Source: Aromatoleum evansii
Lineage (GTDB): Bacteria; Pseudomonadota; Gammaproteobacteria; Burkholderiales; Rhodocyclaceae
Reading direction: 5' to 3'
Assembly (NCBI RefSeq): GCF_012910805.1
Contig: NZ_WTVK01000042.1
Location: 1-47,841 of the forward strand
Length of the DNA stretch: 47,841 nt
Positions 1-47,841 of the stretch are shown here, in pieces. Position 1 is the stretch's first letter, and each line of letters opens with the position of its first letter. The notes beneath the pieces are model-generated. The model saw only the letters and a list, made by a program, of their open reading frames with translations. It searched no databases and was not told the origin of the DNA. Made by a program: the position numbers and the translations under genes.

Positions 1-1
1 G

Positions 2-2395
2 GGTTCGGGGGCGGGCTCGCTCGTCGCCTACAGTCTGCGCATCACCGACCTCGATCCGCTCGCCTACGCACTGCTGTTCGAGCGCTTCCTGAACCCCGAG
101 CGGGTGTCGATGCCCGACTTCGACATCGACTTCTGCCAGGACAACCGCTACCGCGTGATCGAGTATGTGCGCGAGCGCTACGGCAAGGATGCGGTCAGCC
201 AGATCGCGACCTTCGGCACCATGGCGTCCAAGGCGGTGGTGCGCGACGTCGGCCGCGTGCTCGACCTGCCCTACGGCCTGTGCGACCGGCTCTCCAAGCT
301 GATCCCGATCGAAGGCGCCAAACCCGTCTCGCTGGCGAAGGCCTATGAGATGGAGCCGCAGATCGGCGAGATGATGAAGGACGGCAACGACGGCGAGTCG
401 GTGCAGGAGCTGTGGAGCCTCGCCGAGCCGCTGGAGGGATTGAGCCGCAACGTCGGCATGCACGCTGGCGGCGTGCTCATCGCGCCGGGCAAGCTCACCG
501 ACTTCTGCCCGCTCTACATCGCCGACGGTGACGACGCGACGCCGGTGTCACAGTTCGACAAGGACGATGTCGAGGCGGTGGGCCTGGTGAAGTTCGACTT
601 CCTTGGCCTGCGCAACCTCACCATCATCGAGCTCGCGGTCGAGTACGTCGAGCGCCTCACCGGCGAGAAGCCCAACCTCGCCGCGCTGCCTTTCACCGAC
701 CCCGCCGCCTACCAGATCCTGAAGGACGCGAATACCACCGCGATCTTCCAGGTCGAATCGGACGGCATGAAGAAGCTCCTCAAGAAGCTCGCCCCCGACC
801 GCTTCGAGGACATCATTGCGGTGCTCGCGCTCTACCGCCCGGGCCCGCTCGGCTCGGGCATGGTGGACGACTTCATCCTGCGCAAGAAGGGGCAGCAGGA
901 GATCGACTACTTCCATCCGGATCTCAAGCCCTGCCTGGAGCCGACCTACGGCGTGATCGTGTATCAGGAACAGGTGATGCAGATCTCGCAGATCATCGGC
1001 GGCTATACGCTGGGCGGCGCCGACATGCTGCGCCGCGCGATGGGCAAGAAGAAGCCGGAGGAGATGGCCAAGCACCGCGAGACGATCGCCGCCGGTGCGA
1101 AGCAGAAGGGTTACGATCCGGCGCTCGCGGAGCAGCTCTTCGACCTGATGACGAAGTTCGCGGAGTACGGCTTCAACAAGTCGCACACTGCCGCCTACGC
1201 CGTGGTCACCTACCATACCGCGTGGCTCAAGGCGCACCACTGCGCGGCCTTCATGGCGGCGACGATGTCGGCGGACCTCGACAACACCGACACGATCAAG
1301 ATCTTCTTCGAGGACACGATCGCGAACGGGATCACTGTCCTGCCGCCCGACGTGAACCAGTCTGACTACCGTTTTGTTCCCACGGATCGCAAGACGATCC
1401 GCTACGGTCTTGGTGCGGTGAAGGGTGTGGGCGAGCCGGCGGTGCGCTCCATCCTCGAGGCACGCAAGAACGGCGGCGCGTACAAGGATCTGTTCGATTT
1501 CTGCACGCGCGTGGACCGACGCATGGTCAACCGGCGCGTGATCGAGGCGCTGATCCGTTCGGGTGCCTTCGACACCATCGAGCCCAGCGGCACGGCAGAC
1601 CGTGCGCGCCTGCTCGCGACCGTCGCGCTGGCGATGGAGGCGGCCGAGCAGGCCGCCGCGAATGCGATGCAGGGAGGCCTGTTCGATCTCGTCCCGGAGG
1701 CCGCCGGTGCCGCGCCCCAGTATGCGAACGTGAGGCCGTGGACGGAGCGCGAGCGGCTGAAGGAAGAGAAGACCGCGATCGGCTTCTTCCTTTCGGGCCA
1801 TCCGTTCAACAGCTTCCGCGACGAGGTGCGACGTTTCATCCGGCGGCCGCTGTCGCAGCTCGAGCCGTCGCGCGATCTTGCGTTGCTGGCGGGGGTGGTG
1901 ATGGATGTGCGCACCAAGATGACCAACCGCGGCAAGATGGCCTTCGTCGTGCTCGACGACGGTTCCCAGGTGCGCGAGGTTTCGGTTTTTTCCGAAGCGT
2001 TCGACTCGAACCGGACCAAGATCGTCACCGATGAGGTGTTGGTGGTCGAAGGCAAGGTCAGCAACGACGACTTCACCGGCGGGCTGCGCATCGTCGCCGA
2101 CAAGTTGCTGTCGCTCGGTGAGGCACGTTCCCGCTTTGCCAAGGCTCTCCAGATCAGCGTCAATGGCGAAGTGAAGGGTGCGGGTGGCGCCGCAGCGGCG
2201 GCGGACAAGCTCGAAGCGCTGCTCTCGCCATTTCGCGACGGCGGCTGCCCGGTTTCGCTGCGCTATCGCAACGAACAGGCGGAGGCCGAGCTGCCCTTCG
2301 GCGCGGCCTGGCGCGTGCGTATCGACGATGCGCTCCTCGACAGTCTGCGGGAGTGGTTGCCGCACGAATCGGTCGAGGTCGTCTATCCGAATTGA
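2..2395 (+). CDS. dnaE: DNA polymerase III subunit alpha, 5'-truncated by window edge
   Basis: This is the catalytic subunit of the replicative DNA polymerase III, acting at the chromosomal fork. The frame is open from base 2, so the gene begins upstream of the window; 797 residues remain of a family that is usually about 1150-1180 long, so roughly the first third is missing. The visible part opens with the palm motif PDFDIDF, which carries two of the three catalytic aspartates of C-family polymerases. The fingers and helix-hairpin-helix region follow, then a C-terminal OB-fold region (around LAGVVMDVRTKMTNRGKMAF). An internal GTG at 104 and ATG at 110 are only chance starts, because the upstream codons continue the conserved protein (GSGAGSLVAYSLR). 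It is convergent with the peroxiredoxin gene and shares a bidirectional terminator with it. Confidence 0.97.
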   Translation, partial: GSGAGSLVAYSLRITDLDPLAYALLFERFLNPERVSMPDFDIDFCQDNRYRVIEYVRERYGKDAVSQIATFGTMASKAVVRDVGRVLDLPYGLCDRLSKLIPIEGAKPVSLAKAYEMEPQIGEMMKDGNDGESVQELWSLAEPLEGLSRNVGMHAGGVLIAPGKLTDFCPLYIADGDDATPVSQFDKDDVEAVGLVKFDFLGLRNLTIIELAVEYVERLTGEKPNLAALPFTDPAAYQILKDANTTAIFQVESDGMKKLLKKLAPDRFEDIIAVLALYRPGPLGSGMVDDFILRKKGQQEIDYFHPDLKPCLEPTYGVIVYQEQVMQISQIIGGYTLGGADMLRRAMGKKKPEEMAKHRETIAAGAKQKGYDPALAEQLFDLMTKFAEYGFNKSHTAAYAVVTYHTAWLKAHHCAAFMAATMSADLDNTDTIKIFFEDTIANGITVLPPDVNQSDYRFVPTDRKTIRYGLGAVKGVGEPAVRSILEARKNGGAYKDLFDFCTRVDRRMVNRRVIEALIRSGAFDTIEPSGTADRARLLATVALAMEAAEQAAANAMQGGLFDLVPEAAGAAPQYANVRPWTERERLKEEKTAIGFFLSGHPFNSFRDEVRRFIRRPLSQLEPSRDLALLAGVVMDVRTKMTNRGKMAFVVLDDGSQVREVSVFSEAFDSNRTKIVTDEVLVVEGKVSNDDFTGGLRIVADKLLSLGEARSRFAKALQISVNGEVKGAGGAAAAADKLEALLSPFRDGGCPVSLRYRNEQAEAELPFGAAWRVRIDDALLDSLREWLPHESVEVVYPN

Positions 2396-2407
2396 TGCGG
2401 ACGCAAA

Positions 2408-2438
2408 AAAGGCCGCGGCCCGTGAGGGCGCGGCCTTT
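2408..2438. terminator. bidirectional rho-independent terminator
   Basis: A perfect 10-bp inverted repeat (AAAGGCCGCG at 2408-2417 and CGCGGCCTTT at 2429-2438) encloses an 11-nt loop. It has an A-run on one side and T residues on the other. It lies between the convergent dnaE and peroxiredoxin genes and can serve both. Confidence 0.85.
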
Positions 2439-2460
2439 CGGCTGATCCGGCTGCGAGCGC

Positions 2461-3060
2461 TCAGAGTTCCTTGGCGTGCTCGGCGAGGTACTCGGCGACA
2501 CCGGCGGTGCTGGCCTTCATGCCGGCCTTGCCCTTGTTCCAGCCGGCCGGGCAGACTTCGCCGTGCTCTTCGGTGAATTGCAGCGCATCGACCATGCGGA
2601 TCATCTCGTCGATGTTGCGGCCCAGCGGCAGGTCGTTCACGACCTGGTGGCGCACGACGCCGTTCTTGTCGATCAGGAAGGAGCCACGGAAGGCGACGCC
2701 GCCTTCGGCTTCGACGTCATAGGCGCGGCAGATCTCGTGCTTGATGTCGGCGACGAGCGTGTACTGGACCTGGCCGATGCCGCCGTTGTTGACCGGCGTG
2801 TTCTTCCACGCGAGGTGGGTGAACTGGCTGTCGATCGAAACGCCCAGCACTTCGACGCCGCGCTTGGTGAATTCTTCCAGGCGGTGATCGAAGGCGATCA
2901 GCTCGGACGGGCACACGAAGGTGAAGTCCAGCGGGTAGAAGAACACCACGGCGTACTTGCCCTTGGTGACTTCCGAGAACGTGATGTTCTTGATTTCGTT
3001 GTTGCCGAGAACCGCAGTGGCGGTGAAATCCGGGGCCTTCTTGCCGACGAGGACTGCCAT
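2461..3060 (-). CDS. 2-Cys peroxiredoxin (AhpC/TSA, Prx1 type)
   Basis: Cytosolic thiol peroxidase that reduces hydrogen peroxide and organic peroxides. The 199-residue protein has the peroxidatic cysteine Cys50 in FTFVCPSE and the resolving cysteine Cys170 in GEVCPAGW, so it is a typical 2-Cys enzyme. The GG(I/L)G motif of oxidation-sensitive peroxiredoxins is present (NNGGIGQ), but the C-terminal YF motif is not seen. I chose the start MAVLVGKK at 3060 because GGAG lies about 9 nt upstream and the family starts here; a longer frame to 3126 adds unconserved residues. No reductase partner such as AhpF is adjacent, so the electron donor is probably thioredoxin or supplied from elsewhere. Confidence 0.95.
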   Translation of the reverse strand: MAVLVGKKAPDFTATAVLGNNEIKNITFSEVTKGKYAVVFFYPLDFTFVCPSELIAFDHRLEEFTKRGVEVLGVSIDSQFTHLAWKNTPVNNGGIGQVQYTLVADIKHEICRAYDVEAEGGVAFRGSFLIDKNGVVRHQVVNDLPLGRNIDEMIRMVDALQFTEEHGEVCPAGWNKGKAGMKASTAGVAEYLAEHAKEL

Positions 3061-3214
3061 GTTAGTCGTCTCCAGAGTGGGTTGAATGACCGGAGGATTA
3101 TGTTGCCATGATTTGGAAAGATCCAATTGCCTTTTGCACAGGTGGTCGATAGAAGTTTTCTATCGCGAGCTTCCGGGGAATTGGTGCGATTTTTTCCCTG
3201 ATTTCGATCATTGT

Positions 3215-3241
3215 TAAACTTTGTTTCGGCGTTACCGTAAT
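3215..3241 (+). promoter_or_regulatory. possible flagellar sigma-28 (FliA) promoter
   Basis: TAAA at 3215-3218, a 15-nt spacer and ACCGTAAT at 3234-3241 resemble the sigma-28 pattern TAAA-N15-GCCGATAA; the CCG core matches and the last bases match partly. It lies about 75 nt upstream of the chemoreceptor start, where chemotaxis genes often have such promoters. Confidence 0.4.
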
Positions 3242-3316
3242 ACCTACGTATGAGTGATGGCCACGCGCATGTGTGCCCCGCGCACGTGCAGGAAGTAGAG
3301 ACAGGACAACACAGCC

Positions 3317-4945
3317 ATGATGCAACGACTGAAGAATTCGCCGATCTGGGTTCGCCTGATGCTGGCGATCGGAACCCTGCTCATCGCCGTCGGTACGACC
3401 TTGGTCGTATGGGTGTCGGCCGAGCAGGAGAACATGGCGATCAATCAGTCCCATGACTTCGCCGAGACGATCAACCAGATGACCATGGCGACGCTGGTGT
3501 TCATGAAGAGCACGAAGACGATCAAGAAGCGCGCGATCTATCTCGACCAGGTGAAGAAGTCGTCGGGACTGACCGACATGCGGGTGGTCCGGGCGGAGCC
3601 GGTGATCCATCAGTTCGGCGACGGCGACGAGGATGAAATGAACGTCGGGCCCGACGAAAAGGCGGCGATCGACAGCGGCAAGCCGTTCTTCGAGCTGCGT
3701 AACGAACCGGACAAGGGAAAGATCCTGAAGGCCGTGTTCCCGGCCATCAACCGCACGAATTACCTTGGCAAGGACTGCACCGAGTGTCACGACGAGTACC
3801 CCGAGGGCACGGTGCTGGGGGCCGTGACGATGGAGGTTTCGCTCAACCGCATGGATGCGGCGGTCTCCGCCGCACGCTCCAAGCTGATCGGCGGCGCGCT
3901 CGCGGCCTTGGGCCTGATGATGGTCCTGATCTTCGTTTTCCTGCAGGCGGTGGTCGCGCGGCCGCTGGCCGAGCTGTCGAGCCGGCTGCGCGACATTTCG
4001 GAAGGGGAGGGCGATCTCACCCAGCGCCTGCCGGTGCGTGCCGAGGATGAAGTGGGCAAGGCCGCCGGCTATTTCAACAAGATGATGGAAAAGTTGCAGG
4101 GCGTCATCCGCAACATTTCCTCGTCGGCCGATCAGGTGTCGAGCGCCGCCTCCGATCTGCAGCGCGGGGCCGTCGAGATCCGGGCCGGAGCGGGCGAGCA
4201 GTCCGAAAAATCGGCTTCGGCGGCCTCCGCAGTCGAGCAGATGGCGGCGAGCATCATGTCCGTTGCCCAGGCGAGCGGCGAGGTGCTCAAGGTCGCGCGC
4301 GACAGCCTGTCCCGCGCCGAGGCGGGCAACGCCGACGTGCTCGAGCTCACAGGCAGGCTGTCCGATGTCGAGAGCGCGGTGAGCAAGATGACCCAGACCG
4401 TCGGCGACTTCATCCACAACACCGACGCGATCTCGAGCCTGACCGCGCAGGTGAAGGAAATCGCCGACCAGACCAACCTGCTCGCGCTCAACGCCGCGAT
4501 CGAGGCCGCCCGGGCGGGGGAACACGGCCGCGGTTTTGCCGTCGTCGCCGACGAAGTGCGCAAGCTGGCCGAGAAGTCGACCCGCTCGGCAAGTGACATC
4601 GACGACGTCACGCACAAGCTGAACTCGGGTTCGGTGGGGGTGCGCGCCGCGATCACGCAGGGAGCGGATGCGCTGGTGCTCATCCGCGAGTCGATGCTGC
4701 GCGTTTCCGACGCGTTGCGCAGCAACATGGAGTCGGCTGGCGGTGTGGCCGATGGCATGAACAGCATCGCCACGGCAACCGACGAGCAGATGAAGGCGAG
4801 CTCCCTTGCGGCCAACAGCGTCGAGATGATCGCCGGGCTGGCGCAGCAGACGAGTGCTTCGCTCGACGGCGTCACATGCGCGACGGCCAGCCTGGAGCAG
4901 CTGGCGGCGCAGTTGCGCGATGAAATCAGGCGTTTCCGTATCTAA
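3317..4945 (+). CDS. methyl-accepting chemotaxis protein with periplasmic c-type haem motif
   Basis: Inner-membrane chemoreceptor of 542 residues that should signal to CheA/CheW. Order: TM1 (about 11-33), periplasmic sensor (34-189), TM2 (190-213), HAMP (about 214-266) and a cytoplasmic signalling domain with the conserved hairpin tip ([20 protein letters not shown] near residue 395). The sensor ends with CTECH at residues 154-158, a covalent haem-binding motif just before TM2. Geobacter receptors GSU0582 and GSU0935 are known to carry c-type haem in their periplasmic sensors, so this is probably a redox or gas sensor. There is no C-terminal pentapeptide for CheR/CheB tethering (it ends RRFRI). 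Start ATG at 3317; ATG at 3320 is also possible. It sits directly upstream of cytochrome and electron-conduit genes. Confidence 0.93.
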
Positions 4946-5064
4946 CTGTTTTGCTTGTCGTTTCGGCGCCACAGGGTGGTTGCCGGTACATCGTCCAAAA
5001 GGTATAAGAAACATTCTGCTACAAATCGGGCAGGCCGAATCCGGAGCCTCGCCAAGGAGTTGAA

Positions 5065-5394
5065 ATGAAGCGTCTTTTTGTTTTCGCCATAGCCCTCGCA
5101 GCAAGTGCAGCGAGCCTGCCGGCTGCCGCGGTCGATGCCGCCGCCGCCGACGCCCTGGTGCGCAAGAGCAAGTGCCTGACCTGTCATGCCGTCGAGAAAA
5201 AGAAGGACGGCCCGGCGTTCAAGGAGACTGCCGCCAAGTACAAGGGCAAGCCCGAGGCGATGGAGAAGCTCACGAAGCACGTCACCGTGCCGAGCAAGGT
5301 CAAGGTCGAAGGGAAGGAAGAGGACCACGAGACGCTGAAGACCGAGGATCCGGCGGCGGTCAAGAACGTCGTCGAGTGGATTCTTTCGCTTTGA
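5065..5394 (+). CDS. small periplasmic monohaem c-type cytochrome
   Basis: A 109-residue protein with a signal peptide (about 1-22) and one haem motif CLTCH at 37-41. AAGGAG precedes the ATG by about 6 nt. Class I cytochromes usually have a methionine ligand in the C-terminal third; here the only methionine after the signal peptide is in EAMEKL, and the C-terminal part offers histidines (KHVTVP, EDHETL) instead. The axial ligation may therefore be bis-His or unusual. The gene lies between the haem chemoreceptor and the decahaem cytochrome genes, and a periplasmic electron shuttle between inner membrane and conduit is a plausible role (inference). Confidence 0.88.
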   Translation: MKRLFVFAIALAASAASLPAAAVDAAAADALVRKSKCLTCHAVEKKKDGPAFKETAAKYKGKPEAMEKLTKHVTVPSKVKVEGKEEDHETLKTEDPAAVKNVVEWILSL

Positions 5395-5576
5395 CATGAA
5401 TCCGGTGCGAAGCGCGCCACGGCTGATTACAACAGGGAGGCGGGACCTCCGGACCTGCCAGCAGGCGGTTCCTTAATGAGTTACCCGCGGTCGTGGTGCG
5501 CTTCGCGCCGTTTGATGCACAGGCGGCGACGCGGTGTCGTCGCCTGTGCGCCGGCAGTACTAAAGGGGAGAAGTTA

Positions 5577-6524
5577 ATGAGCAAGCAAGCAGGAAGCATC
5601 CGCAAGTGGATGCTGGCGTTGCTGGCCGGTGCAGCATTCATCGGCCATGCATATGCCGCAAAGGACGTCGTCCAGGTTGGCGACGCGGTCTGTACACGCT
5701 GCCACGACGAAGGCGAGGCCAAGCCGGTCCTGTCGATCGGCCAGACCCGCCACGGCACGATGGCCGACAAGAACGCCGGAACCTGTACCTCGTGCCACGG
5801 GGAAAGCCCGACGCACGTGAGCAAGCCGTCCGACGTGACGGAGCGCCCGAAGCCCACCGTCAATTTCGGACCGAAGTCCTCGACGCCGATCGAGGAGCGC
5901 AACCAGGTCTGCCTCAACTGCCACCAGGGCGGCCAGCGCACGCATTGGCAGACTGGGCCGCACGCCGCCGCGAACATGGAGTGCACCTCCTGCCACAAGA
6001 TCCACTCGCATGAGGATCCGGTCCGCGACCGCCAGACCCAGCCCGATGTCTGCTTTGCCTGTCACAAGGAGCAGCGCGCGCAGGTGATGCGTCCGAACCA
6101 CCACCCGATCCCCGAGCGCAAGGTCGTGTGCGTCGACTGCCACAATCCGCACGGCTCGGCCGGTCCGAAGCTGATGCAGCGCGACAGCGTGGTCGCCACC
6201 TGCTACACCTGCCACATGGAAAAGCGCGGCCCCTTCGTCCGCAGCCACCAGCCGGTGACCGAAGACTGCACGATCTGCCATACGCCGCACGGCAGCGTGA
6301 ATGACAACCTGCTCAAGCAGCGCGCGCCATTCCTGTGCCAGCAGTGTCACGAGAACCAGAGCCACCAGCAGATGGTGCCGAATCCGGAAGGCCCAGTGTC
6401 AGGGGCGGCCTCGTTCGCGACCAAGCTGATCGTGGGGCGCGGCTGCCTGAACTGCCATACCAACATCCACGGCACGAACAACCCGTTCGACGACACAAAC
6501 TCCGGCCGTGCGTTGCGCCGCTGA
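5577..6524 (+). CDS. decahaem c-type cytochrome, DmsE/MtrA family
   Basis: A 315-residue secreted protein with ten CxxCH motifs (CTRCH, CTSCH, CLNCH, CTSCH, CFACH, CVDCH, CYTCH, CTICH, CQQCH, CLNCH). Length and haem number match the MtrA/DmsE/PioA family, which plugs an outer-membrane barrel and moves electrons between periplasm and cell surface. Start ATG at 5577 follows AAAGGGGAGAA and begins a clear signal peptide ending at HAYA; an in-frame ATG at 5493 would bury that signal. The next gene encodes the MtrB-type barrel 17 nt downstream of the stop, so the two are co-transcribed and probably form one complex. Confidence 0.95.
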   Translation: MSKQAGSIRKWMLALLAGAAFIGHAYAAKDVVQVGDAVCTRCHDEGEAKPVLSIGQTRHGTMADKNAGTCTSCHGESPTHVSKPSDVTERPKPTVNFGPKSSTPIEERNQVCLNCHQGGQRTHWQTGPHAAANMECTSCHKIHSHEDPVRDRQTQPDVCFACHKEQRAQVMRPNHHPIPERKVVCVDCHNPHGSAGPKLMQRDSVVATCYTCHMEKRGPFVRSHQPVTEDCTICHTPHGSVNDNLLKQRAPFLCQQCHENQSHQQMVPNPEGPVSGAASFATKLIVGRGCLNCHTNIHGTNNPFDDTNSGRALRR

Positions 6525-6541
6525 CAGGGGAGGGAATGGAC

Positions 6542-8530
6542 ATGAGAAAGATCAATCGCGTTCGCGCCGTCAGCCTGAGCATCATCGCCGCATCGCTGTC
6601 GGCCGCTTTTTCCCCGGCGTTTGCCGAGGACGATATCGTCACTCGCCTGATTCGCCCCGAGAGCTCCGTGAGCCTGGGCCTGGGCTACCTTACCGAGGAT
6701 GCGGCGCGTTTCGGCCAATACTCGGGCATGCCGGATCTGGGACTCTACGCAATCGCCGACATTAATCTGGTTCGGCGCGACGACGGGACGGGGCGCTGGC
6801 TGTTGCTGAACGGCCGCAACCTCGGCCTGGATAATCGCAGCCTGCGTTTCGAGCATGGCGTGCAGGGGAGCTGGAAGTATTTCCTGGAATACGACCAGAC
6901 CCCGCGCTTCTCCCAGTACGACGTCAGGACCGGGGTGCAGGGACTGGGCCACGATACGCTCGATGTCTTCGGCCCCGCGAGCCGTGTGCGCGATGTGCGC
7001 TTCAAGACGGCACGCGAGGCGATTAGCGCAGGCGGCTCGTACGTTCTCGCCCCGGGCTGGAGCGTGCAGGTCAAGGCCAAGCAGGATACGAAGGAAGGCC
7101 GTCGTCTGTTCGGCGTGTATCCGGGCAACTTCAACGTGGCCTTCATCGGCGAGCCGATCGACCACACGATGCAGCAACTCGACGTCGTTCTCGGCTATGC
7201 AGGGAAGGACCTGCAGTTGTCCGCCGGCTACTACGGGTCGTTCTTCGAGAATGGCAACTCCTCGATCCGGTTGATGGACATCGCCAACCCGAACCGCATC
7301 GCCCTGCCGCCAGACAACTACGCGCACCAGTTATACCTGACCGGTGGGTACAATTTCACTCCCCTTACCCGGGTCAACTTTAAAGTTGCACGAAGCTTCG
7401 CTTACCAGGAGGACAGGTTTGTCGTCCGCGCCGATCCCGGCAACCGGGACCTCGATGGCAAGGTCGAGACCACGCTTGCCCAGGTCGGCCTGAGCGCCCG
7501 GCCGCTTTCCGCGCTGACCATCGTTGCGGATTGGCGCCACGAGAATCGTGACGATCAGACCACGGCGCGCCGCTATTTCTCGACCACGGCATCGAAAACG
7601 TTCAGCGGTGTGAACGAGACTCGCGATTTCGAGGTCAATACCGGCAAGCTCGAAGCCCGTTACATGCTCCCGGCCGGTTTCAAGGTGACCGCGGGGCTCG
7701 ATTACGACGAGAAGAAGCGGGATGTCTACGCCGCCCGTCTGGTCACGACCCGCAAGCGCACCGAGGAAACCGCCTACCGTCTCGAGCTTTCGCGTTCGCT
7801 GTCGGCGACGCTCAACGGATCGCTGGCGTTCATCCAGAGCGAGCGCAGCGGTTCGAATCTCGTCAGGGAAACGGCAACCGGTGCGGCGGCAGCGTATTAC
7901 GCGACGCCATACCACCTGGCCGACCGTGACCGCGAAAAGGTCCGTGCTCGTCTCGACTGGGCGCCGACCGAAGTCCTGACGTTCCAGTTGACGGCCGACG
8001 CCTTCGACGACGATTTCAAGGATGGTGGATACGGTGTCGACAAGGGGCGCGGGACGTTCTGGTCGGTCGATGGCGCGTATGCATTCTCCGCCGGGTGGAG
8101 CACGCACGCGTGGGCCTCGCGCGAATATGCCCGCCAGGTGAATGCTGCGCGGTCGAGCGCCGACTGGCAGGCCAACCTGAAGTCACTGACCGAGGCATTC
8201 GGCGTCGGCCTGCGCGGAACCGTCGGCGAAAAGTGGAAGCTCGGGGGGGATCTCTCCTATTCGCACAACCTCAGCGGGTACGGCTTGAGTGGTACCCCCG
8301 TTTCGGCCGGGATCGCCGACGTCAAATACACGGTGACGTCGCTGGAACTCTTCGCCGAATACGCCCTCAAGAAGGACCTGACGCTGCGCTTCGATGCGGC
8401 GCATAACCAGTGGAGTACGAACGACTGGGCGTGGGCGCGTGCGTTCTACATCGACGGCACGGTGATCTCGCAGGACGAAACCCAAGAGACCACCTTCATC
8501 GGTGCCTCCATGCGCTACAAGTGGCGTTAA
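6542..8530 (+). CDS. MtrB/PioB family outer-membrane beta-barrel
   Basis: A 662-residue outer-membrane protein with a signal peptide ending at about residue 28 (SPAFA). It has long alternating beta-strand sequence and ends in the aromatic/basic YKWR. MtrB-family barrels sheath a decahaem cytochrome, and that cytochrome is encoded just upstream. ATG at 6542 is preferred over ATG at 6536 because the AGGGGAGGG ribosome site is then about 7-8 nt away. I find no cysteine anywhere in the protein; Shewanella MtrB has an N-terminal CxxC that is absent here, as in some other family members. No gene for an outer-surface multihaem cytochrome (MtrC/OmcA) follows; the next genes point the other way after a strong terminator. 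Confidence 0.92.
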   Translation: MRKINRVRAVSLSIIAASLSAAFSPAFAEDDIVTRLIRPESSVSLGLGYLTEDAARFGQYSGMPDLGLYAIADINLVRRDDGTGRWLLLNGRNLGLDNRSLRFEHGVQGSWKYFLEYDQTPRFSQYDVRTGVQGLGHDTLDVFGPASRVRDVRFKTAREAISAGGSYVLAPGWSVQVKAKQDTKEGRRLFGVYPGNFNVAFIGEPIDHTMQQLDVVLGYAGKDLQLSAGYYGSFFENGNSSIRLMDIANPNRIALPPDNYAHQLYLTGGYNFTPLTRVNFKVARSFAYQEDRFVVRADPGNRDLDGKVETTLAQVGLSARPLSALTIVADWRHENRDDQTTARRYFSTTASKTFSGVNETRDFEVNTGKLEARYMLPAGFKVTAGLDYDEKKRDVYAARLVTTRKRTEETAYRLELSRSLSATLNGSLAFIQSERSGSNLVRETATGAAAAYYATPYHLADRDREKVRARLDWAPTEVLTFQLTADAFDDDFKDGGYGVDKGRGTFWSVDGAYAFSAGWSTHAWASREYARQVNAARSSADWQANLKSLTEAFGVGLRGTVGEKWKLGGDLSYSHNLSGYGLSGTPVSAGIADVKYTVTSLELFAEYALKKDLTLRFDAAHNQWSTNDWAWARAFYIDGTVISQDETQETTFIGASMRYKWR

Positions 8531-8550
8531 GCCCGGCGTGCTGAGCGCGA

Positions 8551-8583
8551 AGCCCACCCGATCGCAAGGTCGGGTGGGCTTTT
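8551..8583 (+). terminator. rho-independent terminator after the electron-conduit genes
   Basis: An 11-bp stem (AGCCCACCCGA at 8551-8561 with TCGGGTGGGCT at 8570-8580), extendable by two pairs, has a short loop and is followed by TTT. It separates the MtrB-type gene from the convergent acylphosphatase gene. Confidence 0.85.
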
Positions 8584-8597
8584 CCTTGTGCAGCCCG

Positions 8598-8888
8598 CTA
8601 CAAGGTGGGCAGCATCCGGAAACCGGTCTGTTCCGGCCGCTCCGTCGGATTGACGGCGACGCTATCCACCCGGGCGTGGGACGGGCCGCGGTGAGCCCAG
8701 CGCACAAAGTGCTCGACCGCTCCTGCCGACCCAGCCACCACGGCCTCGACGCATCCGTCCGAGCGATTTCGCACCCAGCCGCAAAGTCCCAGACGGTCGG
8801 CCTCCGTGCGGGCGCTTGCGCGGAAGGCAACGCCCTGAACGAGTCCCTGAATCAGCAGGTGACGCGCGACATGATCGGATTCATGCAT
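8598..8888 (-). CDS. acyP: acylphosphatase
   Basis: Small cytosolic enzyme (96 residues) that hydrolyses acyl phosphates. The family signature is present: [11 protein letters not shown] with the phosphate-binding loop and catalytic Arg, then [12 protein letters not shown] with the catalytic Asn. The ATG at 8888 lies inside the last codons of the upstream SulP gene (8-nt overlap), so the two are translationally coupled. The family is ubiquitous and its physiological role is unclear; the link to anion transport here may be only positional. Confidence 0.92.
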
Positions 8889-10569
8889 AGGACACCTCCG
8901 CGTCCCGGCTCCCGCAGCGCTGGGCGCGCAGCAGGGCGTCGGTGATGTTGCCGGCGAGATTCTCGGTTCCGAGCGTTTCGCCGAACCCCGAACGTTGGAC
9001 GATGGAGGCGGGCTGCGCGTTCAGGTCGCAAAGGATCAGCTGCGTGCCGCGTTTCTCCAGGGCGCGATGGAGCGCCTGCAGCATGTCGAGGCCGGTGGTG
9101 TCGATGTTGATGACCTTCTCCATGTCGAGGATCAACGCATCGGGATGGCCGTCCTCCATCAGCATGAGGTTCTCGAGCTTGTTCGCCGCGCCGAAGAACA
9201 GGCTGCCGAATACGCGGTAGGCGAGGATGCGCGGCGTGCCGTCGGCACGCGACAGGGCCTCGACGCCGTAATAGTCTTCCAGCGCGATCCGCTCGACGCG
9301 GGTGAGGTCGGACATGCGGTAGATGAAGAACAGGCTTGCGAGCACCATGCCCAACTCGACTGCCAGCGTCAGGTCGAAAACGACGGTGACGAAGAATGTG
9401 CCGAGCAGGATGGTGCGGTACTGGCGCGAGTAGCGCGTGAGCTCCTTCCAGGCGAAGGCATGCCATTCGCCCATATTCACCGACACGATCACCACGATGG
9501 CCGACAGCGTCGCCAGCGGTATGTGGCTCGCGAGCGGGGCGAGCGCGAGTACCACGGCCAGCAGCACGAGCGCATGGATGATGCCGGCGATCGGGGTGTG
9601 CCCGCCGGAGCGGATGTTCGTCGCCGTGCGGGCAATCGCGCCGGTGGCGGCGAAGCCGCCGAAGAGCGGGGCGGCCACGTTCGCGATGCCTTGCGCCATC
9701 AGTTCCTGGTTCGGGTCGTGCCGGTCGTCGATCTGGTTGTCCGCGACGCGGGCCGACAGCAGCGACTCGATTGCTCCCAGCAGCGCGATCGTCAGCGCCG
9801 GTGCGATGAGTTTGCCCAGCGTGCCAAGCGACAGCTCGGGCAGGCCGAAGTGGGGCACCTGCTGCGGGATGCCGCCGAAGCGGCTGCCGATGGTGTCCAC
9901 CGGAAACTGGACGATTGCGTTGATCGCGGTGGCGATCAGCAGCACCGCGAGCGGTCCCGGGAGCCGCCGCATCCAGGCCACGCGCTTGGCGGTTCGGTTC
10001 CACGCGAGGAGTACGACGAGCGAGGCCACCGCCACCGCGAGCGTCGGTAGGTGGATGGTGTGGGTCGCCCCGAGGAGCGCTTCCATCTTGCCGAAGAACT
10101 CGCCCGGCATCTTGTCGATGGACAGCCCGAGGAAGTCCTTGATCTGCGAGATGAAGATCACCACCGCGATGCCGTTGGTGAAGCCGATCACCACCGACAC
10201 CGGGATGAAGCGGATCATGTTGCCGAGGCGGAACGCGCCCATGGCGAACAGCATGACCCCCGACATCATCGTGGCGATGAGCAGGTTCGAGACGCCATAG
10301 TCGACAACGATGGCGTAAATGATCGGGATGAAGGCCCCGGTCGGGCCGCCGATCTGGACCCTGGAGCCGCCGAGCGCCGAAATCAGGAAACCGGCCACTA
10401 TGGCGGTCCAGATGCCGGCGGTGGGACTCATCCCGCTGGCGATCGCGAATGCCATCGCCAGCGGCAGGGCGAGAACCCCGACGGTGATGCCTGCGGAAAG
10501 ATCCTGGGTGAAATGACCCTGCCCGTAGCCGGGCAGGGTATCAAACAGTTTGGGCCGAAAACTGATCAC
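8881..10569 (-). CDS. SulP family anion transporter with STAS domain
   Basis: Inner-membrane transporter of 562 residues. The N-terminal two thirds is a multi-span membrane domain that starts with the SulP signature ([20 protein letters not shown], then GPTGAFIPI). A C-terminal STAS domain covers about 430-550 ([20 protein letters not shown]). Family members carry sulfate, bicarbonate or dicarboxylates, usually by proton or sodium symport; the sequence alone does not decide the substrate. It is downstream of metG on the same strand (138-nt gap) and overlaps acyP at its 3' end. Confidence 0.9.
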
Positions 10570-10707
10570 GATGCCTCCTCGATTCCTCTGTGTGCCGTGG
10601 CTTACCCCTGGTGCTGCCGCCGTACCAGCATCCGGGGGCCGTGCGTTGCCACACGATCCAGCGTTTCGAGGGAGTGAGGGGCATCGGGCTGCGAGCCTGC
10701 CGTTTCC

Positions 10708-12858
10708 TTACTTGACGCGCATCCCCGCAGTCGCGCCCGCATCCGGGGACAGGATGTAGAGCCCGCCGGTCTTGCCGTCGGGATCGGACGCGGCCAGAAC
10801 CATGCCCTCGCTCATGCCGAACTTCATCTTGCGCGGCGCGAGGTTGGCGACCATCACCGTCATCCGCCCCACCAGCGAGGCCGGGTCGTAGGCCGACTTG
10901 ATGCCGGCGAACACCTGCCGCGGCTTGTCCTCGCCGATGTCGAGTTGGAGCCTGATCAGTTTGTCGGCTCCCTCCACGTGCTCGGCGGCGACGATCTTCG
11001 CGATGCGCAGGTCAACCTTCGTGAAATCGTCGATCGAGATGTGCGGCGAGGCCGTTTCGGCACTCTGGGCGGCATGCTGCTGCTTTTCCGCATGGCGCTG
11101 CTGCGACGAGGTGGCTTTCGCGTCAGGCGTCACAGTGGCGGCCGCCGGGGCGAGCGAGTCGCGGTTGGCTTCGAGCAGGGCGTCGATCTGCTTGCGCTCG
11201 ACCCGCGTCATCAGGTGGGCGTAAACGTTCACCACGTGGCCGGCCGGCAGGGGCTGCCATTCACCTTGCCACGCCAGGGGCGCAATCGCCAGGAAGGATT
11301 CGACCTTGGCGGCGAGCGCCGGAAGCACCGGTTTCAGGTACAGCGTGAGGTCGCGGAACAGTGTCAGCGCGGTGCTGCACACGACGTGCAGGTCGCCCTC
11401 GCGCCCTTCCTGCTTCGCAAGCTCCCAGGGTTTCTGCTCATTCACGTACTGGTTCGCCAGATCGGCGAGATGCATGATCTCGCGCAGCGCGCGGCCATAG
11501 TCGCGCTCCTCGTAAGCCTGCGCGATGCTGCCGGCCGCGTGGGCCGCCGAGAATGCGGCCGTCGCCGCGGCGTCGCTTACGGCAAGCCTGCCCTCGAAGC
11601 GCTTCGTGATGAAGCCTGCGCAGCGGCTGGCGATGTTCACGAACTTGCCGACGAGGTCCGAATTGACCTTCGCGATCATGTCGTCGAGGTTCAGGTCGAC
11701 GTCTTCCATCGTGCCGTTGGACTTGGTCGCGAAGTAATAGCGCAGCCATTCCGGGTTAAGGCCCTGGGTGACGTAGGAGCGTGCGGTGATGAAGGTACCG
11801 CGGCTCTTGCTCATCTTCGCGCCGTCCACGGTGAGGAAGCCGTTCACGCACAGCTGCGAGGGCGTGCGCAGGCCCGCAAACTGCAGCATCGCCGGCCAGA
11901 ACAGCGCGTGGAAGTAGAGGATGTCCTTGCCGATGAAGTGCACCATCTCCGTGCCCGCCGCTTCGGCGCGCGCGGCATCGACGAAGTCATCCACGATGAT
12001 GTCGCCGCGCTTGTCCGCGAGGTTGCGGAAGCTCGCCAGATAGCCGATCGGCGCGTCCAGCCAGACGTAGAAATACTTGCCCGGGGCACCGGGGATCTCG
12101 AAGCCGAAGTATGGGGCGTCACGCGAGATGTCCCAGTCGGACAGGGTGTTCTCGCCTTCCTGGCCTTCCTCGCCGAGCCATTCCTTCATTTTGTTTGCGG
12201 CCTCCGCCTGCAGGCGGCGGGCGCCGGCGGCGTTGGTCCCGCGCGTCCATTCGCGCAGGAAGGCGACCGCGCGCGGGTCGGACAGCCGGAAGAAGTAGTG
12301 TTCCGAAGTCCTGAGCACCGGCTTCGCGCCCGAGACGGCCGAGTACGGGTTCTTCAGCTCGGTCGGCGCATACGCCGCGCCGCACACCTCGCAGTTGTCG
12401 CCATACTGATCCGCCGCGCTGCACTTCGGGCATTCGCCCTTGATGAAGCGGTCGGGCAGGAACATCTCCTTCACCGGGTCGTAGAACTGCTCGATCGAGC
12501 GCGTATCGATCAGCTTCGCCGCCGTGAGGCGCTTGTACACTTCCTCTGCGTACGCGCGGTTCTCGGGGCTGTGCGTGCTGTGGTAGTTGTCGAATGCGAC
12601 GCCGAAGTCGGTGAAGTCGCGCAGGTGCTCGCCATGCACCCGCCCGATCAGCGCCTCGGGGGTGATCCCCTCCTTCTCCGCGCGCAACATGACGGGCGTG
12701 CCGTGCGTGTCGTCCGCGCACACGTAATGCACCGTGCTGCCCCGCATGCGCTGAAAACGCACCCAGATGTCGCCCTGGATGTAGCCGACCAGATGGCCGA
12801 GGTGGATGTCGCCGTTTGCGTAGGGCAGGGCGTTCGTGACGAGGATCTTGCGGGACAT
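10708..12858 (-). CDS. metG: methionyl-tRNA synthetase
   Basis: Charges tRNA-Met with methionine. The 716-residue protein has the HIGH-type motif HLGH near residue 19 and a zinc knuckle formed by CPKC and CEVC. The KMSKS loop (GAKMSKSRG) and a C-terminal tRNA-binding OB domain (from about residue 612, [13 protein letters not shown]) follow; the latter is the dimerising extension of the E. coli type enzyme. Between catalytic core and OB domain is a low-complexity Ala/Gln/His linker. The start [16 protein letters not shown] at 12858 fits the family; an upstream in-frame ATG at 12894 adds 12 unconserved residues. Confidence 0.97.
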
Positions 12859-12935
12859 GTGCGGATTCAGGAATCGAAAACGGGAGTGTAACAAACGCGC
12901 CGTGCCCTAATGAGCGGTCGGCGCACGAACCGGGG

Positions 12936-13508
12936 CTAGCGGGAAAAAGGGCGGACGATGATCTCGACGCGGCGGTTTTTCGCGCGTCCGGCTTCGGTGC
13001 CGTTGTCGGCGAACGGTTCCGTCTCGCCGCGGCCGTCGGCCTGAAGGCGCGTCAGGGCGATGCCGCGGACTCGCATGTATTCGACCACTGCCTCCGCGCG
13101 GCGGATCGAGAGCTGCATGTTGTGCAACTCGCTGCCGACGCCGTCGGTATGGCCGATGACCACGATCTCGGTCCCCGGCGTCTCGCCCAGTACGCCGGAG
13201 ATGCGGTCGAGCGTGGCACGGAGGCTGGAACGCGGTTCGATGCCGTCACGGGCGAAGGCTTCGGCCCCCGGGATCAGGATTTGCAGGTTTCCGTCGTTGC
13301 GTGTGATCACCGACATATCGCTGGCGCCCGTCAGGGCGCGCATGATCCTCGTCCGTTCCGTGCTCCAGTCGACCTTGGGCAGATTGCCCTCCGGAGCGCG
13401 GGCGGGGCGGGGCGGGGTCGAGGTCTCGCGTTGCGGATCGGACGGAGTGGCGCAAGCGGATAGCAGCGCGATCAACGCGTAAAGCGCCAATCCCTGGAAA
13501 CGGGTCAT
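12936..13508 (-). CDS. OmpA-like peptidoglycan-binding lipoprotein
   Basis: A 190-residue envelope lipoprotein. The signal sequence has a lipobox LSAC with lipidated Cys19. A proline-rich linker follows, then an OmpA/Pal/MotB C-terminal domain (VVIGHTDGVGSE, then SIRRAEAVVEYM, GRGETEP and the NRRVEI end) that binds peptidoglycan. The most likely role is anchoring the outer membrane to the cell wall. Its start faces the divergent apbC gene and its stop lies 77 nt from metG's start, on the same strand. Confidence 0.9.
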   Translation of the reverse strand: MTRFQGLALYALIALLSACATPSDPQRETSTPPRPARAPEGNLPKVDWSTERTRIMRALTGASDMSVITRNDGNLQILIPGAEAFARDGIEPRSSLRATLDRISGVLGETPGTEIVVIGHTDGVGSELHNMQLSIRRAEAVVEYMRVRGIALTRLQADGRGETEPFADNGTEAGRAKNRRVEIIVRPFSR

Positions 13509-13674
13509 GCTCGGGATGTCCTGAATGATGGCAGTCGTGCAAGGCGCGGATTTTACCCCGCCGTGCGCAGCGGAATGACCCTTTTGCGTCCGAGGGTGAG
13601 CGCCGGCGCCGCCTTCGGTATGATGCAGTTCTTATCGCCCCGCATGCGGGCCCCTGATCCCGAGGAAGCCAGTC

Positions 13675-14766
13675 ATGAGTCTCACCCCCGAGTCCGTTAC
13701 CGAAGTGCTCAAAAGTGTTGTCGATCCGAATACCGGCAAGGACCTCGTGTCGTCCCGGTGCATCCGTAACCTCCAGGCGGCTGGCGGAAGCGTGAGTTTC
13801 GAGATCGAGCTGGGTTACCCCGCCCGCACGCAGTTCGCGCTGATTCGTGACCTCGCGGTCGATGCGGTGCGCACGCTGCCGGGCGTCGAGAAGCTTGATG
13901 TCAAGGTCGGCAGCAAGATCGTCGCCCATGCCGTGCAGCAGGGCGTGAAGCTCTTGCCGGGCGTCAAGAACATCATCGCCGTGGCTTCGGGCAAGGGCGG
14001 CGTCGGTAAGAGCACCACGGCCGCCAACCTTGCCCTCGCGCTGGCGGCCGAGGGCGCGCGCGTCGGCATTCTCGATGCCGACATCTACGGCCCGTCGCAG
14101 CCCCAGATGCTGGGCATCGGCGAGCACAAGCCGCACTCGCTCGACGGCAAGACCATGGAGCCGCTGGAGGCGCACGGCCTGCAGGCGATGTCCATCGGCT
14201 TCCTCGTCGATGTCGAGACGCCTATGGTGTGGCGTGGCCCCATGGCCACCCAGGCGCTCAACCAGCTTCTCAAGGAAACGAACTGGAAGGAACTCGACTA
14301 CCTCATCATCGACATGCCCCCGGGTACCGGCGACATCCAGCTCACCCTGTCGCAAAGCGTGCCGCTCACCGGCGCGGTGATCGTCACCACGCCGCAGGAC
14401 ATCGCGCTGCTCGATGCACGCAAGGGCCTCAAGATGTTCGAGAAGGTCGGTGTGCCGATTGTCGGCGTCGTCGAGAACATGAGCGTCCACATCTGCTCCA
14501 ACTGTGGTCACGAGGAGCCGATCTTCGGTACCGGCGGCGGCGAGAAGCTCTGCGCGGATTACCACATCCCCTTCCTCGGCGCCCTTCCGCTCGACCTGCA
14601 GATCCGGCAGGAGGCCGATCGCGGCACGCCCACCGTCATTGCCGATCCCGATGGACGCATCGCCGGCATCTACCGCGAAATCGCGCGGAAAGTGGCCGTG
14701 CGCGTGGCCGAGAAGGCCAAGGACATGTCCCACAAATTCCCCAATATCGTCGTCAAGAACACCTGA
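13675..14766 (+). CDS. apbC: iron-sulfur cluster carrier protein ApbC/Mrp
   Basis: P-loop ATPase (363 residues) that binds and transfers iron-sulfur clusters in the cytosol. An N-terminal MIP18/DUF59 domain (about 1-85) is followed by the deviant Walker A ASGKGGVGKST near residue 104-114. The cluster-ligating CxxC is at Cys274 and Cys277 (HICSNCGH). GAGG precedes the ATG at a suitable distance. Many c-type cytochrome-rich and anaerobically respiring bacteria rely on such carriers, but the gene is widely conserved and no special link is implied. Confidence 0.95.
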   Translation: MSLTPESVTEVLKSVVDPNTGKDLVSSRCIRNLQAAGGSVSFEIELGYPARTQFALIRDLAVDAVRTLPGVEKLDVKVGSKIVAHAVQQGVKLLPGVKNIIAVASGKGGVGKSTTAANLALALAAEGARVGILDADIYGPSQPQMLGIGEHKPHSLDGKTMEPLEAHGLQAMSIGFLVDVETPMVWRGPMATQALNQLLKETNWKELDYLIIDMPPGTGDIQLTLSQSVPLTGAVIVTTPQDIALLDARKGLKMFEKVGVPIVGVVENMSVHICSNCGHEEPIFGTGGGEKLCADYHIPFLGALPLDLQIRQEADRGTPTVIADPDGRIAGIYREIARKVAVRVAEKAKDMSHKFPNIVVKNT

Positions 14767-14877
14767 CGCGCGGGCGCCGTCGGAATTGTCTTTTGATCCG
14801 GCGGCGCTTGCCCTAAACTACGCGGATTTTTCGCGTCCGGCCGGTGCCGGACAGGTCGCCGAGGAAAACGCGCCCCC

Positions 14878-15444
14878 ATGTCCATCAAGTCCGACAAGTG
14901 GATCCGCCGCATGGCGGAACAGCAAGGGATGATCGAGCCGTTCGCACCCGAGCTGGTGCGCCACAACGACGGCGGTAAGATCGTCTCGTACGGTACGTCG
15001 AGCTACGGTTACGACGTCCGTTGTGCCAACGAATTCAAGATCTTCACCAACATCAACTCGACGATCGTCGATCCGAAGGACTTCGACGCGCGCAACTTCG
15101 TCGATTTCGTCGGCGACGTCTGCATCATCCCGCCGAATTCCTTCGCGCTGGCCCGCACCGTCGAGTACTTCCGCATCCCGCGCAGCGTCCTGACCGTATG
15201 CCTCGGTAAGTCGACCTATGCGCGCTGCGGCATCATCGTGAACGTCACCCCGCTCGAACCCGAGTGGGAAGGCCACGTGACGCTCGAGTTCTCCAATACG
15301 ACTCCGCTGCCGGCGAAGATCTACGCCAATGAAGGCGTCGCGCAGATGCTGTTCTTCGAGTCGGATGAAGTGTGCGACACGTCCTACAAGGACCGGGGCG
15401 GCAAGTACCTCGGCCAGACCGGCGTGACGCTGCCGAAGATCTGA
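14878..15444 (+). CDS. dcd: dCTP deaminase
   Basis: Deaminates dCTP to dUTP, supplying dUMP for thymidylate synthase. The 188-residue length matches the trimeric family, and the conserved segments [21 protein letters not shown] (with the catalytic Arg region) and [18 protein letters not shown] are present. The gene follows apbC on the same strand (111 nt apart). The functionally related folA-thyA pair is 2.4 kb downstream on the other strand. Confidence 0.96.
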
Positions 15445-15486
15445 TCCACCCATCCGATCCGTCTCGCACGGAGCGATCATCGACAG

Positions 15487-15506
15487 GGGCCGTCTGACGG
15501 CCCTTT
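15487..15506 (+). terminator. rho-independent terminator after dcd
   Basis: GGGCCG and CGGCCC form a 6-bp GC stem around a short loop (tctga), followed by TTT. It separates dcd from the decarboxylase gene. Confidence 0.65.
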
Positions 15507-15587
15507 GTACTTTCCGGTAATACGGGGCCAAACCACACACGGGTATGATTCCCGTTTGCCGCAGGGCAGAAAGCTGGAGAAACTGGA

Positions 15588-17840
15588 ATGCGCTTTCACT
15601 TTCCGATCATCATCATCGACGAGGACTTCCGCTCCGAGAATGCGAGCGGGCTCGGGATTCGTGCGCTTGCGCAGGCGATCCAGGACGAAGGCATGGAAGT
15701 GCTGGGCGTCACCAGCTATGGCGACCTGACCTCGTTTGCGCAACAGCAGAGCAAGGGGTCGGGCTTCATCCTGTCGATCGACGACGAGGAGTTCTCGTCA
15801 CCGGAAGCGTCCGACAAGGCCATCGCCGACCTGCGCGCCTTCGTCGAGGAGATTCGCTTCCGCAACGCCGACATCCCGATCTTCCTCTACGGCGAAACCC
15901 GCACCAGCCGGCACATCCCCAACGACGTGCTGCGCGAGATGCACGGCTTCATCCACATGTTCGAGGACACGCCGGAGTTCATCGCGCGCTACGTCGTGCG
16001 CGAGGCCAAGAACTACCTCGAGAGCCTGCCGCCGCCGTTCTTCCGCGCCCTCGTTCACTATGCCGCCGACGGCTCCTACTCCTGGCACTGCCCCGGCCAC
16101 TCGGGCGGCGTCGCCTTCCTGAAGAGTCCGGTCGGCCACATGTTCCACCAGTTCTTCGGCGAGAACATGCTGCGCGCCGACGTCTGCAACGCGGTCGAGG
16201 AGCTCGGCCAGCTGCTCGATCACACGGGCCCCGTTGCGGCCTCCGAGCGCAACGCCGCGCGCATCTTCAACTGCGACCACCTCTACTTCGTCACCAACGG
16301 CACCTCCACCTCGAACAAGATGGTGTGGCACACCACGGTCGCGCCCGGCGACATCGTCGTCGTGGATCGCAACTGCCACAAGTCCATTCTCCACTCCATC
16401 ATCATGACCGGAGCGGTGCCGGTGTTCCTCACCCCGACGCGCAACCATTACGGCATCATCGGTCCCATCCCGATCGACGAATTCCGGATGGAGACCATCC
16501 AACGCAAGATCGAGGCCAATCCGTTCGCCCGCGAGGCCGCGAGCAAGAAGCCGCGCATCCTCACGATCACGCAGTCGACCTACGATGGCGTGGTGTACAA
16601 CGTCGAGACCATCAAGGAGATGCTCGACGGCCAGATCGACACGCTGCACTTCGACGAAGCCTGGCTGCCGCATGCCGCGTTCCACGACTTCTACGGCGAC
16701 TATCACGCCATCGGCGCCGATCGCCCGCGCTGCGAGACGTCGATGATCTTCTCGACCCAATCCACGCACAAGCTGCTGGCCGGCCTATCGCAGGCCTCGC
16801 AGATCCTCGTGCAGGATTCGCAGACCCGCAAGCTGGATCGCGACATCTTCAACGAAGCCTACCTGATGCACACTTCGACGTCGCCGCAATACGCGATCAT
16901 CGCCTCGTGCGATGTCGCGGCCGCGATGATGGAGCCCCCGGGCGGGCCTGCACTGGTCGAGGAGTCGCTGTCCGAGGCGGTCGAATTCCGCCGCGCGATG
17001 CGCAAGGTCGATGCCGAGTTCGGCGATGACGACTGGTGGTTCCAGGTGTGGGGGCCGGAGTATCTCCCGGAGGAGGGTATCGGCACGCGCGAGGACTGGA
17101 TGCTCAATGCCGGTGACCGCTGGCATGGTTTCGGCAATCTTGCCCCCGGGTTCAACATGCTCGACCCGATCAAGGCCACGATCATCACCCCGGGCCTCGA
17201 CGTCGACGGCGACTTCGACGAATCGGGCATCCCCGCCGGCATCCTGACGCGCTATCTGGCCGAGCACGGAATCATCGTCGAGAAGACCGGACTGTACTCC
17301 TTCTTCATCATGTTCACCATCGGCATCACCAAGGGCCGCTGGAACACGCTGGTGACCGAGTTGCAGCAGTTCAAGGACGACTACGACCGCAATCAGCCGC
17401 TGTGGCGCATCATGCCCGACTTCATCGCCAAGCATCCGCGCTACGAAAAGGTCGGCCTCAAGGATCTCTGCGCGCAGATCCACTCCTTCTACAAGACGCA
17501 TGACGTCGCACGCCTGACCACCGAGATGTATCTCTCGGACATGGTGCCGGCGATGAAGCCTGCCGACGCGTTCGCCAAGATGGCCCACCGCGAGATCGAG
17601 CGCGTCGCGATCGACGAGCTCGAAGGGCGCGTCACGGCAATGCTCGTCACCCCCTATCCGCCGGGTATCCCGCTGCTGATTCCGGGCGAGCGCTTCAACG
17701 CTACGATCGTGCGCTATCTGAAGTTCGCGCGCGACTTCAATGCCGCCTTCCCGGGCTTCGAGACGGACATCCACGGATTCGTGCGCGAGCAGTCCAACGG
17801 CCGCGTCGACTACTTTGTCGACTGCGTCAGGCAGGACTGA
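15588..17840 (+). CDS. PLP-dependent arginine/lysine/ornithine decarboxylase
   Basis: A large (750-residue) fold-type I decarboxylase of basic amino acids. The first ~130 residues are the receiver-like wing domain. The PLP domain has WHCPGHSGGVAF, FVTNGTSTSNKM, the DEAW motif (LHFDEAWLPHA) and the Schiff-base lysine Lys395 in STHKLLAG. The C-terminal domain follows. Length fits the inducible AdiA/LdcI/SpeF group, whose members form decamers or dodecamers; substrate choice among arginine, lysine and ornithine cannot be read with confidence. GGAG lies about 10 nt before the ATG. No antiporter gene is adjacent, which weakens an acid-resistance role and leaves polyamine or cadaverine synthesis open. 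Confidence 0.92.
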   Translation: MRFHFPIIIIDEDFRSENASGLGIRALAQAIQDEGMEVLGVTSYGDLTSFAQQQSKGSGFILSIDDEEFSSPEASDKAIADLRAFVEEIRFRNADIPIFLYGETRTSRHIPNDVLREMHGFIHMFEDTPEFIARYVVREAKNYLESLPPPFFRALVHYAADGSYSWHCPGHSGGVAFLKSPVGHMFHQFFGENMLRADVCNAVEELGQLLDHTGPVAASERNAARIFNCDHLYFVTNGTSTSNKMVWHTTVAPGDIVVVDRNCHKSILHSIIMTGAVPVFLTPTRNHYGIIGPIPIDEFRMETIQRKIEANPFAREAASKKPRILTITQSTYDGVVYNVETIKEMLDGQIDTLHFDEAWLPHAAFHDFYGDYHAIGADRPRCETSMIFSTQSTHKLLAGLSQASQILVQDSQTRKLDRDIFNEAYLMHTSTSPQYAIIASCDVAAAMMEPPGGPALVEESLSEAVEFRRAMRKVDAEFGDDDWWFQVWGPEYLPEEGIGTREDWMLNAGDRWHGFGNLAPGFNMLDPIKATIITPGLDVDGDFDESGIPAGILTRYLAEHGIIVEKTGLYSFFIMFTIGITKGRWNTLVTELQQFKDDYDRNQPLWRIMPDFIAKHPRYEKVGLKDLCAQIHSFYKTHDVARLTTEMYLSDMVPAMKPADAFAKMAHREIERVAIDELEGRVTAMLVTPYPPGIPLLIPGERFNATIVRYLKFARDFNAAFPGFETDIHGFVREQSNGRVDYFVDCVRQD

Positions 17841-17853
17841 GCAATTCGGGTCG

Positions 17854-17881
17854 GTGCCGCGGCGCGATGTCGCCGCGGCAC
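17854..17881. terminator. hairpin between convergent genes
   Basis: A perfect 11-bp inverted repeat (GTGCCGCGGCG and CGCCGCGGCAC) has a 6-nt loop. It lies between the decarboxylase and folA stops. It lacks a T-run, so it may act as a pause or mRNA-protecting structure rather than an intrinsic terminator. Confidence 0.5.
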
Positions 17882-17891
17882 TCCGGGCGGA

Positions 17892-18392
17892 TCAGGGCTT
17901 GCGCCGGTATTCGGCGAAGTCGAAGGGAAATTCGTTGTTCGCGTCCGCAGGGTGCGACTCGCGGCGGGTTTCGGTGAAGCGCGCTCGGTCGAAGTCGGGG
18001 AAAAAGGCGTCGCCATCCACCTCCGCTGCGACCTCGGTCAGCACCAGCGCATCCGCGCGTTCCAGCAGCTGGCGGTAGATCTCCGCCCCGCCGATCACGA
18101 ACACCTTCCCGCCTCCCGTGGCCGCAAGGGCGTCGTCGAGGCTGGCAAAGACCTCCGCCCCGCTGGCGGCATACGACCCGTCGCGCGTCACCACCAAGTT
18201 GCGCCGTCCGGGCAGTGGCCGGCCCAGCGATTCCCATGTCTTGCGGCCCATCAGCACCGGGTGTCCGACCGTCGTCGCCTTGAAGTGCGCGAGGTCCGCC
18301 TTAAGGCGCCAGGGCAGGGCGTTGTCGCGGCCGATCACCCCGTTGCGGGCGACCGCTGCAATCAGCACGACTTCGGTCTGTGCCGCGCTCAT
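17892..18392 (-). CDS. folA: dihydrofolate reductase
   Basis: Reduces dihydrofolate to tetrahydrofolate with NADPH. The 166-residue protein has [15 protein letters not shown] with the substrate-site residues, [15 protein letters not shown] and [11 protein letters not shown] (cofactor loop). The start MSAAQTEV at 18392 overlaps the thyA stop by 4 nt (ATGA), giving translational coupling. A longer open frame runs antisense-like through thyA to 18938 and was discarded. It regenerates the folate that ThyA oxidises. Confidence 0.96.
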
Positions 18393-19183
18393 ACCGCCAC
18401 TTCCGCCTTGATGTGGGGGTGCGGGTCGTAGCCCTCGAGCGTGAAGTCCTCGAAGCGGAAAGCGAAAATATCCTTCACGTCCGGGTTGATCTTCATCTTC
18501 GGCAGCGGGCGCGTGTCGCGCGAAAGTTGAAGTTTCGCCTGCTCGATGTGGTTCTGGTAAAGGTGGCAGTCGCCCCCGGTCCACACGAAGTCGCCCGGCT
18601 CGAGATCGCATACCTGCGCGACCATCAGCAGCAGCAGCGCATACGACGCGATATTGAACGGCACGCCGAGGAAGATGTCGGCGCTGCGCTGATACAGCTG
18701 GCAGGACAGGCGTCCGCCTGCGACATAGAACTGGAACAGCGCGTGACACGGCGGCAGCGCCATGCCCTCGACCTCGCCCGGATTCCACGCCGAGACGATA
18801 TGGCGCCGCGAATCCGGGTTGCGCCGCAGACCGTCGATCAGTTGCGCGATCTGGTCCACCGTCCGCCCATCGGCAGTTTCCCAGCGCCGCCATTGCTTTC
18901 CATACACCGGTCCGAGCTCGCCATCCGCGTCGGCCCATTCGTCCCAGATGGAGACGCCGTTTTCCTTCAGGTAGCGGATGTTGGTGTCGCCCTGCAGGAA
19001 CCAGAGCAGCTCATGGATGATCGATCGCATGTGCAGCTTCTTCGTCGTCAGCAAGGGGAAGCCCTCGTCGAGGTTGAAGCGCATCTGCCAGCCGAACACC
19101 GACAGCGTGCCGGTGCCGGTGCGGTCCGACTTCCGGTGGCCGTGTTCGAGAACGTGCCGCATCAAGTCGAGATACTGTTTCAT
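18389..19183 (-). CDS. thyA: thymidylate synthase
   Basis: Methylates dUMP to dTMP using methylene-tetrahydrofolate. The protein has 264 residues, the same as the E. coli enzyme, with the catalytic Cys146 in [11 protein letters not shown] and the conserved [12 protein letters not shown] and SAWNP segments. It forms an overlapping pair with folA. dcd, which feeds the dUMP pool, lies nearby. Confidence 0.97.
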
Positions 19184-19323
19184 GCATGAGTCCGTCGCAG
19201 AGAGAGCGCGATTCTACATCGTAGGCCCGGCGTACAAGTCATCACGAATTACCTTCGTCGGCGTGTGTTAGCCTTGTTACAAAGCCGCCCTATCCCGGCG
19301 GACACATAACTTACGGAGATTGC

Positions 19324-20796
19324 GTGGTGAGCCAGGGAGGTCGTGAGCCGCAGGAGCCGATCATTGCCCGGGCCGAGACGGCGCGCGCAATGGTCGGTGG
19401 CGGGGCGAATTACGCGAGGCTTTCCGAGTTGCTCGGTGAAATCAGGGCGCTGCAACGCGAACTGGCGACGCTCTCCCGAATGGAAGCGCTCGATGCTGCG
19501 AGTGACCGCCGCGTCCTTGGGCGCATCGACGATGCCGTCATCGCGTGCATCGGGCGCGTCCGCGAAACGCTCGCGACTCTTGAGGACACGCGCGACTGCC
19601 GCCCGCTGCTCCACGCGGTGCGCGACCTCGCCGGCGTTCTGCTGGATCGGCTCCAGCACAGCCTCGCCGCATGCGATGGAGAAGGCGAGGGCGCCAGGCA
19701 GGCCGATGGCGCTGACGCGCTCCGGTTGCGGCTAGTTCGAGCCGGTGCCGAGCGCGTGATATGGGAGCGATGCAGCGGAGGGCCGCCGCATCCCCATTTG
19801 TGGCGCTGGCTGGGGGACGCCTTCCTGCACGCGGTGCGCGAGGGCAACACCGTAATCGCAGGCCCGACGCTGGCGGCAAAGGGGGCGGAAGCGTCCGTTG
19901 AATTCCACTACGTTAGGGCGCTTGCCGCCTGCGCCGCGTCGCTCGATCTCCTTCCGGCGCCATTGCTGGGCGCCGTGGATCGATTGCTGCAACTGGCCGT
20001 GCCCGTCGTGAGATTCGAGTCCGCCGCCTTCCAGGAAGCAACCCATTGGGTTTCCCCGCAGGAGGGAAGTGCCCCATGCCGACTCGTCGGCCAGCCGGAG
20101 GCTGTGGTGGGGGCCTGGTTCCTGTCGCCCGGCCTTGCGCCGGAAATGTTCCGTGAAGCACACGATCGCGCCCTCGACGACGCACGACCCTCGGCCTCCC
20201 CGTCGGACGCAAGAACCGCGTCGCTGCGCGTTCAGGCACTGGATCATCTCGTGCGGCATTGGTCCGCGACCCAGCCGGTCAGGCGTCACCGGCGCCATGT
20301 GATCGAAGGGGTGCTTGCGGCTGTCGCCGGCATCGACGACCTGCGCAAAGTGTTCGCGGGCGAAAACGGGATTCGCAGGGAGGAATGGCGACTTCGGGAT
20401 CTCAGTCGTGGCGGGGTGGGGGCAATCGCTGCCAGCGGCTCGGTCAGCATTGGCCAGCTCGTCGGGATTCATCCGGTCGACGGGGAGGGGTGGCAGCTTG
20501 CCCTGGTACGGCGATCCTGGGCCCAGGACGACGACAGTGCGCACGTGGGGCTGGAGATCCTGTCGCGCGGACCGAGTCTCGCCCATGTCGACGACGGGCG
20601 CCGGCCCGCGGACGTGCTGCTGTGCGACCCGTTGCGGCGCGGTGAGGCCGTGCGGGTGATCGCACCTCCACGTGCGTTCGGCGCCCCGGATCTGCCTCTC
20701 TTTGTCACGGGCAATGGCGGTGTGCAGAAACTCAAACCCCTCGATGCCTGCTACGCGGGCGAAGGATTCGAGCTGCGTGTCTATCAGGTCCTCTGA
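19324..20796 (+). CDS. uncharacterised protein with PilZ-like C-terminal region
   Basis: A 490-residue cytosolic protein without signal peptide or membrane segments. I do not recognise the N-terminal 300 residues, which are mostly predicted helical. The C-terminal part reads WRLRDLSRGGVGAIA, then GQLVGI, WQLALVRR and VGLEILSRG; this matches the beta-barrel pattern of PilZ c-di-GMP receptor domains. A basic stretch (VRRHRRHVIEG, about 60 residues earlier) could supply the RxxxR part. PilZ is therefore an inference from pattern only. The start is GTG at 19324 or GTG at 19327; CGGAG lies about 8 nt upstream. Confidence 0.7.
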   Translation: MVSQGGREPQEPIIARAETARAMVGGGANYARLSELLGEIRALQRELATLSRMEALDAASDRRVLGRIDDAVIACIGRVRETLATLEDTRDCRPLLHAVRDLAGVLLDRLQHSLAACDGEGEGARQADGADALRLRLVRAGAERVIWERCSGGPPHPHLWRWLGDAFLHAVREGNTVIAGPTLAAKGAEASVEFHYVRALAACAASLDLLPAPLLGAVDRLLQLAVPVVRFESAAFQEATHWVSPQEGSAPCRLVGQPEAVVGAWFLSPGLAPEMFREAHDRALDDARPSASPSDARTASLRVQALDHLVRHWSATQPVRRHRRHVIEGVLAAVAGIDDLRKVFAGENGIRREEWRLRDLSRGGVGAIAASGSVSIGQLVGIHPVDGEGWQLALVRRSWAQDDDSAHVGLEILSRGPSLAHVDDGRRPADVLLCDPLRRGEAVRVIAPPRAFGAPDLPLFVTGNGGVQKLKPLDACYAGEGFELRVYQVL

Positions 20797-20954
20797 TGGT
20801 GTCGCACGAGCGCCACCGACGTGCCGCCTGAAGGGAATGTTCGTCGCAGCCATCAGCGTGCAGGCGAGATCGACGCGCGGCGCGATGCCCATTAAACTCG
20901 GACTGTTCCCCCGACAGACAAACGCATCGCAAACCTGCGACGACAGGTGAGGCC

Positions 20955-22121
20955 ATGAGCATCCCCGAAAAAATCCGGCAGTGCCATCCTGGGTTGACCG
21001 CGCTGCGGCGCGACATCCACGCGCATCCCGAACTCGCATTCGAAGAGCACCGCACCGCGGAGCTCGTCGCTCGCCGCCTGGAGGCCTTGGGTATCGAGGT
21101 GCATCGCGGCCTGGGCGGCACCGGGGTCGTCGGCGTGCTCAAGGCCGGACGCAGCCTGCGTGCCATCGGCCTGCGTGCCGACATGGATGCGCTGCCGATC
21201 CAGGAACGCAACGACTTCGCCCACGTATCGCAACACGCCGGCTGCATGCATGCCTGCGGCCACGACGGCCACACGACGATGCTGCTCGGTGCCGCCGAGG
21301 TGCTCGCAGCGCACCCCGACTTCGACGGGACCGCTTATTTCATCTTCCAGCCGGCGGAAGAGGGCGAGGGCGGCGCCGATTCGATGGTCGACGACGGCCT
21401 GTTCGAACGTTTCCCCATGGCCTCCATCTTTGGCATGCACAACTGGCCCGGCCTCCCCGCCGGCCACTTCGCCGTGCATGACGGGCCCGTGATGGCGAGC
21501 GCCGACCGCTTCGACATCGAGATCCGCGGCCAGGGCGCACATGGTGCGATGCCGCACCTCGGTACGGATTCCATCATCGCCGGTGCCGCGCTGGTGCAGG
21601 CGCTTCAAACCGTCGTCAGCCGCACCCTCGACCCCCTCGATTCGGCTGTCGTGTCCGTGACGCAGTTCCATGCCGGCGAAGCGTACAACGTCATCCCGGA
21701 TCGGGCGAAGCTGTGTGGCACTGTGCGCGCCTTCGGCGCTGCCGTGCAGGACCGCATCGAGGCGGCCATCGCGCGTATCGGCCAGGGTGTGGCCGCGAGC
21801 CACGGCGTCAATGTCGAGGTCGATTATCGCCGCGGCTACCCGCCGACGATCAACACTTCCGATGAGGCCGCGCTCTGTGCCGCGGTGGCGGGCAGCCTCC
21901 CCGGGGCGAGCGTCCTGACCGACCTGCCTCCAAGCATGGGGGCCGAAGACTTTGCCTTCTACCTGCGTCACAAGCCGGGTTGCTATGTCTGGATAGGCAA
22001 CGGTCCCGGCGAGGGCGGATGCACGCTGCACAATCCGCACTACGATTTCAACGACGCCATCATTCCGTTCGGCGTCGCCTACTGGGTCGAACTCGTAAGG
22101 CGCCTGCTGCCCAAGGCCTGA
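20955..22121 (+). CDS. M20 family amidohydrolase (hippurate hydrolase/IAA-amino acid hydrolase type)
   Basis: A 388-residue metal-dependent amidase of the peptidase M20D group, which removes acyl groups from amino acids or hydrolyses similar amides. Metal-site motifs are clear: HACGHDGH (about residue 100), QPAEEGEGG and MHNWPGLPAG. A late MGAEDFAFY supplies the last ligand region. The dimerisation domain lies between about 185 and 295. The ATG follows GTGAGG. The next gene starts 31 nt downstream, so the two may be co-transcribed, but there is no obvious functional link. Confidence 0.9.
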   Translation: MSIPEKIRQCHPGLTALRRDIHAHPELAFEEHRTAELVARRLEALGIEVHRGLGGTGVVGVLKAGRSLRAIGLRADMDALPIQERNDFAHVSQHAGCMHACGHDGHTTMLLGAAEVLAAHPDFDGTAYFIFQPAEEGEGGADSMVDDGLFERFPMASIFGMHNWPGLPAGHFAVHDGPVMASADRFDIEIRGQGAHGAMPHLGTDSIIAGAALVQALQTVVSRTLDPLDSAVVSVTQFHAGEAYNVIPDRAKLCGTVRAFGAAVQDRIEAAIARIGQGVAASHGVNVEVDYRRGYPPTINTSDEAALCAAVAGSLPGASVLTDLPPSMGAEDFAFYLRHKPGCYVWIGNGPGEGGCTLHNPHYDFNDAIIPFGVAYWVELVRRLLPKA

Positions 22122-22152
22122 ACCTTTGGCGGCAGGCGCCGTCAACCCGCGC

Positions 22153-24648
22153 ATGAATACCTTACGCCTCGCCCTGCGCATGATGATGCGCGACCTACGG
22201 GCGGGGGAGCTCCATCTGCTGGGACTTGCCATCGTGATTGCGGTGGCCTGCCTGACTAGCGTGGGCTTCCTCGCCGACCGTGTCGGCCGCGGACTCGATC
22301 GCGAAGCGAACCAGTTGTTGGGCGGCGATCTGCTGCTGAGGGCCGATCACCCGTGGGACGACAGTTATCGCAGCGAGGCAGGGCGCCTGGGGCTGAGGCA
22401 TACCGGCACCGTGCTGTTCACCAGCATGGTAAGCACCGGCACCGCGGCGCAACTGGCTGGCGTGAAGGTCGTAGGCGCAGGCTATCCACTGCGCGGCCAC
22501 ATCCGGATCGCGACGGAGCCCACCCGCGGCGACGCCATCGCCGATCACATCCCTGCACGCGGCGAGGTCTGGCTCGACGAGCGCCTGCAGGCGGCACTCG
22601 GCGTAGCGGTCGGCGATCGCGTTGGGCTGGGGCGCCTGGAGTTCAGGGTCGGTGCGACCGTCACCTTCGAGTCCGACCGCGGGGCCAATTTCTTCAGCCT
22701 GCTTCCCCGAGCGATTTTCAACGTCGAAGATCTTGCCGAGTCGGGCCTGCTGATTCAGGGTAGCCGGGCTACGTGGCGATTGCATGTCGCCGGCGAGCCC
22801 GACGCTGTCGCTGCATTCGAGCGCTGGGCGAAAGCCCGGCTGGGGCGCGGCGAGACGCTCGAAAGCATCGAGAATGCGCGGCCCGAAGTACGCAATGCCC
22901 TCGATCAGGCGCAACGGTTCCTGCGTCTGGCGGCGCTGCTGACTGTGATTCTCGCCGCCGTTGCGATCGGGATTTCCGCCCGCCGTTTCATGCAGAGACA
23001 CCTTGATGCCTGCGCGGTGATGCGTTGCCTGGGGGCCAGGCAGACGCAGGTCGTCTCGATCGTCGTGGGAGAATTCGCCTTGTTCGGACTGGCCGCAGCG
23101 GCGCTGGGGGCTCTGCTCGGTTGGGCAGTGCAACTGGGGCTTGCACGGATCCTCGTCCAGATCATGAACACCCCCCTGCCTCCGCCCTCGTTCTTGCCAT
23201 TCGCTCACGGGATCGCTGTCGGTGTGGTGCTGCTTGTTGGATTCGTGCTTCCCCAGCTCCTGCGCCTCGGGCGCGTCTCGACTCTTCGTGTTCTCCGACG
23301 CGAGATCGTGCTGGTGGAAGGACGCAGTGCTTCCGCGTGGGCGGCGGGAACCCTGGCCTTGCTGGCCCTCGTGTTCTGGATAGCCGGCGACCTGCGGCTC
23401 GGTATCCAGGTTGCGGGCGGCTTCGTTATTGCCCTTGTCCTGTACGCCGTCGCCGCCGCGGGCTGCCTGCACCTGCTCGGGCGCATGAGGGGCGCCACAT
23501 CGCTCGGCGGAAACGGCTGGCGCTATGGCATCGCCTCCCTCGTGCGCAGGACCGGCGCGAGCGTCATTCAGATCGTCGCGCTTGGCGTGGGTATGACGAC
23601 CCTGTTGCTGCTCAGCATCGTGCGCGCCGACCTGCTCGACGACTGGCGTGCGCTGACCCCGCCCGACGCACCCAATCGTTTCGTGATCAACATCCAGCCG
23701 GATCAGCGTGAAGCATTGTCGGCGGCGTTTCTCGCCCGAGGACTGCAGGACCCGGATATCCGCCCGATGATTCGTGGTCGACTGGAGTCGATCAACGGAA
23801 AATCGGTTCGACCGGAGGACTATGAAAACGAGCGCACACGGCGCCTGGCGGAACGGGAGTTCAATCTCAGCTATGGAAGCCGGCTGCCGGACGGGAACGT
23901 TGTTGTCGGCGGGCGCTGGCATGGGACGGATACAGCTGCGCAGTTCTCGGTCGAGCGCGGTTTGGCGGAGACGTTCTCCCTGAAGGTGGGCGACCGCGTG
24001 CGCTTCAACGTCGCCGGGCGCCTGGTCGAGGCTCCCATCACGAGCATCCGGGATCTCAAGTGGGATTCGATGCGCGTGAATTTCTTCTTCATCGCATCGC
24101 CTGGGCTGCTGGAGGGCGACCCGGCAAGCCTCATCACCAGCTTCCGCTTGTCTCCGGGTGACCAAGGATTCCCGACCGACCTGGTCAGGCAATTCCCGAA
24201 TCTGTCGGTCATCGACATCGATGCGGTGATCGCCCAGATGCGTGCGATGACTGACAAGCTGATCGTCATCGTCGAGAGCGTTTTCGCGTTCGCGCTCTTG
24301 TCGGGCTTCCTCGTGCTGTTCTCGGCGCTGCAGTCGACGCATGACGAGCGTGATTACGAGCTTGGAATGCTGCGAACCTTGGGGGCCCGCAACGCGCAAT
24401 TGCGCAGGGCGCTCGTGACAGAGTTCGTCGTGCTTGCCGGGCTCGCCTGCGGGCTCGCCGGAGGCGGGGCTGCCACCCTTGGGTGGATCCTCGCGCGCTA
24501 CGGATTTGGCATGGTTTACGTGCCCGACCTCGGCCCGCTGATGGGCGCCATGCTTGCCGGAGTCTTTGCAGTGGTCACTGCGGGATGGTTGGGTACTCGA
24601 AACCTGCTCGGACGAGCGCCCAACGAAAGTCTGCGGCGCCTGGCATGA
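22153..24648 (+). CDS. FtsX-like ABC transporter permease (YbbP type)
   Basis: An inner-membrane permease of 831 residues. It has an N-terminal TM helix, a large periplasmic domain, a block of TM helices (about 265-400), another periplasmic region and three terminal TM helices. This duplicated FtsX/MacB layout is typical of the YbbP family, which normally pairs with an ATPase (YbbA) next door. No ATPase gene is in this neighbourhood, so the partner must be elsewhere. The start at 22153 (MNTLRLALRMMMRD) is preferred; an upstream TTG at 22126 is also in frame but has a poor ribosome site. Confidence 0.85.
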   Translation: MNTLRLALRMMMRDLRAGELHLLGLAIVIAVACLTSVGFLADRVGRGLDREANQLLGGDLLLRADHPWDDSYRSEAGRLGLRHTGTVLFTSMVSTGTAAQLAGVKVVGAGYPLRGHIRIATEPTRGDAIADHIPARGEVWLDERLQAALGVAVGDRVGLGRLEFRVGATVTFESDRGANFFSLLPRAIFNVEDLAESGLLIQGSRATWRLHVAGEPDAVAAFERWAKARLGRGETLESIENARPEVRNALDQAQRFLRLAALLTVILAAVAIGISARRFMQRHLDACAVMRCLGARQTQVVSIVVGEFALFGLAAAALGALLGWAVQLGLARILVQIMNTPLPPPSFLPFAHGIAVGVVLLVGFVLPQLLRLGRVSTLRVLRREIVLVEGRSASAWAAGTLALLALVFWIAGDLRLGIQVAGGFVIALVLYAVAAAGCLHLLGRMRGATSLGGNGWRYGIASLVRRTGASVIQIVALGVGMTTLLLLSIVRADLLDDWRALTPPDAPNRFVINIQPDQREALSAAFLARGLQDPDIRPMIRGRLESINGKSVRPEDYENERTRRLAEREFNLSYGSRLPDGNVVVGGRWHGTDTAAQFSVERGLAETFSLKVGDRVRFNVAGRLVEAPITSIRDLKWDSMRVNFFFIASPGLLEGDPASLITSFRLSPGDQGFPTDLVRQFPNLSVIDIDAVIAQMRAMTDKLIVIVESVFAFALLSGFLVLFSALQSTHDERDYELGMLRTLGARNAQLRRALVTEFVVLAGLACGLAGGGAATLGWILARYGFGMVYVPDLGPLMGAMLAGVFAVVTAGWLGTRNLLGRAPNESLRRLA

Positions 24649-24721
24649 CCAGGAGGCGCAACATTTCGATAAAGATGTTTCTCAATTCAAAGACAATGTT
24701 ACGTAAATGGTTTCTAAAAAC

Positions 24722-24754
24722 GAGAAAGGCGCCTTTCGGCGCCTTCTCTATTTT
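24722..24754 (+). terminator. rho-independent terminator after permease gene
   Basis: GAGAAAGGCGCC, a TTTC loop and GGCGCCTTCTC form a stem with one bulge, followed by TATTTT. It lies between the convergent permease and pentahaem cytochrome genes. Confidence 0.8.
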
Positions 24755-24772
24755 GATCCCGGAGATGACTGG

Positions 24773-25663
24773 TTACTTCACGTGACAGGTCAGGCAGATC
24801 TGACTGCCATCCACCGAGACGCGCAGGAAGGTGGGGAGGAACTTTGCGGTCGCTCCCGGCACGCCATGAGGGTCATGGCAGGACGCGCATTCGACTTCGA
24901 AACCTTGCCCCGAGTCATAGAAGCGCAATTCATTCTTGTCCGGACGGTTATCGCCATCGGTGTCAAAGAAGCGCACGTTCTGATACGTGCCGGAGGGGAC
25001 ATTCCATTCCGCGCCGGTGGGCAGTTTCACGCCCACGGGGTGATCGTTGCGGAGGTCGGTGCCGAGTGCATACGCGCTAAAGTCCTGCGCGCCGCCTTGG
25101 CCGCTTGGTGAATGGCAGCTCAAGCATTCGGTGTTGTTGTCCTTAAGCGCGTAGTGGTCGAATGCGTCGTCGGTGGTGCTCCAGGCATCGAGGAGGGTCT
25201 TCGTGGTCGCGGCGTCGGGGTTCAGCGCGAGTGCCGCGTTGTACTTGCCGCTGCCTGGCATGTTGATGATCGAGTCAACCGCCGTCTGGCCGTCATGACA
25301 GGACAGACAGGTCAGTGAGCTGGGGCCCGGCTGCGTCGCATCCTGGGACAGCGACAGCTGGCTGTAGAGGGTGTAGGTGGTGGTGCGGACCGTGCGGTTC
25401 CAGAGGGGGGCCTTGATATTCTGGTTGGCCCCGTGAGGCGTGTGGCAATAGACGCACACTTGCTCGTAGTTGTTACGAACGGCATCCATTTGCGTGCCGG
25501 TCGGGCCTCCGCCGGCGGTCTGACGCTGCGTCAGGTTATGCCGGGTATTGCCGATCGTGCCTTGCTGCAGGAACTCGGAATCCGAGCGTGTCCCCGACCA
25601 TGCAACATCAGAGGCAAGCACGCCGATCGTGACGATGGTTGCAGTGGCGATTTTGTTTAGCAT
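24773..25663 (-). CDS. periplasmic pentahaem c-type cytochrome (paired CxxCH type)
   Basis: A 296-residue secreted protein with a signal peptide (ends near VAWSG) and five CxxCH motifs: CVYCH, CLSCH, CLSCH, CASCH and CLTCH. The CxxCHxPHG form of two of them is typical of doubled-CXXCH/cytochrome c3-like multihaem proteins of respiratory and extracellular electron transfer systems. The last haem motif is almost at the C-terminus (CLTCHVK). The NHL-propeller lipoprotein gene lies 89 nt upstream on the same strand, and the two probably form one transcription unit. Confidence 0.9.
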   Translation of the reverse strand: MLNKIATATIVTIGVLASDVAWSGTRSDSEFLQQGTIGNTRHNLTQRQTAGGGPTGTQMDAVRNNYEQVCVYCHTPHGANQNIKAPLWNRTVRTTTYTLYSQLSLSQDATQPGPSSLTCLSCHDGQTAVDSIINMPGSGKYNAALALNPDAATTKTLLDAWSTTDDAFDHYALKDNNTECLSCHSPSGQGGAQDFSAYALGTDLRNDHPVGVKLPTGAEWNVPSGTYQNVRFFDTDGDNRPDKNELRFYDSGQGFEVECASCHDPHGVPGATAKFLPTFLRVSVDGSQICLTCHVK

Positions 25664-25752
25664 GATGTGGATGTGGTTGTTTGTTTGTATGGGCGCGGAT
25701 ATGCAATAAAGATGCCAGTGTGGCGGCGCGCCTGATTATGCTTGATGAGTGT

Positions 25753-26913
25753 TCAGGGGGCTCGCCCCGCGGCGCCTGCCCGCCCCGATGCGCCCGTGAC
25801 CGAGCCAGTCCCGGCCGGACGGAAGACTTCGACCTTGAGGTGGTACTGATCCGCAACATACAGCCGTCCGGTCTCGTCTACCGTGATGGCGCCGATCAGT
25901 GCGTATTGACCGGGGAGGTTCGCTATCCCGGCCTTGCCGACCCACATGAGCAGGCTTCCGTCGGGTGTGAAGATCTGCACGTTGTTGAACGATGCATCGG
26001 AAACGTAGATGTTGCCTTCGGCGTCGCTCGTGATCCGGCGTGGCCGTGAGAAACTTCCTAGTCCGTTGCCGACCGACCCGAAACTCGAGAGGAACTTTCC
26101 CGTTTCGTCGAAGGACTGAATGCGGAAATTCCCGGAGTCGAGAATGTGCAGTGTGCCGTCTTCGGCGATGGTCGCGTCGAGGGGTATGTTCAACTGGCCC
26201 GGATCCGTGCCGCGAGGGCCGATTCTGAACAGCTCCTTGCCGTCCGGTGCGTAGGCGATGACCTTATGGTCGTCCACATCAACGCTGCCGCGGTCAACAA
26301 TGACTATCCGGGAGCCGTCGCGACTGACCGCCACTCCCGCTGGTTTTACCAGATCGCCTGGGTTGCCGACGGAGAACATGAACAGACCCAGCGAGTCGAA
26401 TACCATCACCTTTTTCGCGCTCGAATCAAGGACATACAGCCGGCTCTGGGCGTCGATCGCCATCGAGATCGGCGAGCGCGTCCGATTAGGCTCCCGCTGG
26501 CCGATCTGGAAGACCTTCCGGCGCGGCATGTCGAACACATAGATCGATGCGCTGTGCGGGTCGGCGACGTAAAGCCGCCCCTTTCGAGCCGCCAGGGCGG
26601 ACGGCTTGCGGTAAACGGGTTGCTCGGAGTTCTTGTCGTGCCCCGTGAGGATTCGCTTCAGACGGTCTTCGTCCGATTCGTCGCGTATGTCAGACTGGTT
26701 CCTGAGTTCCGCTTCGAAAACGAAACGGGGTTCCTCGGGGGGGGCCGGCCATGCCAGCTGATACTGCAGATCTTCTTCCGCCGATCCGGCAGGGGTCGAG
26801 CTGCAACCAGTGAGGCTCGTCAGCGAAACGAGGGCGCATAGCGCTACAGCAGTACTCAGGCCGCGGAAGAAGGAATTCGCTGGACGGGATTTGCGATGCA
26901 TGTGGCTGAACAT
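25753..26913 (-). CDS. NHL-repeat (six-bladed beta-propeller) lipoprotein
   Basis: A 386-residue envelope lipoprotein. The signal peptide ends in the lipobox LTGC followed by SS. After a short acidic segment it is built of repeated NHL-type blades (for example GRLYVADPHSASIYVFD, SRLYVLDSSAKKVMVFD, GTLHILDSGNFRIQSFD, GNIYVSDASFNNVQIF, GRLYVADQYHLKVEVF). Such propellers act as binding scaffolds. Association with a multihaem cytochrome suggests that it holds or presents the pentahaem protein at the outer membrane (inference). ATG at 26913 is used; ATG at 26901 is possible. Confidence 0.85.
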   Translation of the reverse strand: MFSHMHRKSRPANSFFRGLSTAVALCALVSLTSLTGCSSTPAGSAEEDLQYQLAWPAPPEEPRFVFEAELRNQSDIRDESDEDRLKRILTGHDKNSEQPVYRKPSALAARKGRLYVADPHSASIYVFDMPRRKVFQIGQREPNRTRSPISMAIDAQSRLYVLDSSAKKVMVFDSLGLFMFSVGNPGDLVKPAGVAVSRDGSRIVIVDRGSVDVDDHKVIAYAPDGKELFRIGPRGTDPGQLNIPLDATIAEDGTLHILDSGNFRIQSFDETGKFLSSFGSVGNGLGSFSRPRRITSDAEGNIYVSDASFNNVQIFTPDGSLLMWVGKAGIANLPGQYALIGAITVDETGRLYVADQYHLKVEVFRPAGTGSVTGASGRAGAAGRAP

Positions 26914-27015
26914 TCCGCACGAGCCCTACCCGCCGAATAGGGCGGGAGGAAGCGTTTGGGCATACCATTTCGGGATGCCCGGGAGTTCGCCATAAGCAGG
27001 AAGTGGGCCAGTAAC

Positions 27016-28092
27016 TCAGCCGCCGATATAGGACATCTCGATTTTTCGCAGTCCCGCCGTGTTGGCCGTGCGGATTTCGGAGTAGCGGTCCTCGCGGTTT
27101 TGCCAGACCGCTGCAATCGCGCGATCGAGCTCCGCATCGCCGCCTCCGGAGCGCAAGAGGGTGCGGAGGTCGTGGCCGCTCTGTGCAAAGAGGCAGGTGT
27201 AGAGCTTGCCCTCGGTCGACAGGCGGATGCGGGTACAGGTCGAGCAGAAGGCTTGTGTCACGGACGAGATGACTCCGATCTCGCCGCCGCCGTCGCGGTA
27301 ACGCCAGCGCTCGGCAACCTCGCCTGTGTAGTTCGGCTCGATCTGTTCGAGGGGGAACACCTGGTGAATCCGTTCTATGATCTCCCGCGACGGGACTACG
27401 GCACTCATCTCCCATCCGTTCGAACTGCCCACGTCCATGAACTCGATGAAGCGCAGGATGTGGCCGGTTCCGCGGAAATGGCGCGCCATGTCGATCACCC
27501 CGTGGTCGTTGACGCCGCGCTTGACGACCATGTTGACCTTGATGGGGCCGAATCCGGCATCTTCGGCTGCCGCGATGCCCTTGAGGACCGCCGCAACCGG
27601 GTAGTCGGCGTCGTTCATCTTGCGGAAGGTCGCGTCGTCGATCGCATCCAGGCTCACGGTGATGCGGTGCAGTCCGGCATCCCGCAATACGCCCGCCATC
27701 CTAGGTAGCAGCACCCCGTTGGTAGTCAGCGTGAGTTCGACGTCGGGGATCTCTGCCAGTTGGGCGATGAGGTTCTCGACATGCTTGCGCAGCAGGGGCT
27801 CGCCACCGGTGATGCGGATCTTGCGCACGCCGCGGGCGGCGAAGAGCCGGGCAATCCTGGTGATTTCCTCGAACGACAAGAGCTCCTTGCGTGCGAGGAA
27901 GGCGTGGTCGGCGCCGAACACTTCACGCGGCATGCAGTAGATGCAGCGGAAGTTGCAGCGGTCCGTGACCGAGATGCGCAGGTCGTGAACAGCGCGACCG
28001 CGCTTGTCCAATAGGGTGGTCCCGGCCGGAGGGGGCGCGTCGGTTGGGAGTGGTAGCTGCCCGCTGGCAGGATAGATCGGAATCGATTTCAT
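27016..28092 (-). CDS. moaA: GTP 3',8-cyclase (molybdenum cofactor biosynthesis protein A)
   Basis: Radical SAM enzyme for the first step of molybdopterin synthesis. The 358-residue form starts at [10 protein letters not shown]. It has the SAM-cluster motif CNFRCIYC, the C-terminal cluster site (CSTCTR, then CLF) and the required GG at the extreme C-terminus. The open frame continues upstream to 28377, but those residues do not look like the family, and 28092 gives a normal length. The Shine-Dalgarno sequence before 28092 is weak, so the exact start is not certain. Confidence 0.95.
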
Positions 28093-28360
28093 CGGATGAC
28101 TGGCTGAATGTGCCTCATGAGCTGCATGTTGCGGTAGTTGGGCAACCTGTGGCCGGGTGCGGTTGTCTATTTGGATGATAGTTAACAGCCCGTTCGGGCT
28201 GAAGGCAAGACCGGAAATCACTTCCCGCTCAATGCCGGGGTCGGTCCTTGTTGCCGGCAGCCTCCGTAGTTGGCACAGTAGCGTGTATCCGGGCCCGTTG
28301 ATATGAGCCAAAAGTATTAGCCTTCCGGCGATTGCATGTAGCCCTTTCGGGGGATTTGCC

Positions 28361-28642
28361 ATGACGACACGCGTCACAGAAACTTCGACCGAAAAGCTCT
28401 ACGAGCGTTTTCCTCATCTTCGCAAGATCGACGGGATGTGGGGGACGGCCGAGTGCCGCAAGTTCATCTTCCTGTTGATGACGGACACACGAGGCGGGAA
28501 GCGGCAGGGATTTCCGCCAGAGCATGCAGGGACGATCATGTCGCTCCTGATGGAGCATGACCGGCGCTTTCCTCAGTTCGAGAATGACGTTGCCCACCAC
28601 GACACGCGCTGGGGCGATCTCTCGCGTCGGGGGATTCGCTGA
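28361..28642 (+). CDS. small uncharacterised protein
   Basis: A 93-residue soluble protein that I do not recognise. It is rich in charged and aromatic residues ([20 protein letters not shown]) and has no signal peptide. GGGGGA lies about 8 nt before the ATG, which supports real translation. It is divergent from moaA (268 nt apart, no clear site seen between them) and sits 93 nt upstream of the Lon-like gene on the same strand, so it may share that promoter. Confidence 0.65.
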
Positions 28643-28735
28643 CCGCCCTTGCCGGAGGGGTAGGCGAGGGGATGGTGATGAGGCGTCGGGCGTCCGGACC
28701 CCCCGTTTTCATCGCAGCATCGGGAGAACAACAAG

Positions 28736-31171
28736 ATGGTCGACCTGCGCCCACTGGCGGCGGACCGCCTTCGGGTTCGCTGTGCACCCGATATATTCGA
28801 GTTTGCCGATACCGCTAAGCTTCCGGATCTGCCTGGCGGGATAGGGCAGGGGCGGGCAGAGGAGGCGTTGCGGTTCGGTCTTGCAATGCGCCAGCCCGGT
28901 TACCACGTCTACGTGCTTGGCGAGCCGGGAACCGGGCGACATGCCACGGTTTTTCGCTTGCTGCGAGAAGTTGCGGCCGGCGGTCCGGTTCCCCCCGATC
29001 TGTGCTATCTGCACAATTTCGACGATCCGCAGCGACCCCGCCTTCTGACCCTGAGTGCAGGCCGGGGGGCGCAACTGCGCGGCGACATGCTCGCGCTCAT
29101 CGCCGATCTCGGTCCGGCAATCGAGGCGGCGCTCGCAAGCGAGACTTACGGCAACCGCGTCGAATCCCTGCAGGATGCGCACAAGACGCGGGAAGACGGG
29201 GCGCTGCACGAGCTCGGGGAGGCATGTGCGGCCGATGGGGTGTCGCTACTGCAGACGCCGGACGGTTTCGTGTTTGCGCCGACGAAGGACGGGGAGGCGA
29301 TGTCCCCCGAGGCTTTCGACGCACTTCCTCCCGAAACGCGGGCGGAGGTCGAGAAGAAGGTGGGGGCGTGGAGCGATCGCCTGGCGGATCTGCTCGAACA
29401 GTTCCCCGGCTGGCGCAAGGAGCTGCACGAGGCGATGAAGCGGGCCGCCTGCGATGCCCTGACGCCCGCAGTTACGCACTTGATGCGCGGGTTGCGCGAG
29501 CGCTACGCGGATCTTCCAGCCGTGCTGGGCTTCTTCGATTCGATCCGGAAGGAGATCCTCGCCAGCGGCAGCGACTGGGCTGCACAGGAAGGCGGCGAGG
29601 ACGAAGGGGCGGAGGACGAGGCACGAACGAAATTCCACCGATATCAGGTCAAGCTGCTGGTCGATCACTCTGCCACATGCGGTGCTCCGGTCGTCTGCGA
29701 GGATAATCCGACCTTCGGCAATCTGATCGGGCGCATCGAGCACATCTCCCAGCTGGGAACGCTCGTGACCAATTTCAGCCTGATTCGTGCCGGAGCCCTC
29801 CATCGGGCGTGCGGGGGATATCTGGTGTTGGATGTCGAGCGGCTCCTTGGGCAGCCCTTTGCGTGGGAAGGGTTGAAACGTGCGTTGCGTGCGCGAGAGA
29901 TCCGTATCGAGCCTCCGGCGGAAGCGCAGGGCTGGAGCAACATGCTCACTCTGGAACCGGAGTCCATCCCGTGCGACGTCAAAGTGATACTTGTCGGTGA
30001 CCGCGAGCTGTTCTACCTGCTTACGGAGAACGATCCGGACTTTCCGGAGTTGTTCAAGGTGGCAGCCGACTTCGACGAGGATATGCCTCGCAACGATGCC
30101 AATGTTGCGCATTACGCTGCCTTGCTCGCGATGCTCGGGCGAGCGTCGGACCTGTTGCCCTTCGACCGGACCGGCATTGCGCGCCTGGTGGAGCATGGCG
30201 CGCGACTCGCAGAAGATTCCGGGCGGCTCAGTCTGGAGACGCGCTTGCTGACGGACGTGATGCGTGAAGCGGATTTCCATGCACGCGCCGCACAGTTGCC
30301 CGCGGTAGGCTGTGTGCAGGTGGATGCGGCGATCGCATCCCGCTCGCGGCGATTCGGGCGATACGCCGAGCGGGTGCTCGAATCGATGGTGGAAGGTACA
30401 ACGCTTATTTCCACCACGGGCGCGCGCTGCGGCCAGATAAATGCCCTGGTCGTCGTCGAACTCGCCGGCGAGCAATTCGGCCATCCTGTGCGCATTACGG
30501 CCACGGCGCGGCTCGGAGAGGGGGATGTCGTCGACATCGAACGTGAAACCGAGCTTGGCGGGGCGATTCATTCCAAGGGCGTTCTGATCCTCTCCGCTTT
30601 TCTCGGCGCCCGCTATGCGCGCCATCAGCCGCTGTCGCTGTCGGCCAGCCTGGTATTCGAGCAATCCTATTCCCCGGTCGAGGGGGATTCCGCGTCACTG
30701 GCCGAACTCTGTGCCTTGTTGTCTGCGCTGGCCCAGGTTCCCATCCGCCAGTCCTTCGCGGTGACCGGTTCGGTCAACCAGTTCGGCGAGGTCCAGGCGA
30801 TCGGCGGTGTGAACGAGAAGATCGAGGGATTCTTCGACCTTTGCGTCGCTCGCGGCCTGACAGGCGAGCAGGGGGTGGTCATACCGCGGGCGAGCGTTCG
30901 CCATCTCATGCTGCGCGAAGATGTCGTTGCGGCGGCACGCGAGGGGCTTTTCCGCGTCCATGCCGTCGCGACCGTGGATGAGGCCATGGAGATCCTCACC
31001 GGTTTGCCGGTCGGGATTGCAGACGCGAAGGGCGTGATGCCGCGGGAAACCGTCAACTACAAGGTCGCGGCGGCCTTGACGGCGATGACCACGGCAAAGC
31101 ACGCGTTCGATCATGGCAGCGACGGGCGCCACGCACGCTTGCGACGGCGGCATGACAGCAGTCAGGAATGA
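28736..31171 (+). CDS. Lon-like ATP-dependent protease (LonB/YcbZ type, AAA_32)
   Basis: A cytosolic AAA+ protease of 811 residues. The N-terminal part holds a Walker A-like loop GEPGTGRHAT in which the usual lysine is Arg68. A long charged insertion (about 170-300) is followed by GGYLVLDVE, which looks like Walker B. The C-terminal S16 protease domain has catalytic Ser652 (EGDSASL) and Lys695 (GGVNEKIEGF). They are 43 residues apart, the same spacing as in E. coli Lon. There is no Lon N-terminal substrate domain, as expected for the YcbZ-like group. GGGAG precedes the ATG. It is the last chromosomal gene before the island junction. Confidence 0.92.
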   Translation: MVDLRPLAADRLRVRCAPDIFEFADTAKLPDLPGGIGQGRAEEALRFGLAMRQPGYHVYVLGEPGTGRHATVFRLLREVAAGGPVPPDLCYLHNFDDPQRPRLLTLSAGRGAQLRGDMLALIADLGPAIEAALASETYGNRVESLQDAHKTREDGALHELGEACAADGVSLLQTPDGFVFAPTKDGEAMSPEAFDALPPETRAEVEKKVGAWSDRLADLLEQFPGWRKELHEAMKRAACDALTPAVTHLMRGLRERYADLPAVLGFFDSIRKEILASGSDWAAQEGGEDEGAEDEARTKFHRYQVKLLVDHSATCGAPVVCEDNPTFGNLIGRIEHISQLGTLVTNFSLIRAGALHRACGGYLVLDVERLLGQPFAWEGLKRALRAREIRIEPPAEAQGWSNMLTLEPESIPCDVKVILVGDRELFYLLTENDPDFPELFKVAADFDEDMPRNDANVAHYAALLAMLGRASDLLPFDRTGIARLVEHGARLAEDSGRLSLETRLLTDVMREADFHARAAQLPAVGCVQVDAAIASRSRRFGRYAERVLESMVEGTTLISTTGARCGQINALVVVELAGEQFGHPVRITATARLGEGDVVDIERETELGGAIHSKGVLILSAFLGARYARHQPLSLSASLVFEQSYSPVEGDSASLAELCALLSALAQVPIRQSFAVTGSVNQFGEVQAIGGVNEKIEGFFDLCVARGLTGEQGVVIPRASVRHLMLREDVVAAAREGLFRVHAVATVDEAMEILTGLPVGIADAKGVMPRETVNYKVAAALTAMTTAKHAFDHGSDGRHARLRRRHDSSQE

Positions 31172-31234
31172 GGTTCCGATGCGGCCGCTGCTGCCGCGTT
31201 GGGGTGGTAGCCGCGGGAATGTCGGGAGTGCCGA

Positions 31235-31272
31235 AAGCAAATGGGCCACCTCGAGAGGTGGCCCATTTGCTT
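31235..31272. terminator. strong bidirectional terminator
   Basis: An 18-bp perfect inverted repeat (arms 31235-31252 and 31255-31272) has runs of T/A at both ends (TTTGCTT on either strand). It lies between the Lon-like gene and the 3' end of the tRNA remnant, which is read toward it. Confidence 0.8.
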
Positions 31273-31280
31273 GGCTTTAC

Positions 31281-31331
31281 TGGCTCCCCGACCTGGGCTC
31301 GAACCAGGGACACACGGATTAACAGTCCGTG
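31281..31331 (-). tRNA. 3' part of tRNA-Asn(GUU); 5' half missing, island attachment site
   Basis: Read on the minus strand, this contains an intact anticodon arm (stem ACGGA/TCCGT, loop CTGTTAA, anticodon GTT at 31321-31323), variable loop, T-arm (GGTTCGAGCC core), the acceptor 3' strand TCGGGGA, discriminator G and CCA (31281-31283). The expected 5' half (acceptor TCCCCGA and a normal D-arm) is absent: the sequence to the right cannot pair with the acceptor strand. It is therefore a fragment left where an element integrated into the gene, with the crossover in or next to the anticodon arm. A functional copy should exist at the far end of the island. Confidence 0.75.
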
Positions 31332-31436
31332 AGAGTGGTTACGATACTCGGCCACCAAACTAGGCATCGAAATGGCTTTCGTGGACGCAGGGCTTCGCTT
31401 GCGAGGCCCGAGGTGGGACCAGATGGGCACCAGATA

Positions 31437-31499
31437 CGCTCGTATGGACCGGAAGCGCAGTGTCGGGACGCTGTTCTGCGACTTGGTCGGGGAGCGGTG
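31437..31499 (+). repeat. diverged 64-bp direct repeat, copy 1
   Basis: This stretch, with core TATGGACCGGAAGCGCAG and end GGTCGGGGAGCGGTG, matches 35162-35225 in the same orientation with about 8 differences, one of them a 1-nt gap, over 64 positions (about 87% identical by eye). Weaker similarity extends leftward (GAGACCAG/GGGACCAG). It starts about 105 bp inside the island from the tRNA remnant and ends at the stop codon of the next gene. Confidence 0.75.
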
Positions 31500-31904
31500 T
31501 TACGGTAGGGCTAATGCGGCCGTCAGGATTGGAGCGGTCGCCGCTCCACCGTGCAAGATGAACATGCGAGCTTGCCTGACTTGTTCAGGGGTCACATTCC
31601 CGGCCTTCTTCTTCCCCTGCTCATTGACCGCGATGCCCGCTTCACGGTTGAGCGCCTCATCTAACCCGGCGCGGGTTAGCGTGTAGCCGCTGCCATTCCA
31701 CTCGATCCAATCCATGTCCCGCCAGTAGCCGATCGCGCGATCCCGGTTAAGGAATCGAAGTGCGGCGCCATTCATGCTTCGGTCCGTTGTCAGATCCGAA
31801 ACCGAGGCCACATGCTGGACTACGAGAAAGCTTGCGAGCGTGTTGGCGCTCAGCTTCTTACCGCGGAGTTCGCAATCTTCACGATGCAACGTTAGTTGAG
31901 CCAT
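31500..31904 (-). CDS. uncharacterised island protein
   Basis: A 134-residue protein with no recognised domain. It is soluble and moderately charged, with a middle segment (FLNRDRAIGYWRDMDWIEWNGSGYTLTRAGLDEAL) that reads like a winged-helix wing followed by a helix. A DNA-binding role is possible but unproven. The start MAQLTLHRED at 31904 is chosen because GGGAG lies 8 nt upstream; an in-frame ATG at 31931 has no such site. It is the first island gene next to the attachment site. Confidence 0.6.
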   Translation of the reverse strand: MAQLTLHREDCELRGKKLSANTLASFLVVQHVASVSDLTTDRSMNGAALRFLNRDRAIGYWRDMDWIEWNGSGYTLTRAGLDEALNREAGIAVNEQGKKKAGNVTPEQVRQARMFILHGGAATAPILTAALALP

Positions 31905-32011
31905 GTCGTTTCTCCCGTGGATCTTCATCATCGAAGTGGGCGTGGAACATCACCCGCGAGTAATCCCCCTAGGGCACGCCGTAAGAGGGAATCGGTGTGC
32001 GAAGGTGAACG

Positions 32012-33307
32012 CTACTCGGCCACTGCTGCGAGTCGGTGCAAGGAGTCGATAGCCTCAAGTCCGGGTAGGGACTCTTGTGCGATCGCCTGCAACTCACCGA
32101 TAACCGCGGACATCGAGGTGGCCACCCGAACTAACTCAGCGTCTCGCTTCGACCAAATTTTCTGAATGGCGCGTTTCTCAGCTTCGAGGTCCATCCTCAT
32201 GCGTGAGAAAGAGTCCATCGTTGCGGCCACTTGCTGAACAAACCGCGGACTCGCCAAGTACTGGAAGAGCAACTCCACCCTTTCCCCCCGACATGTGTTC
32301 ATCTGCGCCACGCGACTGACCTCCAGAAGGATCACTCGTAGGGTCTCGGCGAGGGGCAGTACAAGATGAGGAGGTGTGATCCACACCTCGCTTACCCGGC
32401 CGAAGGGCTGTTCAAGTCCTCGCGGCATCGTCGTCGTCACAAGCACGGAAATCTCCGCTCCAGTCTGCTTTCGATCGTCCTTGAGCTTCTGCAACCACTT
32501 CTCCGACCAGTTTCCTGCGCGCTTCGCTTCCCAGACGATCCGCCCGCACTCGCGGCCAGAGGGTGTTCGCACCGTCTGCAGAACGTCGGCACCTCGCTGT
32601 CCTTTCTTCACTCCCGCGACAGAGTCGTGTGGAAAGGCCCCCGCCAACACATCTTCGAGCTCCAGCTCCAATACCTCGCCCTGAAGTTGCTGAGACCCTT
32701 GCTCAAGCTTGCGCCGCAAATCTTCGTTCGCGCGCTGTGCGTCCTCGATCTTCTTCTTGTACTCACCCTCAATCATCGCGATGCGCTGTGCCTGCCTCTG
32801 CCCAATCTCTTCGCGGATACGGGCGCGCTCGAGATCAAGTTTTCGGTTCAGCTCAAGTGCTAGCGCCTCTCGAGCGTCCTCTAGCTGTTTGCGTTCTTGC
32901 CGAAGCGAAAGCTCTTGCGCGCGGAACTCCTTTAGCTTCTCGTCTTTTGCAGCCAACTCACGGGTAAGCAGGAGCCTTTCCGTATCAAAGTCAGCAAGAG
33001 CTCTTGCCTTTCCCTCCTCGTGGGCTTCAGCCACCCGTCGCCGCGCCGCTTCTTCCGACCGTTGTGCTGCGAGCAACTGGTCTGAGATAGTCTTGAGCTG
33101 TTTGTCATACGTGAGCTTTGCTCTCCTGTCAGCTTCCTTGAACAGGGATTTCTCAAGCTCTTGGCGACGCAAACCCAATGCCGCATCAAATTCCGCTGCG
33201 TAGCGCTCGATGGTTTGACGGGTAATGCCGAGCTCCAAGGGATAGTGGTGCCCACACTTTGGGCAAACAATCTCCTCGCTCGCGGCGATGATTATATTGT
33301 CAGGCAT
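32012..33307 (-). CDS. DUF2130-family protein with zinc ribbon, coiled coil and PD-(D/E)xK-like core
   Basis: A 431-residue soluble protein. A CPKCGHHY half zinc-ribbon lies at 15-22, and a long coiled coil rich in Glu/Arg/Lys/Gln covers about 35-215. A compact domain follows in which Asp241 (GADVLQ) and Glu260-x-Lys262 (IVWEAKRAG) give the D...ExK pattern of restriction-endonuclease-like folds, and a helical tail ends the protein. This order is what I know as DUF2130. Function is not established; nuclease activity is an inference from the motif. Such proteins are often found on islands. Confidence 0.82.
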   Translation of the reverse strand: MPDNIIIAASEEIVCPKCGHHYPLELGITRQTIERYAAEFDAALGLRRQELEKSLFKEADRRAKLTYDKQLKTISDQLLAAQRSEEAARRRVAEAHEEGKARALADFDTERLLLTRELAAKDEKLKEFRAQELSLRQERKQLEDAREALALELNRKLDLERARIREEIGQRQAQRIAMIEGEYKKKIEDAQRANEDLRRKLEQGSQQLQGEVLELELEDVLAGAFPHDSVAGVKKGQRGADVLQTVRTPSGRECGRIVWEAKRAGNWSEKWLQKLKDDRKQTGAEISVLVTTTMPRGLEQPFGRVSEVWITPPHLVLPLAETLRVILLEVSRVAQMNTCRGERVELLFQYLASPRFVQQVAATMDSFSRMRMDLEAEKRAIQKIWSKRDAELVRVATSMSAVIGELQAIAQESLPGLEAIDSLHRLAAVAE

Positions 33308-33384
33308 TTCTTGACTCCCGCTATTACGACCAACAGAGCTCCTGCTGCCTTGCAGGAGGCGTGATAGGACAGCGCGCGACGTTC

Positions 33385-33819
33385 CTATCCGAGCGTCGGG
33401 GGAGAGGCTGCTAGCCGGGCGCCAGCGGACAGCCCTTCGGGTACGACGATCTCGCGAATGATGTCGGTGATTGCTGATTCGGTTGCCGGCTCCAGGGCAA
33501 TCTGGGCGGCGGAGTACTGGCTAGTCGTGAACCACCCATCATCAACGGGAATTCGCTTGCTCGATCCCACTGAATGGAGCGCGCGGTCCAGTGCCATCGC
33601 GTGAAGATTCCAAAAGTTGGCAGGGAAGGAAATCACTCCGGGACGCATAGCTAGCAGTCCCAATTCACGCCCGTCCGCCGTTCTGCTGAAATACATCAGC
33701 GTCTCACCGCGGTCTTTCCACTTGAAGCCGTGAGCAAGCAGGGTTTCATGCGTGCGTAGCGCCGCGCCTGACCTATCGCGTGCGATGAATTTGGTAAGCA
33801 GCTGCTGTTTCTTGGTCAT
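33385..33819 (-). CDS. uncharacterised island protein
   Basis: A 144-residue soluble protein that I do not recognise. Notable segments are THETLLAHGFKWKDRGETLMYF and VISFPANFWNLHAMALDRAL. The start MTKKQQLL at 33819 is preferred because AGGAGAAGG lies just upstream; ATG at 33840 is in frame but lacks a ribosome site. It is downstream of, and probably co-transcribed with, the 98-residue gene at 33853-34149 (33-nt gap). Confidence 0.6.
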   Translation of the reverse strand: MTKKQQLLTKFIARDRSGAALRTHETLLAHGFKWKDRGETLMYFSRTADGRELGLLAMRPGVISFPANFWNLHAMALDRALHSVGSSKRIPVDDGWFTTSQYSAAQIALEPATESAITDIIREIVVPEGLSAGARLAASPPTLG

Positions 33820-33852
33820 GATGGCCTTCTCCTGGGTCACTGCGGAAAGGGG

Positions 33853-34149
33853 TCAAACGATCTGTTCGATTTCAAATAGATACTTTTCCAAGGCTCCAGT
33901 GTCGTACATCCAAAGATATGCAATCTCACACTGTCGCCATTGAGGGGGCGACGGTTTCTCCAAGGAGTAAGGGAGATGAACGATCGCGTCCGCGGACATG
34001 TCGTACTCGCGCGCGACAGCCTTCAGCGCGACAAGCACGCGCAGCGTTTCCTTCAGTCGGACATGCGAGGTCTTGGCGATGAGGTCGTGGAGGCGCAGAT
34101 GCGGTAGGCCACCGATTGCTGCCGAATGCAACTTTGTCACTTGGGCCAT
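33853..34149 (-). CDS. uncharacterised small island protein
   Basis: A 98-residue protein with no recognised domain. It contains a leucine/valine-rich helix (VRLKETLRVLVALKAVAREYDMS) and an aromatic C-terminal part (EIAYLWMYDTGALEKYLF). The start MAQVTKLH at 34149 has GGAG about 7 nt upstream. Like the 134-residue protein near the junction it begins MAQ, but I see no further similarity. It is the first gene of a two-gene unit. Confidence 0.58.
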   Translation of the reverse strand: MAQVTKLHSAAIGGLPHLRLHDLIAKTSHVRLKETLRVLVALKAVAREYDMSADAIVHLPYSLEKPSPPQWRQCEIAYLWMYDTGALEKYLFEIEQIV

Positions 34150-34228
34150 TGCAGTCTCCTCATGCAACATAAGAAAAAACGGAAGCAATCGCCTCTCGAA
34201 GCCGAGCAGGGATCACTTCCGTTCCGGA

Positions 34229-34284
34229 TGCCACAATAAAAAGCGAACCGGGCGGGACAGCCGCCGGGTTCGCTTTGTGTGGCA
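34229..34284 (-). terminator. large hairpin with T-run on the minus strand
   Basis: Inner arms AAGCGAACC and GGTTCGCTT (34241-34249, 34267-34275) continue into GGCGG/CCGCC. The outer 7-bp arms TGCCACA/TGTGGCA bracket the structure. On the minus strand the inner hairpin is followed by TTTTTATT, so it looks like an intrinsic terminator for transcripts coming from the right. No clear minus-strand gene ends just upstream of it. Confidence 0.65.
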
Positions 34285-34419
34285 CATTATACCGATGTAA
34301 GGCGCGGTATTATGCGGCAGAAATGAAGCTTGAAAGTTGCTGATCTATAAGGGTAAATTGTAAGTTCTTCAGGTGTTGGCGTTAAAACCCTAACGCTTAT
34401 AGGGAGCGGAGATCGAGTC

Positions 34420-35088
34420 ATGTCCCGACCAATCGCACCTCTTCTCAGCGATTCTCCAAGCCGCCGCAGCGTAGATCGTTGCAATCGCACCGTGAAGTGG
34501 GTGAGCCGTCGCCTGCGGCAGGATGAACGTGATGAACAGGAAGCACCGCTTACCCGCTCCAATCGAGGGGCCATCAGTGCCTTTCCTGCGGGAAGGTTTC
34601 GAGCCCTTTCAGTTGTTAAAATCTATGAGAATTCAACTAGAAACACTGCGGTAAATGTTGCCGCTGAGCGGCGAAAGGTCATTGCGGAATGGCTTGCGCT
34701 GGAAGGAGAGTGGTGGTCTTTGTTCGAGCCACCGGGTCCTATTCCTCATACCTTGACACGCATGATCGCCAAGATCTCGCGGTGGCTGGATGAGACCCTC
34801 GACCCTCTCGAGCGAAGACGATTGCTTGGCTACCTTCGACAGTGCAAGCTAGAACCTGCACGCTCAAAGACAGTTCGAGTTACGTTGAAACCTGAGCTCT
34901 ACGAGGAAGTCACTCAAGGGGTACCGCCAAAACAACGCCATCAATTTGTCGCTGCCTTGTTGTCGTGGGCAGCCGCATCGTCGGAGGCAAGAGCGGCAGT
35001 TTTCGCAAAGCTCGGGCTCAGACAGAAGGGTGGGTACGGTCAAGGCATGCTAGCCGATCCGTTGGATGGGCGAACTGAGAGCCCTTGA
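34420..35088 (+). CDS. uncharacterised island protein
   Basis: A 222-residue basic protein that I do not recognise. The N-terminal 60 residues are Arg/Ser-rich and may be disordered. The C-terminal part (TVRVTLKPELYEEVTQGV, then RHQFVAALLSWAA) alternates a strand-like and helical pattern as in ribbon-helix-helix DNA-binding proteins, but this is only a resemblance. GGAG-CGGAG precedes the ATG. It is the only plus-strand gene in the left part of the island, and direct repeat copy 2 begins 73 nt after its stop. Confidence 0.55.
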   Translation: MSRPIAPLLSDSPSRRSVDRCNRTVKWVSRRLRQDERDEQEAPLTRSNRGAISAFPAGRFRALSVVKIYENSTRNTAVNVAAERRKVIAEWLALEGEWWSLFEPPGPIPHTLTRMIAKISRWLDETLDPLERRRLLGYLRQCKLEPARSKTVRVTLKPELYEEVTQGVPPKQRHQFVAALLSWAAASSEARAAVFAKLGLRQKGGYGQGMLADPLDGRTESP

Positions 35089-35161
35089 GGTTAGTGAATC
35101 GCAAGGGCTTCCTTGGGCGCTCGATTTTGCTTGCAGTGCCCAAAGTGAGACCAGACAGATG

Positions 35162-35225
35162 CGCTTGTATGGACCGGAGGCGCAGGTGTCCGGACGCTGC
35201 CCTGCGACGTGGTCGGGAAGCGGTG
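35162..35225 (+). repeat. diverged 64-bp direct repeat, copy 2
   Basis: This matches 31437-31499 in the same orientation (TATGGACCGGA, GGACGCTG, TGCGAC and GGTCGGG blocks shared). The copies enclose about 3.7 kb carrying five genes. Confidence 0.75.
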
Positions 35226-35273
35226 GCCCGGCAGGGCAGGGGGCAGTCCGCGCGGGAAGGGTTCTTCGGAGAG

Positions 35274-35489
35274 CTATCGCACCTTATGAACGGTGGAAAA
35301 CCCAATCAACGCCCCAAGAGCGACGCCAACTAAGTCGTAAACGACATAACGATTACTACCAAAAGCAAGCGCGACAAAGAGCATTGCGAGAGTAGCAACT
35401 ATTACGCCAAGGCGGCTGTTGGCTACCCCGCCGACAATAATCGCCGGAACGCAGTGAGCAAATCCAATAAGTAATATAGCGAGACTCAT
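35274..35489 (-). CDS. small membrane protein
   Basis: A 71-residue protein that is almost entirely hydrophobic, with two or three membrane segments (AILLIGFAHCVPAIIVGGV, then LGVIVATLAMLFVALAF, then VGVALGALIGF). It begins 7 nt after the stop of the 135-residue gene, so the two are co-transcribed. The ribosome site is weak (AGGTAG). The region is clearly AT-richer than its surroundings. Function unknown; small two-TM partners of this kind occur in toxin and defence modules, but nothing here proves that. Confidence 0.55.
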   Translation of the reverse strand: MSLAILLIGFAHCVPAIIVGGVANSRLGVIVATLAMLFVALAFGSNRYVVYDLVGVALGALIGFSTVHKVR

Positions 35490-35496
35490 AGTCTAC

Positions 35497-35904
35497 CTAG
35501 AAAGAGTTCCCGATGAACTGGACTGCAAGCCTTCTCAGCGACGAAAAATCATTTCGCGTCGACACCTCATGCCCAGCTCGAGCTGCCGCAATAATAATGG
35601 GTTCGTAAGTCGGTTCTTCAACGATTCTCGAAAGCCGGGCTAGCTGCTCATCGCCATCTGACATGTTGCCGAAGTACATATCTAATGCATTTTCGACAAT
35701 TTTATCTGAAACGTTCATGTGCTTTGCGCCGGCGACTGCGAACCCGTAAATTACTGCTAAATTTCTTTCGTCATATACTGGAGGGGTTGTCGCGCCGCCC
35801 TCTGCTACGAGCCCGACCTCCGCGGCAAACCTTTCGTTTAAACCGAAGATGATGCCTGCAAGATGGGCAGATTTTTTCTTATCAGCTCCGAAGCCAAACA
35901 TCAC
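35497..35904 (-). CDS. uncharacterised island protein
   Basis: A 135-residue soluble protein that I do not recognise (starts MMFGFGADKKKSAHLAG). AAAGGA lies about 6 nt upstream of ATG 35904. It is coupled to the small membrane protein gene downstream. Lower GC content than the flanking genes suggests separate origin. Confidence 0.58.
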   Translation of the reverse strand: MMFGFGADKKKSAHLAGIIFGLNERFAAEVGLVAEGGATTPPVYDERNLAVIYGFAVAGAKHMNVSDKIVENALDMYFGNMSDGDEQLARLSRIVEEPTYEPIIIAAARAGHEVSTRNDFSSLRRLAVQFIGNSF

Positions 35905-36057
35905 GGGTCCTTTAAGTAAGTCAGAGTATATCTGTCGTAGGAAAAAGCAGTTGGTTATGCTCCACCGCTGATAATTAAAGTCACCTCCCAGCGATGAAGC
36001 TCCGGTGCGCCTTTTAAACGAGTGCCCCTGTCAGGAATGCTCGATAGCCCGATCCTC

Positions 36058-36330
36058 CTAAGCCTCCAATATCTTAAGCTGAGTGCACGCCGCGACATTA
36101 ATCTCGACGAACGCATTCCAATTGATTAGGCTCTGATACTTCGCTCGAAACTGCTCTTCAATTCGACATACGTCGGGGCGTGCGTCGTAAATCGAACACA
36201 AATTGGTTGACTCATCGAGGTGACGGCAAACGCCATCACCTCGATCAAGATGGAGCGTTTCCTCCGCAAGTCTGATGTGCCTGCAGCAAGCGCCGCAGGC
36301 GTCACAAGGGAATGCTGGAAGGGTCTTCAC
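36058..36330 (-). CDS. YkgJ-type cysteine-cluster protein
   Basis: A 90-residue protein of the zinc/iron-chelating YkgJ type. It has CDACGACC (Cys9, 12, 15, 16) followed by further cysteines at about 35, 45, 55 and 82 (CRHLD, NLCSIY, DVCRIEEQF), the expected metal-cluster pattern. The start is GTG at 36330 and overlaps the TGA of the upstream gene (GTGA), so translation is coupled. It is the last gene of the four-gene TerB operon. Family members are thought to bind a metal cluster; their biochemical role is poorly known. Confidence 0.8.
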   Translation of the reverse strand: MKTLPAFPCDACGACCRHIRLAEETLHLDRGDGVCRHLDESTNLCSIYDARPDVCRIEEQFRAKYQSLINWNAFVEINVAACTQLKILEA

Positions 36331-37784
36331 AATATGAACGACTGATCATCGTCGGCCATAAAGGCGTCGAACTCGGTGAGTGATTTGAACGGGAGAGATG
36401 CGCCGAAGGCGTTGTTCACTAGCTCCAGCTTGGCAGTAAATCCGTCTGCATCCCATTCGATCATGCTGCTTTCCAAACCATCAAAAGCCGTGGTGAGTAG
36501 TTGGTGACGCTCAGCGAAATGCTCACACATCAACGCTTCGAGTTCCAGACGGTGGGCCCGCATAAGCGGAATTGCGGTCATGCAGAGAGATTCAACGTGT
36601 TCTCGTCTTTCTCTAGCAGCTTTAACTGAGACTGATTCGCCGAGGCTGATCAAAGCAGACTGGTGCAGCATGTTGCCTACGAAGTAGCCGAAGGTCGAAC
36701 CCACAAACGCACCAACGATTGGGATGGGGATGATGGCTTGTCCGAGCGCGCCGTAATAGAAAGCACTGGCGCCGGTGATGGCTGTGTGACTGACCTCAGA
36801 TGAAAGTTGCTCGCCGTTAATCTCACCCCGCAAGTAGCGAACGATAGACTTGCCACTTTGCACAACGCCGGCAGCGATCGCTACATGAGCATTGCTCCTG
36901 GTGAGAAGGGTGGTGGCGCTTTGAGATGCGCCTCCTTGGATTAGCAGATGTGGAACCCCCTTGCTGATAGCTGTTGTCGCGTAGCTGCTTGCGTAACCTT
37001 TGGCCGCATCAACAGCAACTTGCGCCACCACTTCGCCTGGATTCGCCTCGCCGCGACTGAGTCGAAGCAATCCGCCAACAGTGGAAACGCCGCCCGCAAC
37101 GATCGCCCCTGTCTTACCTGCTTCCAAGCCGGATCTGTGCATTTCCGCCTTGATCGTTTGGCGCTCAAATCCATTTGCCATTTTGTCGGCAACTTGGCGG
37201 TTCGTCGCGCTCAAGGCCTCCGCATGGGTAGTATCGCCAGAGGCAACTCCGTCAAGGGAGAGTTCGCGTCGCAGGTTCTTCAGTGTGTCCTCATACTGAG
37301 CTTGCTTGAGCGAGCCCGATCTGACGCGCTTTTCGAGCAGGGACTTGATCTTCTCGTATTGTTCCGAGGGGGCGAGCCGGCCCATCCCTCGATACTTGCT
37401 TTCGTCGAGCTTATCCGTGAGGGAGGTAAGGCTAGCAACAGGGTTATCACAAGACTTTGCTTGAAAGGGAATTTTCTTCCGGGCCTGCTGAATGTATATG
37501 TCGACGGGGTCGGTTGGCCTGCCGACAGAGTCTGTCGTGAATGCGCGGACATCCAACCGCCCCTTTTGCAGAGCATCGAGGTTGAATTTGACGACAAATA
37601 TCTGTTCGAACGAGCGGCCTTGCGCTATTTCGGGAGCCACATTCTTCCATTTCTCCGCGAGGTGGCGCAGGCGATCGGCATCCCCCAATAAACGGGTCGA
37701 CGCCTCGGTGATTCGCGCGGTTTGCTGATCGGCGATTAGTGCCGCAGCCTGGGACTCGAGATCGTCTTGTGTTTTATCTTTCAT
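36327..37784 (-). CDS. restriction-endonuclease-like/membrane fusion protein, unknown function
   Basis: A 485-residue protein from MKDKTQDDLE. An N-terminal soluble domain contains Glu60 (RSFEQIF), Asp95 (DPVDIYIQ) and Gln108-Ala-Lys110 (PFQAKS). This is the E...D...QxK pattern of Mrr-type PD-(D/E)xK nuclease folds. A charged helical region follows, then Gly/Ala-rich hydrophobic segments (about 225-250 and 335-378, including IIPIPIVGAFVGSTFGYFVG) that could insert in membrane. The C-terminus is helical and acidic. No family was recognised as a whole. ATG 37784 lacks a good ribosome site; ATG 37814 is the alternative (495 residues). It is the third gene of the operon and overlaps the YkgJ-type gene. 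Confidence 0.65.
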   Translation of the reverse strand: MKDKTQDDLESQAAALIADQQTARITEASTRLLGDADRLRHLAEKWKNVAPEIAQGRSFEQIFVVKFNLDALQKGRLDVRAFTTDSVGRPTDPVDIYIQQARKKIPFQAKSCDNPVASLTSLTDKLDESKYRGMGRLAPSEQYEKIKSLLEKRVRSGSLKQAQYEDTLKNLRRELSLDGVASGDTTHAEALSATNRQVADKMANGFERQTIKAEMHRSGLEAGKTGAIVAGGVSTVGGLLRLSRGEANPGEVVAQVAVDAAKGYASSYATTAISKGVPHLLIQGGASQSATTLLTRSNAHVAIAAGVVQSGKSIVRYLRGEINGEQLSSEVSHTAITGASAFYYGALGQAIIPIPIVGAFVGSTFGYFVGNMLHQSALISLGESVSVKAARERREHVESLCMTAIPLMRAHRLELEALMCEHFAERHQLLTTAFDGLESSMIEWDADGFTAKLELVNNAFGASLPFKSLTEFDAFMADDDQSFIL

Positions 37785-37834
37785 CGGAAGGATTGCCCGG
37801 GGACGCGGCTCCATCGCCCGGGCTGCATTCGTGT

Positions 37835-38836
37835 TCAGCCTAGCTCAACAAGCTTCTCTCTAGCTTCGGTCAATACTTGCCTCGATGCTGAAGTCAAGGC
37901 CCCGTTTTGGTCGAGTAGCGGCGCCTCCATTACATTTTTCAATGTCTTTGCCATGGCAGCGGCCATCATCACTCCCTTCCGATCTTCAAGAGAGTAACTG
38001 CTGTAATCGGTGTTGGCAGCGACAAGCCGCGTCAGGCCGTCGAGCAGAGGTTGAAAATGCTTGTCCAGCCGGTGAAGTGCGTCGTGAATCTCGGAAAAGC
38101 GATCGCGAATTCCACGTGTGACCGTTTCGGCTGTTCGCATTTGCTCGGCAGCGGCACGTGCCTTGTCTCGATTTGCGTATGCGTTGTGCCGAGCCTCTTC
38201 CGCCTTGGAGGCAAGCATCATGCCGCCAATCGCGAGAACGGGTCCCGCAACAATGCCACCCAGAACAGCCGTTCCGCCAGCTACGCCAAAGCCGCCAGCG
38301 CTGAGCGCCCCCCCTCCCAACCATGCGAGGGTGGCATTGGTTGCGGCAACGCCGCCGAGACCCGAGATCGCTGCGCCAGTTGAAGCGGTGCCAAGTAGCC
38401 CAACCCCACCGTAGGCAGCTAAACCAGCGAGACCACCAGCCCCCAAGGCAGTTACGCCGCCGCCGACGACATCCTGCATGCTCAGGGCCGATCGTTGGAC
38501 GGCCAGCATGTCTTCCTTGCTCAGCCCACCGAGATTAAATTCGTCTTTGAGGTTCCGGTCTTGAAAATCAACATTCTTGATTTTCGAGAATGCTTTGACA
38601 AAGGGGATCAGGCGATGTTCGTAAATGTCAAATTTCAGCTGGCCAAGACGGTTCATTGACGACTGGGCCGCATCTCGCGAGACTTCCAACCTGTTACAAG
38701 CCTCGTCGTAGATTTCCTTCGCTTCGGCGTTCAGTTCTTTGGCGCGATTGAAGTCTTCCTTCGCATCGAGGCCCTTCTTTACGCCAAACCCACCGGCCAA
38801 GACGGCGGCACCGACTAGCAATAAGGGAAGTGGCAT
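37835..38836 (-). CDS. glycine-zipper membrane protein with flanking helical domains
   Basis: A 333-residue protein. An N-terminal hydrophobic helix (3-18) and a coiled-coil-like segment (about 25-115) precede a continuous Gly/Ala-rich hydrophobic block of about 85 residues (124-208; VGGGVTALGAGGLAGLAAYG and GGALSAGGFGVAGGTA), then a second charged helical domain. Dense small-residue hydrophobic stretches of this type pack as glycine zippers in membranes and occur in pore-forming or membrane-remodelling proteins. It begins 2 nt after the TerB-like stop with AGGGAC as ribosome site, and the next gene follows after 50 nt. Function unknown. Confidence 0.68.
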   Translation of the reverse strand: MPLPLLLVGAAVLAGGFGVKKGLDAKEDFNRAKELNAEAKEIYDEACNRLEVSRDAAQSSMNRLGQLKFDIYEHRLIPFVKAFSKIKNVDFQDRNLKDEFNLGGLSKEDMLAVQRSALSMQDVVGGGVTALGAGGLAGLAAYGGVGLLGTASTGAAISGLGGVAATNATLAWLGGGALSAGGFGVAGGTAVLGGIVAGPVLAIGGMMLASKAEEARHNAYANRDKARAAAEQMRTAETVTRGIRDRFSEIHDALHRLDKHFQPLLDGLTRLVAANTDYSSYSLEDRKGVMMAAAMAKTLKNVMEAPLLDQNGALTSASRQVLTEAREKLVELG

Positions 38837-38838
38837 GA

Positions 38839-39222
38839 TTAGTCCCTCATGAATTCTTCAGCCTCGCGCGCCAGTGAAAGCTGGCGGACAACCCAAGCTT
38901 CCATATCTGCGAGGAGTTCCTGGTTAATCCCGACCTTGTCGGCCACCGTCAGAACGAAGTCTCTTTCTCGACTGTGGTACTTTTCGTCGGCATATGCGAG
39001 ACCAAGCAGTTCGAGCATGAATGCAGCCTTACTGGCCGAGGTAGGGAAGTCCGCGCTTAGATCCGAGCTGCTATGCGGTGTGATCGACGATGCCATCTGC
39101 GCCCTGAAGGACGCTAGCAATTCCTCTTCTCGGGCATCAACTTTTCCGTCTGCGGAGATAAGCTTCTCACAGTAGTACAGGAAGATACCCTGCTGTTTTT
39201 CGTCCAGTCGCGACAAGAACAT
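38839..39222 (-). CDS. TerB-like protein
   Basis: A 127-residue helical, acidic protein with the two-part TerB pattern: EKLISADGKVDAREEELL near the N-terminus and LLGLAYADEKYHSRERDFVL further on. TerB-fold proteins bind metal and act with membrane-associated stress or defence complexes. GGAG lies about 6 nt before ATG 39222. It is the promoter-proximal gene of the four-gene operon, and a 513-nt untranslated stretch lies upstream. It is not accompanied by TerC, TerD or TerE, so a classical tellurite cluster is unlikely. Confidence 0.75.
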   Translation of the reverse strand: MFLSRLDEKQQGIFLYYCEKLISADGKVDAREEELLASFRAQMASSITPHSSSDLSADFPTSASKAAFMLELLGLAYADEKYHSRERDFVLTVADKVGINQELLADMEAWVVRQLSLAREAEEFMRD

Positions 39223-39735
39223 ATATAACTCCGATATCTATTTGGATTTCAGATGCGTTGTCTCAGGCACGGCCAGAGCAGATCGGTAGCAGGGACGATC
39301 TATCGGGTCGCTTCTGATCGGACGAACGGCACTCTCACACCGCTATTGCCGACTCGAGAATTGGATGGAGGAGGGGAAAGCGACACGGACAGACGCCGCG
39401 TCGATGGAGGCAACCCAGCCGCCGGCCGTGTTCATGGTTTGGGCCTGAGGTTTTGCGTCCGAAGCTTCCACTCCGTTTGCCGTTTCTCTGTTTGTAAATC
39501 TATATTGAATGATTCGCGTGGCGGTTGACGTATGTCAATTGCGAATGCAGAACGCAAAAAAGCGTTGGTCGAGTGGCCACCTGTTGGACCGGTCCGAGCG
39601 AACGCCCGCACACAGCGAGCCGGTGACCAGCCCCGGAGAGCTTTAAGGGCATAAAAAGGCGATAAAAACACTCATATAGGCGGAATTGCATCGAACGATC
39701 GGCCTGCCTTCATCTCAGATTCTGGAGCTACAACC
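39223..39735. promoter_or_regulatory. 513-nt divergent intergenic region with palindrome
   Basis: No convincing gene is seen; short open frames here lack ribosome sites. The region separates the TerB operon from the divergent 144-residue gene and must hold both promoters. A perfect operator-like palindrome TTGAC-GTAT-GTCAA sits at 39525-39538. A-rich stretches (39657-39670) lie before the rightward gene. Confidence 0.4.
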
Positions 39736-40170
39736 ATGAGTACCACCGCCTCGGTAACGGTGATCACGTCACAGCCTCCACATATGCCGACTGCCTCCCT
39801 CGAAGACATCTGCGGCTGCACCGCTGCCATCTTCTGGTGTCTGCGGACGTTGAAGCCGGGGTTGAGCGTGTTTGACCATCCGTATGACATCTTCGCGAAG
39901 GACGTGGCGGCCGACGACGAGTATGCGGCGGACCTCGTCGAACTCTACAAGGGGATTGTCCTCGACCAAATCTATCAGGAGCGGCGTGCCGCGATGGCCG
40001 ATCGGGTGGTGGCGCGGATTGGAGCCGCGCTTGCGGCCCGTCATGATCCCGCGACGGATGCGGCATTGCGGCAACCGATCGACGTGGAACGGTTGCCGCG
40101 GTTTCCCGATATTCCGGCTTGGCGAGTAAACGAGACGCGCCCGGCGTTGCCGTGGCCGATCGATTTCTGA
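39736..40170 (+). CDS. uncharacterised island protein
   Basis: A 144-residue protein that I do not recognise. It is Thr/Ser-rich at the N-terminus and acidic in the middle (FAKDVAADDEYAADLVELYK), and ends with a Pro-rich tail (PALPWPIDF). GGAG lies 8-9 nt before the ATG. It is transcribed toward the polymerase gene and separated from that gene's stop by two perfect hairpins. Confidence 0.58.
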   Translation: MSTTASVTVITSQPPHMPTASLEDICGCTAAIFWCLRTLKPGLSVFDHPYDIFAKDVAADDEYAADLVELYKGIVLDQIYQERRAAMADRVVARIGAALAARHDPATDAALRQPIDVERLPRFPDIPAWRVNETRPALPWPIDF

Positions 40171-40191
40171 GCGCGACGTTTCTGGAGTTAT

Positions 40192-40253
40192 CCCAACGGG
40201 CAAAGCCCGTTGGGGCCCCAAAAGGCATGGATGCGCGGGCGCGCATCCATGCC
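40192..40253. terminator. two adjacent perfect hairpins between convergent genes
   Basis: Hairpin 1: CCCAACGGGC, loop AAA, GCCCGTTGGG (40192-40214). Hairpin 2: 14-bp arms GGCATGGATGCGCG and CGCGCATCCATGCC with a 2-nt loop (40224-40253). They probably end transcription from both sides, although T-runs are poor. They could also serve the element's replication. Confidence 0.55.
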
Positions 40254-40257
40254 AACC

Positions 40258-43200
40258 TTAGGCGCCCGCTGAAATCGCGCCGCTGAGGAAGCGTTCCACC
40301 TCAAGACCAGGGAAGCGCTGTTTGACGACGGCGAGGAATGCCTGGACGTCAGGGATGGGCGGCAGGACATACTCGTGCAGGTGGGAACGACCGGCGTTCT
40401 TCACATCGTGGAGCTTCGTCGGGAAGCCCATCTGCGTGAGCCATTCGGCGAGCTTCGCCTGCGAAAGATCCACATTTTCCAGTCCCCAAGCTCGCTGAAC
40501 GTAGGCCGCCAGGAACAGACGGCGCGCGATTCCGACCTCTGACGTCTTCTCGGTCGCGTACAGCATTCCCGTTTTTCCCCGTGATGCAGGACTGCCGCCA
40601 TTGCCGTTGTCGGATGTCTCGGATTGCTCGAAGTCATCATGTTCCCTTCGCACTTCGTGGCGCCGCCTGCGCTCGCGGTTCCCGGCACGGAGCGTGTAAA
40701 AGGCCTGCCAGGCGTTCCAGTCCTCAAGGGTCTTCAGGCAATTCCCCGGACGGATGACCTCACCGTCCTTGCCTGCCCGCCCCCTCCGCCATTCGTCGAA
40801 GACAACGCGCGCCAGCTCGCCTTCCTCGACGGTGTCCCAAGGTACCGTGTCACACGCGAGATGCTCTATCCCGGTCGACTCGATTCGGACCATGCGCGGA
40901 TTAACGAGACAGCGCTTATGGTCATATTCAAGATTGAGTCGCACCACGGAATTGACGGTCTGCAAGTCCCAGTCCTTGATCAACATGTCGCGCATTGACA
41001 TCAGGGACGGTCGAACGATGGTCTGGTGGGGGACCCGGTTGGAAAACAGATCGAGCATGTAGGCGTTTTGTCCCGCGGGCGACATGAGCCACTTCTCGCG
41101 TTCCTCGTCGCCCTCCGCAAGGTCCAGTGGAATCTTTACACCGCCCTTCGCAACAACAGGATCTTCGCCGTTTATCGCTAGGCCGGTGAGTTGGAGGCGC
41201 GTCTTGCCAGCTACCGCTTGAGCGATGACGTGCTTGACCTCCGTCATGCTTGTGCCCGGCGCGACCCTGTCCACGAGCGCCTGGAAATGCCGGCACATCG
41301 TTCCAGACAGATCCAGCTGATCCGTATTCACGAGCAGGCCATCGGTCGTCGCCGAGACAAGCAGCGCGTCGGCGGGGAGCTTCCACAGGATCTCGCTGAG
41401 GACGGCACGGGCAAAACCGGACACCAGCGCGGCGATGGCCGGTTCAGTGATCCTCGACAGGCCGATGGGCACGGACGCGAGCGTCTCTGGGGAGAAGCCG
41501 TTCCGTCCCTTGCAACCTTGTCCCGTCTTCCCGTACCCACCGTTTCCGACCAATTTCATAAATTCATGGGGTAGGGACTTCCTGGCGAACTCGAGGCGCA
41601 TCAGCCGAGTGTAGATGGACGACGACTCGAAGGGACGGTAGCCAGCATCTCCGCGATCAGGGGGCGGGAATTGCATCTGCGGGCTTAGCACGCATGCCTC
41701 CCCACCCCCTGCCGGATCAATGTTCGACGCCTTCTCGTGCTTATTGCGCCTCTGCCGCCGGCCCAGCCGAGCCGCACTGTCCGCAAAGACCTTGGCGCGA
41801 TCCTTCCATGGGATGACGATGCCGAAGCGAACATCGAGCTTCGCTCCCATCTCGTGGGCCAGTTCGATCTCGGGTGCGGTGGCGAGGGACACCCCCTTTC
41901 GGGGGAACCAAAGGCCATACTTTTCCATCACCACGGGCAAGCAAGGACGAGCAATCTCCGGGGGGAACTCAAACGTGACCTCCGCGTATCCGGCCACATG
42001 CCCGCAAAGTTGGGAGACGTCGCGGACAATCTCGATCCGCTCGTAGTCCAGGGCCATCGGGCCAACGAGGCTCATTACGTAACACGCCGCCAGATCGTGG
42101 TCGTAAAACGGCTGTGCTCCGGCCGGGCGGGGGGTCGGGCCGAACCAGTACGCCTCGTTTCGACCGCCTAGGTACGCATCGGACAGGAGTGCCTCGAACC
42201 ATCGGCGCAGCCGGCTTGGGACCCGCCGCTTCCTGCTGATCGGCCGACCACTGCCCTCATCCCAATGCCAGTCGCGCATGTACTCATAGTTCAGCGCGAC
42301 GTCAGGATGTACGCCATCGCGCAGCATACACTGCTCGATGAGGCGTACAGAGATCCCGCTGGCGGTTGCACTTAGCCCCTTCAGACCGAGATACCGTTCG
42401 CAGAACCAAAGCACCCACAGCACGTACATGACTGCGATCTCCGCGTCGCGCAAGCCATACGCGCGGAAGAACTCGGGCTGCTCGCGCTGCAGGCGGCGCA
42501 TGTCCTTCTTTGCGTAGCCGGCCGGGAGCGTCAGCTTGGGGATCCCGAGCCAGTCACCAAGCGTGGTGACAGATTTCCCGGGTGGAGCAAGACGCGAAGC
42601 GTCGATGATGCGCACCGATAAGAGCCGCGGATCGAATGGGTCATTCAGCGCGTAGGCGTAGCGCGCCTTCAAGCGGAGGGCCCGCGATTCGCTCATCGGA
42701 AGATTGAACTGCGCAGGATCGCCAACAGTCGCAAGCGTGCCATTGATCCCCCGCAGTTGGCCGCGAAATTCCTTGAAGTCGCGGAATACGGTGATGTCGG
42801 CAAGCGTGAAGAAGCCGCACAGGATGACTTCGCTCGGCCACTCCTCGAAGACGTCGGCGTCTTCCGCCTCCTCAAGCAGATCGCACAGCGTCTCACGCAG
42901 GGCGGGGCGCGACTCGATGACCTCGCCTCCCACGATGTCAATGACCTTCGAAAGGACCTCGCCATTGGGCCCGACAAGATGGAACTGGACGGAGAGAATC
43001 TCGTTCCTACCCTCCCTGGCCTCATTCCATTCGGCATCGAAACCGATGAAGACCGGGGCACCAGGGCCAGGGCGAAGCGCGGCGCCTACGTTGCCGGGCA
43101 CGACCTGCAACGGCGACGGATCGCTAGCGAGTTCAGCGAGAAAGGCATCGCGCGCGTCGAGTTCCTGGGCGCTCGGGCCAGCAATGGGCAGTTCTGGCGG

Positions 43201-43458
43201 CAGCATGCGTGCCATCTCGGGTTCGGGCTGGGGGCCGGCGACGCCTTGTGGGACGGGTCTCACTCGCGCTTGCGCCATGAGCGGCTCGAAGAGACGATCG
43301 AGATGCACCAGCAACTGGGAGAAATCCGGTAGCCGTGATCGCTTGACCGCGAGCTTGGTGCGTGTCGCCGCATCGTCGAACAAGACATCGACCGCGGTGT
43401 CATCGGCAGCGGCAGGCGAGTTCCCCGGCATCGAGGAAGTGTCGGTGTCAATTGGCAT
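40258..43458 (-). CDS. B-family DNA polymerase of a mobile element (pipolin-like)
   Basis: A 1066-residue protein with the hallmarks of family B polymerases. Numbered from MPIDTD: exonuclease Exo I Asp141-Ala-Glu143 (FIGFDAEWN), Exo III Tyr334-xxx-Asp338 (FRAYGLRDAE), palm motif A Asp455 (DLAACY), motif B KLVGNGGYG (Lys635, Asn639, Tyr642) and motif C TTDG with Asp706, where canonical enzymes have DTD. The first ~130 residues are Pro/Ala-rich and may be a separate domain. Self-replicating pipolins encode such polymerases with a tyrosine recombinase and integrate at tRNA genes, which fits this island. Start at 43458 follows a GGGGG site; an open frame to 43614 crosses a terminator and was rejected. 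Pipolin membership, and primer-independent synthesis, are inferences. Confidence 0.85.
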   Translation of the reverse strand: MPIDTDTSSMPGNSPAAADDTAVDVLFDDAATRTKLAVKRSRLPDFSQLLVHLDRLFEPLMAQARVRPVPQGVAGPQPEPEMARMLPPELPIAGPSAQELDARDAFLAELASDPSPLQVVPGNVGAALRPGPGAPVFIGFDAEWNEAREGRNEILSVQFHLVGPNGEVLSKVIDIVGGEVIESRPALRETLCDLLEEAEDADVFEEWPSEVILCGFFTLADITVFRDFKEFRGQLRGINGTLATVGDPAQFNLPMSESRALRLKARYAYALNDPFDPRLLSVRIIDASRLAPPGKSVTTLGDWLGIPKLTLPAGYAKKDMRRLQREQPEFFRAYGLRDAEIAVMYVLWVLWFCERYLGLKGLSATASGISVRLIEQCMLRDGVHPDVALNYEYMRDWHWDEGSGRPISRKRRVPSRLRRWFEALLSDAYLGGRNEAYWFGPTPRPAGAQPFYDHDLAACYVMSLVGPMALDYERIEIVRDVSQLCGHVAGYAEVTFEFPPEIARPCLPVVMEKYGLWFPRKGVSLATAPEIELAHEMGAKLDVRFGIVIPWKDRAKVFADSAARLGRRQRRNKHEKASNIDPAGGGEACVLSPQMQFPPPDRGDAGYRPFESSSIYTRLMRLEFARKSLPHEFMKLVGNGGYGKTGQGCKGRNGFSPETLASVPIGLSRITEPAIAALVSGFARAVLSEILWKLPADALLVSATTDGLLVNTDQLDLSGTMCRHFQALVDRVAPGTSMTEVKHVIAQAVAGKTRLQLTGLAINGEDPVVAKGGVKIPLDLAEGDEEREKWLMSPAGQNAYMLDLFSNRVPHQTIVRPSLMSMRDMLIKDWDLQTVNSVVRLNLEYDHKRCLVNPRMVRIESTGIEHLACDTVPWDTVEEGELARVVFDEWRRGRAGKDGEVIRPGNCLKTLEDWNAWQAFYTLRAGNRERRRRHEVRREHDDFEQSETSDNGNGGSPASRGKTGMLYATEKTSEVGIARRLFLAAYVQRAWGLENVDLSQAKLAEWLTQMGFPTKLHDVKNAGRSHLHEYVLPPIPDVQAFLAVVKQRFPGLEVERFLSGAISAGA

Positions 43459-43550
43459 ACTTATGTAACCCCCGTGGACAGATTGACACCAGTCGAAGGT
43501 GCGAGAGGTCGAAGCGACCCACGAAATCCTCAGGCACCCAGGACAGGTAA

Positions 43551-43585
43551 CAAAAATAAAGCCGCGAGCCAGCACGGCTAGCGGC
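43551..43585 (-). terminator. rho-independent terminator upstream of the polymerase gene
   Basis: Arms GCCGC-AGCC and GGCT-GCGGC (one mismatch) are followed on the minus strand by TTTATTTTTG. It ends the transcript of the recombinase/acidic/87-residue genes, so the polymerase gene needs its own promoter. Confidence 0.75.
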
Positions 43586-43641
43586 TCAACTACAGCGGTG
43601 CCTATTAGCACCACCGACCTGTACGACTTCAGTAGATGTGG

Positions 43642-43905
43642 TCAGGCAGCGCGTCGATCGCTATCTTCGGCGAGTTCGAGCATCGACCAATCGATCTTGG
43701 AACGGCCCCGCGTATTGATGAACCCGGTCAGCATTTCGACGACGAGAACGCCTACCGTCTCATTTCCGATTGGGATCCACGCGATCATCCGCCCACGCAG
43801 ATCGTAGATAGCGACACCGTTGGGGAATACCTGCATTCGACCGACGCTGCCGCGAGCGATCGAAGTCTTCCCGTCAGGGGTGGTAAAAGTATCGTTGAAG
43901 GCCAT
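43642..43905 (-). CDS. uncharacterised small protein of the polymerase element
   Basis: An 87-residue protein that I do not recognise. It has a beta-rich N-terminal half (TPDGKTSIARGSVGRMQVFP, then GVAIYDLRGRMIAWIPIG), a hydrophobic strand/helix (VGVLVVEMLTGFI) and a short acidic tail. The start MAFNDTFT at 43905 has GGAG 9 nt upstream. It lies between the 44-residue acidic gene and the terminator that precedes the polymerase gene. Confidence 0.6.
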   Translation of the reverse strand: MAFNDTFTTPDGKTSIARGSVGRMQVFPNGVAIYDLRGRMIAWIPIGNETVGVLVVEMLTGFINTRGRSKIDWSMLELAEDSDRRAA

Positions 43906-44051
43906 AGCTATCAGCTCCATTGGTTAAAATGGCCGTGCATCACAGTGGGGGCGCGTCGATCTCTGCCGGCAAGCGTTTCGACGCTGCCACCCACACCAAG
44001 TACAGCAAGCCTGTTCCGGGGAGAATCCCTCTTTGGGCTTGATTGCCGAAG

Positions 44052-44186
44052 TCAGAACTCCTCCTCTCGATCGTCATCGAAGCAGCCACGGTTGGGCGTT
44101 TCCCATTCTTCGTCGACAAGATCACCCTCGTAGAACGCACCACCAATCTCGTAGTCGCGTTCGTCGTAGTACAAGTCACCACTCAT
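44052..44186 (-). CDS. 44-residue highly acidic protein
   Basis: A short frame beginning MSGDLYYDERDYEIGG and ending DDDREEEF. About 17 of 44 residues are Asp or Glu and only three are basic. GAGGAG lies at ideal distance (about 7 nt) upstream of ATG 44186, and the frame starts 15 nt after the recombinase stop, so it is almost certainly translated with it. No domain is recognised. The charge would suit a DNA-mimic or inhibitor; excisionases, in contrast, are usually basic. The longer frame on the same strand (43940-44182) lacks a ribosome site and was rejected in its favour. Confidence 0.7.
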   Translation of the reverse strand: MSGDLYYDERDYEIGGAFYEGDLVDEEWETPNRGCFDDDREEEF

Positions 44187-44201
44187 GATTCACTCCTCGT
44201 G

Positions 44202-45539
44202 TTAGGCCGCTTCTCGCGGCAGTTCGTCGAAAATCTCGCGCAGGTCGCCGCCATTGCCCGGCCGGGTGGATGGCTGCGACTGAGGGCTCGAGATATGCAA
44301 TTCGGGAGATCCGTTGCGGGCCCCATCTAGGCCGAGCCCGGCGTAGATGGTCCGACTAGCCTGGTTTGCTGCCTGGCGCAGGCGGTCGTTGTCCGCGATG
44401 AGGTAATGCGTCTCGGTCACCGAGGTGCGCGAATGCCTCAGCAGTCTGCTGACGTCGAGCACCGAGACGCCTTGAGCCTGTATGCCGGCTGTTGCGAAGC
44501 CGCGGCGCAGATCGTGCAGGGAAAGGCCGCTGATGCCAGCATGCTTCTGCAGAGCCTGGAATGCGCGGTGCGGGTGCGACATCGGGCGCAGGCCGTCGCG
44601 CGAGGGGAAGAGGAAGTCGCTGCTGTGGCGGTAAGCCTTCCTGCGATCGACAATTCTCATTGCCTCAGGCGAGAGGGGGATGGATTGCGGTACGCCGCTT
44701 TTCGTCACGGGAAGACTGAGGACGCCGCGTGCCTCATCAACGTCACTAAACTTGGCGCGACGCGCCTCGCCGGAGCGCAGGCCCGTGACCATCAGGAATT
44801 GGACGAAATCGATGGTTTGCGATGGGGGCATCGCCGCCATTGCTGCGCCGAGACGTGCAAGCTGGTCGGGCGACGCGAGCGTTGTACGTGCGCGAACCAC
44901 GTTCGCAATTCGGAGGCTTGACGCCGGGTTGGTCGTGAGCAGGTTCAGGTCGACCAGGTCACGGCAAATTGCGCGCAGGAGAGCGACGCATCGGTCGGCA
45001 GTAGCAGGCGTCAATGACACACGTAGGTCGCGGGCAATTCGTTCCAGAACGCCGCGGTTCAACTGTCCAAGCGAAAGATCGCCGAGCCGCCCCTTGAGGT
45101 GGTTTCGGTAACGGCTTACGTCGTCCCGTAGCGAGCGTTTTCCGCGAGCGATCGCAGCCGTGAAAACCTGTTCGACGGCCGCATCGAATTTCATCTGGCG
45201 GGAGCGCGGGCTTCGACCTTCCGTGACGTCGGCCTGGAGTTGCAAGTGGGCGGCGATTGCCGCCGACATGGTAGTGGCGCCGAACCTGCCGAGAACAACG
45301 CAGGTCCATTTACCCGTGAGCGGATTGCGATAGTCCGAGCGCCAAGCCAATGCGCCGGTCCTATAGCCGAGCAGGTAGAGATCGGGAATCCCCGGCACGG
45401 GAACTTGGATTTGTTTCGGCGGCGGCACGGCCGACGGAGATTCGAGATAACGATCCCAAGCGTCGAGATAGGCACTGACGCCTTCACGTGCGAAGGCCGG
45501 AAGCTCCTTCAGGCGGATCTGTGGATCCCGGCGTTTCAA
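44202..45539 (-). CDS. tyrosine recombinase/integrase
   Basis: A site-specific recombinase of 445 residues. An N-terminal arm and core-binding region (about 115-210) precede the catalytic domain with Arg255 (VTGLRSGEA), Lys280 (VTKSGVP), His342-xx-Arg345 (LHDLRRGFAT), His369 (LLRHSRTS) and nucleophile Tyr379 (ETHYL). All catalytic residues are present, so the enzyme should be active. The C-terminal ~60 residues are a Ser/Pro/Gly-rich tail. The start is TTG at 45539 after GGGGTGG; a later start is possible. It heads a unit with the acidic and 87-residue genes, next to the polymerase gene. It is the best candidate for the integrase that used the tRNA-Asn site, although it lies about 13 kb from it. 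Confidence 0.92.
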   Translation of the reverse strand: MKRRDPQIRLKELPAFAREGVSAYLDAWDRYLESPSAVPPPKQIQVPVPGIPDLYLLGYRTGALAWRSDYRNPLTGKWTCVVLGRFGATTMSAAIAAHLQLQADVTEGRSPRSRQMKFDAAVEQVFTAAIARGKRSLRDDVSRYRNHLKGRLGDLSLGQLNRGVLERIARDLRVSLTPATADRCVALLRAICRDLVDLNLLTTNPASSLRIANVVRARTTLASPDQLARLGAAMAAMPPSQTIDFVQFLMVTGLRSGEARRAKFSDVDEARGVLSLPVTKSGVPQSIPLSPEAMRIVDRRKAYRHSSDFLFPSRDGLRPMSHPHRAFQALQKHAGISGLSLHDLRRGFATAGIQAQGVSVLDVSRLLRHSRTSVTETHYLIADNDRLRQAANQASRTIYAGLGLDGARNGSPELHISSPQSQPSTRPGNGGDLREIFDELPREAA

Positions 45540-46007
45540 GCCACCACCCCGCTGTGCGGACGACCGGCCCCCGTCGCACTGTCGGTGGCCCCGGACTTGG
45601 AGTCCATCGAGCCCGCGACGGCCGACGACAAGGGGCGGACGAGAGCGTGCCCCGATGTGAGAGGGTTATTTTGTTGGTCAGTACACGTCATGCAGACCAT
45701 ACGAGTCAGCTCCTATATATGAATAATGTCTTCTGTTTTTGCACTGTTTGTGCGGCGCCGATTTGCAACGCCGAGTGGAGCATAGAAGGGCATGAATCGC
45801 GATACAAGTCCCTGCGAAAGGCGCTGTAAGTGCGCGAAAAATAAAGAGAAAAGTGCATTTCTACTGGGGTCCTGGGGGGGCGACTGACATCCCTTGAGGA
45901 TAAGTAATTGTGCTGACGGGATTCTTGGGCGTCGCTCGGCACACAAGAGAAAAAATACTTGTCCGCGAGGGACGACAACCGTCCATGCGAATGCGAGAAT
46001 AATCAGC
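45540..46007. promoter_or_regulatory. 468-nt divergent intergenic region
   Basis: No credible gene is seen. It lies between the divergent recombinase and AT-hook genes and contains AT-rich patches (45706-45740, about 45833-45860, 45945-45960) suitable for promoters or a replication origin. No second copy of the tRNA-Asn sequence is found here. Confidence 0.35.
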
Positions 46008-47609
46008 ATGAAACCTGGCCAAAATGACCGATCCCACCGTCTGCACATTGACGGGGAAGAGAGCATCGACGACCGTCTGTCGAAGCGTTCGCGATGGAAC
46101 AGTGAAGAGCGTCGCGCCCGCGAAGCATGGCTCCGGGTGCAGTTGGACCCGAGCGCGACCGGGAGCGGTGCGGGAGGCCTGGCGGGAGAGTCGTCGCGGG
46201 TGATAGCCAGGCACCTAGGCGAGCAGTTCGGCCGGGAGATCAGCGAGCGATCAGCTCGACGTTATGTCCAGGAGGCGCAGGTCGGATACACGAACGAACT
46301 GCGCGTTCATCGGGGCGGGCGACCGAAGAAGGCTGTAGAGTCGGGCGCTGATCCCGGGGCAGCGAAGCGCGGACGAGGCCGCCCACGGAAGGCAGTTGAT
46401 ACGTCCCACGCGAAGGGATCGAAGCTCGAGAAGGACTGCACGTCGAGGCACGTTCGAGGCGGGGGGACCACTAATGAGCATTCCCAGGACCTGACTGAAC
46501 TGTTCGACCCTCTCTCCGAGCGGGAATTGTTTCTGGGCGTTTGCGCTGATCTTATGCATTTGTGCGGGGTGTCGGCCTCCCATCTCCATCGCCTTTTAAA
46601 GCAGCTTGAGCGGCACTTCCCGACGTTGCACGCCTTGGCTGGTTGCCGATCCGGTTTCCTGAGGGATCTCTCGGCGGCACACGGGCGACCGCGCCGGGTC
46701 TTCTTTCCGATCGGCCCCGGCAGGAAGCTCTTGAATGGCGCGATTAGCCTGCGTCAGATCGTCTTGTTTTCACCACGGGGCTTCCGCGTGGTGGCTCTGG
46801 CGTGTGAATTGCGCACGTTGTTCATCAATGCACACATTTTCGAGGTCTCGGTGCCGGAACAGCTTCGAGCACTTGCGCCCCGGCTTTTCCCTCCACGGCG
46901 AGGAAACCCGGCAGAGGGAGTCGATCGAGGGAAAGTGCGACTGTTGGAGTGCGATGCCGAAACGGGGGAACTCACCGGCCTTCGAGTGGCACTCCCGACC
47001 GGCGCGATCGAGGCGCTAGTTCACGATACATGCGATAGGGTGGGCTTCCCCGTCACAGACGTGATGCTGGGTCCAGATATGAACGTAGGCGCGAACGCTG
47101 AGACCGCATGGAGGCGCTACCTGCGATCGGACGTGCCGCTGCAACAGAATACCTGGCCTCTGCTCGGCGATGACATGCCGACCGATGCGTTCCGCCGGCA
47201 ACTGGCGGGATTGCTGAACGAGCATAACCGTTGGAACGCGCTGGACGAAGTGAAGTGGCGCCGGAGCGCCTCAACCGCGTTAAAGCACGCGGCGGATCGC
47301 AATAATCGACAGGGCCGAGGCGGTCGCAAGCGAGGGAGTGCGACAGCGGCCAGCAGCGGCCAAACGATCCTGGAGATCGAGAAGGCTCACCCTGTAGACC
47401 CCAGGGGGGGAACGCGAGTCAGGTGCGCGGTTTTCTGGGCCGAGGGCTTAGCGACGCGGGACGACACCAGCAACGTCGGCGCACAACGGGTCGAACAAAT
47501 TGATAATCGATATGAGGGAGATTCCGATGAGTGCCCTAACGAATCGTCCTTGCGGCGCGACGGCGATGAGACTGGATTGGTGGGAAAATGCGACAGCCGT
47601 ACCAGGTAA
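46008..47609 (+). CDS. large DNA-binding-like protein with AT-hook motifs
   Basis: A 533-residue protein that I do not recognise as a whole. Residues about 60-95 (SSRVIARHLGEQFGREISER) look like a helix-turn-helix. Two basic AT-hook-like motifs follow at 103-108 (GGRPKK) and 121-128 (RGRGRPRK). A region of about 300 residues of mixed structure (including LFDPLSERELFLGVCADLMH and FSPRGFRVVALACELRTLF) has no clear catalytic motif. ATG 46008 is chosen as the most likely start but its ribosome site is weak; the frame is open upstream to 45894. The last 28 codons overlap the next gene in another frame. Confidence 0.6.
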   Translation: MKPGQNDRSHRLHIDGEESIDDRLSKRSRWNSEERRAREAWLRVQLDPSATGSGAGGLAGESSRVIARHLGEQFGREISERSARRYVQEAQVGYTNELRVHRGGRPKKAVESGADPGAAKRGRGRPRKAVDTSHAKGSKLEKDCTSRHVRGGGTTNEHSQDLTELFDPLSERELFLGVCADLMHLCGVSASHLHRLLKQLERHFPTLHALAGCRSGFLRDLSAAHGRPRRVFFPIGPGRKLLNGAISLRQIVLFSPRGFRVVALACELRTLFINAHIFEVSVPEQLRALAPRLFPPRRGNPAEGVDRGKVRLLECDAETGELTGLRVALPTGAIEALVHDTCDRVGFPVTDVMLGPDMNVGANAETAWRRYLRSDVPLQQNTWPLLGDDMPTDAFRRQLAGLLNEHNRWNALDEVKWRRSASTALKHAADRNNRQGRGGRKRGSATAASSGQTILEIEKAHPVDPRGGTRVRCAVFWAEGLATRDDTSNVGAQRVEQIDNRYEGDSDECPNESSLRRDGDETGLVGKCDSRTR

Positions 47610-47763
47610 GGCGGTCCATTTGGCGGTTGGTCTATGGATCCTAATGGCCAGCAAGAAATGCCACACGGTACGCCTGACCCGAAGAACTATGGCTCGAGTG
47701 AACATTTCGCGCTATGGCCTGCTCCCGATTCTCCGGACACATTGCATGGCAACATGTGTCTAG
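47527..47763 (+). CDS. winged-helix-like small protein, apparently truncated by an insertion sequence
   Basis: A 78-residue frame starting MSALTNRPCG with GGGAG about 7 nt upstream. The segment AVPGKAVHLAVGLWILMASK followed by HTVRLTRRTMARVNISRYGL has the pattern of small winged-helix proteins common on plasmids and integrative elements. There the sequence normally continues with a second recognition helix and a wing. Here it ends after LLPILRTHCMATCV, just before the IS3-type transposase start, so the 3' part is probably lost. It overlaps the end of the upstream gene by 83 nt. Confidence 0.55.
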   Translation: MSALTNRPCGATAMRLDWWENATAVPGKAVHLAVGLWILMASKKCHTVRLTRRTMARVNISRYGLLPILRTHCMATCV

Positions 47764-47772
47764 GAGGAATCG

Positions 47773-47841
47773 ATGCGAACAAGAAGGAAGTTCTCGGACG
47801 AGTTCAAGCGCGAGGCGGTGCGTTTGGCAACGCAGCCGGGT
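47773..47841 (+). mobile_element. IS3-family transposase OrfA, 3'-truncated by window edge
   Basis: The first 23 codons (MRTRRKFSDEFKREAVRLAT...) are the conserved N-terminus of IS3-type OrfA helix-turn-helix proteins (Transposase_8). AGGAGG lies 6 nt upstream. The left terminus of the element probably lies between about 47730 and 47772, but its inverted repeat cannot be fixed without the right end. Confidence 0.85.

Follow-up and report, generated by a model that had tools for sequence, protein, structure and literature searches.

A probable pipolin in a tRNA-Asn island of Aromatoleum evansii, with a c-di-GMP-I riboswitch before its extra genes

Pipolins are an already known kind of element, namely integrative mobile elements with a family-B DNA polymerase of the rare primer-independent type (piPolB). 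PMC7544198 and PMC7385651 report that piPolBs need no primer to begin synthesis, and the former describes the first Asp of motif C as absent. E. coli strains 99-3165 and 2014EL-1346-6 are listed among the carriers in the accessible part of PMC7385651, from which the E. coli tRNA-Leu pipolins used here (L020, and L114 in NZ_CP110858.1) are also known; they share with the present locus a piPolB, a TTDG motif C and tRNA-linked insertion. Besides, their polymerase gene is preceded, in the same orientation, by a tyrosine recombinase gene, and small ORFs separate the two. Staphylococcal plasmid pipolins such as pSE-12228-03 (NC_005006.1) carry a homologous polymerase with TTDG and YGKTGQG, but pSE-12228-03 is a circular plasmid with a relaxase and a "recombinase family protein", unlike the present element. 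The present polymerase is 32% identical to the E. coli enzyme and 24-27% identical to the staphylococcal one.

The window is the whole stretch of 47,841 nucleotides that was analysed (contig NZ_WTVK01000042.1), and the element in the tRNA-Asn island of this Rhodocyclaceae genome is very probably a pipolin. This membership, already proposed in the earlier note, is supported by layers that were observed directly: the polymerase clade, the motifs, the predicted fold, the synteny with a co-occurring recombinase, the tRNA-Asn fragment with its matching repeat, and empty sites. What is new is an additional member with an unusual signalling switch before its extra genes. The polymerase and recombinase that the note had paired both lie within 40258-45539, while the element itself exceeds these coordinates.

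The piPolB-type polymerase (40258-43614, minus strand), assigned by motifs, profiles, trees and a structure model, consists of an exonuclease, a palm with motif C TTDG and a C-terminal extension. Its ORF has 1118 codons from GTG, and the first ATG, codon 53 (43458), gives the 1066 residues counted earlier; the motifs read in the earlier note were all found, in the form of FDAEW, YGLRDAE, DHDLAACY, KLVGNGGYGK and TTDG. Such motifs are not due to chance, since the Asp pair of motif A, the K, N and YGK of motif B and the TDG of motif C are kept in all 74 aligned polymerases of at least 750 aa; departures in motif B were seen in two additional loci (N to C in L171, FGR in L174). The first Asp of motif C is absent, which fits the trait given for piPolBs in the available part of PMC7544198 and was counted for a pipolin. 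The nearest solved fold to the polymerase model is phi29 DNA polymerase (model residues 186-895), and VIA-align gave PolBs only among the 50 rows listed, with residues 896-1118 hardly covered. The phi29 enzyme has 572 aa and is without the long C-terminal part of the present polymerase; it has a DTD motif C and uses terminal-protein priming. The [RK]TRG motif has a role in priming. Its G is found in 71 of the 74 rows of the alignment, but the present polymerase has KTRL and its close relatives [KR]TRL, in contrast to KTRG in the E. coli pipolin polymerase.

As a single query, the polymerase had no match in Pfam, PHROG, NCBIfam, PDB sequences or phages and no relatives in genome contigs or viral contigs, and alignment A1 was therefore needed to find relatives. 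With A1, it turned out that 98 of 136 pattern matches in genome contigs were relatives (80 loci were kept), and 1 of 60 in viral contigs. DNA_pol_B_2 was matched by 45 of the 50 rows of alignment A2, though the polymerase alone has no Pfam match, while the A2 profile had no match in PDB sequences. Searching plasmids by tblastn with the polymerase gave staphylococci only (10 records, including pSE-12228-03). We left the clade of the present polymerase out of a profile built on 69 piPolB rows, and among nine test proteins this profile scored the polymerase at 8.5e-219, compared with 9e-16 for PRD1, 0.0022 for phi29, 0.16 for Pol II and 0.21 for RB69; a profile of enteric and aeromonad rows only (12 rows) still gave 1.9e-174. 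These scores surpass the 1e-50 cutoff of the published piPolB profile, although the profile was one built here and the test set was small. The first tree placed the polymerase in a clade of 19 rows that includes the E. coli enzyme (support 100), and the careful tree in a 25-row clade containing that enzyme (100/100), which is a documented pipolin polymerase whose near copies include those of strains 99-3165 and 2014EL-1346-6. A grouping with Pol II or RB69, or with protein-primed PolBs, which the earlier note had named as speaking against a pipolin, was thus not observed in trees or profile scores; phi29 and PRD1, the two protein-primed rows, stayed outside in both trees and Pol II and RB69 in the first one, and the outgroup branches of both trees are long.

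The tyrosine recombinase (44202-45539, minus strand; 445 aa) is encoded upstream of the polymerase in the same orientation and was matched to PF00589 (E 1.4e-17) and phrog_1 (E 3e-54). It agrees with the presence of at least one such recombinase in integrated pipolins. By eye, TGLR, TKSG, HDLRR and H..Y are present, in accordance with the intact RK-HxxR-H-Y set described before. Its nearest relative found lies upstream of the polymerase in L171 (43% identity over 396). The tree, weakly resolved and with long branches, joined the present recombinase to the upstream recombinase of L011 at 84. A polymerase and recombinase that never co-occur in other genomes had been named as a sign against a pipolin, but 57 of the 80 related loci, which are not independent of each other, hold a tyrosine-recombinase ORF; in 31 of the 80 it is upstream, on the same strand and at most 2.2 kb from the polymerase, and in the available DNA of the other 23 no such ORF was found.

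The order recombinase, small ORF(s), polymerase is common to this element, the E. coli pipolin and L172, a relative from the same family (genome G1085) whose polymerase is 58% identical over 1094 columns. The small ORF between the two genes here (43642-43920, minus strand; 92 aa) is matched by a homologue at the equivalent position of L172 (43%, E 2e-21), and the corresponding ORF of L011 shows 30% aligned identity, which was not significant in blastp. A divergent 571-aa ORF of unknown function (45894-47609, plus strand) also has its counterpart in the same place in L172, a divergent 532-aa ORF (25.6% over 532 columns, E 2e-9). For this ORF, no Pfam family exceeded its cut-off, PHROG and NCBIfam gave nothing better than E 0.1 and plasmids gave no match, and its single-sequence model (pLDDT 36) is unusable. 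Downstream of its end at 47609, we saw by eye an apparent IS3-type transposase start. On the other side of the polymerase, a pipolin-associated small ORF family is represented by a 144-aa ORF (39736-40170, plus strand), with homologues in L172 (52%), L174, L170/L011, L175 and at the opposite end of the island, on C278; for the family shared by both ends, E was 1.7e-5 and 7e-5. L172 differs in that it lies on an 11.9-kb contig in which no tRNA was found, has a second recombinase, carries the 144-aa ORF homologue on the other side, and has a recombinase only 32.5% identical over 289.

To summarize the island boundaries, its visible part on the present contig covers 31331-47841, with the remainder split between C278 (35062-38484) and an assembly gap. 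The distal end (31234-31330, minus strand) is an att repeat of 97 bp, made of the tRNA-Asn(GTT) 3' half (50 bp, 31281-31330) and a terminator, and shares 94.8% identity with its counterpart at the intact tRNA-Asn of C278; such att-like terminal direct repeats, in many cases over a tRNA gene, characterise integrated pipolins. The tRNA fragment was not reported by ARAGORN, nor by Rfam at gathering score. The truncated tRNA claimed for the island edge thus exists, far outside 40258-45539. Empty integration sites were found in relatives G009 and G002. Less favourably for a pipolin, the ARAGORN scan of 53 related loci detected a tRNA in 26. Because the island middle is missing, the evidence for a single element consists of the att repeats and of the small-ORF family shared by both ends.

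From these data, we infer an acting recombinase, excision, de novo priming, replication and a function of the cargo. The recombinase at 44202-45539, or another one hidden in the gap, would most likely recombine the tRNA-Asn(GTT) 3' half, and integration would leave the tRNA gene intact on one side of the island and the 50-bp piece with the terminator on the other. The element may be excised as a circle, which the polymerase would copy by primer-free initiation, while its 3'-5' exonuclease would provide proofreading; self-copying and primer-independent synthesis are transferred here from the relatives. The remaining island genes would be cargo.

The repeats might instead belong to an unrelated integrative element, with the polymerase/recombinase module as a nested or decaying pipolin inside it. 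Such a composite island would fit the drop in G+C, from about 0.61-0.62 around the polymerase to 0.52-0.57 at 33-40 kb, and could accommodate the apparent transposase start and a middle hidden by the gap; some E. coli pipolins share their integration site with a prophage, according to the available part of PMC7385651. But tRNA-Asn repeats flank the related polymerases of L028, L035 and L042, a tRNA-Asn fragment adjoins that of L011, the small-ORF family occurs at both island ends and the polymerase and recombinase ORFs are intact, so we regard a composite as rather unlikely.

Much less probable is a protein-primed element, replicating in linear form with a terminal protein as in phi29 and PRD1. 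These two fall outside all piPolB rows, though on long branches, no terminal-protein gene was recognised among the scanned island ORFs (weak evidence, as terminal proteins are hard to recognise), and the tRNA att repeats and recombinase suggest a circle. Cas1, the casposon integrase, was likewise not found among the Pfam-scanned ORFs, a scan that covered part of the ORFs while the island middle is missing. A host PolB, domesticated or serving in repair, that adjoins an unrelated integrase is hardly credible. PMC9710591 does mention damage tolerance as a role of piPolB, but the polymerase sits inside a tRNA island, shows patchy presence and horizontal transfer, and matched 0 of 16 same-genus genomes and, with A2, 15 of 395 family genomes including the present one; 369 class genomes and 300 order genomes gave nothing beyond the present sequence.

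Within the pipolin, the cargo differs from that of NZ_CP110858.1, where type I restriction-modification genes lie nearby, and no uracil-DNA glycosylase was found among the island ORFs scanned with Pfam, in contrast to the E. coli pipolins. A c-di-GMP-I riboswitch aptamer (RF01051, 59.6 bits; 39406-39491, minus strand), with no other copy detected across the 5.9-Mb assembly, leads an operon on the same strand, which starts with a TerB-domain protein (38839-39222; PF05099, E 2.4e-7), followed by PDC-M09A-like (37835-38836; E 3.4e-29) and PDC-M09B-like (36327-37814; E 6.6e-14) proteins, both candidate defence proteins in PADLOC, and ends with a small CxxCxxCC zinc/iron-chelating protein (36058-36330; PF03692, E 1.9e-9). 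A DUF2130 protein (32012-33307, minus strand; PF09903, E 1.1e-54) is also cargo. RNA folding around the riboswitch was not better than in shuffles (z -0.14) and no terminator was reported between the aptamer and the TerB gene, so we claim no expression mechanism.

The riboswitch is not general in pipolins. RF01051 was found in 12 of 50 genomes behind the loci, in a survey that covered about 50 of the 80 loci, and only that of L011 is within the pipolin locus; those of the L041 and L069 genomes are outside by coordinates. A direct scan found none in L012, L016, L017, L018, L019, L021, L025, L028, L030, L035 and L043, and the PDC-M09A relatives L117 and L118 have none within their short loci. 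The link is weakened by 21 matches in 9 of 14 family genomes, in which the riboswitch is thus fairly common. L011 and L175 share one 6.2-kb block with riboswitch and LeoBC/LeoA cargo despite clearly different polymerases, and as a single block their riboswitch copies count as one event. Only tentatively do we propose that, in pipolins of this family, a c-di-GMP-I riboswitch precedes exchangeable anti-phage cargo of membrane type (TerB/PDC-M09 here, LeoBC/LeoA in L011 and L175, whose block may have moved between elements), in which case host c-di-GMP, i.e. the biofilm or motile state, would set the output of defence.

In conclusion, the element is well bounded and carries an intact polymerase. 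As an enzyme of a divergent subclade that is changed at a near-constant motif, this polymerase is a natural variant with which the requirements of de novo priming could be examined, and the riboswitch-led cargo makes second-messenger control of a mobile element's candidate defence genes testable.

The polymerase ORF (40258-43614, minus strand) and the tyrosine recombinase ORF (44202-45539, minus strand) of the window are both intact, read toward lower coordinates and are separated by 588 bp. In the space between lies a 92-aa ORF, and a 571-aa divergent ORF follows on the far side of the recombinase. The exonuclease motifs DxE and YxxxD, an ExoII-like stretch and palm motifs A, B and C were all found in the polymerase, so that the description in the earlier note of a polymerase with both kinds of motif beside a recombinase is borne out.

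Used as a single query, the polymerase gave no match among Pfam, PHROG and NCBIfam families or among PDB sequences. With tblastn it hit 10 staphylococcal plasmid records (26-27% identity), including pSE-12228-03, and 3 of 100 other genomes. A search of genome contigs with a four-row alignment yielded 98 relatives among 136 pattern matches; the 80 that were kept come from E. coli, Aeromonas, Citrobacter, alphaproteobacteria and Verrucomicrobia among others. Of 5426 complete E. coli genomes, 292 have a near copy of the E. coli polymerase; among these are strains 99-3165 and 2014EL-1346-6, both named as pipolin carriers in PMC7385651.

To place the enzyme, we built two trees and a profile. In a quick tree of 53 rows with four long-branched outgroups (phi29, PRD1, Pol II and RB69), the window and the E. 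coli enzyme fall in a 19-row clade (support 100), and all rows of the pipolin polymerase, piPolB, are split from phi29/PRD1 and Pol II/RB69 (support 99). A careful tree of 38 rows, with phi29/PRD1 as outgroup, groups the window with L172 and L173, two related loci (100/99). Loci L011, L016, L028 and L171 join them in a clade of 7 rows (100/100), which is nested in one of 14 rows (100/99) and, together with the E. coli enzyme, in one of 25 (100/100). A piPolB profile of 69 rows, from which the window's clade was excluded, was tested on a set of nine proteins and gave E-values of 8.5e-219 for the window, 1.3e-104 for the staphylococcal enzyme, 9e-16 for PRD1, 0.0022 for phi29, 0.16 for Pol II and 0.21 for RB69, while the reversed window protein, run on its own, had no match. 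Thus neither trees nor profile scores group the polymerase with Pol II, with RB69 or with the protein-primed enzymes of phi29 and PRD1, which stand for the placements that the earlier note had set against its own reading (for protein-primed enzymes, with a terminal protein gene nearby).

Some further loci were observed. L003 (genome G028) and L004 (G024), from the same family as the window, form a separate deep piPolB-like pair with KTRG/RTRG and TTDG; because a MobA/MobL-relaxase-like ORF (by eye) adjoins the L003 polymerase, they are perhaps plasmid-type pipolins. The polymerases of L013 and L014, which lie about 34 kb apart on one 69-kb contig (JAQTWB010000006.1), show 100% identity over 918 residues, and one Methylobacterium contig (NZ_JAKSXW010000148.1) contains two piPolB loci, L033 and L074.

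Motifs were compared in 74 rows including the window, taken from 92 loci with a polymerase match (window counted once) after leaving out the window copies L001 and L002 and 16 rows under 750 aa (L005-L007, L010, L011, L016, L028, L037, L039, L041, L070, L074, L079, L082, L088 and L089). The motif A Asp pair, the K, N and YGK of motif B and the TDG of motif C are present in all 74, and the ExoI D and E in 73, the remaining row having a gap there. Later-fetched loci vary more in motif B (Asn replaced by C in L171, FGR in L174). At [RK]TRG, a motif before the thumb which has reportedly been discussed in connection with piPolB priming, the G is found in 71 of 74 rows; [KR]TRL stands there in the window, L172, L173, L171, L011 and L016, RTRG is retained in L028, and L174 has RVRA. 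The polymerase frames of L011 (10001-12883) and L028 (9818-11440), both among the nearest relatives, are broken or short, which suggests decaying copies.

An HMM built out from the window recombinase (threshold E 1e-4, >150 aa) found a recombinase ORF in 57 of the 80 related loci, upstream of the polymerase on the same strand and within 2.2 kb in 31 of 80 (29 of the 66 whose upstream DNA reaches 2.5 kb or more), counts which are not independent since many loci are close kin. A lack of any co-occurrence, which would have told against the earlier note, was therefore not seen. The nearest recombinase found is that of L171, encoded upstream of the polymerase there (43% identity over 396 residues), and the upstream one of L011 is 29% identical to the window's. 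L172, from the same family, agrees with the window in order and strands: polymerase (58% identity), small ORF (43%), recombinase (32.5% over 289) and divergent large ORF (25.6%, E 2e-9). Similarly, the E. coli pipolin of NZ_CP110858 has a "tyrosine-type recombinase" upstream of the polymerase and a "site-specific integrase" downstream, with tRNA-Leu about 7 kb further on.

The edge of the island is a 97-bp repeat (31234-31330, minus strand), made up of a tRNA-Asn(GTT) 3' half (31281-31330, minus strand) and terminator, and it is 94.8% identical to C278:34965-35061, on another contig of the assembly, where the repeat stands at two intact tandem tRNA-Asn genes. In the same-genus genome G009, the C278 flank, both tRNA genes and the window flank with its LonB-like gene follow one another on the chromosome, and the two flank matches overlap by the 97 bp (98 bp in G002, which is alike). 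The tandem pair lies directly beside the flank in 8 of 16 same-genus genomes, the eight being those resolved by coordinates (G001, G002, G003, G005, G009, G012, G015 and G016), and these therefore have an empty site. The truncated tRNA edge of the earlier note is thus confirmed, and, because of the repeats at both ends and the empty sites, the island DNA extends from C278:35062 to the contig end, across a gap, and then from 47841 of the window down to 31331. By eye, an IS3-type transposase ORF seems to begin at the contig end (47774-47841), which is a likely cause of the assembly gap. Near the other island end, locus L107 from C278 has a 535-aa GIY-YIG/homing-endonuclease-like ORF (5873-7480). 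A 144-aa ORF family occurs in both island parts (C278 copy L107:7778-8203; E 1.7e-5 and 7e-5) and in 4 of 9 pipolin loci of the window's family (L170, L172, L174 and L175), the L172 homologue being 52% identical.

Related pipolins also lie at tRNA-Asn: L028 has a tandem pair and a fragment (13556-13605), L011 a fragment (19334-19383), and L035 and L042 one intact gene and one fragment each. Since the fragments begin at tRNA position 27-31, the crossover would be close to the anticodon. ARAGORN found tRNAs of several kinds in 26 of 53 loci scanned (of 80).

The window contains a c-di-GMP-I aptamer (59.6 bits), which lies downstream of the polymerase and shares its strand; no second one was found in the assembly. 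It stands 183 nt before a TerB-domain gene followed by PDC-M09A/B-like genes; the riboswitch-led TerB/PDC-M09A/PDC-M09B/CxxCxxCC operon spans 36058-39491. In L011 an aptamer (59.9 bits) is likewise downstream of the polymerase, followed by a small ORF (by eye), LeoBC and LeoA (PADLOC E 1.9e-136 and 1.1e-159), while that of L175/L179 (58.7 bits) is upstream, on the opposite strand. L011 (13031-19194) and L179 (2199-8352) have in common a 6.2-kb block, 89.5% identical, with a 387-aa, perhaps Fic-like ORF, the riboswitch, LeoBC and LeoA. Riboswitch-led cargo is thus of two types in three loci, this block in L011 and L175/L179 and TerB/PDC-M09 in the window. By their PADLOC matches, the "PDC" and "Leo" genes are defence candidates. 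The aptamer was absent from the other pipolins scanned, genomes of the window's family have 0-5 each, and no expression platform was found behind the window aptamer, all of which weakens a strong claim linking riboswitch and cargo. Within partly accessible literature that does not extend to the 2017 founding paper and a 2024 survey, searches on pipolins and on the c-di-GMP riboswitch with defence brought up no report of this link.

The L175/L179 polymerase is on a different branch from that of L011 despite the common block, and its high identity therefore marks a recent cargo exchange between pipolins. In conclusion, the reading of the window element as a pipolin or a relative stands on the clade with the E. 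coli enzyme, the recombinase, the tRNA-Asn repeats and the empty sites: it is a genuine pipolin with well-defined bounds, belongs to a divergent subclade and may be able to copy itself, as the earlier note proposed.
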